A program made the position numbers and the translations under genes. From Paenibacillus alkaliterrae (lineage in GTDB: Bacteria; Bacillota; Bacilli; Paenibacillales; Paenibacillaceae), in the NCBI RefSeq assembly GCF_021532375.1, contig NZ_JAKGAP010000016.1, positions 1 to 64,000 on the forward strand: DNA of 64,000 nt, in the 5' to 3' direction. Position 1 is the stretch's first letter; each line of letters starts with the position of its first letter. This document shows positions 1 through 64,000 of the stretch, piece by piece. The notes under the pieces are model-generated. The model was not told where the DNA came from, searched no databases, and was given only the letters and a program-made list of their open reading frames with translations.

Positions 1-33
1 GCTCGAAGGAGTGACGCTATTTTGTCAACATGC

Positions 34-447
34 TTAACGCCGCCGACTGCCCTTTTGACGGCGGGTTATGATTCGCTGCAAGCGGGCAAGCTGCTTCTCG
101 CGCTTGTGCAGCCACTTGGGGTTCGCGATTGCGGGGCCGTCAGAGAGCACGGCAAACGTCTTGATGCCAAGATCGACGCCTACCGCACGATCGATTGGCG
201 GCAGCGGCGTGACTTCTGCCTCACAGAGAATGCTTATGTAGTATTTTCTGCTCGGCGACATCCGCACGACAGCATTTATGATTCGCCCCTTAAGCTCGCG
301 GCTGTTCGCATAGCGAACAAGGCCCAGCTTTGGCAGCTTGATATGCCTCTCTCCCACCGCAATGTTACCGTTCACGCATTTGTAGGAAATGGTTGAACAC
401 ATATCTCGCGCACCCGATCGTTTTACGAATAAGCGTGGCTTGTTCAT
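34..447 (-). pseudogene. IS200/IS605-type TnpB (OrfB) remnant
   Basis: The translated fragment carries the middle of a TnpB protein: the stretch KLPKLGLVRYANSRELKGRI followed by the RuvC-I-like motif AVGVDLGIKTFAVLSDG, with the first catalytic aspartate at about residue 91. TnpB is the RNA-guided endonuclease of IS200/IS605 elements. The N-terminal helix-turn-helix part is missing, since the reading frame opens at the middle domain. The frame ends at position 34 in a CGGCGG-rich stretch just after the RRQKGS motif. A neighbouring frame towards the window edge (VKHVDKIASLL) looks like the continuation, which suggests a frameshift near position 47. No TnpA was found nearby. It is a dead, 5'-truncated element whose 3' part may lie outside the window. 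Confidence 0.75.
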
Positions 448-753
448 TAAGTAGGATATAGACGATAGCGATAAGCTTTATGCACATTGACCACTTAGGA
501 CGCCTCCTTGCAAAAAAAGAGTATGCGCTCATTGTACAAGAACATACGTTCTATTTCTAGAGAAAACGATTTATCCTCTCCCTAAAACGACTTCGTTTTT
601 GAGGAAGAGGTCTTCTCGCTAGTGTTGATAAAATCGGTTATACGGCTGCGCTTTCGCTGCTTCATAATTCCTTTGGGTTATTTTTCTACAAAAACTTCTC
701 ACTGTCCAGTATAGTAATTAAGCCTTATAATGACATAGACAGGGAGTGAAACG
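448..753. other. Intergenic region, no gene seen
   Basis: This 306-base stretch lies between the TnpB remnant and the HD-domain gene. It contains an imperfect hairpin around 573-610 (CCTCTCCCTAAAACGA facing GTTTTTGAGGAAGAGG). No open frame with a ribosome binding site was seen. It may contain the eroded end of the IS element and the promoter of the gene at 754. Confidence 0.4.
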
Positions 754-1893
754 ATGAAAAACGGGAAATTTACCAGCACGATCATCCGCATGCAATATGT
801 GCCCCGGTGGAGCGAATATGCTCCCCGCTTCGAGGATAATGCCGCAAGTCACAGCTTCAGATGCGCGGCGCTGTCCATATTGATCGGGATCATCGAGGAA
901 AAGGCGTTCAAGCAGCCGGTTGACAAGTTATCTCTGCTGGCCAGATGCCTCTGGGCCGACCTGAAAAATACGGGAACAGGCTCGATTAAACATGTGACCA
1001 AAAAAGAATCGCTCGTTATGGATCATATACGCGACTATGAGACGGAGCTGAGCAAGGAAATCGTATCGTATCTCTCAAAATCGCTGCAGCCCCACGTTTA
1101 CGATTACATCGTGAATGCTCAGGATCATACTCCGGTAGGGCGATTGGTTGACGCCATTGATACGCTGGATGCATTCCTCTATTGCCATAGAGAGTCTCTT
1201 TGCGATACTAACCCGTTCTTCCATACCAAGCATCAGGAGCTTAAACAGCAATTGCTGAACGCAGAGCTGCCGGCGATCGGCTGGTTCCTGAAGGAATACG
1301 ACAAGCAAGAAGGGTTTTATGAATTTATACAATACATCATGAATCTGGATACAGTAAAGCGGTGGAATGGCAACTACAATCTGGTTCCCGATAATGATGC
1401 GACGCATTCCTTCCGGGTCGCCTCGCTCGCTTTGTTCAATGGCTTGCTTGAGATCGAACGCTTCGGCAACAAGAGCATCGATTTATATAAGCTGCTGGCA
1501 AGAGCCGTTCTTCACGATTTACCAGAGGCGTTGTCCGGCGATGTCGTAACCAACTTCAAGCATAACAATGCCGATATTAAACGGGCCTTCGAGCAGTACG
1601 AGCGGGAGACGGCGCAGCTTATGATCGACAAGCTGCCTGCCTTTTTTCATCAGGACCTTACTGATTTTATTGTGCACAGCAAAACCGGCGATTACGAAGG
1701 AGAAATGGTGGATGTTGCCGACAAGCTGGATGCCTTAATTAAAGCCAGCCTTGAAATGCGCAACAATCCTCATTATGCCGATACCTACTACAACCAGCTC
1801 GTCAAAATCCAGCATCGCTACGAAAACCCCTGCGTCATTTTCTTCCTTGCTTACATTCTTCATGATTTGACCTACTCGAATTTGATCGGTTAA
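754..1893 (+). CDS. Tandem HD-domain protein (YfbR-like)
   Basis: A 379-residue cytoplasmic protein made of two homologous HD-type halves, about residues 1-195 and 196-379. HD proteins of this kind are metal-dependent phosphohydrolases, for example 5'-deoxynucleotidases of the YfbR type. The second half keeps the expected metal ligands: ATHSFR (His), AVLHDLPEA (His-Asp) and DVADKLDAL (Asp). In the first half the first motif survives (ASHSFR), but the HD doublet is replaced by CLWADLKN, so this half is probably inactive and structural or regulatory. The start ATG follows GGGAGTGAAACG. The gene is monocistronic, facing the convergent response regulator gene. The actual substrate cannot be told from sequence. 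Confidence 0.75.
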   Translation: MKNGKFTSTIIRMQYVPRWSEYAPRFEDNAASHSFRCAALSILIGIIEEKAFKQPVDKLSLLARCLWADLKNTGTGSIKHVTKKESLVMDHIRDYETELSKEIVSYLSKSLQPHVYDYIVNAQDHTPVGRLVDAIDTLDAFLYCHRESLCDTNPFFHTKHQELKQQLLNAELPAIGWFLKEYDKQEGFYEFIQYIMNLDTVKRWNGNYNLVPDNDATHSFRVASLALFNGLLEIERFGNKSIDLYKLLARAVLHDLPEALSGDVVTNFKHNNADIKRAFEQYERETAQLMIDKLPAFFHQDLTDFIVHSKTGDYEGEMVDVADKLDALIKASLEMRNNPHYADTYYNQLVKIQHRYENPCVIFFLAYILHDLTYSNLIG

Positions 1894-1903
1894 TAAAAGG
1901 AAA

Positions 1904-1934
1904 GCCTCCTTCCTATTGCGATTAGGAAGGAGGC
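1904..1934 (-). terminator. Terminator between convergent genes
   Basis: A perfect 12-bp stem (GCCTCCTTCCTA / TAGGAAGGAGGC) with a 7-nt loop. Read on the minus strand it is followed by TTTCCTTTTATT, so it mainly ends the response regulator transcript, whose stop codon lies inside the hairpin. It may also serve the convergent HD gene, though no T-tract follows it on the plus strand. Confidence 0.7.
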
Positions 1935-3535
1935 TGGCATTTGCTGCGGTAATCGGTTGGCTTATCCCCTGTGTACTTCATGAATACTTTCGTAAAATAA
2001 CGCCGCTCCGCATACCCGACTTCCTTCGCGATTTGAGCAACGCTCTTCAGAGAAGTCGCCAGCATCGCCTTTGCCCGCTCCATCCGCTGTCTGGTTATAT
2101 ACTCGATAAAGGTTTCTCCGAACGTTTGCTTAAACAGCAAGCTGAAATACGAGGTGCTTAAGCTCACATGCGACGCCGTTTCCTCCACGCTAAGATCCCG
2201 ATATAGATTTCGATCGAGATACGCCTTCGCCTCTATCATGGAGCGCTCCGATTGCTTCTTCTTATCCATTGATTTCTCCGCTACTGTATTCGTGACCTGA
2301 CGAATAACGGATAGCAGATCCTTAATGCCGAAGCGGCTGTCAAGCCTGCGCCAAAGCATCTCCTCCTGTTCCTTGGAGAATGCCCTCATCTCCTTCATTT
2401 CCCGCATCAAATGCAAAACAAAAAAATGTAGCAGCGGCTTCACCCGGTTAAGCGACGGTTCATTCATTTGCTGCAGCTGCTTCGTGATGCTATGGAGCTC
2501 GATGTCAACGGCCAGCGTATCGCCGTTCTTGACAGCTCCAACGATTTTTTCGGCGGTATCCCAAAATGCTTGATCTGCTTGAGATGTTTTCAGCCGCTCC
2601 GATGGATACACGGCTATGTTATCGTGAACAGGCGTCAGCTGCATGCCTTGCTGTACCTGTTTGTATGCGGCGGCTAAATTGCTGACCGAAACGAATTCAC
2701 GGTAAATGCCGGCGAATAAAGACAGCTTTACATGATTTTTGACCTCGGTTAGCAATGATGTCGTCCATTCCTGAATAAGCAAAATATCGAAGGCTGCCGT
2801 TTTATCCATTTCAAGGAGTACACACCATTCACCGTCACGTATTTGAATAACGGCATGATGATGACCATTTTGCATCAGCTTCTCGCGAAGTACGTTGCAA
2901 ACGGCAAAATTCCAGAGCTTTCGCTCTTTATCCGACCAGTCGCGCCAATCCTTCGTTTTCTCGGAGCTGACGTCCAGGTCAAGTACAATGAAGACGAACT
3001 GCTGTTCCTTAAGCTGCTGTTCATCTCCGGTAAGCAGCCAGTTAGCGCCGGATACCTCGGTGTAGTCCATTATAATGTCATACAATATTTTTTCGCTTGC
3101 CAAATTAATCATGCGCCCCAGCTTCTGCTTCTCCTCTTGCAGGAGCTTCTGCTTACTGCGCTGATTAACCATAATCCGCGCGATGACGCCGGTCAGCTCA
3201 TCATAAGGAATTGGCTTCAGTACGTAATCCTTTACGCCATATTGAATCGCCGCCCGCGTGTACGTGAAATCCTGGTAGCCCGAAAGCATAATGATATCAC
3301 AAGAAAGTCCCTTATCCCGAATGTGACGCACAAGCTCCAAGCCATCCATGACCGGCATGCGAATATCGCATAGCAACAGGTCAAAGCTGATCTGGTCCAT
3401 AAGCTCAAGCGCTTCAACGCCGTTTTTGGCCACGCCTGCAACGGTAAGTCCTAACATTTCCCAGGGAATAACCTTCTCCAGGTTTCTCGTAATATGCGCT
3501 TCATCGTCGACTAGGAGAACATTGCCGGCCATCAC
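1922..3535 (-). CDS. AraC-type response regulator (YesN-like)
   Basis: A 537-residue two-component response regulator. The receiver domain occupies residues 5-125: acidic pair VDDE at 9-12, phospho-acceptor Asp57 in LLLCDIRMP, Lys107 in YVLKPI. A long linker follows. The C-terminal 100 residues form a double helix-turn-helix of the AraC/XylS type (DLSVEETASHVSLSTSYFS and SVAQIAKEVGYAERRYFTK). Such proteins activate sugar transporter genes when phosphorylated by a YesM-type kinase. Its start overlaps the end of the kinase gene by 4 bases, so the two are translationally coupled. By position it should control the ABC transporter genes immediately upstream (5396-8571). Family assignment is firm; the target genes are inferred. 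Confidence 0.92.
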   Translation of the reverse strand: MMAGNVLLVDDEAHITRNLEKVIPWEMLGLTVAGVAKNGVEALELMDQISFDLLLCDIRMPVMDGLELVRHIRDKGLSCDIIMLSGYQDFTYTRAAIQYGVKDYVLKPIPYDELTGVIARIMVNQRSKQKLLQEEKQKLGRMINLASEKILYDIIMDYTEVSGANWLLTGDEQQLKEQQFVFIVLDLDVSSEKTKDWRDWSDKERKLWNFAVCNVLREKLMQNGHHHAVIQIRDGEWCVLLEMDKTAAFDILLIQEWTTSLLTEVKNHVKLSLFAGIYREFVSVSNLAAAYKQVQQGMQLTPVHDNIAVYPSERLKTSQADQAFWDTAEKIVGAVKNGDTLAVDIELHSITKQLQQMNEPSLNRVKPLLHFFVLHLMREMKEMRAFSKEQEEMLWRRLDSRFGIKDLLSVIRQVTNTVAEKSMDKKKQSERSMIEAKAYLDRNLYRDLSVEETASHVSLSTSYFSLLFKQTFGETFIEYITRQRMERAKAMLATSLKSVAQIAKEVGYAERRYFTKVFMKYTGDKPTDYRSKCQPPS

Positions 3536-5340
3536 CCTTCACCTCTGCTTTTTGGAATGACACATCGTATAACCGTTCCGCTGCCCTCTTGACTGCAAAT
3601 CATCATTCTGTATACGAGGCCGTAATGGATGCGAAGCCGGTCGGCAACGTTACGAAGGCCAAGGCCTCTTCGTTCTCCAAGCTCCGCCTCCGCCTTGTGC
3701 TTGCTGGAAGGGTTTGAGCCCGTCGCAAGTCTGCTAAGCACGTCTTCATTCATGCCATTGCCGTTATCCCGGACCATGATGACAATTTGCTGCGGTTCGA
3801 CGGTTACATCGATCGAAATTTCCCCTTCTCCATCCGCATAACCGTCAAAGCCATGCTGGATGCTGTTTTCCACGAGAGGCTGAAGCGTAAGCTTCAAGAT
3901 TGTATAATCCAGCGCTTCCGCCTGGACAGTCAATTCATAGGAAAAAAGCTCTTCAAAACGGTACTTTTGAATTTCCAGATAGCTCCGAACATGCTCGATT
4001 TCTTGACTAATCCTAATTTCTTCGGAATGATGCATGCTTGTACGGAGCAGGTTGCTTAACCTGCGTACCATCAGCATAATTTTTCCGCCTTCGTTTTGCG
4101 CGGCAAGCGCATTAATCGATTCCAGCGTGTTAAATAGGAAATGCGGCTTGATCTGCGCCTGCATCAGCATCATCTCCGCATGCTGCTTGCGCGCCTGCTC
4201 TCTGCGCACATCGCTGAGCAGATTGCCGATTCGCTCGACCATGCTATTGAAGCTGTTTGCGAGCAGCACGGTTTCATCCTTGCCCTGGGCGGTAACGCGG
4301 ATATCCAGCAGCCCTTGCTCGACCAGCTTCATTTTGCGGACGACCTTAATAATCGATTTCGCTACGCGGTTGACGAAGAATACGTTAAACAGAACCGCCG
4401 AGAGAAGTCCAAGTACCGTAATCATCCCGATCCATTGCACGAATCTGACGTTCTCGTTCGTGAGCGCGTTCCATGATTTCACCGATATGAGCACCCAGCC
4501 GTTGCGATCTAATTGATAGGAGGAAACGAGGCTGTCGACATCGCTGAATCTCTCGCGCGAGCTGGCGTAGCTAACCGTTTCCTGCGGAAGCGAATCGGTA
4601 TATTCATTGATATTCAGCCCTTCAATTTCCTTGCGGCTATCCAATAAAATAAGCCCTGATTTATTTACGATCACGTAACGCGTTTCCTCGCCGTCCGCCT
4701 TCGGATTTTGGAAAGCATTCAGCATGCTGTATACCTCTTCCGTCTTGTACTGCGTGACCATAACGCCCAAATCGTTAAAGGTCTCGATATCCTTTACCAG
4801 CCTGAGTTGCGTGAACAGCGGCGGCTCGACGCCGGTCAGCTCCCTTTGCTCATAAGGCCCGATCCACAGCGGCCGCCCGCCAAGCTTCATCACGTCATTA
4901 TATAGGGAGTGCTGCTGCAGCAGATCAAAGGAGATCGGCTTGAATGTTGTCGGGTCGTTGCGGAAGGTTCGGAACATCGTTCCGTCCTTCGCGTAAAGCA
5001 CGACGAAGCTGACTGAGGGATGCTGGAACAGGATCCGGTTCATTTCCTTTTCCGCTTGATTGATTTTGATTATGGTACTCGCATCGCTAGAAGAATAGGT
5101 GCTGTATTTAAGCGTATCCTGGACTTCGGGACTCGTCAGGTTGCCATCCGAGAGCTGATCCAGCTCCCGAAAGAAATACCGGATATTGCCTCCGATCGCC
5201 TTGAGCGAAATTTCGGTCTGCTGGCTGTATTTTTTTTCAAGCAGCGTCTCCGAATGAAGAAACGAAAATAGGCCTAACCCAATCATGGGGATGATGATGA
5301 GCAGGATAAAGGCGAGCATCAGCTTCGGTCTCAAGTTCAA
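3532..5340 (-). CDS. YesM-type sensor histidine kinase
   Basis: A 602-residue membrane sensor kinase. Transmembrane segment 1 lies at about residues 8-28. An extracellular Cache-like sensing domain of about 270 residues follows, then transmembrane segment 2 at about 303-323, a HAMP linker, and the His_kinase domain with the phospho-accepting His400 in QAQIKPHFLFNTLESI. The ATPase domain carries ENSIQHGFDG (N box), DNGNGMNED and RRGLGLRNVADRL (G boxes). It probably senses the sugar carried by, or bound to, the neighbouring transporter binding protein and phosphorylates the overlapping AraC-type regulator. It lies 55 bases downstream of the permease gene, probably in the same transcript. Confidence 0.92.
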   Translation of the reverse strand: MNLRPKLMLAFILLIIIPMIGLGLFSFLHSETLLEKKYSQQTEISLKAIGGNIRYFFRELDQLSDGNLTSPEVQDTLKYSTYSSSDASTIIKINQAEKEMNRILFQHPSVSFVVLYAKDGTMFRTFRNDPTTFKPISFDLLQQHSLYNDVMKLGGRPLWIGPYEQRELTGVEPPLFTQLRLVKDIETFNDLGVMVTQYKTEEVYSMLNAFQNPKADGEETRYVIVNKSGLILLDSRKEIEGLNINEYTDSLPQETVSYASSRERFSDVDSLVSSYQLDRNGWVLISVKSWNALTNENVRFVQWIGMITVLGLLSAVLFNVFFVNRVAKSIIKVVRKMKLVEQGLLDIRVTAQGKDETVLLANSFNSMVERIGNLLSDVRREQARKQHAEMMLMQAQIKPHFLFNTLESINALAAQNEGGKIMLMVRRLSNLLRTSMHHSEEIRISQEIEHVRSYLEIQKYRFEELFSYELTVQAEALDYTILKLTLQPLVENSIQHGFDGYADGEGEISIDVTVEPQQIVIMVRDNGNGMNEDVLSRLATGSNPSSKHKAEAELGERRGLGLRNVADRLRIHYGLVYRMMICSQEGSGTVIRCVIPKSRGEG

Positions 5341-5395
5341 AGGATAAATCCCCTTCCGGCGTATGGTCTCCCGGCAATCGCCCTCGCGCGGGCCC

Positions 5396-6244
5396 TTACC
5401 CTTTAACGCTGCCTGCCGTCATCCCTTCAATGATTTGCCGCTGAAGGAAAACGTATATGGCCAGCACGGGAACAATGCTGATGATGACAGCGGCGGACAG
5501 CGACGCGAAGTTGGTGCGATAGCCGTCGTTGAAAGTCGCCATGCCGGTAGGCAGCGTTTTGAGAGACTCGGATGTAATGAAAAGCTGGGATAAAATATAT
5601 TCGTTCCAGTTTCCGATAAAATTCAATATAAATACCGTAACAAGCGCCGGCAGCGAGATCGGTACGATGACGCGGAAGAAAAGGCCGGATGCTCCGAGCC
5701 CATCGATAATACCCGCTTCCTCGAGCTCGTTCGGAATGGATAACATAAAGGCATAAATAATAAATACGGTAATGGGCAACGCATAAGTGCAGTATACCAA
5801 AATAAGCGACCAATGCGTATCGTAAAGCGGATGTCCGAACACTTCGATGCCCTGGATCAATCGGTACAATGGAATAAACAAAGCTCCCGGAGGAACGATC
5901 AGGCCGAGCAAGATGAATTGATAGACCGCTTTGTTCGATCTTTTAAACTTCATGCGGGAAATGGCAAATGAGGTCATAGCTGCGAACAACAGGGTGAGCA
6001 CGCAAGCCGCAATGGTCACATAGGCGCTGTTCAGCGCATATTTGCCGATATTAGCGGTTTCCCAAGCCGCGATATAGTTATCGAAGCTGAAGCTGGTTGG
6101 CAGCCCCCAGGTGTTCGCCGTAATTTCACGATTCGTCTTGAAGGATGACAGGAACAGCCATACGAGAGGGAAGAGCAATACGACGACATAGCCAAGCAGA
6201 AAAAGATGCATCCACCACTGTCCGTTACGTAAACGCGCTGTCAT
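5396..6244 (-). CDS. Sugar ABC transporter permease (MalG/CUT1 type)
   Basis: A 282-residue inner-membrane permease with six predicted transmembrane segments. The EAA loop that contacts the ATPase is visible as EEAGIIDGLGASGLFFRVIVPISLPAL at about residues 190-216. The C-terminal IIEGMTAGSVKG is typical of the second permease of CUT1 carbohydrate importers. Its start abuts or overlaps the stop of the partner permease at 6244. No ATPase gene is present here, so the pair presumably shares an MsmX-type ATPase encoded elsewhere, as is common in Bacilli. Substrate unknown. Confidence 0.9.
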   Translation of the reverse strand: MTARLRNGQWWMHLFLLGYVVVLLFPLVWLFLSSFKTNREITANTWGLPTSFSFDNYIAAWETANIGKYALNSAYVTIAACVLTLLFAAMTSFAISRMKFKRSNKAVYQFILLGLIVPPGALFIPLYRLIQGIEVFGHPLYDTHWSLILVYCTYALPITVFIIYAFMLSIPNELEEAGIIDGLGASGLFFRVIVPISLPALVTVFILNFIGNWNEYILSQLFITSESLKTLPTGMATFNDGYRTNFASLSAAVIISIVPVLAIYVFLQRQIIEGMTAGSVKG

Positions 6245-7125
6245 TAGTACTGCACCTCCTCGCGCTTCGTGATGCGCTGCAATAGTCCGGTAAGAACAAG
6301 GATGATCATAAACATCGCGACGCCGATCGCGCTTCCATAGCCCAGCTCCATTGAGCGGAAGCCTACTTTAAGCATATAGGTCGACATGACCTCGGTCGAT
6401 TGAAAGGGACCGCCGTTCGTCATAATTTGGACGATATCGAGCACCTTCATCGTTCCAGAAACGGTTAGAAGAAGCATAACGAACAACACTGGCCTGACGA
6501 GAGGCAGCGTAATCGCCCAAGTCTCCTGCCAGCCGTTTACGCCGTCGATCTTGGAAGCCTCCACGATTTCCTTCGGAATGTTCAGAATAGCGGCCAGGCA
6601 CAATACGATGAAGAAGCCGATATTTTGCCAAGCGTTCGCGATCAGGATGGACAGCATCGCCAGCTTAGGATCGGACAGCCATTCCCGCGCCCAAGCCTCT
6701 GGCGCAACAAGTCGAATAAATTGATTAATCATGCCCGAGTCATAGTTGTATAACACGCCGAACAATATAGCTACCGTCGCAGTCGATATGACGACCGGTA
6801 CGAACACGGACGATTTGTAAAAGTCACGCATGCGTCTAACCTTGCTGATTATAATCGAAATCAGGAAGACGAGCGGAATATTCACGATTAAGGAAAACGC
6901 CATAAAATAGAAGTTGTTCACTAAAGCCTTGCGAAACACCTCATCCTCCCACAGACGAGTAAAATTGTCGATGCCGATAAACATCTTGTCCGTTATGCCA
7001 TCCCATTGAAAGAAGCCGTAATAAAACGATACGATAACCGGATAAACGAAAAAAACAGCGTATAAAGCAAGCGTCGGAATAATGAACGCGATATAGGTGA
7101 TTGGATTTTTGAGCGCTTTGTTCAT
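6244..7125 (-). CDS. Sugar ABC transporter permease (MalF/CUT1 type)
   Basis: A 293-residue permease with six transmembrane segments. The first is NPITYIAFIIPTLALYAVFF near the N terminus. The EAA loop is EIVEASKIDGVNGWQETWAITLPLVRPV at about residues 185-212. The start at 7125 was preferred because GGAGGGGG lies directly upstream of that ATG; an in-frame codon 66 bases earlier lies within the intergenic hairpin region. It forms the transmembrane channel with the following permease. Confidence 0.9.
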   Translation of the reverse strand: MNKALKNPITYIAFIIPTLALYAVFFVYPVIVSFYYGFFQWDGITDKMFIGIDNFTRLWEDEVFRKALVNNFYFMAFSLIVNIPLVFLISIIISKVRRMRDFYKSSVFVPVVISTATVAILFGVLYNYDSGMINQFIRLVAPEAWAREWLSDPKLAMLSILIANAWQNIGFFIVLCLAAILNIPKEIVEASKIDGVNGWQETWAITLPLVRPVLFVMLLLTVSGTMKVLDIVQIMTNGGPFQSTEVMSTYMLKVGFRSMELGYGSAIGVAMFMIILVLTGLLQRITKREEVQY

Positions 7126-7150
7126 GGCTTCCCCCTCCTTCTCTGGTGAA

Positions 7151-7184
7151 AGAGGGTGTCCTTCTGAAAGGAAGGACACCCTCT
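7151..7184 (-). other. Strong stem-loop between binding protein and permeases
   Basis: A perfect 14-bp stem (AGAGGGTGTCCTTC / GAAGGACACCCTCT) with a 6-nt loop sits between the binding-protein gene and the permease gene. No T-tract follows on the minus strand. It therefore looks like an mRNA-stabilising or partial terminator element that keeps binding-protein mRNA above permease mRNA, as in malE-malF intergenic regions. The function is inferred. Confidence 0.65.
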
Positions 7185-7215
7185 CGTCCATCAGTATCGA
7201 TTGTAATGTCAGCTC

Positions 7216-8571
7216 TTATTGAGCGGCGTTCGCTGTTTCTTGAGCCGCTTGAATTTTCGCCGCTACCTTATCAGGTGTGCTTACTTTACCGATCAGCTCT
7301 TGGATGCCGACGCCGATTTCAGCGGTTACGGCCGGCTGCGTGATCGAATCGAATGCAGGCCATGATGTCGAAGCGTTAGCCATGACGGTCAGAACCTCAG
7401 AGATCAGAGGATCTACGCCGGACAAATCAGACAGTTTCATGGAAGGCAGCAATTTGTCTTCAACCAACGTGCGTTTTTGAATTTCTTCATTAAAGAAGTT
7501 GGCGATGAATTTTTTCACGCCGGCAAGCTGGTCCTCGCTTAGATTAGCCGAGAAGCCGAAGCCGTTCGAGTAAGAAGCGTTGATCGAAGATTGGTCGCCC
7601 GCTCCGCCAGCGATCGACGGGAATGCGAAGTAACCGATTTGTCCCTTCAGTTCGCCTGCTTCGTCGCTTGTAAAGCGGTTAGCGTCCCATGAGCCTGTGA
7701 ATACCATGGCCGCTTTGCCGGATAGCAATTGCGCCCCTTGATCTGCGTAAGCAAGCCCTAGCGCGCCTTTCGTGAAGTAATCCTTGTTAACGAGATCGGC
7801 ATAAGCCGTGAAGCCTTTGATGAAGTTTTCATCCGTCCATTTTGCTTCGCCCGTTACAACCTTGTCAAGTGCGTCCATGCCAACGTTTCGCTCCATGACG
7901 GTGTTCCACATCATGCCGTTAACCCATGCGTCTTTGGCGGCAAGGCCGAATGGCGTGTAGCCGGCAGCTTTGATTTTCTCAGATATGTCTAGCAATTGCT
8001 CCCACGTTGCAGGAATCGATAAACCAAGCTCGGAAAATATTTTCTTGTTGTAGAAAATCGCCTCGCTGTAGCCGCCGAAAGGCAAACCGTATACTTTGCC
8101 GTCGATCGTAAACTCGGACAGGCTTGCGAATTTATCTTTGATTCCAAGCTCATCAATGATCGGTGTCAGGTCAAGCATATGTCCCGCTTTTACGTATAGC
8201 TTTAAATCCGCGCCGCCGAATACTTCGAAAATATCCGGAGGATTGCCGGCAGCCATTTCAGCCTTCAGCTTTTGATCCCGGTTGACGATCTCGTCGATGC
8301 CCTCCAGCTTGAACGTCAAGCCTTTGTTTTCCTCTTGCGTTTTTGCAACGACATCCTCTAAAATTTTCAAGCGGGTTTTGCTCGTTTCTTTAATTTGCGT
8401 ATGGCGAAGAGACAGCGAAACCTCTTTTGCTTCCTCGGCAGGCGCTGCAGGTTTGTCTGTGCCTTCGGCGCCCGTACTGCCGGGCGGTTCAGAGCTATTC
8501 GAGCCGCAAGCCGAAACGACGAGCAAGATGGATACCATAAGAGCAGCGATCAGTGTGAAACTTTTTTTCAT
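7216..8571 (-). CDS. Sugar ABC transporter substrate-binding lipoprotein
   Basis: A 451-residue extracellular solute-binding protein, family 1 (CUT1). The N terminus is a lipoprotein signal: MKKSFTLIAALMVSILLVVSACGS, with lipobox VSAC at about residue 22. A Ser/Gly/Ala-rich linker follows, then the two-lobed binding domain, with typical motifs VYGLPFGGYSEAIFYNKKIF and KAAMVFTGSWDANRF. It is anchored to the outer face of the membrane and delivers sugar to the two permeases downstream. It is the first gene of the operon, with GGAGG about 10 bases before the ATG. A TATAAT-like -10 can be read on the minus strand at 8622-8627, but no convincing -35 was found. Confidence 0.92.
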   Translation of the reverse strand: MKKSFTLIAALMVSILLVVSACGSNSSEPPGSTGAEGTDKPAAPAEEAKEVSLSLRHTQIKETSKTRLKILEDVVAKTQEENKGLTFKLEGIDEIVNRDQKLKAEMAAGNPPDIFEVFGGADLKLYVKAGHMLDLTPIIDELGIKDKFASLSEFTIDGKVYGLPFGGYSEAIFYNKKIFSELGLSIPATWEQLLDISEKIKAAGYTPFGLAAKDAWVNGMMWNTVMERNVGMDALDKVVTGEAKWTDENFIKGFTAYADLVNKDYFTKGALGLAYADQGAQLLSGKAAMVFTGSWDANRFTSDEAGELKGQIGYFAFPSIAGGAGDQSSINASYSNGFGFSANLSEDQLAGVKKFIANFFNEEIQKRTLVEDKLLPSMKLSDLSGVDPLISEVLTVMANASTSWPAFDSITQPAVTAEIGVGIQELIGKVSTPDKVAAKIQAAQETANAAQ

Positions 8572-8716
8572 TGTGTGTAGACCTCCTTGTTTATAATGTT
8601 GCTTGTTTGCCTCGCATCCTAATTATAGTCTGCACCGTTTATGCAAAAGGAGGTCCAAAATACGACGAGTTAGGGATACAATTCTCTTATTTCCGGAGAC
8701 AGGGGGAAATTTTTAT

Positions 8717-8746
8717 AGCCCGCCGGGACATTATTCCCGACGGGCT
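8717..8746 (-). terminator. Terminator after the SNF2/SWIM operon
   Basis: A 12-bp stem, AGCCCGCCGGGA facing TCCCGACGGGCT. The single mismatch becomes a U-G pair in minus-strand RNA, so the hairpin is fully paired only in that direction. It is followed by ATAAAAATTT on the minus strand. It lies 22 bases after the small gene ending at 8768. Confidence 0.6.
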
Positions 8747-8767
8747 GTATCATAAACATTAACGTGA

Positions 8768-8959
8768 TTAATAACGCATATCCATTGTTATTTCTTTAAT
8801 GATCTCATAAAACCGCCGCCATTCCTGATTGGCATCGTCCAACTGGCGGTTTGCTGCCGCTTTTCCGTTTGAATCATCCGGGCTTTCTTGCGAAGCTTTG
8901 CTTGCGGCGTTCATGGGCTGCCATTTTGCTTGCTTGACTTGCAGGCTGTCTCCTGACAT
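8768..8959 (-). CDS. Small hypothetical protein downstream of SNF2 helicase
   Basis: A 63-residue hydrophilic protein of no family I recognise. It is rich in Gln, Asn, Ala and Lys, with the C-terminal stretch EWRRFYEIIKEITMDMRY likely helical. Reasons to believe it is real: a ribosome binding site (GAGGTGG) sits just before the ATG, it starts 9 bases after the stop of the SNF2 helicase gene, and a terminator follows it. It is therefore the last gene of the SWIM-SNF2 operon. A role with the helicase is only suggested by position. Confidence 0.55.
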   Translation of the reverse strand: MSGDSLQVKQAKWQPMNAASKASQESPDDSNGKAAANRQLDDANQEWRRFYEIIKEITMDMRY

Positions 8960-8968
8960 TTATCCACC

Positions 8969-11872
8969 TCATCCCTTTAACCAGCTTTTCCTTAATGAAA
9001 AAAGCTCTCTCAGATCATCCGTAGACATTTCGGTTATCCATTGCTCCGACTGTCCGACGACCTGATCGTTCAACGATTGCTTCCGATCAATCATTTCATC
9101 GATCTTCTCCTCAAGCGTGCCCAGCGTTATGAATTTATGCACCTGTACCTTCTTCGTCTGGCCGATCCGAAACGCCCGGTCCGTCGCCTGGTTTTCAACC
9201 GCCGGATTCCACCAGCGGTCGAAATGGAAAACATGATTCGCGGCAGTCAGGTTAAGTCCCGTTCCGCCTGCCTTCAAGGAAAGCACGAACGCGCAGCACG
9301 GCTCCTCCGTATCCTGAAACCGGTCGATCATCTCATCCCGCTTCGCCTTCGGCACGCTGCCATGCAGATATGGAACGGGCAAGCCAAGCTTCTGTTCAAG
9401 CAGCTTTTGCAGTTGATGCCCCATCTCTATATATTGCGTGAAGATGAGACAGCGTTCCCCCTCCGCAGCAATTTCTTCGCACATTTCAAGCAGCCGCTCC
9501 ACCTTATTGGAGCGCTCAATTTCCCATAAATCCGCTCTAACCTCGCCTGCCAACAGAGACGGATGATCGCATAGCTGTTTCAGCTTTGTCAGCGCCGCAA
9601 GAATAAGGCCTCTACGCTGCATGGGACCGAGCTTATCCAGATTATCGAGCAGATCGGCCACTACATTTTCGTACATGGCCCCCTGCTCCGCCGTTAACGT
9701 CATATAGGTTTTCGATTCATATTTATCCGGCAGCGACAGCTGAATGGACGGGTCCTTCTTTATTCTTCTGAGCATAAACGGCTTAACCCAGCGCTGAAGA
9801 CCCGCGATCAAGCTCTCATCGCGCGTTTTCTCGATCGGAGTTACGATCGCCTGCCGGAATTCATTCAAATGGCCCAAGTAGCCGGGATTAATGAAATCAT
9901 AGATGGACCAAAGCTCTGTCAGACGATTCTCCATCGGCGTTCCCGTTAATGCTATACGATGGTTCGCGGGTAAGCGGCGGATCGCGGCCGACTGCTTCGT
10001 ATACACATTTTTAATGTTCTGGGCCTCATCGAGACAAAGCGCGTCCCAATCGACCAAGCTCAATTCCTCTTCGTCCAGCTGCGCCAAAGCGTATGAGGTA
10101 ATGACTAAATCCGCTTCCTGCACGGCCTCCCGAAACGCCTCGCCTTTATCCCTCCGATTCCCGTAATGCAGCATGATGCGAAGCGAGGGAGCGAACCGCT
10201 CCAGCTCCTTCTCCCAGTTGCCGATGACGGATGTCGGACATATGAGAAGAGATGGACCGTCAGACTGAAGCTTGCGCTCCTTTATATAAACCAAATAGGC
10301 CATGAACTGAATCGTTTTGCCTAATCCCATATCATCAGCCAGTACCCCGCCGAGACCGAATCTTCTTAAAAACAGCAGCCATGATACGCCCTGCAGCTGA
10401 TAGGGGCGCAGTTCGCCGAGAAACTGCTCCGGCACTTCCGCCAGGGGAATCTGAGAGGTTTGCTGCAGCTGCTCAAGCCATGAGGCCAAATGCTCGTTCA
10501 ACTCCACTTCAGCCCGCAAATCCGACACCAGCCCGCCATCGTCTGTCAGAGGGCTTCCTCCGCGGAGATGCATCTCCAGCACATCGCGGAACGACAGCCC
10601 CTTGCGCTTGCCCATTCGCTTCAGCCATTGCTTGATTTGGGTAACGTCCTGCGGGTCCAAATGCACCCATTCGCCTCCAACGTTGAACAGACGCCGGTTT
10701 TGCTCCGCAAGCTGGAGAAACTCCGCTTCCGATAAATCGACGTTCCCTAGTGCAAGCTTCCAATCGAATTGAACAATCTGATCGAGACCGAACATCGGCT
10801 GAGCAGCCGAACCGACCGAAGATTTCATCTTCGCCTTTAAACGCAGCTTGCGGGAGCGGACCGCCTCCCACCAGCCAGGCAGCAGAACGGGGCAGCCGGA
10901 CTCCAGCAAGCGAACGCTCGATTCCTCGAGAAATTGCCAGGCTTCGTTGTCCGTCAGTTGCTCTCTAAGCATCCCTTCCTCAGCCGGATCTTGCCACTCG
11001 GGCAGGGCAGCCGTCCATTTCAGCTGCTCCTTCGCCAGCTTAGCATCGAGATACGGCAGCCATTCTGCGGGAATTGCCCGCACCTCCCGAGCAGCCGGCT
11101 CCCAGCCATTCTCCCCGGCCTTTCGTTGAATCGGAAGCCATGCACCGCCCTCGCGATGCTGCAGCACAGGACGAAGCTGCCACCCTGCAGATTCATTCGG
11201 CTCAACGAGCTGTATGGCAACGCGGAATGGAAGCGTATCTTTGCGAAGTCCGATCGCGATCATCCAGTCTTCCTCATCGGACGATTTCCTTCTTAATACC
11301 GCTTCCCCGGAAGCCAGGCCGATCGCGCGCCATGCCTGCCCGGCCGGCTCATGCTCCCCGATCATTTGCTCAATCGCGCCGCTTAGCCACTCATCAATCC
11401 CTTTATCGCCATGTTCTATGGCTGCTTGCATCGTTTCCTTCCATTGCCGCTGGAGTTCCTCCTCCTGCTCCGGGATCGCGAGCCGCCAGCTGCGCCGTTC
11501 GTCCGTCCACCTGTTCCAATCAGGAGAAAACCAACCGTTCAATAAAGCATAGCGGATATGATCGGCCATTTTCATCAGCGTCTTGAGACGCTCGGTCCAC
11601 TCTAATTGAAGCAGCCGTACATGCATAGGCGAGGATAAATAATCAACCGCCAGCAAAGGCGGCACTTTCAGCAGCTTTCGGTCACCCAAGCTGATCTCTT
11701 CAATTTCAGCTCCGTACCAGGAGGCCTTATGCCATGCAAATAATAGAGGGCGCAGCCTTCCTTCTGCCGCGTCCTTCCGGTCGACTGCGCCTATCAATAC
11801 GGAAGCGCCGCTCTCATCCACATGCCAAAATCCATCTATCACCATTTTTCGCGCGCCAATGTAAGTCCTCAT
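8969..11872 (-). CDS. SNF2-family helicase/ATPase
   Basis: A DEAD/DEAH-type SF2 enzyme of about 967 residues. The N-terminal half is a bacterial SNF2-associated region. The C-terminal half has the helicase core: Walker A in LADDMGLGKTIQFM, Walker B in DALCLDEAQNIKN, motif III in RIALTGTPMENR, and the second lobe with IFTQY, LSLKAGGTGLNLTAANHVFHFDRWWNPAVENQATDRAFRIGQ. It presumably remodels or translocates on DNA or nucleoprotein. The start at 11872 gives an ATGA overlap with the SWIM gene; an in-frame GTG at 11893 with AGGA upstream is an alternative (974 residues). It is paired with a SWIM zinc-finger gene, the usual arrangement in Bacillales. Confidence 0.9.
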   Translation of the reverse strand: MRTYIGARKMVIDGFWHVDESGASVLIGAVDRKDAAEGRLRPLLFAWHKASWYGAEIEEISLGDRKLLKVPPLLAVDYLSSPMHVRLLQLEWTERLKTLMKMADHIRYALLNGWFSPDWNRWTDERRSWRLAIPEQEEELQRQWKETMQAAIEHGDKGIDEWLSGAIEQMIGEHEPAGQAWRAIGLASGEAVLRRKSSDEEDWMIAIGLRKDTLPFRVAIQLVEPNESAGWQLRPVLQHREGGAWLPIQRKAGENGWEPAAREVRAIPAEWLPYLDAKLAKEQLKWTAALPEWQDPAEEGMLREQLTDNEAWQFLEESSVRLLESGCPVLLPGWWEAVRSRKLRLKAKMKSSVGSAAQPMFGLDQIVQFDWKLALGNVDLSEAEFLQLAEQNRRLFNVGGEWVHLDPQDVTQIKQWLKRMGKRKGLSFRDVLEMHLRGGSPLTDDGGLVSDLRAEVELNEHLASWLEQLQQTSQIPLAEVPEQFLGELRPYQLQGVSWLLFLRRFGLGGVLADDMGLGKTIQFMAYLVYIKERKLQSDGPSLLICPTSVIGNWEKELERFAPSLRIMLHYGNRRDKGEAFREAVQEADLVITSYALAQLDEEELSLVDWDALCLDEAQNIKNVYTKQSAAIRRLPANHRIALTGTPMENRLTELWSIYDFINPGYLGHLNEFRQAIVTPIEKTRDESLIAGLQRWVKPFMLRRIKKDPSIQLSLPDKYESKTYMTLTAEQGAMYENVVADLLDNLDKLGPMQRRGLILAALTKLKQLCDHPSLLAGEVRADLWEIERSNKVERLLEMCEEIAAEGERCLIFTQYIEMGHQLQKLLEQKLGLPVPYLHGSVPKAKRDEMIDRFQDTEEPCCAFVLSLKAGGTGLNLTAANHVFHFDRWWNPAVENQATDRAFRIGQTKKVQVHKFITLGTLEEKIDEMIDRKQSLNDQVVGQSEQWITEMSTDDLRELFSLRKSWLKG

Positions 11873-13467
11873 GTAACAATTTTCCCTTTCCACAGCTCTT
11901 CCTGGAACGCCCTTAGGCGCTGATGCTTATGAACAAGCGCCGCAATATACTGCTCCCATCTCGGAGCATCCTTGTCGGTTTTATATAATCGTTCCAGCTT
12001 CTTCAGCTGTTTTACAGCCATGCGGTAGCCCTGGCGGTTGCGGGTTTGTATCCAAGACTCCACGGATTGATGGTACAGCGGCATTAAAGCTCTCGGTGCT
12101 TGCTTGGCAATTTCGCGCAAGGCGGGAGCGCCGACATCCTCCGGCCGCGAGCCGATCAAGAGCTGAAGATCCGCCCACTCGTCATAGCGCTTCTGGTCAA
12201 GCCAGTGATCGGACAATTCCGAATACGAGTGCGGCAGCAGCTGCGTCATATAATCCGTCCATATCGTCAAGTCGGGACGATCCAGATCCGCCCTTCGGCA
12301 TAAGGTAACGAACGGCCCTACCGTACGGCCATTTTTCACCTTATACACGCGCTCGAACAAGAAGCTCATCCAAAGCTCCACGAGCTCCCATTTTTCTTCT
12401 TCCATTCGCTGTGCCGCGCAAGGATACATAACCCGTTGCGAACGTTCAAAGCTCGTCATGGCAAAATGCTTTATAGCCAGCATATCCTGCATATCAAGAA
12501 AGTACATCATCCCGATTGCGGTATGCAGAAATGCGGAATTTGCGCTATCCTCCTCTTCGCTGCCCGCGAGCTTCAGCAAGGAGTTTAACTCGCTTTCATA
12601 CCAGCTGCGGCTTTCCGAGAGCTTCTCGCACAGCGCCAAATACATATAGCCCCAATCAAAAAGCTGCTGCTCCGCATTCGATGCACGCCTCTTAACATGC
12701 GCTACGATCGCTTCGGTCCAAGCTGCCTCCGAAGGCTCCATCGCTTCGGGCGTCAGCTCCGACACTAATGTATTCAAATGCTCCACCCACGGCTCCGCCA
12801 TGCGAATAAAGGACATTTCATGATAATATCTGCTGAACGAGTCGACCGTCGTAATGGCATGTTCTGCTTGTTCTAATACAAACACGATTGCCGTTGACCA
12901 ATGAAGCCGCTGCAGCGGCTTCTCCCAATCCCTAGACAACCCTTTCAGCGAGGACAGCACAGGCTGCAGCGCATGAAGGGAATGACGGCATTTCCGCCAA
13001 ACATCGCCATGCTCAGCCTCCATCCATTCCAACCACTCCGCGGCGCTCGCCAGCTCTCCCGGCGGGTGCAGCGTTTCGATAACCGGCCGTTCGCGTTCAG
13101 GCTGATTCCCAAGCAACGTGCTGGCGGATTTAAGCCCCAGCAATCGAAAATAAGCCCGTTCCGCTTGCTCATGTCCAACTTCCTGCTGGCTATATTGAAA
13201 ATATACAGCGGCCATATGCTTGCAAAATCCGTTAACCGGGCAAGTGCATGAGCTGTATCGAAATTGTCCCGCATCAAGGATGACCGCATAAAGATCCGAG
13301 CCCTGAACGACGCCATATACATTATCATGGCCTCCAGCATTAGCACTATTAACATGACCATCCAAATAATACTGCCAGCCGCGCTTCATTACCGCAATGG
13401 ATCCATGATCATTCAACTGCTGCGCGAGAGCCGCTTCCAGCTTTTCACTGAGGCGCATTTCAGACAT
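11869..13467 (-). CDS. SWIM zinc-finger domain protein
   Basis: A 532-residue protein with a SWIM motif near the N terminus, CTCPVNGFCKH (Cys74, Cys76, Cys82, His84), a CxCx(n)CxH zinc site thought to bind DNA or protein. The rest is helical repeat-like sequence rich in Leu, Glu and Trp without another domain I can name. It overlaps the SNF2 helicase start by 4 bases, implying coupled translation and a joint complex. A TTATAATAAAAGG box upstream on the minus strand, right after the kinase terminator, could be its promoter -10. Confidence 0.85.
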   Translation of the reverse strand: MSEMRLSEKLEAALAQQLNDHGSIAVMKRGWQYYLDGHVNSANAGGHDNVYGVVQGSDLYAVILDAGQFRYSSCTCPVNGFCKHMAAVYFQYSQQEVGHEQAERAYFRLLGLKSASTLLGNQPERERPVIETLHPPGELASAAEWLEWMEAEHGDVWRKCRHSLHALQPVLSSLKGLSRDWEKPLQRLHWSTAIVFVLEQAEHAITTVDSFSRYYHEMSFIRMAEPWVEHLNTLVSELTPEAMEPSEAAWTEAIVAHVKRRASNAEQQLFDWGYMYLALCEKLSESRSWYESELNSLLKLAGSEEEDSANSAFLHTAIGMMYFLDMQDMLAIKHFAMTSFERSQRVMYPCAAQRMEEEKWELVELWMSFLFERVYKVKNGRTVGPFVTLCRRADLDRPDLTIWTDYMTQLLPHSYSELSDHWLDQKRYDEWADLQLLIGSRPEDVGAPALREIAKQAPRALMPLYHQSVESWIQTRNRQGYRMAVKQLKKLERLYKTDKDAPRWEQYIAALVHKHQRLRAFQEELWKGKIVT

Positions 13468-13511
13468 TCACCCGCTTCCTTTCCGTTCATCTGCATTCCT
13501 TTTATTATAAC

Positions 13512-13562
13512 AAAAAAAACGCCGTGCCGACGAATGGAATTCGCAGTTCAGCATGGCGCGTT
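13512..13562 (-). terminator. Terminator of the orphan kinase gene
   Basis: On the minus strand AACGCGCCATGC pairs imperfectly with GCACGGCGTT around a GAATTC-containing loop and is followed by eight T residues. It ends the kinase transcript just before the SWIM gene begins. Confidence 0.65.
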
Positions 13563-13568
13563 CTTTTC

Positions 13569-15323
13569 TTATAACGGAATTTTCAAAATAAACGTTAATT
13601 TCCCGTTCGGTTCAGCTTTAACGTACACATCGCCTTTGTATTTCTCGACGATCGACTTCACAATCGAAAGGCCCAGGCCTTGATGATCCAGCTCCTTAGT
13701 CGAATAACCAGCTTCGAAGATCGGCTTCAATATAGTCTCTTCCGCCTGCTCGCATGTGTTGGTGATCGTAAATTCAAGATGATCTGCCGTTTGCTTGCCG
13801 ACAAGCGTAACATGGCGTCGATCCTCCGAATATTTGAGCACCTCGTCGAACGCATTGTCGATCAAATTGCCGAGCATGCGATTGACATCAAGCGTCTTTA
13901 CTCCCATCTCCTGCATGTTTAAGCCTGTGAACGAGCAGCTAAATTGAATTCTATAGCTTTCGGCCTGTGAAATCTTCGATCTTACAAGGGCAGCGATTGC
14001 CGGGTTGCCGATATTAATGATGTCATTCATCAATCGAATGTCACCGGTCAGCTCCTTCGTGTATGCAACAAGTTCCTTGGATTTCTCCAGCTCGGCAAGG
14101 GAATGGATCGTCTGGACGTGATTGACGAAATCATGGCGCTGAGCCCTGATGGATTGGAACAATTGATTTATTTCTTCAACATACGTTTCCTGCGTCACTT
14201 TCACGGCCTTATCTCGGGATTGCCTGTAATATCTCATAGCTGCGACTGCAATTAAGAGACTTAAACTTGTCAAAACAATAATGATTAAGCCAAGGTTTAA
14301 AAACTGAGAATCCAATTTTTCTTGAATGATGTGATAATCCGACGTCAGCATCAGCACATAGCTGTCCATAGGCTTTCCGTCTCTGTTCGTAATGTTAATC
14401 CCATTATCGTCTGTAAACACCGGAATGAACATTTTAAAAATTTCTTTACCGTTAATGTTTTCTTTTGCGGTAACGGTTTGCTTCGTCAAATAGGCCTTCT
14501 GCACCCATTCCGTATCCTTCTCGGACTTAATCGTATAGGAGCCGTAGAATATCGGTTCCTGCACCTTATGTCCTTGCACGTCGCCGTTAGGATGAATCGT
14601 ATTGATGCCATCGGGAAACGTCTCCGGATTAATAAAAGCAATTTCCATCAGCGAATCGCTGCTTTGCACCGAGCTTTCGATCATGCGGTGTACGCCCGTT
14701 GCACGCTCATATTCCTCTTGACGTTCATAGCCGACGTAAGGGTCAGTAATGTAATTTGTCGTCCCGTCGTAATAGTAGCCCCATTTATTCACTTGATCCA
14801 GGCTGGTGGAGGAAACCTCGAACGGGCCGCTCCAAAAATTCGGTAGCGTTTGTCCCAACCAATCTACCGATGCGGTTTTCTCCTCGAACAGCTGATTGAA
14901 AACTTCGTACCATGGCTTCCAGCCCTTAGTGCTTTCCCCCAGCTGCGATTTATCGGATGATTTATACAGCACGATATCATCGGGCAGCTTCTTCAGAAGC
15001 GTAATATGACTGACCCCCAGCTTCTGGCTTAGCTCGACCAACTGCTCGTTCGTTACCTTCTCCACGTCAGGATCAAGCGCATATTGCGCCGCTATTGAAG
15101 CCATACGCAGCTCCCGCCCAATCTGATCCTGGAATAATGCCGCGCCTTGGCGAGATTGCTCAAGCGATACTTCCAACCGTTTGGCATGGGTAAGAAGCTC
15201 TTCATTGAAAGATCTCTCAAGCGTACTTTTCGTAAGAAAATAATAAGCTGTGTTGTTTAATAAAATGAGTACGACGATAACACTGATCGCCATTAGCCAA
15301 ATATTGCGCTGCATGTCCCGCAT
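13569..15323 (-). CDS. Orphan Spo0B-type sensor histidine kinase
   Basis: A 584-residue membrane kinase. Transmembrane segment 1 is at about residues 8-28, a large extracellular Cache-like domain follows (about 30-340), then transmembrane segment 2 at about 343-363. The cytoplasmic part has a Spo0B/CitA-type helical hairpin with the phospho-acceptor in RAQRHDFVNHVQTIHSL. The GHKL ATPase domain shows NLIDNAFDEV (N box) and HQGLGLSIVKSIVEKYKGD (G box). Kinases of this type usually pair with a response regulator, but none is adjacent: its neighbours are the SWIM protein and a divergent catalase. The partner and ligand are unknown. Confidence 0.88.
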   Translation of the reverse strand: MRDMQRNIWLMAISVIVVLILLNNTAYYFLTKSTLERSFNEELLTHAKRLEVSLEQSRQGAALFQDQIGRELRMASIAAQYALDPDVEKVTNEQLVELSQKLGVSHITLLKKLPDDIVLYKSSDKSQLGESTKGWKPWYEVFNQLFEEKTASVDWLGQTLPNFWSGPFEVSSTSLDQVNKWGYYYDGTTNYITDPYVGYERQEEYERATGVHRMIESSVQSSDSLMEIAFINPETFPDGINTIHPNGDVQGHKVQEPIFYGSYTIKSEKDTEWVQKAYLTKQTVTAKENINGKEIFKMFIPVFTDDNGINITNRDGKPMDSYVLMLTSDYHIIQEKLDSQFLNLGLIIIVLTSLSLLIAVAAMRYYRQSRDKAVKVTQETYVEEINQLFQSIRAQRHDFVNHVQTIHSLAELEKSKELVAYTKELTGDIRLMNDIINIGNPAIAALVRSKISQAESYRIQFSCSFTGLNMQEMGVKTLDVNRMLGNLIDNAFDEVLKYSEDRRHVTLVGKQTADHLEFTITNTCEQAEETILKPIFEAGYSTKELDHQGLGLSIVKSIVEKYKGDVYVKAEPNGKLTFILKIPL

Positions 15324-15486
15324 CTTGCCCTTCTCTCTATTATGGTTCTATCATACCATAAACCATCTGATTGATGACCAGATATCGCTAATAATTCCGT
15401 TTCTATGATTTGAATAATAAGTGGAAATAAGAATCATAATAGTCGCGTGCACGCCTGTATACATGATAACAGAGGAGACTTGAGCT

Positions 15487-17061
15487 GTGACAACAAATGA
15501 AACGACTGATCAAACCCTAACCAACCGGCAAGGTCACCCGGTCACCGATAATCAAAATATTCGGACGATCGGTAACCGCGGTCCATCTACGCTCGAAAAT
15601 TATCACTTTATCGAGAAAATATCCCATTTTGACCGAGAACGCGTTCCCGAACGAGTCGTGCATGGCAGAGGAGCAGGAGCACACGGATATTTCGAAGCTT
15701 ACGGCAAGCTGGGTGATGAGCCTATAGCTAAGTATACGCGCGCGCGGCTGTTTCAAGAAGCAGGCAAGCAGACGCCTGTATTCGTTCGCTTCTCCAGCGT
15801 TATTCATGGCGGCCATTCACCGGAAACGCTTCGCGATCCGCGCGGCTTCGCTACGAAGTTTTATACGGAGGACGGTAATTGGGATTTAGTGGGGAACAAT
15901 CTGAAAATATTTTTTATTCGCGACGCGATGAAATTTCCGGACATGGTCCATGCTTTTAAGCCTGATCCCGTCACTAACGTCCAGAGCATGGAGCGCTTCT
16001 TCGACTTTGTTTCCCAGTCGCCTGAAGCTACCCATATGATTACATTCTTGTTCTCGCCATGGGGGATTCCCGCTAACTACAGACAGATGCAAGGCTCAGG
16101 CGTCAATACATATAAATGGGTGAATAAAGAAGGAAAGGCCGTCCTGGTGAAATACCATTGGGAGCCGCTCCAGGGCATTCGCAACTTAACGCAAGCCGAA
16201 GCCGAGCAGCTTCAAGGCAAAAACTTCAATCACGCAACGCAGGATTTATACGAAGCGATAGAGCGCGGGGAATATCCCGCCTGGGAGCTTCAAGTGCAGT
16301 GGATGAGCGACGATGCGCATGACGAGCTTGATTTCGACCCGCTCGATGACACAAAACTATGGGATCCTGAACAGTTTCCAATGCTTCCGGTTGGCAAGAT
16401 GGTTTTAAACAAAAATCCGGAAAACTACTTCGCCGAAGTGGAGCAGGCTGCCTTCGGAACCGGCGTATTGGTCGACGGGCTCGATTTCTCGGACGATAAA
16501 ATGCTGCAAGGCCGCACATTCTCTTATTCAGATACGCAGCGCTACCGCGTCGGCACCAATTATCTTCAATTGCCGATTAACGCGCCTAAGAAGCAGGTCG
16601 CTACCAATCAACGCGACGGACAAATGGCATTCCGCATCGACATTGCAACGGGTCAAAATCCGCATGTCAATTACGAGCCGTCTACGATGGGCGGCTTAAG
16701 GGAGGCCGATCGTCCCGGCGAGCCGCATGAGCCTGCCTATTCAGCTAAGCTGATACGCGAGCCGATCGACCGGCAAAACAATTTCAAACAAGCAGGCGAA
16801 ACATACCGCAAATTCGAGCAATGGGAGCGCGACGAGCTCATCGATAATTTGGTAGGCGCGCTTAGCACCTGCAGCAGCGTCATCCGCGATACTATGATCA
16901 AGCACTTTACCGAAGCGGATGCCGATTACGGAAAACGCATTGCGGATGGACTAAAGCAAGCCGATCTGCATGATACGGAAAGCCGCCACGTCGGTACGGA
17001 CCCTGCGAACGAAGGTTTGGAGCTTGCCGAGGAGCTTGGACATTCAACCGACGGTTACTAA
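15487..17061 (+). CDS. katA: Haem catalase (monofunctional)
   Basis: A 524-residue small-subunit catalase that dismutes hydrogen peroxide. Key sites are visible: the distal His59 in [15 protein letters not shown], the catalytic Asn in [16 protein letters not shown] at about residue 136, and the proximal haem-ligand Tyr in the [15 protein letters not shown] region at about residue 345. It starts with GTG after AGAGGAGACTTGAGCT and ends in a hairpin terminator. I did not see a convincing PerR box upstream. The gene symbol reflects the KatA/KatX type of Bacilli; which subtype it is cannot be decided here. Confidence 0.92.
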
Positions 17062-17064
17062 TTC

Positions 17065-17099
17065 CTGAGCAGACTGTCATGTATGAACAGTCTGCTCAG
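17065..17099 (+). terminator. Catalase terminator
   Basis: A perfect 13-bp stem (CTGAGCAGACTGT / ACAGTCTGCTCAG) with a 9-nt loop, 3 bases after the catalase stop codon, followed by CTTTCCC. The T-tract is weak. Confidence 0.65.
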
Positions 17100-17155
17100 C
17101 TTTCCCATCCGGTCGCATTCCTCTATTTTTCATAAATTTTCTTGAGTACCACCTC

Positions 17156-17184
17156 TTGACGAAAGCGCTTTAAATTAATATGAT
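17156..17184 (+). promoter_or_regulatory. SigA-type promoter of PTS operon with cre-like spacer
   Basis: TTGACG and TATGAT are separated by exactly 17 bases, a near-consensus vegetative promoter. The spacer begins with GAAAGCGCTTTAA, which resembles the CcpA catabolite-response element core (GAAAGCGCTTTC). CcpA binding here would repress or tune the operon. Promoter call is strong; CcpA control is inference. Confidence 0.75.
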
Positions 17185-17247
17185 GTAAATGTTCGAAAAA
17201 ATGATTTTAAAAATCATTTATAAGTTGTTCAGAATCATCCATATACG

Positions 17248-17284
17248 CTTGGCGTGTTACTCCGAATACGAGGCATGAGCCAAG
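17248..17284 (+). promoter_or_regulatory. RAT antiterminator target (GlcT/LicT type)
   Basis: The transcript segment CTTGGCGTGTTACT...GAGGCATGAGCCAAG forms the imperfect stem-loop of a ribonucleic antiterminator, with the conserved GTTACT and GGCATGAG blocks. Its 3' arm (GCCAAG) is also the beginning of the terminator 5' arm, so the two structures exclude each other. Binding of the antiterminator protein encoded just downstream should stabilise this fold and let transcription continue. Similar to the ptsG leader of Bacillus subtilis. Confidence 0.85.
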
Positions 17285-17342
17285 AAAAGATTACCTTCTA
17301 AGTTTATTGATAGAAGGGTTATCTTTTCTTGGCTCTTTTTTT
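17277..17342 (+). terminator. Leader terminator of the PTS operon
   Basis: A long hairpin, GAGCCAAGAAAAGAT...ACCTTCT facing AGAAGGGTTATCTTTTCTTGGCTC, followed by seven T residues. This is a strong intrinsic terminator in the leader RNA, disrupted when the overlapping RAT element forms. Confidence 0.88.
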
Positions 17343-17382
17343 GCCTATTGGGCAACTTAATGTCAAAGGAGGGATTTCGAGT

Positions 17383-17943
17383 ATGGCTCGCGCATTTCGG
17401 GTAGAACGTACGATCGGCAATAACGTACTATTGACGGTCGATCAGCAAACCGAAACCGAATATGTCATCTTCGGCAAAGGCATCGGCTTCTCGCTCAAGG
17501 CAGGCGAAACCATCGATAGTACGGACAAGCGCATCGAGAAACGGTTTCGGCTCGACGATACCGAGCAAATGAAGAAATATCATTTTTATTTAGAGGAAAT
17601 CGATCCCTCCGTCATTCGGATTACGGAACGAATCGCCGCTTACATCAAGCTAAAGACGGACGTTGACGTGAACCCGAAGCTATATTTAGCATTGCCGAGC
17701 CACATCCAATTTGCCGTTTACCGGCTGCGTCAAGGTATGGATATTGTCAATCCCTTTCTAGACGAAACGAAACAGAGCTTTCCCGTGGAATATGAAATTG
17801 CGGCCACATTAGCCGAATGGATAAGCGAGCAATTTCATATTGCCATTCCAGAGGCTGAAATCGGTTTTTTAGCCTTCCATGTCTACTCCGGCATACACAA
17901 TGTACCGGTAGGTCAAATCGTAAAACAAGCTGAACAACAATAG
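17383..17943 (+). CDS. glcT: Single-PRD transcription antiterminator (GlcT/LicT family)
   Basis: A 186-residue RNA-binding antiterminator. Residues 1-60 form the CAT domain (FRVERTIGNNVLLTVD, VIFGKGIGFSLKAGE). Residues 65-175 form one PTS regulation domain with two candidate phosphorylation histidines (PSHIQFAV and AFHVYSGIHN). Normal GlcT or LicT proteins have about 280 residues and two PRDs; here the protein stops after PRD1 and the next gene starts 12 bases later, so PRD2 is absent rather than frameshifted. The start ATG at 17383 follows AAAGGAGGGATTTCGAGT. It is the first gene of the operon and should act on the RAT in its own leader. PRD1 phosphorylation by the PTS would then be its main control. 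Confidence 0.85.
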   Translation: MARAFRVERTIGNNVLLTVDQQTETEYVIFGKGIGFSLKAGETIDSTDKRIEKRFRLDDTEQMKKYHFYLEEIDPSVIRITERIAAYIKLKTDVDVNPKLYLALPSHIQFAVYRLRQGMDIVNPFLDETKQSFPVEYEIAATLAEWISEQFHIAIPEAEIGFLAFHVYSGIHNVPVGQIVKQAEQQ

Positions 17944-17955
17944 GAGGACTGCAGC

Positions 17956-18456
17956 ATGCTGTCAAAGCTATTCGGAAAAACAAAATCAAAAACGATTGAA
18001 ATTTTAGCCCCTTTATCTGGTGAGGTTCTAGCGTTAACCGCTGTACCGGACGAAGCCTTTGCAGGCAAGCATATGGGTGACGGTATCGCCATCGAGCCAA
18101 GCGAAGGGAAAATTGTCGCGCCCTTCGATGGAACCGTTGCTCATCTCATTCATACGAATCATGCCATTATCGTAGAGCATAATTCAGGCTTACAGCTGCT
18201 TATTCATATCGGAATTAATACGGTAGCTTTAAACGGGAACGGCTTCCGAGCTCATGTAAGCTCAGGGGATTCCTTTCAAGCGGGCGATATCCTTATTGAA
18301 TTTGATCGCGCCGTCATTGAAGCCGCAGGCTGTCCCTCCATCACGCCGATCGTCATTGCGAATGAGGACGAAGTAAAGCAGCTAGAGCATATCGTCTCCA
18401 GCGGCAGCGTCACCGCAGGCGCCGAAGCCGTTCTGCGAGCGGAAATGAATGAATAA
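17956..18456 (+). CDS. PTS glucose-type EIIA component (Crr-like)
   Basis: A 166-residue IIA-Glc fold protein. The phospho-accepting histidine is His84 in GLQLLIHIGINTV, with the partner His69 in HLIHTNHAIIVEH. It takes phosphate from HPr and passes it to the IIB domain of the next gene's product. A GGAGG site lies 10 bases upstream, 12 bases after the antiterminator stop. Confidence 0.9.
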   Translation: MLSKLFGKTKSKTIEILAPLSGEVLALTAVPDEAFAGKHMGDGIAIEPSEGKIVAPFDGTVAHLIHTNHAIIVEHNSGLQLLIHIGINTVALNGNGFRAHVSSGDSFQAGDILIEFDRAVIEAAGCPSITPIVIANEDEVKQLEHIVSSGSVTAGAEAVLRAEMNE

Positions 18457-18499
18457 TTAACATAGGTTTATCATGGACCAGAAAAGAGGATGATCGATT

Positions 18500-19951
<1,452 letters not shown>

Positions 19952-19979
19952 CGATACAGAAAACAGGAGTGAAAAACCG

Positions 19980-20255
19980 ATGCAAAACAGCTATGTCATA
20001 CAAAATCCATTCGGTATACACGCAAGACCGGCACGGAAAATCGTAGAGGCTGCTAAAGCCTCCAAGGAAAGTGTAACCCTTGTAAAGGATGGAAAAAGCT
20101 TTAACGCGAAGAGTCTTGTTCATGTCATCTCGGTTGGCGCAAAATTCGGCGACAGCATTACGGTGAATGCCGATGGCGAGCAGGCGGAAGACGTCATTGC
20201 AGCTATCGGAGCGATTCTTACAGCTGTGGAACAGCATGCGGAAAAGGAGCAATAA
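19980..20255 (+). CDS. ptsH: Phosphocarrier protein HPr
   Basis: A 91-residue HPr. It has the active-site His14 in GIHARPA and the regulatory Ser45 in NAKSLVHVISVGAK, equivalent to His15 and Ser46 of B. subtilis HPr, so both PEP-dependent transfer and HPr kinase control for CcpA should be possible. The start at 19980 follows AACAGGAGTGAAAAACCG; an upstream in-frame codon at 19929 lies within the previous gene. Its stop overlaps the enzyme I start. Confidence 0.95.
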   Translation: MQNSYVIQNPFGIHARPARKIVEAAKASKESVTLVKDGKSFNAKSLVHVISVGAKFGDSITVNADGEQAEDVIAAIGAILTAVEQHAEKEQ

Positions 20256-21988
20256 TGATGATGCTTCAAGGTATTGCCGCATCGCCTGGTTATGCGATCG
20301 GCAGAGCAAAGGTGTTATCAACGAAAGCACTGGAAATAGATAAAATTAAATTGGACTCCCATCTGCTGGATGAAGAGGTTGCCCGATTCGAAGCTGCGGT
20401 TGCTGCTGCCCGCATCGAGCTTGAAGCCGTACTCTCCAAGCTCGTCGCGCAAAATAAAGAGCATGAAGCCGAAATCTTTGAAGCGCATGTTATGCTGCTT
20501 GAGGATGAAGAGCTTATCGATCGTTCGAAAGAGCTTATAAAAGAGGAGCAGTTGAATGCGGAATATGCTTTCTACTCCACCTCAGAGGATATTGCAGGGT
20601 TGATCAGCGGGCTTGACGATCCTTACCTTCGCGAGCGCGCCGCAGATATTCGCGACGTAAGCCTCCGCGTTTTGAATAAGCTTCGGGGTGTTGCATCGGC
20701 TTCACTTGATGATGCAAGCCAGCCTATCGTGTTATTTGCCGATGATTTAGCACCGTCGGATACCGCTCAGCTTGATCCCGGCAAGGTCATCGGCTTCGCG
20801 ACCAAGGCAGGCGGGCGCACATCCCACTCGGCTATCATCGCCCGCTCCATTGGCATACCCGCAATAGTCGGTATCGGTGCCGCGTTGGATATTTCTGTGA
20901 AAGACGGTCAAACAGTCATCATTGACGGATCGGAAGGTCATGTATACATTGATCCGGATGAAGCAACTCTTGCCCGTTATAGACAGATGCAGCAAGAACA
21001 GCTCAAGCGGCAAGAACAATATCAAACCTATTTGAACCAGCCCTCAATGAGTGCAGATGGCGTACAAGTAGAGCTCGTTGCCAATATCGGTTCCGTGAAG
21101 GATGCCGAACAAGCAGCGGCCTCGGGAGCAGAAGGCATCGGCTTGTTCCGCACCGAGTTTCTATACATGGACGCAGAGGAGCTTCCTTCGGAGGAGATGC
21201 AATTTGACGCCTACCGGAAGGTTGCCGAAGCATTCGGTCCCGAGACGCCTATCGTCATTCGCACATCCGATATCGGCGGTGATAAAGAGCTTGCCTATTT
21301 GAACCTGCCGAAGGAGGACAATCCCTTCCTTGGCTACCGCGCCATTCGTATTTGCCTGGATCGGGCCGATATGTTCAAAACGCAGCTGCGGGCGATTTTA
21401 CGGGCAAGCGCCTTTGGTAATTTGAAGGTGATGTTTCCGATGGTCGCGACGCTTGGCGAATGGCGCCAAGCAAAGTCGATTCTGGATGAGGCAAAACAGG
21501 AGCTTACCGAGGCGGGCATAGCCTTGAATCGCAATATCGAAGCCGGCATTATGATCGAAATTCCGGCAGCCGCCATCCTTGCGGACAAATTCGCGAAGGA
21601 AGTCGATTTCTTCAGCATCGGAACAAATGATCTGGTCCAGTACACGATGGCTGCTGATCGCATGAATCCTAAGCTGGGTTATTTGAACGATCCTCTCCAC
21701 CCTGCTGTTTTGCAGCTCATCGACCGTGTCATCGCTGCCGCTCATGCTAATGGCAAATGGGTCGGCATGTGCGGCGAAATGGCCGGACAGAAGCACGCGC
21801 TTCCGATTCTGCTCGGCCTTGGGTTGGACGAATTCAGCATGAGCGCCAGCGCCGTATTGCCTGCGCGCGCTTTGCTTGCCAAGCTTTCCAAGCAGAATAT
21901 GAAGGCTATTGCGCAAGCGGCGCTAGAGCTAGGATCGGCTGAAGAGGTTCGTGCTTATATTGAAGAGCATGTGAGTGAAATCCATTAA
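20255..21988 (+). CDS. ptsI: PTS enzyme I
   Basis: A 577-residue phosphoenolpyruvate-protein phosphotransferase. The phospho-accepting His191 lies in GGRTSHSAIIARSIGIPAIVG. The C-terminal PEP-binding barrel has GIGLFRTEFLYM, DIGGDKELAYL and the catalytic Cys in VGMCGEMAG at about residue 506. Translation is coupled to ptsH through a TAATG overlap; three consecutive ATG codons are possible starts. It feeds phosphate to HPr for this and other PTS permeases. Confidence 0.95.
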   Translation: MMMLQGIAASPGYAIGRAKVLSTKALEIDKIKLDSHLLDEEVARFEAAVAAARIELEAVLSKLVAQNKEHEAEIFEAHVMLLEDEELIDRSKELIKEEQLNAEYAFYSTSEDIAGLISGLDDPYLRERAADIRDVSLRVLNKLRGVASASLDDASQPIVLFADDLAPSDTAQLDPGKVIGFATKAGGRTSHSAIIARSIGIPAIVGIGAALDISVKDGQTVIIDGSEGHVYIDPDEATLARYRQMQQEQLKRQEQYQTYLNQPSMSADGVQVELVANIGSVKDAEQAAASGAEGIGLFRTEFLYMDAEELPSEEMQFDAYRKVAEAFGPETPIVIRTSDIGGDKELAYLNLPKEDNPFLGYRAIRICLDRADMFKTQLRAILRASAFGNLKVMFPMVATLGEWRQAKSILDEAKQELTEAGIALNRNIEAGIMIEIPAAAILADKFAKEVDFFSIGTNDLVQYTMAADRMNPKLGYLNDPLHPAVLQLIDRVIAAAHANGKWVGMCGEMAGQKHALPILLGLGLDEFSMSASAVLPARALLAKLSKQNMKAIAQAALELGSAEEVRAYIEEHVSEIH

Positions 21989-22042
21989 GAGTTGCGCTCC
22001 TTTTAGACGAGGTTGACGAAAATCATTAAGGCAACAAATGTG

Positions 22043-22086
22043 AAGGGGTTGTCCCATAAGGTTATAACCTTGAGGGACAGGCCCTT
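22043..22086 (+). terminator. Probable terminator/stem-loop after ptsI
   Basis: AAGGGGTTGTCCC pairs with GGGACAGGCCCTT apart from a 2-base mismatch, and the inner part AAGGTTATAACCTT is a perfect palindrome. It lies 54 bases after the ptsI stop. There is no good T-tract, so it may also be an mRNA-end stabiliser. Confidence 0.5.
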
Positions 22087-22091
22087 ACTGA

Positions 22092-22350
22092 TAGATCTAA
22101 CATAATCGATCATAATCACAATTCCATTTGCCGAAAAACTCGCGCGCATTCAATATTGAACGATATACTGAACCAAGGAAATCATCAATATAAATCATGA
22201 CATCTCGGATATAGATCTAGAAACTAGATCTAATTCCCTCAAACTAACCAATCTTGCCGAAATAGATCTAGATACTAGATCTAATATTTCCGTATCTCCC
22301 TCAACTGGCCTCAAGCGGGCCGCAGCTCCGGATATAGATCCAGAAACTAT
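22092..22350. repeat. Array of TAGATCTAG palindromes
   Basis: Two perfect inverted repeats occur, each with arms TAGATCTAG / CTAGATCTA around a 3-base spacer: AAA at 22212-22232 and ATA at 22263-22283. A third degenerate copy lies at 22335-22350 and an isolated TAGATCTA at 22092-22099. Around the copies a longer unit recurs, CGGATATAGATC before and TCCCTCAA after. The first two copies are 51 bases apart, the next 72. No gene is present in 22087-22596. The role is unknown: a short interspersed repeat family or protein-binding sites. Confidence 0.7.
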
Positions 22351-22596
22351 ACAAGTTGAACTGTTTGCTTATATATTTTCCCTTTAAAATAGCCTTCGGA
22401 AACAAAAAAGCTTCGAACCAAACAGCATAGGTGATTATCCCAGCAGTTCAGGCGGTGCTTCATCCAAAAAGACTTAAAGTGCTTATTCACAGCAAGTTGG
22501 CATCGTGGTATCATTCTCTGCGTCTTGCTTGTATAATGTTTCTTTATCTGCGTTGTTCACACAAAGGAAAAGCACTCCACAAGGCTCTCCTTGTCC

Positions 22597-23421
22597 TTAT
22601 TTAAAGTGACCCCGCGGCTTTTTACCGCTCCACCTTTCGTCCACCTTCTCGTTTGCCGATTGGTATCTCGCATCTACGCTGATCCGATACTGGTTCGTTG
22701 TATTCTCGAGCGAACAATGAAGCAAATACATGCCGAAAATGAGAACATCTCCAGCTTGAAACGCCGTTGTCGCCCACTTGCCGCCGAATTTTTCCGTAAT
22801 CACAAGCGGATCATCTGTATAATGGCCAATAGCGTCCCGGTCTGAATCCTTTGTGCCGTAAGAGCGTTTTAATTCTTCAAACCGGTGCGAACCGAGACAG
22901 ATGGCAAGTCCGCCCATCTCGAGCGGAACATCCCCTATAGGAGACCATACGGTGTAAACGTTCTGTGTGCCCCTCCCCATATACACGATGTCATAGTGAG
23001 CCCCTGTGAAATCTCCCTTTCCAACAGCTCTGAGCCATTTATATTGGTAAGTGAGAGAATGCTCGCGAAGGTAGTCATCGAAGAAGCGCATCACATGCTC
23101 CCCGTTCAACACATTAAGCAATTCAGGCAAATCCTCATTCGTACCGCCCATAAAAATACTTTTGCTGCCATCGGCCATGACTCCTTCCTCAAGCAGCGTA
23201 TCCCGAGCGATCTTCCCATTCCTGTCCATTTTCTCCAAAATAGTCATTCTGGCACGAAGCACCTGTTCCCGGTCATGAAACCCGCGAATCAGCAAGTACC
23301 CGTCATCCACCATCCGCTGTTGCAGCGCCGCCATATCATGCAATATATCGTTTGAACTTCTTAGTTCCGTTAAGTTCGGACCATTCATCTCTAATTCACG
23401 ACTGCCTACTTTGACCATCAT
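22597..23421 (-). CDS. Phytanoyl-CoA dioxygenase (PhyH) family protein
   Basis: A 274-residue Fe(II)/2-oxoglutarate-dependent oxygenase-like protein. The iron triad is probably His-x-Asp in FTGAHYDIVYM, at about residues 160-170, and the distal His in YLLHCSLENTTNQYRIS. The latter is followed by an Arg suited to 2-oxoglutarate. It has AGAGGAGTGTTTGCGCA before the ATG. It is divergent from an AraC regulator at 23632, which is its likely controller. Substrate unknown; bacterial members hydroxylate varied small molecules. Compared with the PhyH proteins at 35376 and 46877 it belongs to a different subgroup. Confidence 0.8.
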   Translation of the reverse strand: MMVKVGSRELEMNGPNLTELRSSNDILHDMAALQQRMVDDGYLLIRGFHDREQVLRARMTILEKMDRNGKIARDTLLEEGVMADGSKSIFMGGTNEDLPELLNVLNGEHVMRFFDDYLREHSLTYQYKWLRAVGKGDFTGAHYDIVYMGRGTQNVYTVWSPIGDVPLEMGGLAICLGSHRFEELKRSYGTKDSDRDAIGHYTDDPLVITEKFGGKWATTAFQAGDVLIFGMYLLHCSLENTTNQYRISVDARYQSANEKVDERWSGKKPRGHFK

Positions 23422-23631
23422 TGCGCAAACACTCCTCTGCTAGTTTATCACCAAGCCATTTTCGATTTGCTTGCTGTCTATATGTTGAGTGTAGGTTAAA
23501 TCAATGCGTTCATCCATGGATGGCCGTATTTATTTCATGTATAATCGTACATCATTTGAATTAAAATTATTTATAATACCTAAGTTTTGATGTATATTAT
23601 AACAAATCAAATGTTTGGAAGGCGGAGTTCG

Positions 23632-24471
23632 GTGTCTTACATGGATATCCCTTACGGGTTAGGAGAAAAGTCGGTTGTCCCCCTTTGCAAATTTATATCC
23701 ATTTGGAAAGTGCAAGCAAACGACGCATACCAAGTAAGCAAAGGAGAGGGGTTCAATGCCCCAGGCCTGTTCATCACCTATAAAGGAAAAGGAACCCTTT
23801 CTCAATCAACAGACCGACATGAACTGCACGCAGGTACATATTTTTTCGTTCAGGAGGCTGTTCCGTCCACCTATAGATGTCAAAATGATGATTGGAAGTT
23901 TTATTTTCTTGACTTCAGCAGCCTGGACATGGCCCGTTTTCTCCAGCTTCCCGTCTGTGAGGTCGTTTCAACGGGTAAACTGGCTGAGGCCATTCAACTA
24001 TGCGAGCGAATGATCGACAACCTGATCGCACAGCCGACCGGATACGCTTATTCCGCCAACATATTGCTGCAGGAAGTACTGCTCCTCTTCGCGCGGGAAC
24101 AGACGGTTGCGGACAATTTTCGTCATACGGAGTTGAACAAGATCCTTATCTATATGCATAAAAATATTGACAAGCCGTTCCGGGCCGAAGAACTCGTGCA
24201 AAAAAGCGGCTTGTCCCGCACGTCCTTCTTTACCCGTTTTCGCTCCATTACCGGGCTGTCCCCAAGCAGCTATATGTTAAAGCTAAAGCTAGAGTCGGCA
24301 AAAGCATCTCTCGAGACGACAAACTTGTCGGTTAAGGAAATCGCATCTGGCCTGCATTTTTATGATGAATTTCACTTTTCCAAGCTGTTTAAGAGAAGCT
24401 ACGGCCTGTCCCCAAGCGCATTTCGCCGCCTGAAAGATTCCGGAAAGCTTCCACCGGAGTTGTTTTCTTAG
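23632..24471 (+). CDS. AraC-family transcriptional regulator
   Basis: A 279-residue regulator. The N-terminal cupin-like sensing domain covers about residues 30-110 (GLFITYKGKGTLSQ, LHAGTYFFVQEA). The C-terminal double helix-turn-helix is clear: FRAEELVQKSGLSRTSFFTRFRSITGLSP and SVKEIASGLHFYDEFHFSKLFKRSYGLSPSAFRR. The GTG start at 23632 is preferred because GGAAGGCGGAG precedes it; in-frame ATG codons further up lack a binding site. It is divergent from the PhyH gene at 22597 and probably controls it. Confidence 0.85.
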   Translation: MSYMDIPYGLGEKSVVPLCKFISIWKVQANDAYQVSKGEGFNAPGLFITYKGKGTLSQSTDRHELHAGTYFFVQEAVPSTYRCQNDDWKFYFLDFSSLDMARFLQLPVCEVVSTGKLAEAIQLCERMIDNLIAQPTGYAYSANILLQEVLLLFAREQTVADNFRHTELNKILIYMHKNIDKPFRAEELVQKSGLSRTSFFTRFRSITGLSPSSYMLKLKLESAKASLETTNLSVKEIASGLHFYDEFHFSKLFKRSYGLSPSAFRRLKDSGKLPPELFS

Positions 24472-24493
24472 GAACAATTGATTTTGAAATACC

Positions 24494-24586
24494 AAAATCG
24501 CTCACCCGCCGGCATTGCCGACGAATAGGCGATTGCTGCTGGTCATGAGGTCGCTTGCCTGTCGCTTTGGGCGAATAGCGATTTTT
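24494..24586 (+). terminator. Possible terminator after AraC gene
   Basis: AAAATCGCT at 24494 pairs perfectly with AGCGATTTT at 24577 around a long loop with an internal GC-rich stem, followed by TCATT. The gap 24472-24768 otherwise shows no gene. The long loop makes the call uncertain. Confidence 0.35.
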
Positions 24587-24768
24587 CATTAACGATGCCA
24601 TCTGTGAAAGATCGATGGAAGTGATCCAGAATATCTGGTCAGCAAGGAAGTCTTGCAGGAAGGTCTTTGATGAAAGCCGCGAACTTAGGGCAGAGATTTC
24701 AGCATCATAAAGAAGCAATTCTCCGCTTATATTAGATAGATAAGAAATTCATTTAGGGTGTGATTGTT

Positions 24769-26211
24769 ATGTGGGTTTACCCGAATAATTGGATCCCGGA
24801 CAAATCACTGGAACAAATGGCCAATACGAAATATGATGTTCTGATCGTCGGAAGCGGTGCAGGCGGGGGAGCAACACTGTACCGATTATGCGAACTGTGG
24901 AGGAATCAAGGCGCTAAGCGTATCGGTATACTTGAAAAGGGGAATAAGCTATTTCATTCACATGCACTAAATATCCCGACCATGAATGTCAGCCGCATGC
25001 GCGATCAATTATGGCCCGATAATTCGACTCACGTGGGGGCGCGTCTCCCCCAATTTCCAGGTGCCAGACAGACGTTTGCGCTCGGCGGCAGGACGTTGTT
25101 CTGGAACGCGGGATGCCCTCGTCCTCCTCAGTTCGAAATTCAACAATGGCCTGTCAATTCTGAGGAAATGGATGTATATTTCAGACTCGCGGAGACGATC
25201 ATGAACGTCACAACTTCTTATGCTCAAGGCTCGTCTATGCAGAAAGTACTTATGAATCGGCTTCATGCAAATCACATTCCTGAAGCAACTGATTTTCCGC
25301 TTGCCATTGATATGAGGGGTTCCCGAAAAGGAGAAATTCACTCCAATGCATGGTTCAGTTCTGTCTACTTTCTTGCCTATGCCATGAATGACAGACCGTT
25401 CGATCTTGCTTTAAACGCTTACACTACTCGAGTTCTTCTTGAGAATGGAAAGGCCGCTGGCGTTAATGTGATGTCTCCAGACAAGAAAATTCATACCATT
25501 CGGGCAAAAAATGTAGTCGTTTCAGCCAGCACGTTGGAAACACCTCGTCTTTTTCTTAATTCTGGCATCCAAGGGCCGGCGATCGGGCGCTTTTTGACCA
25601 ATCATTCGTTCGTTCTGGGAACGGGCAAAATCAGTCGCAGGTTGTTCTCGGATAATATCGGCAATTTGGCCATTTTGAAGCGGGAAACGCGGCAAGCTCC
25701 GTATCAGATTCAAATTTTAGGACCTGATCAATATATTTCATACCAGCAATTTGAAGAAAAGGTACTTCAGGAGGAGTTGGGCGTAGTATTAGTGGCTTTC
25801 GGCAGGGTGGAGCCGCGATACGAGAACAAGGTTTACTTGGATCCGTCCGCACGGGATGAATATGGGGTGCCTATGATCCAAGTCAACTTTTCGTACAATG
25901 AGAGGGATAATGCGGTAATCAACCAAATGCGTCAGGGAATTATTCAGTCTGCCTCAGCTATGGGAGTGACTTTGGATGGTGGGCCTACCTTGTTGCCTCC
26001 GGGAAGCGACCTTCATGAATCCTGCACATCCCGGATGGGCAATGACCCGGCTACTTCCTCTACTGACCGTTTTGGCCAAATTCACGATGTTTCCGGCCTT
26101 TATGTGGCCGATAACAGTGTTCTGCCTACTCTTGCTGCGGCTAATCCGACTCTTTCCACCATCGCTCTTGCGATAAGAACGGCTGATCATATTGTTCGGC
26201 AGAGCGGCTGA
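24769..26211 (+). CDS. GMC-family oxidoreductase
   Basis: A 480-residue FAD-dependent oxidoreductase of the glucose-methanol-choline type. The N-terminal dinucleotide fold is DVLIVGSGAGGGATLYRL, with the FAD-contacting TFALGGRTLFWNAGCPR further on. The C terminus has the usual NSVLPTLAAANPTLSTIALAIRTADHI block, and DLHESCTSRMGND in place of the family HxxGTCRMG. It oxidises an alcohol or sugar hydroxyl; the substrate is not known. The ATG at 24769 was preferred (AGGGTG upstream) over a GTG nine bases earlier. It stands downstream of the AraC gene and could belong to its regulon. Confidence 0.85.
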   Translation: MWVYPNNWIPDKSLEQMANTKYDVLIVGSGAGGGATLYRLCELWRNQGAKRIGILEKGNKLFHSHALNIPTMNVSRMRDQLWPDNSTHVGARLPQFPGARQTFALGGRTLFWNAGCPRPPQFEIQQWPVNSEEMDVYFRLAETIMNVTTSYAQGSSMQKVLMNRLHANHIPEATDFPLAIDMRGSRKGEIHSNAWFSSVYFLAYAMNDRPFDLALNAYTTRVLLENGKAAGVNVMSPDKKIHTIRAKNVVVSASTLETPRLFLNSGIQGPAIGRFLTNHSFVLGTGKISRRLFSDNIGNLAILKRETRQAPYQIQILGPDQYISYQQFEEKVLQEELGVVLVAFGRVEPRYENKVYLDPSARDEYGVPMIQVNFSYNERDNAVINQMRQGIIQSASAMGVTLDGGPTLLPPGSDLHESCTSRMGNDPATSSTDRFGQIHDVSGLYVADNSVLPTLAAANPTLSTIALAIRTADHIVRQSG

Positions 26212-26327
26212 TAGGAACAACATGTTTCCAGGATACGCTTAACATATCTCATGCCTCGAGGTTATCGTTTAGTTGGATATCGACATAAATATATCCATCA
26301 TCAATCCTTCAGATGTAGTTGCCAATA

Positions 26328-26441
26328 TCAGGGTTCGATGACGTTTACGTGAAAGCCCGTACGTACAGGGTACTCGTCATATCGGGGAACTTTATATAAA
26401 TAGCCATCGTATCCATAGGATTCAACTCCTTCGAATGCATT
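26328..26441 (-). pseudogene. Possible gene-end remnant
   Basis: On the minus strand a 37-codon open stretch ends at the TGA at 26328-26330. It encodes NAFEGVESYGYDGYLYKVPR then a stretch ending VNVIEP. It has no start or binding site and looks like the tail of a lost gene. I do not recognise the family. Confidence 0.3.
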
Positions 26442-26469
26442 TCAAATAAAGTTCCAAATATGTATTCAG

Positions 26470-26528
26470 AAAAGCGGCTCCCGCCGGCGCCCCCTCATCT
26501 TCGAGGGTCGTCAGCGGAAGCCGCTTTT
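26470..26528 (-). terminator. Terminator after sensor remnant
   Basis: AAAAGCGGCT at 26470 pairs with AGCCGCTTTT at 26519, with a second inner GC-rich stem (CCCTC / GAGGG). It lies 11 bases beyond the stop of the minus-strand remnant and could work in both directions. Confidence 0.65.
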
Positions 26529-26539
26529 GTCTCTGCTTA

Positions 26540-27126
26540 TTATTGAAACGCTTTATCGTACAGGTTCTTCAGAATATGCGCCATTTCGGCGCGGCTGTTT
26601 TCCCAGTAAACGGTACTTTTTTTCATTCCAAGAAAATGAACATAGTCTTGCTTAAGCTGGGCCTGCTTGAACCATTCCGATTGACGGGAAGCCTCTTCAA
26701 ATTCCTCCAAATTACTCAAGTAAGTATACGAAGCTTCATCCTTGAAAAAAAATTGATGGATAATACATTTTTTGATACCGATGATTTATGCTTGCTTAAT
26801 ATTTTGTACATTCCGTTAATATTCGTCTGGCGCTCGGCTAAAGAAGTTTTATCTATTAACGTTACTGTGGAAAGCACGTCAGGGTCCATTCCGACGGAAG
26901 CAAATATGCCAACCATTTTATTTATTTCTTGTTTTGTTGAATAGGCCAGTGTCTGGGAGGTTTGAATCGTACGTTCCGTCGCTTGTTGGAGCAAGTCCTG
27001 TTTGTACATGCGCAATACAATCGCGCTGATGACCATAATCGGAATAATGACAATAATAATGAAAAAAAGACGTAATATTGTAGATAGTTTCATCCCGCTG
27101 ATTTTTGCCATAATAGCTGCTTTCAC
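26540..27126 (-). pseudogene. Truncated, frameshifted YesM-type sensor remnant
   Basis: The N-terminal part is that of a YesM-type kinase: a transmembrane segment (ILRLFFIIIVIIPIMVISAIVL) and the start of a Cache domain. It begins with GTG at 27126 after GGAAGGGGGAATTCG. The frame breaks at a run of eight T residues (about 26746-26753). With one more T it reads on as KDEASYTYLSNLEEFEEASR and so on to LKNLYDKAFQ and a stop at 26540. Even repaired it is only about 195 residues with no kinase domain, so most of the kinase has been lost and the tail may come from another gene. It follows the AraC gene by 23 bases in the same direction. Confidence 0.65.
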
Positions 27127-27149
27127 CGAATTCCCCCTTCCAATTGCAG

Positions 27150-27995
27150 TCAAGCACGATAACCGCTCGGTGAGATGCCGTAATAACGCTTGAAGCTTCT
27201 TGTAAAGGCGTAAAGCTCTGTATAGCCTGTCGTTAAAGCAATCTCGGTTACGCTCAGGGCCGTCTCTCTAAGTAATCGCGCACCCGTCTCCATTCTCAGT
27301 CTTTGCAAGTACTGTGATGGCGAAAATCCGAATTGCCGAGTGAAGGCAAAGCTGAAATGGGAGCGATGAATACCGACCATATGCGCCAAATCTGATACAT
27401 GAATGTCTTCTGCAAAATGCAACTCCATATACTTCTTCGCCAGATGCGCCCAATCGCCCTGAGACCCTGGTAAAGCATCCGTTTCCCCCCTTGCCCTTGC
27501 ACTTAGCTTCCAGAAAAGCTGGTATAGCAGACTCTGCGCATGGTAGCAGTAAGCCGACTGCTTAAATAGCTGGGACAATAGCTGCTTTAGGAGGGCTCTA
27601 GCCCCCGTATTTAACAGTGTTTTAGCGTAATCGCTCTCCCTCGTTATTCCCATCCCCGCAAGAATCAACGGTGTTTGCTCTCCATCCAGCGCGAGCCAGA
27701 TCATTTCCAGAGCCGGACCGTCTCCCGATGCCGTTTGATAGGTATATAACTTCCCCGGGAACAAGCAAAACAAATCGCCCCCCTCCAATTCTACGGAAGA
27801 ACTGCCGCTGCTCACTCTGACTCTCCCGTTCAACACAAAATGAAGACCGTATTGTCCGATCATTTTTGGACCGACCACATAATTCGGTTTCGCCCGATTT
27901 CGTCCGGCTCGAACGATCCAGCAGCCGCCAGCTGCCTGAACGGAGGACGGAAAAGCATACCAACAGTCCGAATACTCGATAGGAAGCTCTTTCAT
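27150..27995 (-). CDS. AraC-family transcriptional regulator
   Basis: A 281-residue AraC protein. Residues about 30-110 are the sensing cupin-like domain (YGLHFVLNGRVRVSSGSSSVELEGGDLFCLFPG). The C-terminal 100 residues carry two helix-turn-helix motifs: IHVSDLAHMVGIHRSHFSFAFTRQFG, and SVTEIALTTGYTELYAFTRSFKRYYGISPSGYR. A GGAGGGAGATACGGTT site precedes the ATG. It is divergent from the sulfatase gene at 28145, with 149 bases between them, so it is the natural candidate for its regulation. Confidence 0.88.
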   Translation of the reverse strand: MKELPIEYSDCWYAFPSSVQAAGGCWIVRAGRNRAKPNYVVGPKMIGQYGLHFVLNGRVRVSSGSSSVELEGGDLFCLFPGKLYTYQTASGDGPALEMIWLALDGEQTPLILAGMGITRESDYAKTLLNTGARALLKQLLSQLFKQSAYCYHAQSLLYQLFWKLSARARGETDALPGSQGDWAHLAKKYMELHFAEDIHVSDLAHMVGIHRSHFSFAFTRQFGFSPSQYLQRLRMETGARLLRETALSVTEIALTTGYTELYAFTRSFKRYYGISPSGYRA

Positions 27996-28144
27996 AACCG
28001 TATCTCCCTCCGATTATCAATGTCAACACACCGATCTTACCCGACAAAATGACAAATGACAACACAACATTCAAGCATTCCAACGCAACGAATATAATCT
28101 TATTATTAAAGAGGATTAAATACTTATAGAAGGAATTGATCTGA

Positions 28145-29656
28145 ATGAAAAAACCAAACATTTTGCTCATTACGAGCGACCAACAGCACTGGGATACGAT
28201 CGGCGCGTTTAACCAAGAGCTGAATACCCCAAATCTTGATCGGCTCGTTAACGAGGGCACTGCCTTTACTAGAGCCTATTGTCCAAATCCGACGTGTACG
28301 CCAACACGGGCTTCCATCATTACGGGGATGTATCCGAGCCAGCATGGGGCTTGGACGCTTGGCACGAAGCTGCTGGAGGACAGGCATACGGTTGGAGAAG
28401 ATTTCGCAAAGGGCGGGTATCAGACAGCTCTTGTCGGAAAAGCCCATTTTCAGCCGCTTCGCGGGAACGACGAATACCCTTCGCTCGAAGCCTATCCCCT
28501 CTTGCAGGATCTGGCGTTCTGGAAGGACTTTCATGGACCGTTTTATGGCTTCGACCATGTAGAGCTGGCGCGCAACCATACGAATGAAGCCCATGTTGGA
28601 CAGCATTATGCTTTGTGGATGGAGGAGAAGGGCTGCTCGAATTGGCGGGATTATTACCTTCCTTCTACCGGTACCATGGATCGCTCCACCCTTCATAAGT
28701 GGCCGATTCCCGAGGAATATCATTATAACACCTGGATCTCGGAGCGCAGCAACGCCCTCTTAGAGCAATACAAGCAAAGCGGAGAAAACTTCTTTCTCTG
28801 GTCAAGCTTCTTTGACCCTCACCCTCCTTATCTGGTGCCCGAACCTTGGGACACGATGTATGATCCCGAGAAGCTTACTATTCCCACGCTCACGCCAGGC
28901 GAGCACGAGAAAAATCCGCCTCATTTCGCTATGACTCAGATGGAACAGCCTGATTTTTCTCATTTGCTGGAAAGCGGCTTTGGCATCCATGGGTATCATT
29001 CGCATACCGGTCTGCCTGAGAGTGAACGAAAGAAGCTGGTCGCCACTTATTACGGCATGATAAGCTGTATGGACAAATATATCGGCCGGATTCTCGACAA
29101 ACTGGAGGAGCTTGGGCTGGCGGACAACACGATCGTTGTATTCACGACGGACCACGGCCACTTTTTCGGTCAGCACGGCCTGCAGTACAAGGGCGGCTTC
29201 CATTATGAGGATCTCATCAAGCTCCCTTTTATCGTCCGTTATCCGGGACATGTGCCGGCAGGCGTTCAATCCTCCGCCATCCAGTCCTTGGTGGACCTTG
29301 CGCCGACCTTCCTTTCCTTGTCCGGCCTGCCTGTTCCGTCAGCAATGACCGGTGTAGATCAAAGCGAAGTATGGCGCGGGCAAAAAAGCGAGGCAAGAGA
29401 CCATGCCGTATGCGAGTTCCGTCATGAACCGACAACGATTCATCAGAAAACGTATGTGAATGAACGATATAAAATCACAGTTTACTACAATCAAACGTAC
29501 GGCGAGCTGTTTGATCTTCAGGAGGATCCCGGTGAAGTGAATAATCTTTGGGACGATCCTGGCAGCGCGGTGTTAAAGTCGGATCTTTTCTTAAGGTACA
29601 TTTGGGCGGAGCTCGGCAAAGAGCCGCTTGCTATGCCAAGAATTCATCACGCATAA
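28145..29656 (+). CDS. Sulfatase (formylglycine type)
   Basis: A 503-residue sulfatase of the alkaline phosphatase superfamily that should hydrolyse sulfate esters, probably on a carbohydrate. Metal ligands are seen in NILLITSDQQHWDTIG and VVFTTDHGHFFGQHG. The active-site motif is CTPTRASIITG, keeping the Cys that is converted to formylglycine and the Arg at +4. It has no signal peptide, so it is cytoplasmic and would act on imported substrate. It needs a formylglycine-generating or anaerobic maturase, neither of which is in this window. It is divergent from an AraC gene and ends at a terminator. Confidence 0.9.
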   Translation: MKKPNILLITSDQQHWDTIGAFNQELNTPNLDRLVNEGTAFTRAYCPNPTCTPTRASIITGMYPSQHGAWTLGTKLLEDRHTVGEDFAKGGYQTALVGKAHFQPLRGNDEYPSLEAYPLLQDLAFWKDFHGPFYGFDHVELARNHTNEAHVGQHYALWMEEKGCSNWRDYYLPSTGTMDRSTLHKWPIPEEYHYNTWISERSNALLEQYKQSGENFFLWSSFFDPHPPYLVPEPWDTMYDPEKLTIPTLTPGEHEKNPPHFAMTQMEQPDFSHLLESGFGIHGYHSHTGLPESERKKLVATYYGMISCMDKYIGRILDKLEELGLADNTIVVFTTDHGHFFGQHGLQYKGGFHYEDLIKLPFIVRYPGHVPAGVQSSAIQSLVDLAPTFLSLSGLPVPSAMTGVDQSEVWRGQKSEARDHAVCEFRHEPTTIHQKTYVNERYKITVYYNQTYGELFDLQEDPGEVNNLWDDPGSAVLKSDLFLRYIWAELGKEPLAMPRIHHA

Positions 29657-29678
29657 GTGCAGCAACATGCACAGAAAG

Positions 29679-29705
29679 AGCAGCCTTCAGATAAGGCTGC
29701 TTTAT
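29679..29705 (+). terminator. Sulfatase terminator
   Basis: A perfect 9-bp stem (AGCAGCCTT / AAGGCTGCT) with a 5-nt loop, followed by TTATT, 22 bases after the sulfatase stop. Confidence 0.75.
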
Positions 29706-29773
29706 TCCCTCTATTTATTTTTATGTGAAGTCCTTAAAGCTGCCGCCCTCTCTTCTTCCCAGTGAGACGGGTC

Positions 29774-30034
29774 CTAACTGTCCACAGCCCGTAACAGGCA
29801 TGTACACCCCATCCTTGTCCGGGTGGATGTATATCTGTACAGCTCTTTTTCCATGATGTTTACGATGTTCTCATAATCAGGGTCGTCATAAACGTTTATC
29901 ATTTCATAGGGATCCTTCTTCAAATTGAACAATTCCCACTCCGGCGTCTTCGGCTCGTCGATCGATCCCGACGTTCCTAAGGCGTCCGCGTAATAGTAAA
30001 TCAGCTTGTATTGGTCCGTCCGTACGCCATGTCT
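29774..30034 (-). pseudogene. C-terminal remnant of a second sulfatase
   Basis: The minus strand encodes RHGVRTDQYKLIYYYADALG, then TSGSIDEPKTPEWELFNLKK and DPYEMINVYDDPDYENIVNI. This is the typical sulfatase tail in which the enzyme describes the VRTDRYKLI strand and the NLKKDPYEM helix. A stop codon stands immediately before it and nothing of the catalytic domain remains. It directly follows the GH109-like gene, so an oxidoreductase-sulfatase operon was present here once. Confidence 0.75.
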
Positions 30035-30065
30035 TCATGTACGATCATCCCCGCTTCCTTGTATG

Positions 30066-31262
30066 CTAGCGATTAATCCATTTTCCATTCGTGAAGTCAG
30101 GTATAGCAACCGGTTGTCCGCCCATTGCGATCGAATCTTCAGACAAAGCAGAAATGCACATCCAAGAAGCCATGTCATATACATCAATAGGCGTTTGCGT
30201 ACCCTTCTTTACACTTTCAAAGAAGTCTGAGAATACAAGCCAATCCATGCCGTCATGGCCTCCCTTTACGCCTTCTTCTACATATTTTTTCCAAATGGGA
30301 TGCTCGTATTGTTCTCTAAATTGTTCAACATTCCCCCATTGCTCTTTCCATGAATCGTGAAAATCATCATGCTGTCCATCTATAAAAACAGAACGATTGT
30401 CCTCGAAATACATGCCCTTTGTCCCTCTTATCGTAAACCCTCTTGAATAATATCTTGGCAATGTCGTATCGAGTGTAATCGTAATCGTCTCTCCGTGTGC
30501 ACATTTTATAATAGTTGTAACAATATCGCCTTGCATAAACTCCGTATTTGCTAATTCGTCAGCTTCACCATTTTCATTCTTTATATATTCGCGTAAACCT
30601 TTTGCCTTAGAAGCCATTGAGACAAGAGATACCATTCTATTTCCATGATTGATATTGAGAATCCGTGCTATAGGTCCGATTTCATGGGTTGGATAATTCT
30701 CGCAATTTCTGTGGATATAATTATTTAATCGATAATGTCGATTTTCTTTACCGTTAGAAATCTCCTTTCTCAAATCATGATGATAGCCTCCTGAGGCATG
30801 CACGATCTCACCCAATATGCCTTTCTTCACCATATTTAGAACCATAAGCTCATCTCTTCCATAGCAGCAATTTTCCATTATCATGCATGGTACTTTGGTT
30901 CTTTCATACGCTTCTACCAATCTCCAGCACTCTTGAATAGAATACGCTCCGCCTACTTCACTGGCCACGTATTTTCCTGCCTCCATAGAAGCAACTGCAA
31001 TTTCTATATGGTCGGTCCAAGATGCGCCAATCACAACGGCATCAATATCCGCAATAGCCAAAAGCTCCGTATACTGCTTCGTAACGAATGGACGAATTTC
31101 TCGCGCTTGTTCAATCATTGCCGCTGCGTCTTCACATCTATTCTCATATAAATCGCATACTGCCGCAACCTCTACATCCTCCATGTTCAAAATGATGCCT
31201 TTCAACAGCCCCATGCCGCGGGCACCTAGTCCTATCATTCCAATCCTTACCTTCTCTTTCAT
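30066..31262 (-). CDS. GH109-like Gfo/Idh/MocA family protein
   Basis: A 398-residue NAD(P)-binding protein with the Rossmann motif RIGMIGLGARGMG at the N terminus. The usual EKP motif of Gfo/Idh/MocA dehydrogenases is replaced by YVASEVGGAYSIQECWRLVE. The downstream block MENCCYGRDELMVLNMVKKG, followed by GGYHHDLR and YPTHEIGPIARILNINHG, is that of family GH109. Those enzymes cleave glycosides such as alpha-N-acetylgalactosamine by an NAD-dependent redox mechanism. So a glycosidase is more likely than a simple dehydrogenase. The ATG at 31262 follows GGGAGG. The preserved neighbour downstream is only a sulfatase remnant. Confidence 0.8.
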   Translation of the reverse strand: MKEKVRIGMIGLGARGMGLLKGIILNMEDVEVAAVCDLYENRCEDAAAMIEQAREIRPFVTKQYTELLAIADIDAVVIGASWTDHIEIAVASMEAGKYVASEVGGAYSIQECWRLVEAYERTKVPCMIMENCCYGRDELMVLNMVKKGILGEIVHASGGYHHDLRKEISNGKENRHYRLNNYIHRNCENYPTHEIGPIARILNINHGNRMVSLVSMASKAKGLREYIKNENGEADELANTEFMQGDIVTTIIKCAHGETITITLDTTLPRYYSRGFTIRGTKGMYFEDNRSVFIDGQHDDFHDSWKEQWGNVEQFREQYEHPIWKKYVEEGVKGGHDGMDWLVFSDFFESVKKGTQTPIDVYDMASWMCISALSEDSIAMGGQPVAIPDFTNGKWINR

Positions 31263-31620
31263 CATAGCCTCCCATGAATTTATCGCATCCATCAAAGCAG
31301 GAGCTCCCTCTTAGCTAATTCAGCTATATTGAATAACGATGAAGAACATTTGATAATAGCTATATAATAAATGAATTTTCATGATATTTATTTAGCTGCA
31401 AAAGTGATTATTTGGACAATTCCGTTATGAAATTGCAAACGCATAACAAGGAGCACAAACTAGCTTCATTAATGTAACCGCTGTTCAATTTCTTTTACCC
31501 AAGCAGGTCGAGAGGCAGCACGATATTTAATCGCATTACGTTCATAGTAACGTCACATAGTCCCCATCTTAGTGAGAGGACGGAGACTATTTATGCTTAT
31601 CGGCCTCTTTCCTGCAGCCT

Positions 31621-31879
31621 CAGGGAGATGATTTCCGAACTTTTTGGCGTACAAATCTCTGACTCACTCTAGTACCGGCGCTTTCCATTGTTGCGATTTG
31701 CTTGGTATATTTTTTAGCAGACTCTTTGGCGCCATCCCCAACTCTTTGGCCATTCGAATCTCGGTTTCACTGAGCCCGCAACGCTTCTTCGCTTCGGTTC
31801 AAACGGCATCTTTCGCGGATTTATTCACAATAAAGCCTCCTCTAATCCCGGCAATGCGCTGTTCCCATTGGTCATCCAT
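31621..31879 (-). pseudogene. Small conserved hypothetical gene broken by two stops
   Basis: The frame reads VNKSAKDAV-stop-TEAKKRCGLSETEIRMAKELGM, then APKSLLKNIPSKSQQWKAPVLE-stop-VRDLYAKKFG. The TGA stops lie at 31800-31802 and 31664-31666. The second stands where relatives I recall have a Trp (EWVRDLY), so TGG to TGA explains it. This is a small Firmicute family of unknown function. Inactive here. Confidence 0.6.
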
Positions 31880-31937
31880 AAGTTTCCCACCTATTCTACG
31901 ATTCAATATCAACAAGGACGAAACGATAAGCCGACAA

Positions 31938-32100
31938 TTACTTCGCCTTACTTACCCAGAACTTCGAATGATCCCCAAAGTGTATGTTGATTTCGCCCTC
32001 AACCTTGTCGCCTTCCAGCATTTTAATCCATCCAGTTCCGCAATTACGATCGCCTTCATCAAAACCATCCCAAGTAAACTCATAGCGTACCCCTCCCAGT
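31938..32100 (-). pseudogene. Fragment of a small hypothetical protein
   Basis: About 50 codons encoding GGVRYEFTWDGFDEGDRNCG, then a WIKMLEGDKVEGEINIHFGD tail, ending in a proper stop. The regular acidic/aromatic pattern looks like a real domain, but its N terminus is replaced by the transposase fragment with which it overlaps. I do not know its function. Confidence 0.45.
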
Positions 32101-32313
32101 GCTCTCTTTGATGGAGGCAAGGACACCTTCAAACTGTTTCTGGTCGCTGCTGCTGTTGCTCATTTTGAGCCCAACAATGATACCTTGGTCTTCGTCCACA
32201 GCGATCTGGGGATTGTATCCTTGGATGACGCCTTGAGTTTTGGTATCCATGATCCGAGACTCCTTCATCGTAACCTGAAGCCGGCGGTCGGATGGCCCAG
32301 TACGGGCGGCTGC
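32080..32313 (-). pseudogene. DDE transposase fragment (IS1182-like)
   Basis: The peptide ESRIMDTKTQGVIQGYNPQI followed by AVDEDQGIIVGLKMSNSSSDQKQF is the central catalytic region of an IS1182-type DDE transposase, where the D of AVDE is a catalytic residue. Both ends are missing: it runs into unrelated sequence at 32080 and stops upstream of about 32313. Confidence 0.65.
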
Positions 32314-32392
32314 ACTTCAGTCGTTGCCTTCATTTTCTCATAAAGGAACCGGACCTTGAAGGTGCGCTAGCAGCTGGTTTAGTTTAGAAAAT

Positions 32393-32430
32393 AAAAAGAG
32401 CAGCTGCCGCGGCTAACTGCTCCTCTTTTT
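32393..32430 (-). terminator. Terminator after cupin gene
   Basis: AAAAAGAGCAG faces CTGCTCCTCTTTTT, a stem of about 11 bp with one bulge and A/T tracts on both sides, suitable for both strands. It lies 36 bases after the cupin stop. Confidence 0.7.
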
Positions 32431-32466
32431 AAACTGGTTGACTTGGGATGAATCCGTCCTGCCTTG

Positions 32467-32781
32467 CTATTCGATTAAATCCTGCCTGAGCGGAGTGAAA
32501 GTGTCCAGCAGCTTGCTCTTCTGAAGGGCGCGGCAGCCATGCTCGGCAAGGCTCGGAATGTAGATCGTCTCTCCCGCCGAAATGACGGCTTTCTCTCCGT
32601 TGACCGTAAATTCCAGCTTCCCTTCCAAACAGTAAGAAAGCTGCTCATGCACATGACTGTGCAAATAACCTTCCGCTCCTTCCTCAAAATGAACCTCCAT
32701 CATCATAATCGTCTGGCCCGGAGTAAATATTTTCCGTTTTATGCCCGGTTCAGCATTTTCCCATACGTTCAATCTGCCCAT
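32467..32781 (-). CDS. Small cupin-domain protein
   Basis: A 104-residue single cupin barrel. The metal-binding motif 1 is EGYLHSHVHEQLSYCLEGKLEF (three His and a Glu-like position). Motif 2 is AGETIYIPSLAEHGCRAL. Such proteins bind sugars or small acids, or act as isomerases. The ATG at 32781 follows GGGGAGGACGCTGCA and is preferred over one 36 bases upstream. It stands alone between decayed regions. Confidence 0.8.
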   Translation of the reverse strand: MGRLNVWENAEPGIKRKIFTPGQTIMMMEVHFEEGAEGYLHSHVHEQLSYCLEGKLEFTVNGEKAVISAGETIYIPSLAEHGCRALQKSKLLDTFTPLRQDLIE

Positions 32782-32932
32782 TGCAGCGTCCTCCCCTTCT
32801 ATTTTATTTATAGTCATTCGCTTTTACCTATACGTACTGAGTTTTGTTTTCGCGCCTGATAGATGACAGAACATACCCATTTGAAGCAGATAGCTTGAGT
32901 TTTGAATGATCGAAAACAGGAGAGAGCAGTTA

Positions 32933-33987
32933 TCAATAGTCTTTAAAATGATCCAAGCATTCAAATTCCTCTTTTGAGCCGCACTGGCAAATATACGCCA
33001 TCCTGCTTCCATATACCCGATATTCGCAACCAATCAGGCGGTCGTTATACGGCACCATCACATCGCTGCACCATATCGCTGCGTACCCGCCATCCTTTTG
33101 TCCAAACAGCCATTGCCCATCCTGTAAAACTGAATCAAATTTGCTGGCCGGAAAAAACAGATGGGTAAATGCAATAGGATGATCTTCCCCAATGTCATAA
33201 ATGGCGCCAAGCAAATTGCCCTGTTGTTTGATTGCCGGCATGATGCCGTTCCCGTACCAATAGCCTGGGCGCATGCCGCAATCGTCAAACATCTCCCCGG
33301 ATGGTTGGTAAACACTACCGTATCGTTATCGAGCGCAGCGTACCACATATGCTGCTGATAACTATGCACCCCCGGTTCAAAGTGAGATGTTCCGTGAAAT
33401 CGCTCGTTAAAGGATTTGATATAAGAATTGGATTCAACGTCGGCGGAATCGTCAAAGCCGCTATTTTCCCAGAACGAAGGATTCTCGTCGTATCTCGGCG
33501 ACTGTACCGAGGTCAGCATATAATCCTGCTGCTTTTTAAGCTTAACCCAAGCGTTTCCGGTCTGATACTCCATCTCCAAGGGCTCGTCCATAAGACTTGC
33601 ATAATGATGCGGCAGCCGGTACTTGCTGTTCATTAAAAAGACCATCCATTCGCTGTTTCCGACCGGAGTCTCGGCATTTAGCAGATGGATCAAGAACTGG
33701 GCGGACTGGGTAAACGGCAGAATGACGGAACGGTATATCCTCGCCTGCGGCGCAATGATGGAGCCTCTGAAGGTATGGCAGGCAAATGATTTCAGCATCT
33801 GATCGATCAACCGGGCAGCCCTTGCGGATTCTTCTTCCTCCATGTAGTCAACGACATTTAATAAAGCGCCAAATGTTACTGACCTTGGAAATCGTTTATC
33901 CGGATATTGGTTGCCCGCCAACACCTCGAACTCAAACGAATGCCCCATTTCAACGTAAGGCACCGTTGTTTGTGGTATAATAAGCAA
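32933..33987 (-). pseudogene. Truncated and frameshifted large hypothetical protein
   Basis: Two minus-strand frames join: the first ends in YAALDNDTVVFTNHPG and the second continues EMFDDCGMRPGYWYGNGIMP, then LLGAIYDIGEDHPIAFTHLFFPASKFD. The break is in a run of four G residues near 33294; a fifth G would restore the frame. The 5' end is also missing, since at 33987 the sequence gives way to the promoter of a plus-strand gene. The piece looks like the C-terminal 350 residues of a long protein found with carbohydrate genes, but I cannot name the family. Confidence 0.55.
33973..33981 (+). promoter_or_regulatory. Extended -10 promoter of the small bicistron
   Basis: TGGTATAAT gives a perfect TATAAT at 33976-33981 with the TG extension. 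No clear -35 is seen, as is usual for extended -10 promoters. The first gene starts 25 bases later after GCGAGGAGGTAACTCAT. Confidence 0.55.
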
Positions 33988-34006
33988 AAGCGAGGAGGTA
34001 ACTCAT

Positions 34007-34270
34007 ATGCAAATCAAAATCGAAGGTTTCGATGGAAAAATGCTCGATGTTAGGCAAATGGATCAGGATACCTTTATCTTCCGCATAGATAATCAAGAAT
34101 ATAAAATTTTGATAACTGAAGATCGTCACGGCGAAAACGATAAAATAACAGATGCGATCTTCTCTAACGATGAAATTTTGATGCAACTGCATGGTTCTGA
34201 AATGGAATCGGATGAGGATCTGATCATGAGCAAAGACGAATTTTTGAAAGTTATTAGAGAAGCACAATAA
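34007..34270 (+). CDS. Small acidic protein, first gene of a bicistron
   Basis: An 87-residue acidic protein (about 23 Asp/Glu) of unrecognised family. It begins with beta-like sequence MQIKIEGFDGKMLDV, TFIFRIDNQEYKILI and ends in a helical EFLKVIREAQ. It has a strong AGGAGG site and its own promoter. The second gene starts in its TAA (TAATG overlap). An acidic first protein coupled to a slightly basic second protein fits a toxin-antitoxin or similar interacting pair, but this is only a shape argument. Confidence 0.65.
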   Translation: MQIKIEGFDGKMLDVRQMDQDTFIFRIDNQEYKILITEDRHGENDKITDAIFSNDEILMQLHGSEMESDEDLIMSKDEFLKVIREAQ

Positions 34271-34590
34271 TGGCAAATAACGATAACGGGTATCTTGTTG
34301 GTTGGAGAAGAACCGCAACCAAGGGATTAGCAAAAATCTTCAATGTAGACCACGAAAGGGTTTACGACGCTTCAATTTCAGTTCTCTCAAGACCTTACAA
34401 AAATTCTATGGGTGTAGCGAATTACCCTAACTTCAAATTTAACGGGTTTCATTGGACTGAAATAGGAAATGTGATTGTTGTTTATAAAATCAATGATGAA
34501 AAAAAGTTAGTATCTATCCAAGCTGCCTTCTCAGCAGTTACCGGATTTGCAATGAAACGCTTTTATGGCGAATACGATCCGATGGATTAA
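34270..34590 (+). CDS. Small protein, second gene of a bicistron
   Basis: A 106-residue protein of unrecognised family, mildly basic, with GYLVGWRRTATKGLAKIF at the N terminus and the strand-like GNVIVVYKINDEKKLVSIQ later. The latter pattern is loosely like RelE/ParE-type toxins, yet no catalytic motif is evident. It is translationally coupled to the acidic 87-residue gene. Both are more A+T-rich than their neighbours, which suggests a recent arrival. Confidence 0.65.
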   Translation: MANNDNGYLVGWRRTATKGLAKIFNVDHERVYDASISVLSRPYKNSMGVANYPNFKFNGFHWTEIGNVIVVYKINDEKKLVSIQAAFSAVTGFAMKRFYGEYDPMD

Positions 34591-34685
34591 CCCCTAATAC
34601 AGAGTCCACAAAGCTTGTATGGTAAGTCCTTGGAATTCATTTCATCTTCCAGTTCGCGAAGATTCGTGGAACACAGCTTAGGATG

Positions 34686-34889
34686 CTAAGGTGTAATAGG
34701 TCTGTTGCGGTTGAGTATTGGAGGAGTGTCTAATGAAGAACACCAATTTGCCGAGTGAATGACGTTCTTGGTGGTCGTCGACTTTGAGTTCCAAGTGTTA
34801 ATATTCAGGACAAAACCTTGTGGATTTTGTTTTCGCCAATCCAAGTATCGTTTAGTATCCTCTTCCTTTTCAAAATGAATTATGGTCAT
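34686..34889 (-). CDS. Small hypothetical protein, possibly frameshifted
   Basis: About 67 residues beginning MTIIHFEKEEDTKRYLDWRK then QNPQGFVLNINTWNSK. The first 35 residues look like a conserved N-terminal domain; the tail is low in structure. A neighbouring frame, LELKVDDHQERHSLGKLVFF to a stop 44 codons later, could be the true continuation, so a frameshift near 34795 is possible. The ATG overlaps the stop of the gene at 34886 (ATGA), which argues that the start is real. Confidence 0.45.
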   Translation of the reverse strand: MTIIHFEKEEDTKRYLDWRKQNPQGFVLNINTWNSKSTTTKNVIHSANWCSSLDTPPILNRNRPITP

Positions 34890-35083
34890 AGACCGCATCC
34901 TTCTCTTTTAATCCCATTGCTCCCTGAATCATTTACTGGTACTATCTCACCATCTGGATATTCCTTTACAATCTGACCGTCACTTTTCTTATATACAATG
35001 TAAGTCCCGTTTGCTTTGGCATCCAGCATTGCCCGCTCACCTGTAAGCTTGATTAATTTTTGCAATTCTTGAATACGAAACAT
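34886..35083 (-). CDS. Small hypothetical protein
   Basis: A 65-residue protein: MFRIQELQKLIKLTGERAML, then DAKANGTYIVYKKSDGQIVK and EYPDGEIVPVND. The middle forms a probable beta-hairpin. No function is known to me. It is coupled by an ATGA overlap to the gene at 34889, so the two form a small bicistron. Confidence 0.55.
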   Translation of the reverse strand: MFRIQELQKLIKLTGERAMLDAKANGTYIVYKKSDGQIVKEYPDGEIVPVNDSGSNGIKREGCGL

Positions 35084-35150
35084 GAGATTTCACCGTCCAT
35101 CCCGTTTGCAATCCTGCCAATATTATAGCATAATTGCTTTCGTTAAAATA

Positions 35151-35179
35151 CAAAACCGGCTCCCATTGAGCCGGTTTTG
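35151..35179. terminator. Bidirectional terminator
   Basis: A perfect 12-bp stem (CAAAACCGGCTC / GAGCCGGTTTTG) with a 5-nt loop and A/T tracts on both sides. On the minus strand it lies about 200 bases beyond the PhyH gene ending at 35376 and before the small bicistron. The intervening 35180-35375 shows no gene. Confidence 0.75.
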
Positions 35180-35375
35180 TTATGGGATGTTAACGTCTGC
35201 TAAACCTCCACAAACCTCTTTTCGCGATACTTGCCCACTTTCTCTAGCCGCACCCTGAATTGAATCACGTAGGTTTTACGTCTGACTTTGTTCATATCAT
35301 CTTGACGATATACGCCACAAGCCGATGTTGAAATGCTTCTATTGAGGTTCTAGAGAATGGCTTCACCCCCCTCCT

Positions 35376-36158
35376 TTACGCCAATTTCGGGAATGTCCCG
35401 CCTCGCAGCAAGTCTCCCTGCTTCAGACCCAAACCGTCCGTGCATGCATGGGGCGCGCCGCTGTATGTCGTACCTTCCGCCATGTAAATCATGGCCAGCA
35501 CCCGGCGGGGAAGATCCGTTTGGTTGGCATGCGCATAATGGAAAGTAAGTCCATCGTGGAAGGTACAGCTGCCTGCTTTCATCCTCACGATTGCGGCCGT
35601 GTTGCGATCCAGCCCGGATGCGCCTTCATCGTTGAAAATATCATGCGGCTGGACCAGATCGACGTGCCTTAAGTTCATAATCTTCTGGGATTTCGGCACG
35701 AACATCATACAACCGTTGTTTACGTCCACATCGTCAAGGGCGATCCAGATCGATAAAGCGCCTGTCTCGTTCATCGGCCAGTAAGGGTGGTCTTGATGCC
35801 AAGGCGTCGGTTTGGAATCCTTAGGCATCTTAAATAGCGCGTGGTCATGGAACAAACGGATTCCATCGAAGCCGGTAAGCTGCTTCGCCGCATCGGCAAA
35901 CCGGCGGGAGAGTACGAATCTGGCCATCCCGCCGTGGTCTCGCCACGTATTTACGCGTTGATTAAGCACCTTATAGTAAGCGTTTCCTTGCCCGGATGTT
36001 TGCAAAGACTTGCCGTCTTGTACGCCCATCGTTTCTCCGAGGTGGCAGCGCAGCTCTTCCAATTCCTCATCAGATAAAATGTTGTCGATTTGGACGAAAC
36101 CATTGTCACGATAATATCGAATTTGCTCCTTGGTTACGTTCACGGCCGTATCCAACAT
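35376..36158 (-). CDS. Phytanoyl-CoA dioxygenase (PhyH) family protein
   Basis: A 260-residue Fe(II)/2-oxoglutarate oxygenase. The metal triad is the His-x-Asp of TPWHQDHPYWPM at about residue 138, and the distal His of TFHDGLTFHYAHANQTDLPRRVL, where the following Arg would hold 2-oxoglutarate. Typical surrounding text LSIWIALDDVDVNNGCMMFVP is present. The ATG at 36158 follows AGGAGGGATCGGA and is preferred over one 27 bases upstream. It follows the ASRT paralogue by 45 bases on the same strand. It probably hydroxylates a small metabolite handled by this locus. Confidence 0.88.
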   Translation of the reverse strand: MLDTAVNVTKEQIRYYRDNGFVQIDNILSDEELEELRCHLGETMGVQDGKSLQTSGQGNAYYKVLNQRVNTWRDHGGMARFVLSRRFADAAKQLTGFDGIRLFHDHALFKMPKDSKPTPWHQDHPYWPMNETGALSIWIALDDVDVNNGCMMFVPKSQKIMNLRHVDLVQPHDIFNDEGASGLDRNTAAIVRMKAGSCTFHDGLTFHYAHANQTDLPRRVLAMIYMAEGTTYSGAPHACTDGLGLKQGDLLRGGTFPKLA

Positions 36159-36203
36159 TCCGATCCCTCCTGTCCGGAATTTCAACGAACGGTACCCTAT
36201 TGA

Positions 36204-36575
36204 TTATTTTATCGGATATGCCATCACCGACATCAACGCGTTCTCCGCCTGGGTCGCATCAAGCCTGCTGTACTGTACGACGACCGGAATATCGCTTGTC
36301 ACTTCAATAGCGTAGGGAATACCGACCGGAATCGGTTCACCGTTCTTAAGCAAAGAATTCGTTCGGATATGATTCGTTCGCCTTGGCGGAACGACAACCA
36401 CAATATCCTCCAACGGATCACGGTCCTCAAAATAAATCGTCAACCGCACAGATGCTTCTTCGGAGGAACAGTTCAGCACGCATACCGACTCATGACTGAC
36501 CAGCGCTCCTGAGCTTATTTCCGGTATGTACCCGTCCGGAATAAACCAATGCTTTTCTCCTCTTGCCTCGTACAT
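36204..36575 (-). CDS. ASRT-family protein (sensory rhodopsin transducer), copy 1
   Basis: A 123-residue protein of the Anabaena sensory rhodopsin transducer family: HWFIPDGYIPEISSGALVSH, then VRLTIYFEDRDPLED, VVPPRRTNHIRTNSL and VVVQYSRLDATQAENALMS. The family has been proposed to be a small-molecule-binding fold often found with sugar genes, and no rhodopsin gene is present here. The ATG at 36575 follows AAAGGGTGTCGTAC. It is about 92% identical at DNA level to the gene at 47833. Upstream it retains the last bases of the sulfatase-like gene that precedes copy 2, showing that it is the daughter copy. Confidence 0.85.
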   Translation of the reverse strand: MYEARGEKHWFIPDGYIPEISSGALVSHESVCVLNCSSEEASVRLTIYFEDRDPLEDIVVVVPPRRTNHIRTNSLLKNGEPIPVGIPYAIEVTSDIPVVVQYSRLDATQAENALMSVMAYPIK

Positions 36576-36694
36576 GTACGACACCCTTTCATTCATGGAA
36601 TCAATGCTGCCGATACGTGTTTGGCACCTTTTAAAAGCTGCCTTCGCATCCATTCATTGCCGACAATCGCATCGCCGTTTCGCGTCACCCTTTC

Positions 36695-37576
36695 CTAATG
36701 TCCCGTACGGTACTGGCGCGGCGAGCATCCCGCGTGCCGCGTAAACAGCCTGCTGAAAAATGAAGGGTCTTCGTAGCCAACCATCGTTGCCACGGAGATT
36801 ACTTTCTCGTCCGACTCGAGCAGCAGCCGCTTCGCGCGTTCGATTCGGATTTCGTGCAGCACGTCGAATATACTCTTGTTGAACTCCTCCCTCATCATAC
36901 GGTTCAACTGCCGGGTGCTGACGTTGAACAACCCGGAGAGGGATTGCAGCGTAATCTTCTTATCGAAATTACGTTCCAAATAACCGTAAATCCGTTTGGC
37001 TGTCATTTCACGGTCCAACTGACGCGGGGAGGAATAGCTTCGTTGATGCTGCATAAAGGCGTAATATCGGGAGAGCAGTACGAGCAGCTCGATCATCTGC
37101 AGTCTGATCAGCGTGGTATGACCTAATCCGCAGCAGCCGATTTCCCTGATCATGCTCTCAAGCAGCATAAGGACGGAAGCCGCATCCTGCCCGTGCAAAT
37201 TAAGGTGGTGATTGAAACGAATGTCGTGCTTTAGGAACGGGTGAACGTAGAAATAGTCCATCGATCCCGTAATTCCGAGTTCACTCAGCAGGGCATCAGG
37301 AATAAAAGAAGGCATAAACAAGCAGTTGATGATCTCCATATTCGCGCCCGGCTCCACAAAATAAGCATGCGTTTCACCGGGATTGATAATAAACACGTCT
37401 CCCGCGTGAATGTCATACTCGGTACCCAGGAAGATATGAACACCTTTCCCGCGCACGACATAGACAAGCTCGACGAACTCATGGCCATGCTCGGCGAGTG
37501 ATCCTTGTTCCGTCCGCGTAATCCAAAAAGGAAACTCATCCTTCATATACCGATTGCTTCCGTAAATTTCCTGCAC
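36695..37576 (-). CDS. AraC-family transcriptional regulator
   Basis: A 293-residue regulator. The N-terminal cupin domain is plain: HGHEFVELVYVVRGKGVHIF and YDIHAGDVFIINPGETHAYF. The C-terminal HTH pair is KITLQSLSGLFNVSTRQLNRMMREEFN and KVISVATMVGYEDPSFFSRLFTRHAGCSPRQYR. It starts with GTG after GGGAGGTGAAGAACGG. It follows the transporter/NHL operon by 55 bases in the same direction and may be read with it, controlling the PhyH/ASRT genes downstream or the transporter. Confidence 0.88.
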   Translation of the reverse strand: MQEIYGSNRYMKDEFPFWITRTEQGSLAEHGHEFVELVYVVRGKGVHIFLGTEYDIHAGDVFIINPGETHAYFVEPGANMEIINCLFMPSFIPDALLSELGITGSMDYFYVHPFLKHDIRFNHHLNLHGQDAASVLMLLESMIREIGCCGLGHTTLIRLQMIELLVLLSRYYAFMQHQRSYSSPRQLDREMTAKRIYGYLERNFDKKITLQSLSGLFNVSTRQLNRMMREEFNKSIFDVLHEIRIERAKRLLLESDEKVISVATMVGYEDPSFFSRLFTRHAGCSPRQYRTGH

Positions 37577-37631
37577 CCGTTCTTCACCTCCCGCCTGATA
37601 ATACCCCGAAATGACTAAATCCGGGATCTTC

Positions 37632-38549
37632 TTATCGTGAAGTCGGAATCAACTTCGTAATGCGCCCCACCGATATCCACTCCGCCACATAAATGCATCC
37701 CTTGGAATCCGCACATATCCCATGCGGTGAACTAAACTCCGTCGGTTTCAGTGATGTCAGAGGTAAATTGGGCCAGCCTTCCGTCTTGTAATGGTCTGAT
37801 TCCCCTAAATGGATAATCAGTTTATCGTTACGATCCAGGATGGTGATTCTGCTATACAGATCGGGAATGTATAATTTTTCTCCCCACTGAAAAAAAGAAC
37901 ATGGAAACTTTAACTCATCGTACTCGAATTTGACGTGTTCTCCTTCGAGTGTGAAGACTTGAATTCTGTGGTTGGATCGGTCTGCCACATAAATCAGAGG
38001 TTTATCCCCGCGTGTGTCAACGGATATTCCGTGCGGACCGTTTAATTGACCGGCTCCCTCACCAAGTCCGCCCCAGGAGCGCTTGTACGCGCCATTTTTA
38101 TCATAATGATGGATCCAACTTTGTCCATATCCGTCTGCCACATAAATATCACCGTTCGGGGCTACAGCCACATCTGTCGGGACGTATTTTTTATCTGCGG
38201 TATAAACTTCAGGCAGGGATGGCGCTTCCATTTTGAGAACAATGTTTCCATCGAGAGCAGCTTTCACTACTTCACTACTAGCCGTATCGACCAAGTAGAG
38301 AAATTCCTTTCCTTCCTCCGCATGAAGAAGCATCCCATGGGCCCCTTCGCTGAATTGTTCTCCCCATGAACTGATAAATTCCCCATCCTCGGATAAGATA
38401 ATTACCGAATCTTTGCTTGTATTAAATATGTATACTCGGTCTTGTGAATCCGTTACAATACCATGGGTATATCCGTATTGAATTCCTTCGGGCAGCTTGC
38501 CCCAACCCTCTGCAATTTTATAGGTGTGTTCCCCGCTGCCAATGATCAT
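37632..38549 (-). CDS. NHL-repeat beta-propeller protein
   Basis: A 305-residue protein built of about six NHL repeats, visible as GIVTDSQDRVYIFN, DVAVAPNGDIYVADGYGQSWIHHY, HGISVDTRGDKPLIYVADRSNHRIQVF and HGICADSKGCIYVAEW. It has no signal peptide, so it is cytoplasmic unless exported by another route. NHL propellers bind ligands or act as lyases and lactonases; no catalytic residue can be assigned. The ATG at 38549 follows GGAAAGGGTTTGATATA, 4 bases after the stop of the membrane protein gene, so it is the last gene of the transporter operon. Confidence 0.85.
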   Translation of the reverse strand: MIIGSGEHTYKIAEGWGKLPEGIQYGYTHGIVTDSQDRVYIFNTSKDSVIILSEDGEFISSWGEQFSEGAHGMLLHAEEGKEFLYLVDTASSEVVKAALDGNIVLKMEAPSLPEVYTADKKYVPTDVAVAPNGDIYVADGYGQSWIHHYDKNGAYKRSWGGLGEGAGQLNGPHGISVDTRGDKPLIYVADRSNHRIQVFTLEGEHVKFEYDELKFPCSFFQWGEKLYIPDLYSRITILDRNDKLIIHLGESDHYKTEGWPNLPLTSLKPTEFSSPHGICADSKGCIYVAEWISVGRITKLIPTSR

Positions 38550-38553
38550 TATA

Positions 38554-39003
38554 TCAAACCCTTTCCTTGTTGGTTGTTTTGTCATATACAGTAAAAATAG
38601 TTAATGTTACCGACCTATGGGCAGGAATAAGCGCTTCTGCGGTCGAAAACCGCAGTCCACCGATCAGAAGAAGTACAACTTGAGTAAATAAAAGCAGAAG
38701 AACCAGAACGGCATTTATCAGCGTGAACATGTTCCATATTTGTCCTTGAATCCCGCTTTTGTATAGCTTGAATTGAAAGAAAAACACGCTTGTCAGCCAT
38801 AGCAAGCCGAATGAGAGAAAAGCGAAGGACTGAATTGCGTCCCACGACCAGGTACTGATTCCGCTTATGATCAAGATTTGGGCGACCAGTGTGCGCAGTG
38901 ACAGCCAAAGGGCTAGACCAATCAGAGACGGCAATATGGTTAAGAGACAAGATAAGAGCATAGCGTGCGCTTTACGCCGTTCTTTCTCGATAATTGAATC
39001 CAT
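38554..39003 (-). CDS. Small integral membrane protein
   Basis: A 149-residue protein with three or four hydrophobic segments: LLSCLLTILPSLIGLALWLSL, VAQILIISGI, IQSFAFLSFGLLWLTSVFFF and LINAVLVLLLLFTQVVLLLI. I do not recognise the family. It sits in the operon between the transporter ATPases and the NHL protein, so it could be an accessory membrane component of the Opp-type transporter. Confidence 0.7.
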   Translation of the reverse strand: MDSIIEKERRKAHAMLLSCLLTILPSLIGLALWLSLRTLVAQILIISGISTWSWDAIQSFAFLSFGLLWLTSVFFFQFKLYKSGIQGQIWNMFTLINAVLVLLLLFTQVVLLLIGGLRFSTAEALIPAHRSVTLTIFTVYDKTTNKERV

Positions 39004-39009
39004 GATCGA

Positions 39010-39321
39010 TTATTCCTCCACCTGTACTTTCGCTTTCTCCAGCTTGGACAGCAGCAAAGCACGGGTTTCTTCACTGTCGACAAACCTGGTTTTACGAGCA
39101 TATTCCATTAATTTATTTAATTTCTTCTTAACACGTACAGAGTCCCTTCCCTCATTCAACCATTCTTCCGGCAAGTTACCCGTTTCTGTGATGTGCTCGA
39201 GGATCCGATGCTTCCGCCCGACCGTGTGGTTGACTAAAGTCCGAATCATCCATACGGTTCCCAAAATGAAAGCAATCATCGCAATCAAGTATAAGAGAAT
39301 AGCAACGACAAACGGAGTCAT
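39010..39321 (-). CDS. Small membrane protein with cytoplasmic helical tail
   Basis: A 103-residue protein with one N-terminal transmembrane segment (VVAILLYLIAMIAFILGTVWMI) and a charged helical C-terminal region (RVKKKLNKLMEYARK, LLLSKLEKAKVQVEE). The start overlaps the stop of the ATPase gene at 39318 and its own stop lies 6 bases from the next gene, so it is tightly embedded in the transporter operon. Function unknown. Confidence 0.7.
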   Translation of the reverse strand: MTPFVVAILLYLIAMIAFILGTVWMIRTLVNHTVGRKHRILEHITETGNLPEEWLNEGRDSVRVKKKLNKLMEYARKTRFVDSEETRALLLSKLEKAKVQVEE

Positions 39322-40337
39322 GATTTCACTGCTCCCTGGAGCGTCAACTCATCGGCCAGGTGACAGGCGACAAAATGATCCGGTCCGACCTCTCTCCATT
39401 CCGGTTTTTTCTTCCTGCATACATCCTGAGCATACTGGCAGCGGGGATGGAAGTAACACCCTGACGGCGGATTGGCCGGGTTAGCGACTTCGCCGGACAA
39501 TACGATCCGCGCAGCTTTCTTGCGCGGGTCCGGAATCGGCTTTGCCGAAAGCAGTGCTTCGGTGTAAGGATGCTTGGGCTGTTTAAACAGATCGTCCGTT
39601 TTCGCAGTTTCGACCATGCGTCCGACATACATGACGCCTACACGATCCGATATATGCTGAATGACGCCCAAATCATGGGATATAAACAAATAACTGAGGC
39701 CTAGTCGCTTCTGCAAGTCCCGAAGCAGATTCAGAATCTGGGCCTGGACCGAAACATCGAGCGCGCTAACGGCCTCATCGCAGACGATAAATCGAGGATT
39801 AGTCGCCAATGCGCGGGCAATACCAATCCGCTGCCGCTGTCCTCCGCTGAATGCGTGCGGGTATCTTTCCAGGTGTCTGCTGCTTAAGCCAACCATCTCC
39901 ACAAGTTCCTTGACGCGCTCCCGAAGCGCTTCCCCACTGGCCATGCCGTTGCAGACGAGCGGTTCACCGACGATATTCTCCACCGTCATTCGGGGATTCA
40001 GAGACGAATACGGATCCTGGAAGATCAATTGGATATCCCTGCGAAACCTCCTAAGCTCTTTGGAATCGAGACCATTCAAATCCTTCATTTTCCCGTCCCG
40101 ATCCCTAAACAGCGTTACGCCCTCTGAAGGCTCGATCGCCCGCAGCACACAACGTCCAAGCGTTGTTTTACCGCATCCCGATTCGCCGACAAGACCGAAT
40201 GTTTCACCTTCCCGAATGTAGAAATTTACGTCGTCAACCGCTTTTACATATCCTGCAGTCCGCTGCAGAAACCCTTTTTTGATCACAAAATATTTCTTCA
40301 GGGATTGGACATTCAAAATCTCTTCGCTAATGCTCAT
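39318..40337 (-). CDS. Oligopeptide/oligosaccharide ABC transporter ATPase (OppF type)
   Basis: A 339-residue ABC ATPase. Walker A is [15 protein letters not shown], the signature FSGGQRQRIGIARAL, Walker B FIVCDEAVSALD, and the C-terminal oligopeptide_transporter extension contains the cysteine-rich PPSGCYFHPRCQYAQDVCRKK, which in this family can bind an Fe-S cluster. The ATG at 40337 overlaps the previous gene by 11 bases. It pairs with the next ATPase to energise the permeases at 41413 and 42567. Confidence 0.92.
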   Translation of the reverse strand: MSISEEILNVQSLKKYFVIKKGFLQRTAGYVKAVDDVNFYIREGETFGLVGESGCGKTTLGRCVLRAIEPSEGVTLFRDRDGKMKDLNGLDSKELRRFRRDIQLIFQDPYSSLNPRMTVENIVGEPLVCNGMASGEALRERVKELVEMVGLSSRHLERYPHAFSGGQRQRIGIARALATNPRFIVCDEAVSALDVSVQAQILNLLRDLQKRLGLSYLFISHDLGVIQHISDRVGVMYVGRMVETAKTDDLFKQPKHPYTEALLSAKPIPDPRKKAARIVLSGEVANPANPPSGCYFHPRCQYAQDVCRKKKPEWREVGPDHFVACHLADELTLQGAVKS

Positions 40338-41400
40338 TGCCGACACCCCCGGGGTTTTGTTCTTCTGCAAACAGACATCTCACGTAATGGTTTTCGCTCA
40401 CCTTGAATAGAGGGATTTCCGTCACATTGCACAGACCGTCCTCCGCTCTCGGACACCGGGAATAAAATCCGCAGCCTTCCGGAAGGTTCATCGGAAAAGG
40501 TACGGTCCCTTCAATGGATTCCAAACGTTTGTTCCTGCTGGCAACGGAAGGAATAGAGTGAAACAAAGCTTTCGTATATGGATGCCGCGCGCCGTAGAAG
40601 AGCGTATCCACATCGGTATATTCTACGACTTTACCTAAATACATAACAGCGACATCGTCGGACATTTCTGCGATTACACCCAGATCATGGGTAATGAAGA
40701 TAACGGATGTCCCCGTTTTTTCCTTCAGCTCGTTGATTAGTTGCAGCACCTGAGCCTGAACGGTCACGTCGAGTGCCGTAGTCGGTTCGTCTGCAATGAG
40801 TATATTCGGATGGGACGCCAGGGCCATAGCGATCATCGCCCGTTGTCTCATCCCGCCGGACAGTTGATGCGGAAATTCATTCATCCGCTGCACAGGATTG
40901 GACATGCCGACGCTTTGAAGCGTCTCAAGCGCTATGCGTCTGGCCTCCGAATCGTCTTTTGTCCGATGGAGGAGAATGGCCTCCATGATCTGATCGCCGA
41001 CCGTATGAATAGGTGAAAACGCCTTCATTGGCTCCTGGAAGATCATCGCGATCTCTCCGCCCCGGATACTTCGGATTTCTTTTCCCTTGTCATCGAGCTT
41101 AACCAAGTCGACCGTCTCCGAATTGCCGGTGTTGCCGCGCTTTAACAGGATCTGACCCTCCACTGTTCCAGGATGCGGCACGATGCGGAGCAGCGCCTGG
41201 GAAGTGACACTTTTGCCGCACCCGCTCTCTCCGACGATGCCCAGCGTCTTCCCTTTTCGAATCGTGAGGTTCACGCCGTCTACTGATTTTAGCTTTCCTT
41301 CATCAAGATGAAAATGGACCTTTAAGTCTTTGACCTCCAGAATGACGTCCGCATTTGCAGCGCCGGCGCCGGCGGATTGTTTTTTTATATTCACACTCAT
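40327..41400 (-). CDS. Oligopeptide/oligosaccharide ABC transporter ATPase (OppD type)
   Basis: A 357-residue ABC ATPase with Walker [16 protein letters not shown], signature [15 protein letters not shown] and Walker [12 protein letters not shown]. The C terminus has the Cys-rich [19 protein letters not shown] of the OppD/DppD type. It lies 12 bases after the OppC-type permease. The transporter class moves oligopeptides, but many members in Bacilli and Thermotoga import oligosaccharides; the neighbouring sulfatase and oxidoreductase genes favour a sugar here. Confidence 0.92.
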
Positions 41401-41412
41401 GGATAGCCCTCC

Positions 41413-42570
41413 TTATTTGTAGGGGTCGGCTGCATCGCGAAGGCCGTCTCCGAGAAAGTTGAACATCAGCACCGTCAAAATAATAAGCGAAGCAGGCCAC
41501 AACAACCAAGGATGGTATGCCAGCGTCTCCAGGTTCTGTGCATCCTGAAGAAGGACGCCCCAACTGACCACCGGCGGCATCAGTCCGATTCCGAGAAAGC
41601 TGAGCGCGGTTTCACCGAGTATGGTAGCCGGGATTGATAACGTTATACTGACAATGATATAACTGGCAAAGGAAGGCAGAAGGTGTTTGGTCACGATCCG
41701 CATGTCACTCGCTCCTGCCAAACGAGCCGCCATCGTAAAGTCTTCTTCCCGCAAGGATAAGATTTTACCCCTTACGACCCTGGCAAGTCCCGTCCATCCG
41801 ATGATCGAAAAAATGATGATCATGCCGAAATAAATCTCCAGCGCTGACCAGTTTCGCGGCATTGCCGCAGCCAAGGCCATCCATAATGGGATGGTGGGAA
41901 TACAGATCAGCAGATCGATCGTACGCTGTATGACGGTATCCGTAAAGCCTCCAAGGTAGCCGGAAAGGCCTCCGAGCAGCAATCCCAATACCAGAGTCAA
42001 AACAATTCCAAGGATACCGAAGGCCAGGGAGATCCTTCCTCCATAAAGCATTCGGGACAGGAGGTCACGGCCGAGATCGTCGGTTCCCGCCAGAAACATC
42101 GGGGCATTAGGATCCTTGGTCCCGAATAGATGAATGTCCGAATTAAATAAACCCCACATTTTATATTCCGAGCCTTTTACGAAAAAATAAATGTAATACG
42201 GCTTGGATTTATCTTCCTGGAAAGTGCGGCGAAACGTCTTTTGATCCACCGTCATTTTCATGTCGTATACGAAGGGACGGAGGCTGAATCCCGTTTCCTT
42301 GCTGTAAAAGTGGATGCCCTGCGGCGGCGTATTCTTGTATTCGGAAAACCGTTCGAGCGGAACTTTCGGTGACAAAAACTCACAGAAGATGGCGGACAGA
42401 TACAAGAGAATCAGCACGATCGCCGAAAACATGGCCATCTTATGTTTCTTGAATTTCCACCACATCAGCTGCCATTGCGAGGCAACTTCGAAAGCTTCCG
42501 TTTTTTCAGGTTTCTTAGTCGTTTTTGATCTAATCCGGTACGATTTCCATTTCTCTACTACTGTATTCAA
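41413..42570 (-). CDS. ABC transporter permease (OppC type)
   Basis: A 385-residue permease. An N-terminal transmembrane segment (MAMFSAIVLILLYLSAIFCEFL) is followed by an about 120-residue extracellular loop and then five more segments. The EAA region is LREEDFTMAARLAGASDMRIVTKHLLPSFASYIIVSI at about residues 265-301. The 4-base overlap with the preceding permease stop indicates coupling. Confidence 0.9.
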   Translation of the reverse strand: MNTVVEKWKSYRIRSKTTKKPEKTEAFEVASQWQLMWWKFKKHKMAMFSAIVLILLYLSAIFCEFLSPKVPLERFSEYKNTPPQGIHFYSKETGFSLRPFVYDMKMTVDQKTFRRTFQEDKSKPYYIYFFVKGSEYKMWGLFNSDIHLFGTKDPNAPMFLAGTDDLGRDLLSRMLYGGRISLAFGILGIVLTLVLGLLLGGLSGYLGGFTDTVIQRTIDLLICIPTIPLWMALAAAMPRNWSALEIYFGMIIIFSIIGWTGLARVVRGKILSLREEDFTMAARLAGASDMRIVTKHLLPSFASYIIVSITLSIPATILGETALSFLGIGLMPPVVSWGVLLQDAQNLETLAYHPWLLWPASLIILTVLMFNFLGDGLRDAADPYK

Positions 42571-43565
42571 TCCGCAACCCCCCCAAAACGAATCCGCGGG
42601 TCAAGCCACGCCAGCAGAATGTCGGACAGCAGCGTTCCGAGAACCGTCAATACACTGACGATGAGCAGGAAGCTGCCGGCCAGATACATATCCTGGAACA
42701 TCAAAGCACGCAAGAGGATTGGCCCCGTCGTCGGGGTGTTCAGAACAATCGATACGATCGCTTCACCCGAAATGAGTGCGGGCAGCGTCCAGCCGATAGT
42801 GCTGATCAGTGGATTAATCGCCATCCGGACCGGGTACTTATACAGCAACCTCCCTTCTTCGACCCCTTTGGCACGCGCCGTTATGACATACTGCTTCGAT
42901 AGTTCGTCAAGCAGCATGCCGCGCATGACCCGGATGAGTCCCGCCGTACCGGACATGCCGATTACGACGACGGGCAGAACAAGTCGGGGAAGCATGTCGA
43001 GCACTTTGGCCATGCTCCAAGGGGCATCCACGTATTCCGGTGAGAATAGTCCTGTTATCGACACGCCTGTATTGACAAATACGACATAAAGGACAACCAA
43101 GGCAATCAGAAAACCGGGTACCGCGAGTCCGATAAAGCCGATGAAAGTGAACACATAGTCCAATATCGAATACTGATGGGTGGCAGAATAAATCCCGATC
43201 GGAATGGCAACAATCCAAACGAAAATTAATGAAATGACTGAAATGACCATCGTCAGCATAAGCCGGTCGCCAATCACTTCGGACACGGGTTGGTTCCATT
43301 GGAAAGACCGGCCCAGGTCCCCTTCCAGCAGCATGTTTTTCATCCAGATCAGATACTGCATAATAAAAGGCTGGTCCAGCCCGTATTGTTTCTGCAGATT
43401 TAGAATGGTGCCTTCATCCACGTCCGTACCTGACATCTCCAACTGCTGAATATAGGTATCAAGAAAATCTCCAGGCGGAAGTTGGATAATGAAAAAGACA
43501 ATAATGCTGATCGCGATGAGCAGCGGAATCAACTGCAGCACGCGGTAGCCTATGTAGTTGAGCAT
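42567..43565 (-). CDS. ABC transporter permease (OppB type)
   Basis: A 332-residue permease with six transmembrane segments. It opens MLNYIGYRVLQLIPLLIAIS, contains PPGDFLDTYIQQLEM, and has the EAA loop LLDELSKQYVITARAKGVEEGRLLYKYPVRMAINPLIS. An AAAGGAGGAAAACA site precedes the start. It follows the binding protein gene by 93 bases that contain a stem-loop. Confidence 0.9.
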   Translation of the reverse strand: MLNYIGYRVLQLIPLLIAISIIVFFIIQLPPGDFLDTYIQQLEMSGTDVDEGTILNLQKQYGLDQPFIMQYLIWMKNMLLEGDLGRSFQWNQPVSEVIGDRLMLTMVISVISLIFVWIVAIPIGIYSATHQYSILDYVFTFIGFIGLAVPGFLIALVVLYVVFVNTGVSITGLFSPEYVDAPWSMAKVLDMLPRLVLPVVVIGMSGTAGLIRVMRGMLLDELSKQYVITARAKGVEEGRLLYKYPVRMAINPLISTIGWTLPALISGEAIVSIVLNTPTTGPILLRALMFQDMYLAGSFLLIVSVLTVLGTLLSDILLAWLDPRIRFGGVAD

Positions 43566-43605
43566 TGTTTTCCTCCTTTGGCGGTTATCGGGCTGCGAAG
43601 AGGGT

Positions 43606-43644
43606 AAGCCCAGGCGACTGACGGCTTTCGCAGTATCTGGGCTT
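43606..43644 (-). other. Stem-loop between binding protein and OppB permease
   Basis: AAGCCCAG at 43606 pairs with CTGGGCTT at 43637, an 8-bp stem with a 23-nt loop. Its place between binding protein and permease matches the stronger stem-loop at 7151, so a partial terminator or processing signal that lowers permease expression is likely. Confidence 0.45.
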
Positions 43645-43658
43645 TATGGGCTTGTTTC

Positions 43659-45659
43659 CTATTCGGCGTAGAAGAACTGTTCGCCGCTGAAGTTGGCTGC
43701 GATCGCGAATGCTTGATCATTCGGGATGTTTTTCAGCTTACTGTTCACGATCAGCGGCTGCTTCACATTCTCAATGTGAACGAAATAATAATTCTTCTCG
43801 CCCATAACCTTCTTCAGTTCCTCGAACGTCGCTCTCGCGTCTTCGGGATTGCTGATAGACGCTTTATCAATCGTACGGTAGAATTCTTTTGCTTCATCCG
43901 ACGGCTTTACGCCTTTTTTGCCTCCCGACGTATGATACATCTCCCATGCGGGGGCCCATATGGACTGACCCCAATCGCCCATATACCAAAGCGGGGTGTG
44001 GGTCCAAATCATCGTGGCCTTCAATTCGTTAGCTTCGCGGCGTTTACCCCAAAGCGTCTGATCGATCGTTTTCATCTGAACATCAAGCCCGAGCTGCTTC
44101 CACATCTCTACGATCAATTCCGTCAGCGGTACGATATCGGGCGCCTGAGCTCCGATTTCAAAAGGAATCGTAAACTTCTTGCCGTCCGGGCCTTGGCGAA
44201 AACCGTCCGGTCCTTTCTTCATTCCCATCTCATCCAACAACTTATTGGCTTCTTCAATGTTATAAGTCGGGTCTTCAAATTTGGAAGGCTCCGCAAATCC
44301 GAAGTAAATGGTGTCAATAATTTCATCACGGTTAATCGCCATGTTCAGAGCTTTGCGGAAACGAACGTCCTGCACAACCTTTTGCCAATTCGTGTCTTTA
44401 TGCGAAAAATTGAGGAATATGTCGCTTGGCGTTACGTGCATGTTCGACAGCAGCGCCGAGTATCCGTTCTTCTCGTTTTCCTTGTACAGAGGCATCTTTA
44501 CCAGAGCAGCTGATTCACGCGAAAAATCGACTTCACCGGCAATGGTTTTGAGCGTGACCATTTCGATGTCCTGCACGAGCGTGCTTTGAATCGTGTCGAT
44601 ATAAGGAAGCTGATTGCCTGCCGGATCCACTTTGAAGTAATAAGGGTTCCGTTCGAACGTAGCGTTCGTTTTCGTTTTCTTCACGAACATCCAAGGATAC
44701 AGTACGGGGAATCCGACGGCTTTCGAGTTGGTCAGTTCCCAGTTCGTAATATCTTTATCATTGAAGAGGTTTATCCACTCGCCTTTCTGGAAGCCTGACT
44801 TTTTGATTTCCGCTTCCAAGGCAGCCAAGTCGGTATATTTCTTGTGGAACTGCTTCAGATAATGCGACGGTCGAAGCAGTTCGGAGTAACCCCTCCAGCC
44901 TTGGATCGCAAGACGGATCAGCAATCCGCCATATGGCTGATCATAAGAGATCTTAAAGGTATACTCATCAACGAGTTCAAATTTCATAGGCGTTCCGGAA
45001 GCGTTTCCACCCGAGTTCAGCCAAGCAGGGAAAATCGGAGTAAGCTCCTTGTTGAACAAAATGTCTTCAACGGTAAACCGGACATCTTCCGTCGTTACCG
45101 GCTTGCCGTCCGACCACTTCAAGCCTTTGCGCATGAAGAAAGTGAACGTCTTCTCGTCCTCGCTCATTTCGTAGTCCTTCAGTACGTTCCCAGTAATTTC
45201 TTCGCCCAAAATACCAGGGGTGTTCAGCAGCGGCTCATTGTTCATGACGAACACATCCGCATCCCAATCCACAGCGGACGTTACGGTCCGAAGCGTGCCG
45301 CCGTATTTGCCGATTTCGTATTTGAGTTGGGAAGCCGGTATTTCATTCGTGATTTTATAGTCTTCCGGCAGCCTTTCTTTGACCGGCGGAAGCGACTTGG
45401 AATCTAATATGGGAGACTGTTTGAAATCTGTAATTACCGCCGGTGCTCCGGCAGTGTCCCCGGTACCGCCTGCGCCTGCCTCTTCTGCCGGTTCTTCATC
45501 GGCCGCAGCAGGTCCGGTTTCCACCGTGTTCGCAGCCTCGTTCTCGGGATTGGAGGACATTTCCGCTCCTCCGCCGCTGAGGCATCCGCTTAAAACCGTG
45601 GTTAAAGCAAGCATCAGGACGAAAAGCAATGACAACCCTTTTTTCATTTTCCTTTTCAT
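43659..45659 (-). CDS. ABC transporter substrate-binding lipoprotein (family 5)
   Basis: A 666-residue lipoprotein, longer than usual for SBP family 5 (about 550). Signal MKKGLSLLFVLMLALTTVLSGC with the lipobox LSGC, then a long Ala/Gly/Glu linker to about residue 80, then the SBP_bac_5 domain (KYGGTLRTVTSAVDWDADVF, TFFMRKGLKWSDGKPVTTEDVRF, FRKALNMAINRDEIIDTIYFG). It binds a large ligand outside the cell for the OppBCDF-type genes downstream. The ATG at 45659 is preferred because AGGAGG touches the upstream ATG at 45665. Confidence 0.92.
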   Translation of the reverse strand: MKRKMKKGLSLLFVLMLALTTVLSGCLSGGGAEMSSNPENEAANTVETGPAAADEEPAEEAGAGGTGDTAGAPAVITDFKQSPILDSKSLPPVKERLPEDYKITNEIPASQLKYEIGKYGGTLRTVTSAVDWDADVFVMNNEPLLNTPGILGEEITGNVLKDYEMSEDEKTFTFFMRKGLKWSDGKPVTTEDVRFTVEDILFNKELTPIFPAWLNSGGNASGTPMKFELVDEYTFKISYDQPYGGLLIRLAIQGWRGYSELLRPSHYLKQFHKKYTDLAALEAEIKKSGFQKGEWINLFNDKDITNWELTNSKAVGFPVLYPWMFVKKTKTNATFERNPYYFKVDPAGNQLPYIDTIQSTLVQDIEMVTLKTIAGEVDFSRESAALVKMPLYKENEKNGYSALLSNMHVTPSDIFLNFSHKDTNWQKVVQDVRFRKALNMAINRDEIIDTIYFGFAEPSKFEDPTYNIEEANKLLDEMGMKKGPDGFRQGPDGKKFTIPFEIGAQAPDIVPLTELIVEMWKQLGLDVQMKTIDQTLWGKRREANELKATMIWTHTPLWYMGDWGQSIWAPAWEMYHTSGGKKGVKPSDEAKEFYRTIDKASISNPEDARATFEELKKVMGEKNYYFVHIENVKQPLIVNSKLKNIPNDQAFAIAANFSGEQFFYAE

Positions 45660-45710
45660 AGACATCCTCCTCGAATCATAAGCTTTTGGTGGTTCCCGCC
45701 CCGCCAGTAT

Positions 45711-45754
45711 CGTAAGCGTTTACAAACCGAAGTGAAAGTCTGTAAACGGCTACA
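45711..45754. promoter_or_regulatory. Inverted operator upstream of the transporter operon
   Basis: GTTTACA at 45718-45724 and TGTAAAC at 45741-45747 form a perfect inverted repeat with a 16-base spacer. Each arm is also part of a CcpA-site-like sequence: TGTAAACGCTTACG (minus strand, 45711-45724) and TGTAAACGGCTACA (plus strand, 45741-45754). They lie about 50-100 bases before the binding protein start. Either a dimeric regulator or catabolite control by CcpA would fit. Confidence 0.5.
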
Positions 45755-45859
45755 CCTCTCGATCGGAACGAACAAGGGTTACGCTTTCATCATACAAAAG
45801 GAATGTCATGGCGTATTTACAAAAACAGTAGATAGATTTGCATTTATTCTAGATTTTGA

Positions 45860-46735
45860 TCATGGTGGAGAAAATGTTGTCGGAAGCTGCCTGAATTCGC
45901 TCGGTGTAAGTCCGGTTTCTTTTTTGAAGTTGTTGCTAAAATAATGAATGCTCGCATATCCCAGGCTTTCGGCGATCGACTCGATCGAATCCCCTTTCAG
46001 CAGCGCCTGCTTCGCTTGTTTGATTCGCTCGTCAATCAGATATTGCTTGGGATTTTTGCCGACTTCGCGAAAGAAAAGCCACGTAAAATAATTTGGATGG
46101 TATCCGCATAGCTTAGCCAGTTCCGCCACGGACCATGATTTTGCCGATTGCTCTCGCATGACGGCCAGCGCAGGCTCGATCTTGCTGATGAGCTCCCCGG
46201 ATGTCCGATTCCCCAGATGCCTGACAACAACCGTAATCAGCTCCATCAGCAGAGCCCTCAATACAAACGGGTAGCCGACATACTCGTTTTGATATTCCTT
46301 CACGATTCTCATCATTAATGATTCCACCCCGGCAATGGAAAAATGATGCGGAATTGTAACATCCCCGTAGCCGGAAACTGTCAGCTGACAAGATTCGGCT
46401 TTCTCCCATATCTGATCCGGGGATGCGTCCCGGATCAGATAAGCGGGGTGAACCGGTTCCGGGGAGGATTCATGCCATGAAAAATGTAAACTGAAAAATT
46501 CAGTCGGGCGGATCACCGAGAGGACGTGAGCGGTTTTTGATCCGTAAAAGACACATTCCCCGGGCAGGATAGGGTAGCGATCCGGGCCCAGCTGCAGCAG
46601 TGCTTCCCCCGATATGACACAGAAAAATTGCGAGTCCGGAATTATGCGCGGTCCCCATCGGTCACCCGGCTCGGAGTACGAGCGGCTTGCAAAATTAACA
46701 GTAGGGGTAAGATCGAAAAAAGTCCCCATGTGCAT
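45860..46735 (-). CDS. AraC-family transcriptional regulator
   Basis: A 291-residue regulator. The N-terminal sensing domain has QLGPDRYPILPGECVFYGSKTAHVL. The C-terminal HTH pair is WSVAELAKLCGYHPNYFTWLFFREVGKNP and SIESIAESLGYASIHYFSNNFKKETGLTPSEFRQ. The ATG at 46735 follows AGGAGGAGATACATTC and is preferred over one 27 bases upstream. It is divergent from the PhyH gene at 46877, a pairing also seen at 22.6-24.5 kb. Confidence 0.88.
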   Translation of the reverse strand: MHMGTFFDLTPTVNFASRSYSEPGDRWGPRIIPDSQFFCVISGEALLQLGPDRYPILPGECVFYGSKTAHVLSVIRPTEFFSLHFSWHESSPEPVHPAYLIRDASPDQIWEKAESCQLTVSGYGDVTIPHHFSIAGVESLMMRIVKEYQNEYVGYPFVLRALLMELITVVVRHLGNRTSGELISKIEPALAVMREQSAKSWSVAELAKLCGYHPNYFTWLFFREVGKNPKQYLIDERIKQAKQALLKGDSIESIAESLGYASIHYFSNNFKKETGLTPSEFRQLPTTFSPP

Positions 46736-46876
46736 GAATGTATCTCCTCCTACACTTCGCAAAAATATGGAATAAGTGTAAATCTCACTGTTGTTTTTCT
46801 AAATACGCCATAACGTTCCTTTGCTATATTTAAAGCGTAACCAAAAATATATTCGTTCGATGGAGAGGTGCAACCG

Positions 46877-47719
46877 ATGTTATCTGAAGCCCAATTGGAA
46901 GAGTTCGAAAGAAACGGTTTTATTAAAGGCGATGTCATCCTCAGTGACGAGGAAGTAGAGACGCTTCGCCTGGAGCTTGACAACGTTATGGAGGGAAAAT
47001 CGGTCAAGAAGCCGGTCCTCAGTCACAACATGCTGGAAGGTTCGCTGTACGATAATATGAAAATGACCGTAAACGAGAGGGTCGTCCAGATCGTTAACAT
47101 CTGGATGGCAAGCGACGCCTTCTTCAATCATGCTGCGAATCAACGAATATGCGAAGAAATCGCACAAATGAGCAAAACGGATACCGTCCGCATTTGGCAT
47201 GATCAGGTACAGTACAAACCGCCGGTTTCCGGAGGACCGACCGGATGGCATCAGGACCACCCGCTGTGGCCGATCATTCAGCCCGCAGATCTGGTCAGTG
47301 CCTGGGTGGCGCTAGACGATGCGGTCATCGAGAACGGATGCATGTGGATGGTTCCAGGCAGCCACAAGTGGGGGAACCACCAGAAATACCTGGCCAGTAC
47401 AAAAGATTTTATGCCCTATCATAGAGAGCCGGAGTTACTGCCTGAAGATGCCGTAGTGAATGCCGTTCCATTCGAGATCAAGAAGGGACAAGTAGGTTAT
47501 CATCACTGTCTTACCTGGCACGGCAGTCCCCATAACCGTTCGGAATTAAAACGGAGGGCGATCGCGGTTCATTATATGCCGGGCCATACCCGTTACGAAC
47601 CTTCTACTAACCATCCGATGCATGATTACGTGACCGTGAAACCCGGAGAGATTCTCAGCGGCGATCATTTCCCCGTTGTTTATACGAAAACGGCCACACC
47701 AGCATCCGAGACCGTATGA
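46877..47719 (+). CDS. Phytanoyl-CoA dioxygenase (PhyH) family protein
   Basis: A 280-residue Fe(II)/2-oxoglutarate oxygenase. The iron-binding HxD is in GPTGWHQDHPLWPI (residues about 134-142), and the distal His in GQVGYHHCLTWHGSPHNRSELKRRAIAVHYM, with the following Arg positioned for 2-oxoglutarate. VSAWVALDDAVIENGCMWMVPGSH is the usual core. The ATG at 46877 follows GGAGAGGTGCAACCG. It is the only plus-strand gene between 35 and 64 kb. It is transcribed away from an AraC gene and converges on the 13-gene minus-strand run. Confidence 0.9.
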   Translation: MLSEAQLEEFERNGFIKGDVILSDEEVETLRLELDNVMEGKSVKKPVLSHNMLEGSLYDNMKMTVNERVVQIVNIWMASDAFFNHAANQRICEEIAQMSKTDTVRIWHDQVQYKPPVSGGPTGWHQDHPLWPIIQPADLVSAWVALDDAVIENGCMWMVPGSHKWGNHQKYLASTKDFMPYHREPELLPEDAVVNAVPFEIKKGQVGYHHCLTWHGSPHNRSELKRRAIAVHYMPGHTRYEPSTNHPMHDYVTVKPGEILSGDHFPVVYTKTATPASETV

Positions 47720-47783
47720 ATCGAATCCTTATCAGAGATTTGACATCCATGAAAGGTGTAGAGGATTACCCGATTTGCCTCAA

Positions 47784-47810
47784 AAGGCTGCCAGACAGGC
47801 AGCCTTTTTC
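47784..47810 (+). terminator. Terminator after PhyH
   Basis: A perfect 9-bp stem (AAGGCTGCC / GGCAGCCTT) with a 5-nt loop and TTTC after it, 64 bases beyond the PhyH stop and before the end of the convergent ASRT gene. A tract preceding the stem may let it work on the minus strand too. Confidence 0.8.
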
Positions 47811-47832
47811 TAATGTGAATTTACATTATCGA

Positions 47833-48204
47833 TCATCTTATCGGATATGCCATCACCGACATCAGCGCGTTCTCCGCCTGGGCCGCATCAAGCCTGCTGT
47901 ACTGCACGACGACCGGAATATCGCTTGTCACTTCGATCGCATAGGGAACACCAACAGGAATTGGCTCACCATTCTTAAGCAGGGAGCTCGTTCGAATATG
48001 ATTCGTTCGCCTTGGCGGAACGACCACCAGAATATCCTCCATCGGATCGCGGTCCTCGAAATAAATCGTCAACCGCACAGACGCTTCTTCGGAAGAACAG
48101 TTCAGAACGCATACCGACTCATGGCTGACCAGTGTCCCCGAGCTTATTTCCGGTATGTACCCATCCGGAATAAACCAATGATTTTCTCCTCTTGCCTCGT
48201 ACAT
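47833..48204 (-). CDS. ASRT-family protein (sensory rhodopsin transducer), copy 2
   Basis: A 123-residue protein of the same family as the gene at 36204 and differing in a few residues (YEARGENHWFIPDGYIPEIS, VVVQYSRLDAAQAENALMSV). No rhodopsin gene is present, so a role as a ligand-binding or regulatory protein of the sugar locus is more plausible than phototransduction. The ATG at 48204 follows GAAAGGGTGTCGCAC; it begins 25 bases after the sulfatase-like gene ends. It is the last gene of the 13-gene run and so the likely parent of copy 1. Confidence 0.85.
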   Translation of the reverse strand: MYEARGENHWFIPDGYIPEISSGTLVSHESVCVLNCSSEEASVRLTIYFEDRDPMEDILVVVPPRRTNHIRTSSLLKNGEPIPVGVPYAIEVTSDIPVVVQYSRLDAAQAENALMSVMAYPIR

Positions 48205-48229
48205 GTGCGACACCCTTTCATTCATGGAA

Positions 48230-49663
48230 TCAATGCTGCCGGTACGTGTTTAGCGTTTGCACAGCCATGTCGAAACGTTCGCGCTGCGGCTCCCGGCACC
48301 AATCCTCCCAAGTCATGCCTGCGGAAGCCAGAATTTGCTCGATTCGCCTCCGGAACGGCAGACCGGCCTCCTTAAGCTGGCGGTTCATCGGATCTTCCCG
48401 TCCGTTCAGCTTGCGTTCAACCCATCCGTCCAACTGGCGCTCAAACCGGTCGACCAATTCCGGCTGCAAATCAGCCAGGTTGACCGTTTCGGCAGGATCG
48501 GCAGCCAAATCGTACAACTCCCTTGGCGGACGATTGAACGGTCCCGAATCGTAGGTGCGGATAAATTTGTAGTCCGCGGTTCGTATCCCTCTCGCCGCCT
48601 GCCATGCGCATTCACTAAGGTATACTGTCCCGTGCGTTCCATCCGTCTCGCCTTGAATGGCCGGCCACAGGCTTTTTCCGTCAAGTCCGTCAGGATCGCC
48701 AAGCCTCGACCGGTCGATTCCGGACGGAGACTCGTTTCGGACGGCTTCCAAAATCGTCGGCAGCAGGTCGACCTGCTGAACAAGTCCGGAAACCCGGCGC
48801 CCCGCCGGGATCCGTCCGGGCCATCGCATAATCAGGGGAACATGAACGGTAGGTTCGTACAATCCGCAGTGATCCCAATAAATGTCGTGCTCGGTAAGAC
48901 TTTCACCATGGTCGCCGAACAGAATGAGGAGCGTATCGTCCTGAATCCCGAGCTTCTTCAAATGATCGTCCAGGTCCTGCAGCCTGTCGTCCAAATAGCG
49001 GATTTCCGCATCATAGAGAGAATCGAAATAACCGCTGTCGGTAACCGGTCCTACCAGATCATAATGATGATGCTTAAAGAAAGGATAGGCCGGGTGATTG
49101 TATGCCCGCTCCATGCTTTTGTTCGCCGGGTCATAAGGGTCCCGGTCGGTTTCGTAGAAATCAGGGATGTAAGATTGCGGCGGCAGATAGGGCGTGTGGG
49201 CATCCCAATAATGCAGGAACAGAAAGAACGACTCGTCTTTATGCTGCTCGATCCAGGGCATCGCCAAGTCGTTGACGGTACGTCCGTCAATCCAGCGGTT
49301 GCCGCCGACACTGTTCATATAATAACGGTAACCTCTGGCAAACCATTCTTTTAACTGGTACAAATTGTCCACCGCCGAAGTTGTGAACCCCGCGGAGCGC
49401 AGCATGGTCGGCAGCCATGCGGTTGATTTCGGCAAATGCGTCAGCTCCGAACCATGCGATACGATGCCTGTCGTGAGGCCGATTTTTCCGGAAAATATCC
49501 CGGTGTGGGCCACTTCGGTAGGAATATCCGCCGCGTATGCCCGTTCGAACAATACGCCTTGTCCGGCTATACGGTCCAAATGCGGACTCGTCGGTTTTTT
49601 ATAGCCGTATCCGCTTAGCCGGGAGGCGCGAAGCGTGTCCAGTGAAATCAGAATGATTTTCAT
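48230..49663 (-). CDS. Sulfatase-like AlkP-superfamily hydrolase without formylglycine Cys
   Basis: A 477-residue metalloenzyme with the sulfatase fold. Metal-ligand motifs are IILISLDTLRASRLSGYG at the N terminus and LILFGDHGESLTEHD with DHCGLYEPTVHVPLIMRWPG. The usual C-x-P-S-R site is absent: the equivalent text is DIPTEVAHTGIFSG, with a Thr aligned to the catalytic Cys. A formylglycine sulfatase is therefore unlikely; a Thr-nucleophile phosphodiesterase, phosphomonoesterase or transferase is possible. It has no signal peptide. It lies 16 bases downstream of the APS-kinase-like gene and shares its 3' end sequence with a fragment upstream of ASRT copy 1. Confidence 0.82.
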   Translation of the reverse strand: MKIILISLDTLRASRLSGYGYKKPTSPHLDRIAGQGVLFERAYAADIPTEVAHTGIFSGKIGLTTGIVSHGSELTHLPKSTAWLPTMLRSAGFTTSAVDNLYQLKEWFARGYRYYMNSVGGNRWIDGRTVNDLAMPWIEQHKDESFFLFLHYWDAHTPYLPPQSYIPDFYETDRDPYDPANKSMERAYNHPAYPFFKHHHYDLVGPVTDSGYFDSLYDAEIRYLDDRLQDLDDHLKKLGIQDDTLLILFGDHGESLTEHDIYWDHCGLYEPTVHVPLIMRWPGRIPAGRRVSGLVQQVDLLPTILEAVRNESPSGIDRSRLGDPDGLDGKSLWPAIQGETDGTHGTVYLSECAWQAARGIRTADYKFIRTYDSGPFNRPPRELYDLAADPAETVNLADLQPELVDRFERQLDGWVERKLNGREDPMNRQLKEAGLPFRRRIEQILASAGMTWEDWCREPQRERFDMAVQTLNTYRQH

Positions 49664-49679
49664 GTTGTTTCGTATCCTC

Positions 49680-50228
49680 CTAAGGAACCGCCTTCATTAA
49701 TAATGCCTTGTTGTTGTCCAGCCAGGACAGAATGGCCTCGCAATTATCCTGTACCGAAAATGATGACGTACAAATCGTAATATCGGGATGTACCGGCTCC
49801 TCGAACGGATCGGATACGCCTGTAAAATGCTTCAATTCGCCCCGCCGCGCCTTGGCGTATAGTCCCTTGACGTCACGCCGCTCGCATTCACCCAGCGAAC
49901 ATTTCACATAGATCTCAACAAAACCCGGGATTTCGCTGCGGGCGATTTCCCTCATTTCATGATAAGGCGTTATGGCCGATACCAGCACATCCACACCGTT
50001 CCGTGCCAGCAGCTTGGATACGTAGGCGATTCGTTTCATATTCTCGAACCGCTCCTCCTTGCTGAAACCAAGTCCTTTGCAAATCGTTTCACGAAGCTCG
50101 TCGCCATCCAGCAGCTCGACGCGGCGTCCCTGCTCCCGCAGTTTCGATGCGACAAATCGTGCGGTCGTCGTTTTTCCGGCGCCGGATAAACCTATAAACC
50201 ATAGTACCGATCCGTGTTGTGTGTCCAT
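49680..50228 (-). CDS. cysC: Adenylylsulfate (APS) kinase-like protein
   Basis: A 182-residue P-loop kinase. Walker A GLSGAGKT at residues 13-20, LLDGDELRETI, GFSKEERFENMKRIAYV, the SAITPYHEMR loop, KGLYAKARRGELKHFTGVSDPFEEP: all positions expected of CysC, which phosphorylates APS to PAPS. No sulfurylase (CysDN or Sat), sulfotransferase or sulfate reductase is in the window. So either PAPS is made for a transferase elsewhere, or the enzyme phosphorylates another molecule of this locus, such as a sugar. It is flanked by a Gfo/Idh gene 18 bases upstream and a sulfatase-like gene downstream. Confidence 0.85.
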   Translation of the reverse strand: MDTQHGSVLWFIGLSGAGKTTTARFVASKLREQGRRVELLDGDELRETICKGLGFSKEERFENMKRIAYVSKLLARNGVDVLVSAITPYHEMREIARSEIPGFVEIYVKCSLGECERRDVKGLYAKARRGELKHFTGVSDPFEEPVHPDITICTSSFSVQDNCEAILSWLDNNKALLMKAVP

Positions 50229-50246
50229 GTTCGGTAACCTCCTTCG

Positions 50247-51251
50247 TTATAAGGCGGCCGGCACTTCCACAGGAGTCCCGCCGGACTGATGTGAACGGAT
50301 GGCGGCTTCGATGACTTCCTGCGCGGCGAGCGCGTCGGCACCCGATGCCTCGATCTCCTCCGGTGCCGCACCCGCCTTGATTTGTGCGATGAAACGGTTG
50401 ATCCGCTGCGCAAACGTGTCATCGAAGCCCTGCATCCCGCCGAACATCGGATTTCGGAGAACCGTGAGCTCATTGGAATGGTGGGGGTAATAGGTCATAC
50501 TCTCGTATACGTTATCGATGACGAGCCGCCCTTCATGACCGGCCACCTCGCAATACTCGATCGGGTGACGCATCGACATATCGTAACTGCCCGTCAAATG
50601 TCCGACAGCTCCGGAAGCGAACTCCATATTGACGGATACGGTCGACCACGACCCCCGGCCCGGCGCCTTCGTCATGAAAGACTGCACCCGCTTCACATCC
50701 CCCGCGAAATATCGCATGACATCAATCGAATGGGGATGAAGGGCCCGCATGTGCAGCCATTCGGTATCCTCCTTCGGGTTTTGAATCGTCAGCCGCATAT
50801 TGAGGAATAAAAGGGAGCCGAGTTTCCCCTGCTCCACAAATTCCTTTGCCTTGTAAGCCGCCGGCGTAAAACGGTGATTCAAATTGCAGGCAAGTCGGAC
50901 ACCTTTCTCCCTCGCAAAACCGATCATGCGGCGGGCTTCTTCAATCCGGTTCGAAATCGGCTTCTCCACGAGCACGTCCTTGCCCGCTTCGATCGCGGTC
51001 ATGGACGGTTCGTAGTGGTGGCTGCCTTTCTCCACGCCCGCCGTCGCCACGACGATGACATCGACCGGCACCGTGTCCAGCAGTTCCCGAAGATCGGTAT
51101 AGAACGGCACACCATGCTCGCGCCCTGCCGCTTCGGCCCGCTCGGCCATCAGATCGCACACGGCCGCAAGCTCCGTATCCGGATGCTGCCGGTAAGCGCG
51201 GCAATGAATTTTTCCGATATTGTTAACGCCGACAACCGCGACTTTGATCAT
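50247..51251 (-). CDS. Gfo/Idh/MocA-family oxidoreductase
   Basis: A 334-residue NAD(P)-dependent sugar or cyclitol dehydrogenase. The Rossmann motif VAVVGVNNIGKIHC opens the protein; DVLVEKPISNRIEEAR at about residue 92 holds the catalytic Lys (EKP); CNLNHRFTPAAYKAKE and LHPHSIDVMRYFAGD complete the usual sites. It is followed 18 bases later by cysC. Gap 51252-51444 upstream contains a small stem-loop (CGCTTC / GAAGCG at 51403-51418) and no gene. Confidence 0.88.
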   Translation of the reverse strand: MIKVAVVGVNNIGKIHCRAYRQHPDTELAAVCDLMAERAEAAGREHGVPFYTDLRELLDTVPVDVIVVATAGVEKGSHHYEPSMTAIEAGKDVLVEKPISNRIEEARRMIGFAREKGVRLACNLNHRFTPAAYKAKEFVEQGKLGSLLFLNMRLTIQNPKEDTEWLHMRALHPHSIDVMRYFAGDVKRVQSFMTKAPGRGSWSTVSVNMEFASGAVGHLTGSYDMSMRHPIEYCEVAGHEGRLVIDNVYESMTYYPHHSNELTVLRNPMFGGMQGFDDTFAQRINRFIAQIKAGAAPEEIEASGADALAAQEVIEAAIRSHQSGGTPVEVPAAL

Positions 51252-51444
51252 TTTAGGACCCTTCCTTTCTTCCCGCCACCCTGCATTCCTCTATCAAATT
51301 TAGGCGAGAGGACTCCCACTTCTACAAAGTGGTGAGGTGAATCGGATCTTCCTGAATTCGCAAAAAAGATCTTTGCTTTTAGGTTGATACACCAGAAACC
51401 CCCGCTTCATCCGAAGCGTCAGTGTAGGTAAGTGGCGGGAGTGT

Positions 51445-52860
51445 TCATTCTGTCACCTTTACCTCTTCTTTTTCCTTTTCCTTATCTTTAGCCTGAAGGG
51501 AGCGCGCGTTCACGATCGAACCGATGTGCAGCGAATCATACGCCTCTTGGGAAGACGTGAACGTCTTGTCTTTCCCATGCCAGTTCAGGTTGGTATAGAT
51601 CGGATTTTCACGATTGACTTGCTGCTCGCGTTTGGTGATATGGTCTTCCATCCGCTTTCTGAGCAAAGCGACAACTTTCGGCTCTTTATCCGCCACATTG
51701 ACGTTTTCTTCCGGGTCCTGGATCAGGTTATACAGCTCCACTTCCGGCTTGAAGTGAAAATCCGGCTCGAGTGCGCAAATCAGCTTCCATTCCGGCGTTC
51801 GCCATCCATGTTTGCGCATCCAGGTGCATTCGGTAATGTAAAACTCGTTTACCCGGTTTGTTTCTTCACCGGCGATCATTCGCGTCAGGCTTCGTCCGTC
51901 AAATGCCGCTTCGCTTTCGATCTCGAGCAGCTCAAGCACCGTCGGCATGATATCCGAAATAAGCGAAACGTCGGACACCCGTTTTCCGGCGGGCACACTG
52001 CCCGGAAACTTAATGATGAGCGGAACAACCAGTGTACAGTCGTACAAACCGTGATGATCAAAATAGCATTCGTGTTCGTACAGCGTCTCGCCGTGGTCGG
52101 ACGTAATAACGACCAGCGTATCTTCTTCCAGTCCTAGCGCGTTCACCTTGGCGAACAGGCTCTGGATGCAGGCATCCATATAGGCGATCGCGCCGTCGTA
52201 CTGCGCCGTCACGTATTCGTGATCCGTGACGCCCGCTGGGATCCATGATTTCAGAAAATCCGCAAAAGGTTTAAATGCATAGACCGGTTCCATAGAGGCA
52301 TTTGCCGGATCTTTCTCGTCATCTCCGTAAAAGATCCGTTCGTACGGCTCCGGCGGCAAATACGGCGAGTGCGGATCCATATGTCTCAAAAAAAGAAAGA
52401 AAGGTTTATCCTCGGCTGCAAGACGTTCCAGCTCCGGCACGGCCACCTCGTTCAAATTCTGCGCCTTCGGCGTACGTCCGTTTTCATCAGGGAGCCAGGA
52501 TTCAAAGTCCAGATAGGTCTGAAACCCGCGTGAGGAAGGATTCCCCGTAAATCCGATACAAGTTGTATTGTAGCCGTTCTCGCCCAGCACCTCCGCCATC
52601 GTTTGCAGATGACCGCCAAGCGGTCCTTGATGCCTGAGCGCCACCACATCGGTACCGAATGCATCCATCCCGGTCAGCATCGACGCATAGGCCGGCGTCG
52701 TCGGAATACTGGGACTGAAATGATTCTCGAACAAGACGCCTTCGCCTGCAACCTTATCCAAATGGGGCGTGGTCAAACGGGAATATCCATAGGAGCTCAT
52801 ATGATCGCGGCGCAAGCTGTCAATTCCAAAAATGATGACATTCTTCTTTTTGTTTGCCAT
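51445..52860 (-). CDS. Sulfatase-like AlkP-superfamily hydrolase, Thr-type site
   Basis: A 471-residue enzyme with the sulfatase fold. Metal sites are NVIIFGIDSLRRDHMSSYG and LVVITSDHGETLYEHE, with FDHHGLYDCTLVVPLIIKFPG. At the position of the formylglycine Cys the sequence is SPSIPTTPAYASMLTG, with Thr and no Arg at +4. It is therefore not a canonical sulfatase. Thr-based members of this superfamily include phosphotransferases and phosphoesterases. A charged Lys/Glu tail ends the protein. No signal peptide. It is related in layout to the gene at 48230 and lies 13 bases after the isomerase gene. Confidence 0.83.
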   Translation of the reverse strand: MANKKKNVIIFGIDSLRRDHMSSYGYSRLTTPHLDKVAGEGVLFENHFSPSIPTTPAYASMLTGMDAFGTDVVALRHQGPLGGHLQTMAEVLGENGYNTTCIGFTGNPSSRGFQTYLDFESWLPDENGRTPKAQNLNEVAVPELERLAAEDKPFFLFLRHMDPHSPYLPPEPYERIFYGDDEKDPANASMEPVYAFKPFADFLKSWIPAGVTDHEYVTAQYDGAIAYMDACIQSLFAKVNALGLEEDTLVVITSDHGETLYEHECYFDHHGLYDCTLVVPLIIKFPGSVPAGKRVSDVSLISDIMPTVLELLEIESEAAFDGRSLTRMIAGEETNRVNEFYITECTWMRKHGWRTPEWKLICALEPDFHFKPEVELYNLIQDPEENVNVADKEPKVVALLRKRMEDHITKREQQVNRENPIYTNLNWHGKDKTFTSSQEAYDSLHIGSIVNARSLQAKDKEKEKEEVKVTE

Positions 52861-52873
52861 ATTCTTTGCCCTC

Positions 52874-53677
52874 CTAACGAGCGTTCAATTTTTTCAGACA
52901 AGCGTTCAAGTATCCATAGGATTCGGCGGCCACGATCGACACTTGCGCAAGCGAGTGACCGGGTCCAGCGCCGATGACTTCCACCACGACAGGACCGTCG
53001 TATCCGCCGTCGACCATCGCTTTGCAATAGCCGAACAGATCGATATCGCCTCTGCCGCATGCCTGCAGTTCAATCGGTCCGGGGCCCTGCTCCCTGCCTT
53101 TGCAATCGCGGATATGAATGTGTTTCACCCGGCTGAGTACGGCCGGGAGCGCTTCCTCCGCATTTTCGCCGGCCCTGTGGATATGGCTGGGATCCATGTC
53201 GATCCCGAATGCTTGTGACGTTATTTCCTGCATGGCTGTAAGCGTCGTGGGGATATTATAGATGGCGTTGCCCACATGCGCTTTCACGCACAAGGTGACC
53301 CCATACGAAGCAGCCCTCTCCGTCATTCGGGCCAATGCCTCAATAGACGCCCGCAGGTCTTCCTCGACGCCCAGCTTGCCGCCGGGTCCGACATTGACGA
53401 TCGGGATTCCGATCTCCGCGGCGGCCTCGAACGCCGGAAGCAATCGTTCCTCCTTCAAGGAAGCGACTTCCGTCGATAGAAACGCAAGTCCATTCTCCTG
53501 TACGATGGCTTGCAGCTCGTTCTTTTGCTCCTTCCAGCGGCTTAAATCCAAATGCTCGCACATTCCCTCTATGGCGGCGATTTCAACGCCGTCGTATCCG
53601 CACAGCGCGATTTGCTTCGCAGCGGCGGCAAAATCGAATTGTTTAAAAAGCACAGAGTTTATACCTAACTTTATCAT
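52874..53677 (-). CDS. Sugar phosphate isomerase/epimerase (TIM barrel)
   Basis: A 267-residue xylose-isomerase-like TIM barrel of the AP_endonuc_2/IolE type. Metal-binding acidic and His residues are seen in the barrel ends: GYDGVEIAAIE at about residue 30, LCVKAHVGNAIY near 155, GIDMDPSHIHRAG near 180, HIHIRDCKG near 205, and GYDGPVVVEVIGAG near 240. It would interconvert or dehydrate a keto/aldose or inosose intermediate made by the Gfo/Idh enzymes around it. Confidence 0.87.
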   Translation of the reverse strand: MIKLGINSVLFKQFDFAAAAKQIALCGYDGVEIAAIEGMCEHLDLSRWKEQKNELQAIVQENGLAFLSTEVASLKEERLLPAFEAAAEIGIPIVNVGPGGKLGVEEDLRASIEALARMTERAASYGVTLCVKAHVGNAIYNIPTTLTAMQEITSQAFGIDMDPSHIHRAGENAEEALPAVLSRVKHIHIRDCKGREQGPGPIELQACGRGDIDLFGYCKAMVDGGYDGPVVVEVIGAGPGHSLAQVSIVAAESYGYLNACLKKLNAR

Positions 53678-53725
53678 GTATGGTTAACCTCCCAGGAACT
53701 TTGATATTCCGTACATAGGCAGCGG

Positions 53726-54850
53726 TCATTTCATGAACAGCGGATCCCCGTGCAGCGGCGGCAGCGGATGCGGTCTGACAACTTCTCCGCCGCGTTCGTA
53801 CGATTCCTGGACCGCATGCACGTATTCCAATACGGCAAGCGCATCCCTGCCGCTTGCGCGCAGTTGATCCTGAGATACCTTATTGGAGACATCCTCCAGG
53901 AAGGCATGAAGCCTGTTGTTGAAGGTCCGGCTAAAATCGTTCGTTCCGAAATCGGTGACTTCCGGCTCCGGCTGGACACTGATCGCCGGAATCCCTTTTT
54001 CCGCCTTCCAGAACGAGACTTTCTCCACGCAGTTTTCGATGCAGAACGTGCCGCGGGAGCCTGCCACCTCAAGGCTCCACCAGCCGCCGAGGCCATATAC
54101 CGCATCTCCTCTTTGACTGAGCAGGTAACCGACGCCTCCATTGGCGAATTTCACATGAATGCTGTTGATCGATACCATCACATCCCCTGCGCTCCGGCGA
54201 AAGCCGGGACGGTCGGAGAAGGTCTGGATGTGCGTAATATCTCCGCAGAAATGACGCATGACGCTGAACGGATGGGTCAGGAACGCTCTCATGTGAAAAT
54301 ACGGATGTCCCTTGATCTTCGGGGAACCGGCAAGCCCATAATTCAGTTCGCCTCCGTTAAAGCCCATCTTCGCAAGACAATACACCAGCTCGCCGATGTC
54401 GCCGCTTTCCATATACTGCTTCGCCTTCTCCGCCGGCGGCGTAAAATAGTGATTCAGGTTGCACCCCAGATAAACCTTCTGTTTCTCAGCGAAAGCTACG
54501 AGCTCTCTGCCCTCCCGGACATCGTTGCACAGCGGTTTTTCCACCAGCACGTGCTTGCCGTAGCTCAATGCCTCCATTGCCGGTTCAAAGTGCCAGCTTC
54601 CGTTGTCGATCCCCCCTGTCGTCACGTCGACGACCTGCAGGTCCGGCTCGCTCTCGATCATATCCTTGAGGCTGTAATACGCTTTCACGCGGTGCTTTTC
54701 CGCGGCGGCATCCGCACGCTCCTTGATGACGTCGCATACCGCCACCACATCGGCGAGCTCATCTTCCTTATAGCAGGCCGCATGGTTATTCCCGATCCCG
54801 TTCATGCCGACAATTCCGATTTTTACCGCCATTTGCGCGTTCCCGGCCAT
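53726..54850 (-). CDS. Gfo/Idh/MocA-family oxidoreductase
   Basis: A 374-residue NAD(P)-dependent dehydrogenase: Rossmann KIGIVGMNGIGNNHAACY, catalytic KHVLVEKPLCNDVREGRE, GCNLNHYFTPPAEKAKQYM and MRAFLTHPFSVMRHFCGDI. It is similar in arrangement to the gene at 50247 and probably arose from the same ancestor. Start uncertain: an internal ATG 18 bases further in (MAVKIGIVG) is as good, and neither has a strong binding site. It lies 48 bases before the isomerase gene. Confidence 0.87.
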   Translation of the reverse strand: MAGNAQMAVKIGIVGMNGIGNNHAACYKEDELADVVAVCDVIKERADAAAEKHRVKAYYSLKDMIESEPDLQVVDVTTGGIDNGSWHFEPAMEALSYGKHVLVEKPLCNDVREGRELVAFAEKQKVYLGCNLNHYFTPPAEKAKQYMESGDIGELVYCLAKMGFNGGELNYGLAGSPKIKGHPYFHMRAFLTHPFSVMRHFCGDITHIQTFSDRPGFRRSAGDVMVSINSIHVKFANGGVGYLLSQRGDAVYGLGGWWSLEVAGSRGTFCIENCVEKVSFWKAEKGIPAISVQPEPEVTDFGTNDFSRTFNNRLHAFLEDVSNKVSQDQLRASGRDALAVLEYVHAVQESYERGGEVVRPHPLPPLHGDPLFMK

Positions 54851-54910
54851 GCTTGTAGGTTCAGACCGGAAACTTCACCTACCTTTCGTCCCATTAAGTT
54901 TGATTTGTGC

Positions 54911-55975
54911 TCACACTTCTGCGATGGCAGGATCGTCCAGCCGGACTCGCCTTCCTTCGCGTGTCGATACGTAGCTGGCCAAAACCATGCGCAGTGAAGT
55001 TCGCCCTTCCTCCGCCGTCGCGATTGGGCCCCGTTCGCCCTTCATAAATTCGGCCAGCGGTTTTGCCAACCCGCGAATTCGAAATCCTTGATTCGCTGGG
55101 CTTTCGATATCGCTTGCCGTCCAGAAGCCCGCCTGAGCGTCAAACCGCTTAAGCCCTGCCGAACCGTCCGGGCGCGGCACATTACAGCTGGGCACATCCC
55201 CGTAGTTTTGAACGATCGTTCCGCGTTCGCATATAATCTCCATCGTGTTCTCCGCCGCCGTGCATGTAAAGGAGCAGTTCACTTCGGCGACCGGGCCTCC
55301 CGTGTACCTGTAAATTACAATTCCATTATTCATTGGGATTTTAGGGTTATAAAGCGATTCTATTTCTGCGGTTACCGTCTCCGGAACGCCGAGCAGAAAG
55401 TGGAGAAAATCGACCGGATGCGACGAATCGTCCGCCCAGATGTCACGGTTGTGAACCGGATTGACATGCCACGACTCGGCAAACTCGGCATTCAGTCCCA
55501 TTGGAAGCCCATGCCTGCGCCGGACCATGAAGACCTGCCCGAGCTCACCGCTCTCCAGCCACTCTTTCATTTGAATATTTTGCGGATCGACCCTCATTTG
55601 CCAGGCAATCGTGAATGGAATCCCGTGCTTATGTACGGCTTCCACGATCCGATCTGCTTCAGCTAAGGTGAGCGCCATCGGCTTTTGCAGCACTACCGCT
55701 TTCCCTTGAGCGGCCGCCTGTTCCACCAGATCGGCGTGCATGGATGTCTCCGACGCCACCACAACAGCCTGAATGTCGTCACGGGCCAACAGTTCTTCGG
55801 TGCTCGCACACACGTCCAGTCCGAACGCGCTGCTCGCAGCTTCCAGCCTTTGGGCATCATGATCCCAGCCGGCAAGCACTTTAACGCCGTGATCCGTTTT
55901 TTTCCATTCCTCGCAGTAAGCATTGACATGTCCATGAGCAAATCCCAGAATCCCTACACCAATCGGTTTATTCAT
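54911..55975 (-). CDS. Gfo/Idh/MocA-family oxidoreductase (QKP variant)
   Basis: A 354-residue protein with N-terminal GVGILGFAHGHVNAYCEEW and a KPM motif: AVVLQKPMALTLAEADRIV. The Glu of the usual EKP is Gln but the catalytic Lys is kept. The His of DDSSHPVDFLHFLLG would be the substrate-side His. The different motifs set it apart from the other two oxidoreductases in the locus, so it likely acts on a different intermediate. It is the first catabolic gene after the transporter genes, preceded by a 14-base palindrome. Confidence 0.87.
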   Translation of the reverse strand: MNKPIGVGILGFAHGHVNAYCEEWKKTDHGVKVLAGWDHDAQRLEAASSAFGLDVCASTEELLARDDIQAVVVASETSMHADLVEQAAAQGKAVVLQKPMALTLAEADRIVEAVHKHGIPFTIAWQMRVDPQNIQMKEWLESGELGQVFMVRRRHGLPMGLNAEFAESWHVNPVHNRDIWADDSSHPVDFLHFLLGVPETVTAEIESLYNPKIPMNNGIVIYRYTGGPVAEVNCSFTCTAAENTMEIICERGTIVQNYGDVPSCNVPRPDGSAGLKRFDAQAGFWTASDIESPANQGFRIRGLAKPLAEFMKGERGPIATAEEGRTSLRMVLASYVSTREGRRVRLDDPAIAEV

Positions 55976-56011
55976 CGATCCCCTCCGCCTGCATGTTGAT
56001 CATACCGTTAT

Positions 56012-56025
56012 AGGAAACGTTTCCT
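56012..56025. promoter_or_regulatory. Palindromic operator-like site
   Basis: AGGAAACGTTTCCT is a perfect 14-base palindrome with the central CG of LacI-family operators. It stands 37 bases upstream of the Gfo/Idh start at 55975, inside the intergenic 55976-56120. A LacI-type regulator encoded elsewhere, or CcpA, could bind it. Inferred from sequence only. Confidence 0.45.
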
Positions 56026-56120
56026 GATTTCATCATAATCAACATGCCGGCCGGTTTCATGGTTGATAGGGACAATAACCGTTTCGATCGGGACCAATTC
56101 GACCCCTGGCAGCAATTCGT

Positions 56121-57026
56121 CTATCCCTTAACCGCCCCGGCCGTCATGCCCGCTACGATTTTTTTGTTAAAAAAAATAAACAGGATCAGCGGCGGAATCG
56201 AAATCAGCACAATATCGGCAAAGAGCAGATTCCAGGACGTCGTAAACCGGCTCATAAAATTGTATAAGGTAAGCTGAACCGTCGCATTGTCCGCGCCTGG
56301 AAAGAAATAGAGCGGATTGACGAAATCGTTGAACACGGCGATCGACGTCAAGACTACGATGGTCGAAGTAACGGGCCTCAGCAGCGGGAAAATAATATTG
56401 AAAAACAATCGCGTACCCCCGCAGCCGTCAATCATTGCGCTCTCGTCGATTTCGCGCGGCAGCGTAGCCACGAACGCTTTGTAAAGGATGGCCGCAAAGG
56501 GAAAGTGGAGCGCAACTTCAACGAGCGTAATGCCCGTCATTGTTTTGAACAATCCGATTGAATCGAGCACCCAAATGGTCGGTACAATGGCAGGCGGGAT
56601 CATCAGCCCCGCAAGGATAAGGAAATTGATCGTCGAGGACGCTTTGCCGCCTTCCCTGCGCTGCAGGACGAAACCGGACATCGCGCTGACGACAACGAGT
56701 ATGGCGATCGACAATACGGTAAGAAGCGTGCTGTTGTAGAAAGCGCGGATCAGCATGTTTTCCGAAGCCGTGAGTACGGCTTTGTAATTGGCGATGATAT
56801 GAAAGGAGCTCGGCCAGGCCATGCTCATTTCCGCGGATTCCGCTTGATTCTTGAAGGAATTGATAATGACAAAATAAAACGGCACCCAAAAAATCAAAGT
56901 GCTGAGCACGAGGGAAACAGCTCCGATGACAAACTGTCTCGCCCGTTTGCTAATCCCTTCGCTCCAATCTTGGCTTATCTCTTTTCTTATGCCGCTGCTC
57001 AAGCCTTCAATCATGCCCTTGCTCAT
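56121..57026 (-). CDS. Sugar ABC transporter permease (MalG/CUT1 type)
   Basis: A 301-residue permease with six transmembrane segments. The EAA loop is EIDESAMIDGCGGTRLFFNIIFPLLRPVTSTIVV and the end KKIVAGMTAGAVKG is typical. It overlaps the partner permease by 4 bases. It has no ATPase gene nearby, so an MsmX-type shared ATPase is expected. Confidence 0.9.
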   Translation of the reverse strand: MSKGMIEGLSSGIRKEISQDWSEGISKRARQFVIGAVSLVLSTLIFWVPFYFVIINSFKNQAESAEMSMAWPSSFHIIANYKAVLTASENMLIRAFYNSTLLTVLSIAILVVVSAMSGFVLQRREGGKASSTINFLILAGLMIPPAIVPTIWVLDSIGLFKTMTGITLVEVALHFPFAAILYKAFVATLPREIDESAMIDGCGGTRLFFNIIFPLLRPVTSTIVVLTSIAVFNDFVNPLYFFPGADNATVQLTLYNFMSRFTTSWNLLFADIVLISIPPLILFIFFNKKIVAGMTAGAVKG

Positions 57027-57889
57027 AAGTGCACCTCGCTTCTTGTCAGGAACTTATACAGCGGAAAAGCGAGCAGTGATACACAAATGAACAAAATAAC
57101 GTTGCCCGCCGTCGCGAGACCGTAGAAGCCGGCCTGGTACTGCTTGTATATGATCGAAGCAATCAGGTCGGTTGTGAACCCCGGTCCCCCCTTAGTCATC
57201 GCCCAAATGAGGTCGAAGGAACGCAACCCGCCGATGAATGCCAGGATGATAACCGAGTTCATGGCCGGCCGGCTTAAAGGCACCGTTATATGCCAGAAGG
57301 CATCCCTGGAGCTGCCGCCGTCGATCTTAAGCGCTTCATAATACTCTTGAGGAATGGCCGTAATTCCGGCAATGTAGATCACCGTCGCAATGCCGACACC
57401 TTTCCATACGTCGACGAAAGCAACCGACAATAGAGCTATTTTCGTGTTGCCCAGCCAGTCCGGACCGGCAATGCCGAGTGCGGCGAGGCTCGTGTTGATC
57501 ATCCCCTGCGAAGGATGCATCATCATGGAGAAGGCGATCCCCACTGCGATCGTACTAAGGAGGGTCGGAAAGAAAATGACGGATCTAAGATAGCTTTTAA
57601 ACATGATCCCGGACGTGAGGAACGCTCCGAGCAGCAGACCGAGCACTACCTTCAGCACACAGGTTACGACGGCGTAAACGATCGTGTTCCGGAAGCCGAT
57701 GCTGAGCGCCGTCTCCGAGAAAAAGGTGACATAATTATCAAAACCGATAAAATCCCAATCCATAAGCGTCCATCTTGTCATACTGAAGAAGAACGACAGG
57801 ATCGTCGGCAGCAGGTAAAAGACGAAATAAATGATACCGGCAGGCAGCAGAAAGGCGTATGAGTATGTCCTCATCGTTATTTTGGTCAT
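57023..57889 (-). CDS. Sugar ABC transporter permease (MalF/CUT1 type)
   Basis: A 288-residue permease with six transmembrane segments, first at YAFLLPAGIIYFVFYLLPTIL. The EAA loop is EYYEALKIDGGSSRDAFWHITVPLSRPAMNSV. It follows the binding protein gene by 15 bases. Confidence 0.9.
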   Translation of the reverse strand: MTKITMRTYSYAFLLPAGIIYFVFYLLPTILSFFFSMTRWTLMDWDFIGFDNYVTFFSETALSIGFRNTIVYAVVTCVLKVVLGLLLGAFLTSGIMFKSYLRSVIFFPTLLSTIAVGIAFSMMMHPSQGMINTSLAALGIAGPDWLGNTKIALLSVAFVDVWKGVGIATVIYIAGITAIPQEYYEALKIDGGSSRDAFWHITVPLSRPAMNSVIILAFIGGLRSFDLIWAMTKGGPGFTTDLIASIIYKQYQAGFYGLATAGNVILFICVSLLAFPLYKFLTRSEVHL

Positions 57890-57904
57890 AGGTTCACTCC
57901 TCTT

Positions 57905-59281
57905 TTACCAACCGGGAAGATTCAATTGCTGCGCCTGCTTCTCTACGTCTTTGTCATAATCTTCGGCGCCTTTCTTGGCGCCGCTGATACCGCTGCCGAC
58001 CGCAACCGTAATATTTTCCAGGTTAGGTCCCTTAACAGGCGACACGAACTCAAGGGCCGGTGCCGTTTTCCCTTCATCAAAATAACTCTGCATTTCCTTG
58101 ACGCCCTGATATGTATCTTCCGGCAGCGCTACATCTTTGATCACGTAAGGTCCGACAGCTTTCAACGTGCCCGACAGGACAGCTTGACCTTCAGGCGATA
58201 CGAAGTACTCCACCCACTTCTTCGCCGCGTCTGCCTTCTTCCCGTTCTTATTGATGTAAAGTCCGCTCGGCATCCATACCGTAAGGCCGTTGGTGTCGGC
58301 GCTGTCGCTTGGCTGCGCGAATACGCCGATGTCGTTCATTTTGTCCGGATAATTCTGGTTAATGGCGTCTAGAGCCGACGAAAGCATCGGATAATGCACA
58401 CCGGTTCCTTCCGCGAGCATTTTCAAGCCTGCGTCGTAGGTGGTAGCGAGGAAATCTTTGTTCATGTATCCCGCCTTAAACACTTCCTCGATTTTTTCAA
58501 AACCGCGAAGTGCGGCAGGCGTAGCGGCGTACTTCGCTTTGTTGCCGGTATAATCCTCTGCAAAATTCGGAACCTGTTGCTGAACGTTATAGTAATCCGC
58601 CAGAACGAACAGCTGCGAGGTCCAAGTATCCTTATACGTTCCGATGACCGCGGTTTTACCCGCAGCTTTGATCTTTTCATTGTTGGCCATGAACTCTTTC
58701 CATGTCTGGGGTACCGTTAAGCCGAGATCAGCATAAATCTTTTTGTTGTAAAGGATGGCGCCGGCATTGGTTGAACCGACGGGTACGCCGAATACCTTCC
58801 CGCCCGATGTGACCGTCTCTTTAAATGAATCAAGGATATTGGCCATATAAGACTCGTTTGTAAGGTCCAGGAAGTTTTCTTCCGGATTGAGAGCCTGCAG
58901 GAGCGATCCCGAGTTGTAAACCAGCAGATCGGCCATATCGTCAGTGGCGAGACGCGTCTTGACCAGGTTATCGCCTTCCGTACCGTCCGGTTTGATATCC
59001 CATTCGATAGCGATATTCAGCTTCTTCTCTGCTTCGGCCGCTACAACTTTAAGAGCTTCAAGCGTAGTCCCCGTGTTGCCGACCATCAGGGTGATCGTTG
59101 TCTTTTCGGCAGAAGTGTCTGAGTTGGAATTTCCGGAAGTTTGTTCGCCGCCCGCTTCAGCCGTATTGTTCATGGCTGCCGGTTGATTGTTTCCTCCGCT
59201 GCCTCCACAGCCCGCAATCACCGCAAAGACTAGAAGGACACAGGTAACGAATGCAATCGTTTTGCTTTTCGTCTTACTCAT
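57905..59281 (-). CDS. Sugar ABC transporter substrate-binding lipoprotein
   Basis: A 458-residue family 1 solute-binding protein. Signal MSKTKSKTIAFVTCVLLVFAVIAGCGG with the lipobox IAGC at about residue 25, then a low-complexity Asn/Ser/Gly linker and the binding domain (VFGVPVGSTNAGAILYNKKIYADLG, AKKWVEYFVSPEGQAVLSG). A GGAGG site is present 8-12 bases before the ATG. It lies 152 bases downstream of the response regulator, which probably activates it. Ligand unknown. Confidence 0.92.
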   Translation of the reverse strand: MSKTKSKTIAFVTCVLLVFAVIAGCGGSGGNNQPAAMNNTAEAGGEQTSGNSNSDTSAEKTTITLMVGNTGTTLEALKVVAAEAEKKLNIAIEWDIKPDGTEGDNLVKTRLATDDMADLLVYNSGSLLQALNPEENFLDLTNESYMANILDSFKETVTSGGKVFGVPVGSTNAGAILYNKKIYADLGLTVPQTWKEFMANNEKIKAAGKTAVIGTYKDTWTSQLFVLADYYNVQQQVPNFAEDYTGNKAKYAATPAALRGFEKIEEVFKAGYMNKDFLATTYDAGLKMLAEGTGVHYPMLSSALDAINQNYPDKMNDIGVFAQPSDSADTNGLTVWMPSGLYINKNGKKADAAKKWVEYFVSPEGQAVLSGTLKAVGPYVIKDVALPEDTYQGVKEMQSYFDEGKTAPALEFVSPVKGPNLENITVAVGSGISGAKKGAEDYDKDVEKQAQQLNLPGW

Positions 59282-59433
59282 TCCGCAACATCCTCCTTTT
59301 AAACTCTGTTATACGTTCGCGGTGAACCTAACAGAATCTTTAGATATAGTCTATCGTTATTAAATTCTATTGAATACCTGCGTTCTTGTCTTTTTAAGGG
59401 GGGTGATTTTTCTTTTTTGCATGCTTTGATGCC

Positions 59434-60960
59434 TTACCTTGATTGGTTGGCGTTCATTCGTTTTGCATAAGCATTTGGCGGTTCGCCTACGATTTTTTTA
59501 AACAATAGGCTGAAATGCTTCGGATCCTCATAACCTACGAGCCCGCATACGTCGGAGAGACGCTCCACCCCTCCCTCCAGCAGTTCCTTTGCCTTTCCCA
59601 CGCGATACCGGATGACATAATCGGAAAAGGTGGACCCGGTTTGCGTCTTGAACAATCTCGACAAATAACCCAAGCTGACATGATTGTCACCCGCGAACTG
59701 CTGCAAGGAAAGATCGTGCTGATAATTGGCGTGGATCCAATTCAGTAAGATGGGAACAAGGCCCTTTGGCTTCAAATCCTTCGGTCCGGACTCACAGAAC
59801 AAGCTGAAGGCTTTGCCTACCAGCCAATCCGATAATTCCGAATAGCCGGAGATTTCATTCAGCAATTTGATATCCTCTTGTAATTTGTTGATATTGATTT
59901 CCGTCTTGGACGAGGATTGAAGATTATACTTCAGGGAATAAAACAGATCGTTCACGAACAACATCAATTGCCTAACGGTAATTTCCTTCTTTTGCAGCTC
60001 CAGCAAGAGCTTATCGACCGTTTCTTTTCCTTTCAGAATATCTCCTTTTTTCAGAAGGGTTTGCAGCACCCGGACCTTGTCCCACACCCCGCTTACATCG
60101 GCATCTTCCGCCTTTGTCTCGGGGCCAATAAACGTAGAAACACCCAATTTCCGATGTTCTTCAATCTGTTTATTTAAGAAAATAAAGCATTTATTCGCGT
60201 TTTCCTTCTCTTTTTTGAGAACATAACTGATATGCACGCAGATATGGCGTTCATTCAGATAACGAAATAAAGACGTTAAGCCGGTTTTTATGCCGGGACA
60301 GCGGGAATCTTCATCCGCCGGAACGAGGATCGCCTTTCTCTGTGAATCGATACTGATACAGTGAATCTCATGCTCTTCGACACATCCGCTCAGGAAATGT
60401 TGTTTGATTTCGCGGTCGGTGATACCGGTCTCTCTCCAGCTTTTTGAAGCAGCCCAGTTTTCCAGCAGGAGCAGCGCCATGCCGTATTTACGCCGGAAAA
60501 TGGAAGCCGCTATTTCGTTATCCTGCATAGCAGCAGCGAACAGCATCTGCGCGACGGACCAATTGATTCTTTCTTCTAATTGTTTCGAATCGTTCTCTAT
60601 ATTTTGAATGGCCTTATCCACCGTTTTGTATAAGACGTCCTTTTTGACAGGCTTCAATAAGTAATCGATAACGCCGATTTTCATCCCTTTCTGGGCATAT
60701 GCAAATTGATCGTGAACACTTAAGATGATGCTTTTTATCGTTGAATCTGTCCGGTTCAGTTCGCTGATTAATTCCAAACCGTCGATCCCGGGCATATTGA
60801 TATCGGTCAATACCAGCTGGGGCACTGTTAGGTTTGCGGCGGATAAGGCGTCTTCCCCATTCTCAAATGCGAAAATCTTATGCGACGGTTCGTAAACTTT
60901 AAACAGCTCTATAAGTTCGGCCAGGGCCCACCGTTCATCTTCCACTAAAAATATGTTCAT
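59434..60960 (-). CDS. AraC-type response regulator (YesN-like)
   Basis: A 508-residue response regulator. Receiver residues: Glu/Asp pair at 7-9 (VEDE), phospho-Asp53 in LVLTDINMPGIDG, Lys103 in YLLKPVKKDV. The C-terminal 100 residues give the AraC HTH pair HDLSLQQFAGDNHVSLGYLSRLFKTQTGSTF and RLSDVCGLVGYEDPKHFSLLFKKIVGEPPNAY. It overlaps the kinase by 26 bases. It should be the activator of the downstream transporter and catabolic run. Confidence 0.92.
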   Translation of the reverse strand: MNIFLVEDERWALAELIELFKVYEPSHKIFAFENGEDALSAANLTVPQLVLTDINMPGIDGLELISELNRTDSTIKSIILSVHDQFAYAQKGMKIGVIDYLLKPVKKDVLYKTVDKAIQNIENDSKQLEERINWSVAQMLFAAAMQDNEIAASIFRRKYGMALLLLENWAASKSWRETGITDREIKQHFLSGCVEEHEIHCISIDSQRKAILVPADEDSRCPGIKTGLTSLFRYLNERHICVHISYVLKKEKENANKCFIFLNKQIEEHRKLGVSTFIGPETKAEDADVSGVWDKVRVLQTLLKKGDILKGKETVDKLLLELQKKEITVRQLMLFVNDLFYSLKYNLQSSSKTEININKLQEDIKLLNEISGYSELSDWLVGKAFSLFCESGPKDLKPKGLVPILLNWIHANYQHDLSLQQFAGDNHVSLGYLSRLFKTQTGSTFSDYVIRYRVGKAKELLEGGVERLSDVCGLVGYEDPKHFSLLFKKIVGEPPNAYAKRMNANQSR

Positions 60961-62782
60961 GCACAGCAGCCTCCTTTTCCTCTTGTTCGTACGTCTGATA
61001 TGGAAACTCCAATTTAACAGTTGTCCCCCTGCCGGGGCTGCTTACGATTGTTAGATCGGATTTCTCACCGTAAAAGAGTCGGATTCGCTGCCCAATGTTT
61101 TGGAGACCGATTCCGTGCATATCGTCGCGGAGCTCGTTAATCCGGAAGGGTGAATGAAGCGATCTCTGCAGCTCCAGCAATTTCTCTTCATCCATTCCTT
61201 TTCCGTTATCGGTTACTTCAATTACGAGGTTGTCCCCGTTTCTGCGCGCGCTTAACGTAATACAGCCCCCTGTCTTCATCTTCCCAAGTCCGTGATTGAT
61301 TGCATTTTCAATGAGGGGCTGGATGGTGAGCTTCAGTACGGATGCCTTCCGCAGCGCCTCGGGTATATCGCAGCTAAGCTCAAAGCGGTCGCTGAAACGA
61401 TGCTGCTGAATGTTCATATAATTGCCGATATGGTTCAGTTCTTCCCGGAGCGGCACGGGATGCTGCAAATTGTTCATACTGTATTGAAACAATTCCGCCA
61501 GCGATTCCGACATTTCGGCTACCTCTTCGATTCCTCTGATCCGGCTGATCGATTTCATAATGTTTAAGGTATTGTACAAAAAATGCGGATTGATTTGAGC
61601 CTGAAGCGCGGATAATTGGGCATTCTTCTCCGCCAGCTTGGACTCGTACACTTCACTGATCAAGCGGGAAATGCTGTCAAGCATATTGTTGTATATCCGG
61701 CTTAACCGGCTGATTTCGTTATTGCCCTTGAACTCCATGCGCTGATTAAGATCGCCCTGCTCCACCCGGTTCATCTTCTTCATCATATAGCGCAGCTGGA
61801 GTGTAATATGATGGGACAGAATATAGGAGACGACGGCGATTAACAGCATGGCCAGAAGGCCGACGAGAATCAGAATATATTGCGACTTTTTTTGCTTGGA
61901 CAAAAGAAAATCGTTCGGAATCAGGATCATCGTGTTCCATTTGGTATAGTCCGATTTTTCATAGGTGTAGAGGTACTGCTTGCCGTTCCAGATCATATCT
62001 CCCGAGCGGCTTTCACCCGCAAAGATCGAAGTATCCAAGTCTATGTTCGTTCGGCCGGTCAGCTCGTTCTTATTGTCGTAAACGATATTTCCTTCTTCCG
62101 TTACTATAAATACACGCATATTTCTCTCTACTTCATTGCTGTCGGAATGAACCAGCATATTATCGATCACTTTGACATTGATATTGATCTTCATGTAGGC
62201 GATGATTTCCCGGTAAGGTATGCGGTTGATGTTGCGGACAAAAGAGATGACTTTCTCTTGACGGCCCCCGCCTGTATCTTCTTCGGTAACGGGCAGCAAG
62301 AAAAATTTGTTCCGCATCACGCTCTCATTGTTGTTATACCAGAACTCGTCCAGCAAGCTGAAGCTTACCTTCGGACCGTTCGCTTTTGATACATAATAGA
62401 CGACATTATCGAGTGCGAATAGATATATGCTTTGCAATTGAGGCCTCGGCTGCAAGTGCGTGAACAGCCGCTTGTTAATCGTCAATTCGATTTCGTTTTG
62501 TTCGACGTCATTCTTGGATTGGTAATGGTCCAGCAAACTTCTTTGGAGGACGGGATCGCCGAAAATGGATACGGATAATTTCTCAATATCCTGAATGTAC
62601 AGCTCAACCGTCCGGCTGAATTGCCTGGTTATGGTGTCCGATAGGGAAACCGTCTGATTTTTGATATCGCTTACATTTTTGTAATAAAAAATAAGGCACG
62701 TCAAAATGACGATAAATAGGGAAACGACCGAGAAGGTAACAAACATCTTGGTCTTTAGCATGTAATCGTTCCATTTTTTCAT
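60935..62782 (-). CDS. YesM-type sensor histidine kinase
   Basis: A 615-residue membrane kinase: transmembrane 1 at about residues 11-33, extracellular Cache-like domain to about 300, transmembrane 2 at about 302-322, HAMP, then His400 in QAQINPHFLYNTLNIM. ATPase motifs are ENAINHGLGK, DNGKGMDEEK and MHGIGLQNIGQRIRL. It is the first gene of the 13-gene run and shares a 26-base overlap with its response regulator. The sensed signal is probably the imported sugar or its binding protein. Confidence 0.92.
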   Translation of the reverse strand: MKKWNDYMLKTKMFVTFSVVSLFIVILTCLIFYYKNVSDIKNQTVSLSDTITRQFSRTVELYIQDIEKLSVSIFGDPVLQRSLLDHYQSKNDVEQNEIELTINKRLFTHLQPRPQLQSIYLFALDNVVYYVSKANGPKVSFSLLDEFWYNNNESVMRNKFFLLPVTEEDTGGGRQEKVISFVRNINRIPYREIIAYMKININVKVIDNMLVHSDSNEVERNMRVFIVTEEGNIVYDNKNELTGRTNIDLDTSIFAGESRSGDMIWNGKQYLYTYEKSDYTKWNTMILIPNDFLLSKQKKSQYILILVGLLAMLLIAVVSYILSHHITLQLRYMMKKMNRVEQGDLNQRMEFKGNNEISRLSRIYNNMLDSISRLISEVYESKLAEKNAQLSALQAQINPHFLYNTLNIMKSISRIRGIEEVAEMSESLAELFQYSMNNLQHPVPLREELNHIGNYMNIQQHRFSDRFELSCDIPEALRKASVLKLTIQPLIENAINHGLGKMKTGGCITLSARRNGDNLVIEVTDNGKGMDEEKLLELQRSLHSPFRINELRDDMHGIGLQNIGQRIRLFYGEKSDLTIVSSPGRGTTVKLEFPYQTYEQEEKEAAVHEHIFSGR

Positions 62783-63041
62783 ACCGGCTCACTCCGCATC
62801 TACAGGTTGAGGACTTTGTATTCGGTCGGTCTGTCCCCATTATACAATGGATTCTGTGGATATACATTGCTTTCCTATTTGTACTGAACAACTGGAATAA
62901 GACAATGAAAATTCTCATACAAAACATAACAAAAAACGTTAAAACCCTTCGTATCTTTAACTTCATGAGATCCTCCTAATCCTCACCTGTATTATCAAAC
63001 TTTTTGACATTGTGGACACGATATGATGTCATTTTATCTCA

Positions 63042-63091
63042 CTAAAGCAATGAACCAGCTCCATATGATGGCGGCTGGTTCATTGCTTTAG
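63042..63091. other. Long perfect stem-loop of unknown role
   Basis: An 18-bp perfect stem (CTAAAGCAATGAACCAGC / GCTGGTTCATTGCTTTAG) with a 14-nt loop stands alone in the 567-base gap 62783-63349, with a T-rich stretch on its plus-strand side (ACTATTTTATTCATTTTT). It could be a terminator of a plus-strand transcript not recognised here, or a repeat element. No gene is evident in the gap. Confidence 0.5.
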
Positions 63092-63247
63092 AACTATTTT
63101 ATTCATTTTTCTGACAATCTTATAACCGTAAAGTCTGAGTAATAAATCAATTTCTCAATGGCACTTTGAATCCTTAGTATGCGTTGCAACAGTGCCTCAT
63201 ACACCGAGTGAAGATGGTTAGCATTGTTCGTCAATCTTGCCGACGAA

Positions 63248-63296
63248 CAAAAAAAGACGGCTCAGCGAGCGGGGGTCCGCCAACCTGGTCGTCTTC
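63248..63296 (-). terminator. Terminator of pcp transcript
   Basis: Read on the minus strand, AAGACG pairs with CGTCTT around a GC-rich loop with inner pairing, followed by TTTTTTTG. It lies about 50 bases beyond the pcp stop, beyond a first stem-loop at 63302-63342. Confidence 0.6.
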
Positions 63297-63301
63297 TATA
63301 G

Positions 63302-63342
63302 CCTTATCGGCATCTGAATATGATGCATCGATGCCGATAAGG
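63302..63342 (-). other. Stem-loop after pcp
   Basis: A perfect 13-bp stem (CCTTATCGGCATC / GATGCCGATAAGG) with a 15-nt loop, starting 7 bases beyond the pcp stop. Without a T-tract it may protect the mRNA end or assist the terminator that follows. Confidence 0.55.
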
Positions 63343-63349
63343 TGAATAT

Positions 63350-64000
63350 CTAACTGACCTTACCGTCTAAGACTACACTATCTATATCTACTTCCACTGC
63401 CGTTTGGATGGCGATTTCGAGTGCCCGTACAACGCTCTCGACGCTCATGCTTGGCTGACCTGGATGACGTACCGCCTGTTCCGGCAGATAAGGAATGTGA
63501 ATGAATCCACCGCGGAGTTCCGGGAACTTCGTGGCAATGAGATGTGCTAACCCGTAGAAAAGGTGATTACAAACAAATGTGCCCGCAGTCTGGGAAACGG
63601 AAACCGGGATGCCCGCTTCACGCATCCTCTGCACGGTCGCTTTGATCGGAAGCGAGGACCAATAGGCAGCAGGCCCGTCCGGGATGATCGGTTCATCCAT
63701 CGGCAGGTTGCCTTCATTATCAGAGATGGGAGCATCGTCTACATTGATGGCGATGCGTTCGATTGTCACATCACTCCGACCGCCTGCTTGGCCCACGCAG
63801 ATCACGATATCGGGCATGACCTCTTCAATCGCTTGGCTCAAAACTTCGATCGATTTATGAAATACAGTAGGAATTTCACGGGTCACAACGGTCGCTTGAT
63901 CAAATGTTTTCGCTTGCAGCATCTTCACCGCTTCCAAAGCGGGATTCACGGGCTCTCCGCCAAACGGATCAAAACCTGTAACCAGTACTTGTTTACGCAT
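63350..64000 (-). CDS. pcp: Pyroglutamyl-peptidase I
   Basis: A 216-residue cysteine peptidase (family C15) that removes N-terminal pyroglutamate from peptides in the cytoplasm. The catalytic triad is visible: Glu81 in VTIERIAIN, Cys144 in TAGTFVCNHLFYGL, His168 in GGFIHIPYLPEQ. The N terminus MRKQVLVTGFDPFGGEPVNP is canonical. The start codon is the last three bases of the window, so the gene is complete but its upstream region is not seen. Confidence 0.95.
   Translation of the reverse strand: MRKQVLVTGFDPFGGEPVNPALEAVKMLQAKTFDQATVVTREIPTVFHKSIEVLSQAIEEVMPDIVICVGQAGGRSDVTIERIAINVDDAPISDNEGNLPMDEPIIPDGPAAYWSSLPIKATVQRMREAGIPVSVSQTAGTFVCNHLFYGLAHLIATKFPELRGGFIHIPYLPEQAVRHPGQPSMSVESVVRALEIAIQTAVEVDIDSVVLDGKVS

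Follow-up and report, generated by a model that had tools for sequence, protein, structure and literature searches.

An open-reading-frame survey of the window (the whole 64,000-nucleotide stretch of Paenibacillus alkaliterrae DNA analyzed here) gave a run of 13 open reading frames on the minus strand, extending from 62782 to 47833 (Table 1). A co-directional run of 13 genes had been claimed in an earlier note on this DNA; every one of these open reading frames was found across the span, and Pfam backs the families that had been named for all 13 genes. The note had also described the junctions as short gaps or overlaps. The HK and RR genes overlap by 26 bp and the P1 and P2 genes by 4 bp, and seven other junctions are close (SBP-P1, 15 bp; G1-G2, 60; G2-TIM, 48; TIM-A1, 13; G3-CysC, 18; CysC-A2, 16; A2-ASRT, 4). 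Because of three gaps of 145-193 bp (P2-G1, 145; RR-SBP, 152; A1-G3, 193), the description is true for only 9 of the 12 junctions. The 13 genes may form one putative transcript, with these three gaps interrupting the run. The hairpin just beyond the last gene (about 47809-47782) was absent from the list produced by a consensus terminator scan, and the counts from the scans for promoters and terminators were close to those of shuffled sequence (20 vs 15.6 and 13 vs 17.6, respectively).

Table 1. Genes and other features of the minus-strand run, in order of transcription.
Feature	Coordinates	Strand	Basis
YesM-like sensor histidine kinase (HK)	60935..62782	-	Pfam Cache, HAMP, His_kinase, HATPase_c
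YesN-like response regulator (RR), AraC-type HTH	59434..60960	-	Pfam Response_reg/AraC
Sugar-type solute-binding protein (SBP)	57905..59281	-	Pfam SBP_bac_1
ABC permease 1 (P1)	57023..57889	-	Pfam BPD_transp_1
ABC permease 2 (P2)	56121..57026	-	Pfam BPD_transp_1
Gfo/Idh/MocA oxidoreductase G1	54911..55975	-	Pfam GFO_IDH_MocA
Gfo/Idh/MocA oxidoreductase G2	53726..54850	-	Pfam GFO_IDH_MocA; in 31/54 related neighborhoods
Xylose-isomerase-like TIM-barrel enzyme (TIM)	52874..53677	-	Pfam AP_endonuc_2; in 49/54 related neighborhoods
A1, sulfatase-family enzyme	51445..52860	-	Thr54 for catalytic Cys, Tyr58 for Arg, His269 for Lys
Gfo/Idh/MocA oxidoreductase G3	50247..51251	-	Pfam GFO_IDH_MocA; in 48/54 related neighborhoods
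CysC, APS-kinase homologue	49680..50228	-	Pfam APS_kinase, 187 bits; sole apsK match in genome
A2, sulfatase-family enzyme, neighbor of CysC	48230..49663	-	Thr49 / His53 / His265
ASRT-family small protein	47833..48225	-	Pfam ASRT; SHExxCxxN ligand signature
Hairpin then TTTT, possible transcript end	47782..47809	-	Read by eye, just after ASRT

The SBP gene and the two permease genes have the composition of a CUT1 carbohydrate import operon (one SBP_bac_1 and two BPD_transp_1 proteins), and no ATPase gene for the importer lies within the 13-gene run. The SBP reached no cut-off among the NCBIfam profiles. A YesM/YesN pair beside CUT1 import is a common arrangement in Paenibacillus. At the other end of the run, the ASRT protein belongs to the ASRT/ASRAH family (166 bits to PF07100, with the signature read as SHESVCVLN). 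ASRT genes occur with sugar isomerase, kinase and ABC genes, and sugar sensing has been predicted for them, according to the available text of PMC2739507. The gene described here is likewise a small solo ASRT with SHExxCxxN in a sugar operon, but APS kinase and AlkP genes are not among the neighbors named in that part of the source.

None of the three Gfo/Idh proteins or the TIM-barrel enzyme reaches an NCBIfam cut-off, so the pathway for a modified sugar or cyclitol that the earlier note proposed is a putative one. The best NCBIfam match of all three Gfo/Idh proteins is IolG (127, 84 and 96 bits) and that of the TIM enzyme is IolE (30 bits), as would be expected of a cyclitol pathway of the myo-inositol type, with analogues of IolG and IolE/IolI, acting on inositol phosphate headgroups. 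However, these scores are far under the equivalog cut-offs (126.8 against 355 bits for the best IolG match and 30.2 against 290 bits for IolE), and the remaining gene families of the run are unlike an iol operon as we know it. We consider such a pathway very improbable, and membership in the inositol pathway was rejected on the scores. In a PDB sequence search, G3 had one match (1e-18), to an entry titled only "Dehydrogenase", and the TIM enzyme had no match at 1e-6.

A1 and A2 are members of the S1 sulfatase family and fold (172 and 140 bits, respectively, to PF00884), and both carry Sulfatase/SGSH_C domains in Pfam, as do S1 formylglycine sulfatases and phosphonate monoester hydrolases. The formylglycine motif of S1 sulfatases is C/S-x-P/A-x-R, as given in the available text of PMC12421950. 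In contrast, the aligned positions read T-T-P-A-Y in A1 and T-E-V-A-H in A2, and the conserved Lys is replaced by His in both. The substituted residues are invariant among the aligned orthologues (T54, Y58 and H269 in A1; T49, H53 and H265 in A2, the A2 alignment being made without locus L120, which has an internal stop). Formylglycine sulfatase identity was rejected for both proteins because the motif is lost. A Thr nucleophile together with a His where sulfatases have Lys is the mark of Thr-type metal phosphohydrolases and phosphotransferases of the AlkP superfamily. Both features are present in the A1 and A2 alignments, and the "Thr-type" description given to both genes from the start was correct. 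The change from Cys/Arg/Lys to Thr/Tyr or His/His suggests that A1 and A2 probably do phosphoryl chemistry.

A Thr nucleophile is also used in the group that includes YejM and the phosphoethanolamine transferases EptA/MCR. A1 and A2 have partial matches to phosphoethanolamine transferases, covering the DHGE...DH stretch. The predicted model of A2 (pLDDT 88.7) resembled S1 sulfatases, phosphonate monoester hydrolases and YejM with VIA Z values of 30-35 (top 35.4; 30.6 for the YejM periplasmic domain); the model of A1 was poor (pLDDT 63.8). Unlike members of the YejM and EptA/MCR group, A1 and A2 show neither a membrane segment nor a signal peptide when the sequences are read by eye, and all of their matches to that group are far under the curated cut-offs.

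CysC scored 198.4 bits against the apsK profile TIGR00455 (cut-off 138.7), and its best solved relatives carry the name APS kinase (177 and 162 bits). The closest, chain 5cb6, aligns over 153 residues at 177 bits and has in common with CysC the motifs SGAGKTT, LGFS, SAI[ST]PY, RDVKGLYAKAR and FTG. CysC also keeps the APS-binding residues, and it still appears to be a functional APS kinase. It differs from known APS kinases in its setting, in a carbohydrate locus beside A2 and away from sat and cysH, and in its ancestry: the CysC proteins of related loci group in a single clade (61 sequences, FastTree support 0.97; L163 and L165 excluded from this set and from the residue comparison), distinct from the assimilatory copies of this order (7 of 8 loci; L167 gave no open reading frame under the filter). 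The positions that separate the two groups are largely matched by 5cb6, and therefore give no evidence of a changed substrate. Another putative relative is Cj1415, a cytidine diphosphoramidate kinase and CysC homologue that phosphorylates a nucleotide other than APS. Cj1415 is named in the available text of PMC11800397 among the enzymes making CDP-phosphoramidate 3'-phosphate. Cj1415 belongs to capsule biosynthesis, and, in contrast to its setting, the 13 genes include no nucleotidyltransferase or amidotransferase family in Pfam.

We determined the conservation of the locus from tblastn counts in two sets: 54 neighborhoods around A2, and the best 80 of 209 relatives in a GTDB scan. (Neighborhood G220, with an A2 fragment, was left out; G206 and G226, with broken A2 matches, were included; and some neighborhoods end at contig ends, such as L046 at 4.3 kb.) CysC was present in 53 of the 54 neighborhoods, A1 and TIM in 49 each and G3 in 48. 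The co-occurrence of CysC, A1, A2, G3 and TIM in Paenibacillus and relatives was thus borne out, and a chance run of genes was rejected because this core is conserved across loci. Conservation did not extend to all 13 genes. SBP and HK were found in a minority of neighborhoods (19/54 and 15/54) and ASRT was peripheral (8/54); the corresponding counts in the 80 loci were 30, 12 and 17 (ASRT by either window copy). Given the variation in the transporter, ASRT and flanks, what is conserved amounts to fewer genes than the 13 that the note had treated as one locus.

CysC was found in 62 of the 80 loci, and in 59 it lies directly upstream of A2 and within 250 bp of it. A1 and G3 are kept in 16 of the 18 loci without CysC, and the core without CysC also occurs in Bacillus-like genera. 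In L163 and L165, the CysC is of the assimilatory type and lies at a distance of 3-8 kb. Given its absence from 18 loci and these two distant copies, CysC is not essential to the core. This absence, and the commonness of CUT1 import with YesM/YesN, would fit an ordinary sugar-utilization operon with CysC as a passenger, a sulfur gene kept by linkage, and with A1 and A2 as general phosphatases. However, the adjacency of CysC and A2 outlasts several rearrangements: the pair is retained despite changing outer neighbors (G3/aR3 in 31 loci, G3/A3 in 15, P2/G2 in 10, A1 upstream in 2 and P2/aR3 in 1), and it reappears within an unrelated rSAM/DegT cluster (L083). The separate clade of locus CysC proteins also argues against a passenger, and we regard this explanation as improbable.

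Many of the related loci encode a further sulfatase-family protein, A3, of the Cys type. It is present in 56 of the 80 loci; all 56 proteins, unlike A1 and A2, keep CxPxR, and 54 have a Lys after DHGD. Downstream of A2 in the Evansella locus L163 lie genes for ATP sulfurylase, a CitMHS/Na-sulfate-type transporter and an APS kinase, each confirmed in Pfam. The frequency of A3 and the Evansella run leave room for a sulfated substrate and count against the phosphoryl reading.

Of the 55 genomes that bear the locus, 43 were searched for CysC and ATP sulfurylase, and ATP sulfurylase was present in 42 of these. The locus type of CysC was the only apsK match in 13 genomes, P. alkaliterrae among them, and was not the sole match in the other 30. 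All 13 sole-CysC genomes have ATP sulfurylase and a CysH of the APS-reductase type (CC...CxxC). In P. alkaliterrae, sat and cysH adjoin on contig C108 without cysC; neither a cysC beside sat or cysH nor a PAPS-requiring CysH was detected, and on these grounds we rejected a requirement for CysC in the sulfate reduction of this genome. Four-Cys CysH enzymes can accept PAPS as well. The sulfotransferase families PF00685 and PF13469 had no match in this genome; among the 13 sole-CysC genomes, 5 have Sulfotransfer_3 matches, 4 of them above the cut-off. Given a sole apsK gene, sat, a CysH of the APS-reductase type and no match to these two sulfotransferase families, CysC probably serves this locus.

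CysC could serve the locus as a true APS kinase, its PAPS feeding a sulfuryl-transfer or sulfur-recovery step of a sulfated-sugar pathway in which A1 and A2 act on sulfate or phosphosulfate. The apsK score and solved relatives of CysC, the Cys-type A3 proteins, the Evansella run, the near-universal ATP sulfurylase and the Sulfotransfer_3 matches are all consistent with this, as is a formylglycine-generating enzyme (FGE) encoded in the P. alkaliterrae genome. Against it, A1 and A2 have lost the sulfatase Cys, Arg and Lys, the CysH of this genome is of the APS-reductase type, the two sulfotransferase families are without a match, and this genome showed no A3 orthologue in the 12 sulfatase loci that were read of its 15. 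The anaerobic sulfatase maturase TIGR03942 had no match there. We consider the sulfated-sugar explanation possible, if on balance doubtful.

Our own reading, a tentative one at somewhat less than even confidence, is that the locus directs the cytosolic catabolism of an imported phosphoryl-bearing carbohydrate or cyclitol, with A1 and A2 as Thr-nucleophile phosphohydrolases or transferases and CysC as the dedicated kinase partner of A2. A compound bearing phosphoryl groups, probably in ester or diester linkage, would be imported and then degraded in the cytosol. A1 and A2 would remove or move the phosphoryl group in a metal-dependent reaction, the Gfo/Idh enzymes would oxidize the sugar, the TIM enzyme would isomerize it, and ASRT may be a metabolite sensor. 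CysC would be the kinase half of a kinase/phosphohydrolase pair with A2, dedicated to the locus and not to sulfur assimilation. A more specific version, which we think rather unlikely, is that an enzyme with the APS-kinase fold was taken over from sulfate activation for use in carbohydrate catabolism, where it would phosphorylate a sugar or nucleotide-like hydroxyl of an intermediate, and that A2, once a sulfatase and since turned to phosphoryl chemistry of the Thr type, would act on the same group, the two forming a portable phosphate on/off pair found also in an unrelated biosynthetic cluster.

A literature search at the level of titles found no described pathway of this composition. If the phosphoryl reading is right, the locus specifies a conserved, undescribed route for a sugar ester, and the "adenylylsulfate kinase" and "sulfatase" annotations in many Paenibacillus genomes are wrongly read as sulfur metabolism. 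It would also be a natural case of a sulfatase scaffold adapted for phosphoryl chemistry of the Thr type, and many of these loci also keep a Cys-type relative that was not converted. Should CysC prove to be an ordinary APS kinase, the sole-copy genomes, whose CysH should not need PAPS, would still raise the question of how PAPS is used. In a sample of the phylum, A2 was found in 2 of 398 genomes at E ≤ 1e-90, one of which is the genome described here.

The earlier note had described an unbroken minus-strand run of 13 genes of recognizable families, separated by short gaps or overlaps. The ORF listing of the window bore out the run, with 13 ORFs in the order sensor histidine kinase (HK), response regulator (RR), solute-binding protein (SBP), two ABC permeases (P1, P2), two Gfo/Idh/MocA oxidoreductases (G1, G2), a xylose-isomerase-like TIM-barrel enzyme (TIM), a sulfatase-family (AlkP superfamily) enzyme (A1), a third Gfo/Idh/MocA oxidoreductase (G3), an APS-kinase homologue (CysC), a second sulfatase-family enzyme (A2) and a small ASRT-family protein. 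Pfam agreed with the family of every gene call. Spacing was short at nine of the 12 junctions (≤60 bp, two of these overlaps) but not at RR-SBP (152 bp), P2-G1 (145 bp) and A1-G3 (193 bp). The co-occurrence expected in other genomes was also found; the locus is real and conserved.

We searched for A2 in 392 genomes of the order and found a match at E ≤ 1e-20 in 133. Matches of at least 57% identity were present in 55, counting the window genome, three of them by fragments or a broken gene only. We took 54 neighbourhoods from 53 other genomes, two from one genome (G228). Using tblastn with the window proteins and limits on identity and score, CysC was present in 53, A1 and TIM in 49 each, G3 in 48, G2 in 31, SBP in 19, HK in 15, PhyH in 12 and ASRT in 8. 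The GTDB collection was scanned with the A2 alignment, and the best 80 of 209 relatives were kept; these include Paenibacillus, Cohnella, Bacillus, Neobacillus, Ectobacillus, Metabacillus, Alicyclobacillus, Salibacterium, Evansella, Lederbergia and others. The 80 loci contained A1 and G3 (74 each), the AraC-type regulator aR3 (71), CysC and TIM (62 each), G2 (43), SBP (30), ASRT (17, with either window copy as query) and HK (12). In a phylum sample of 398 genomes, A2 was matched at 1e-90 in two, one being the window genome. Two genomes of the order (G037 and G160) have one stop in each A2 match.

The 18 of these 80 loci that lack CysC keep A1 and G3 in 16 cases and aR3 in 17; CysC is thus dispensable to the core. 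All these loci share descent, and counts of them are not counts of independent events. A stronger argument than locus counts comes from adjacency. In 59 of the 62 CysC-bearing loci (best 80 of 209), CysC sits directly upstream of A2, under 250 bp away, while the outer neighbours vary, and the pair recurs in a second context in G228 (L083), in a cluster with radical SAM, DegT aminotransferase and arginase-family genes.

Both A1 and A2 matched Pfam Sulfatase and SGSH_C. The predicted A2 model (pLDDT 88.7) adopts the S1-sulfatase scaffold (VIA Z 35 to 30 against sulfatases, phosphonate monoester hydrolases and YejM). The quality of the A1 model was too low for use, and the fold comparison covers A2 only. 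In all 56 loci that carry it, the Cys-type sulfatase of related loci (A3) retains CxPxR; the conserved Lys is kept in 54. In contrast, A1 and A2 are Thr-type and lack the motif Arg and the Lys: aligned to A3, the catalytic Cys, Arg and Lys become T54, Y58 and H269 in A1 (invariant across 22 aligned sequences) and T49, H53 and H265 in A2 (invariant across 27). Given what is generally established for the superfamily, and given partial, low-scoring hits to models of phosphoethanolamine transferases, we infer from this residue set that A1 and A2 are metal-dependent phosphoryl enzymes. Because no signal peptide was apparent by eye ahead of the first catalytic strand of either, we place both in the cytosol.

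Judging from the gene families, the substrate would be imported by SBP and the permeases, then oxidized by the Gfo/Idh proteins and isomerized by TIM. None of the three Gfo/Idh proteins, nor TIM, reached an equivalog cut-off, and we therefore claim no inositol or glycoside-3-dehydrogenase identity. We propose that the substrate would be a phosphoryl-bearing sugar or cyclitol. The main alternative, a sulfated sugar or cyclitol, is supported by the presence of A3 in 56 of the best 80 of 209 loci and by an Evansella sp. AB-P1 locus (L163) in which the gene immediately after A2 encodes ATP sulfurylase, with genes for a CitMHS/Na-sulfate-type transporter and for an APS kinase of assimilatory type next in line. 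The window itself has a Cys-type sulfatase, and its genome encodes a formylglycine-generating enzyme; however, no A3 orthologue was found there among the 12 sulfatase loci examined out of a total of 15.

CysC passed the apsK model (198.4 bits; cut-off 138.7), and its closest solved chain is 5cb6, named probable adenylyl-sulfate kinase. The 61 locus CysC proteins group in one clade (FastTree support 0.97) that excludes seven assimilatory copies from the order. Several separating positions match 5cb6, so the split alone does not demonstrate a new substrate. Of the 55 locus-bearing genomes, 43 were searched for apsK and ATP sulfurylase. The locus CysC was the sole apsK match in 13, including the window genome; a fourteenth (G019) has a single match, outside its A2 locus. 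ATP sulfurylase was present in 42, including all 13. CC...CxxC in CysH marks APS reductases, and this motif occurs in the window genome and the 12 other single-CysC genomes. In the window genome sat adjoins cysH without cysC, and neither a PF00685 nor a PF13469 sulfotransferase was matched at E ≤ 0.001 (PF13469 was matched in five of the 13 genomes, four above cut-off). CysC should therefore be dispensable for sulfate reduction here. It may instead supply PAPS to a locus enzyme or phosphorylate another hydroxyl. Cj1415 is presumably a homologue of CysC. It offers a precedent for a changed substrate (PMC11800397).

The individual parts are known families; what is new is the gene combination, the A1/A2 active-site change and the orphan CysC. 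No description of such a pathway was found in the open-licence papers searched. The ASRT protein of the run retains SHExxCxxN, which De Souza, Iyer and Aravind link to ligand binding; they already predict ASRT proteins of sugar operons to be sugar sensors (PMC2739507), so its presence is expected, not new. The window's second ASRT copy matches the DNA of the first at 91% identity over 428 bases, and the similarity stops right at the edge of the gene.

Coordinates of the locus and associated features
Feature	Location	Coordinates	Remark
13-gene run	window	62782-47833	minus strand
ASRT gene	window	47833-48225	last gene of the run
Second ASRT copy	window	36204-36653	
Second gene block	window	35376-47719	PhyH, ASRT, aR3-like AraC regulator, NHL-repeat protein, Opp-type ABC system, AraC/PhyH pair
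Inverted repeat	window	45747-45857 / 46762-46876	116 columns, 76% identity
Cre-like sites	window	45711-45754	two places, upstream of Opp-type binding protein
Cre-like site	window	62662-62675	sole exact match, within HK gene
Cys-type sulfatase	window	28145-29656	plus strand, CTPTR
A2-CysC pair	L083 (G228)	6853-8883	
A2 to APS kinase	L163 (Evansella sp. AB-P1)	10001-15030	
A2 match	L120 (Neobacillus niacini)	10001-11422	internal stop; gene may be broken

The window sulfatase has one relative of ~70% identity on contig C136 of the same genome, where three sulfatase-family genes stand side by side and the relative is one of them. Matches to several genes of the second block share a locus with A1-G3-CysC-A2 in P. 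alginolyticus (L154). One arm of the inverted repeat, a possible shared operator, precedes the gene for the Opp-type binding protein, and the other falls between the AraC and PhyH genes. Cre-like sites with at most one mismatch gave 11 matches, compared with an expectation of 3.7 from shuffled sequence; they fall at six places, most of which were counted once per strand.
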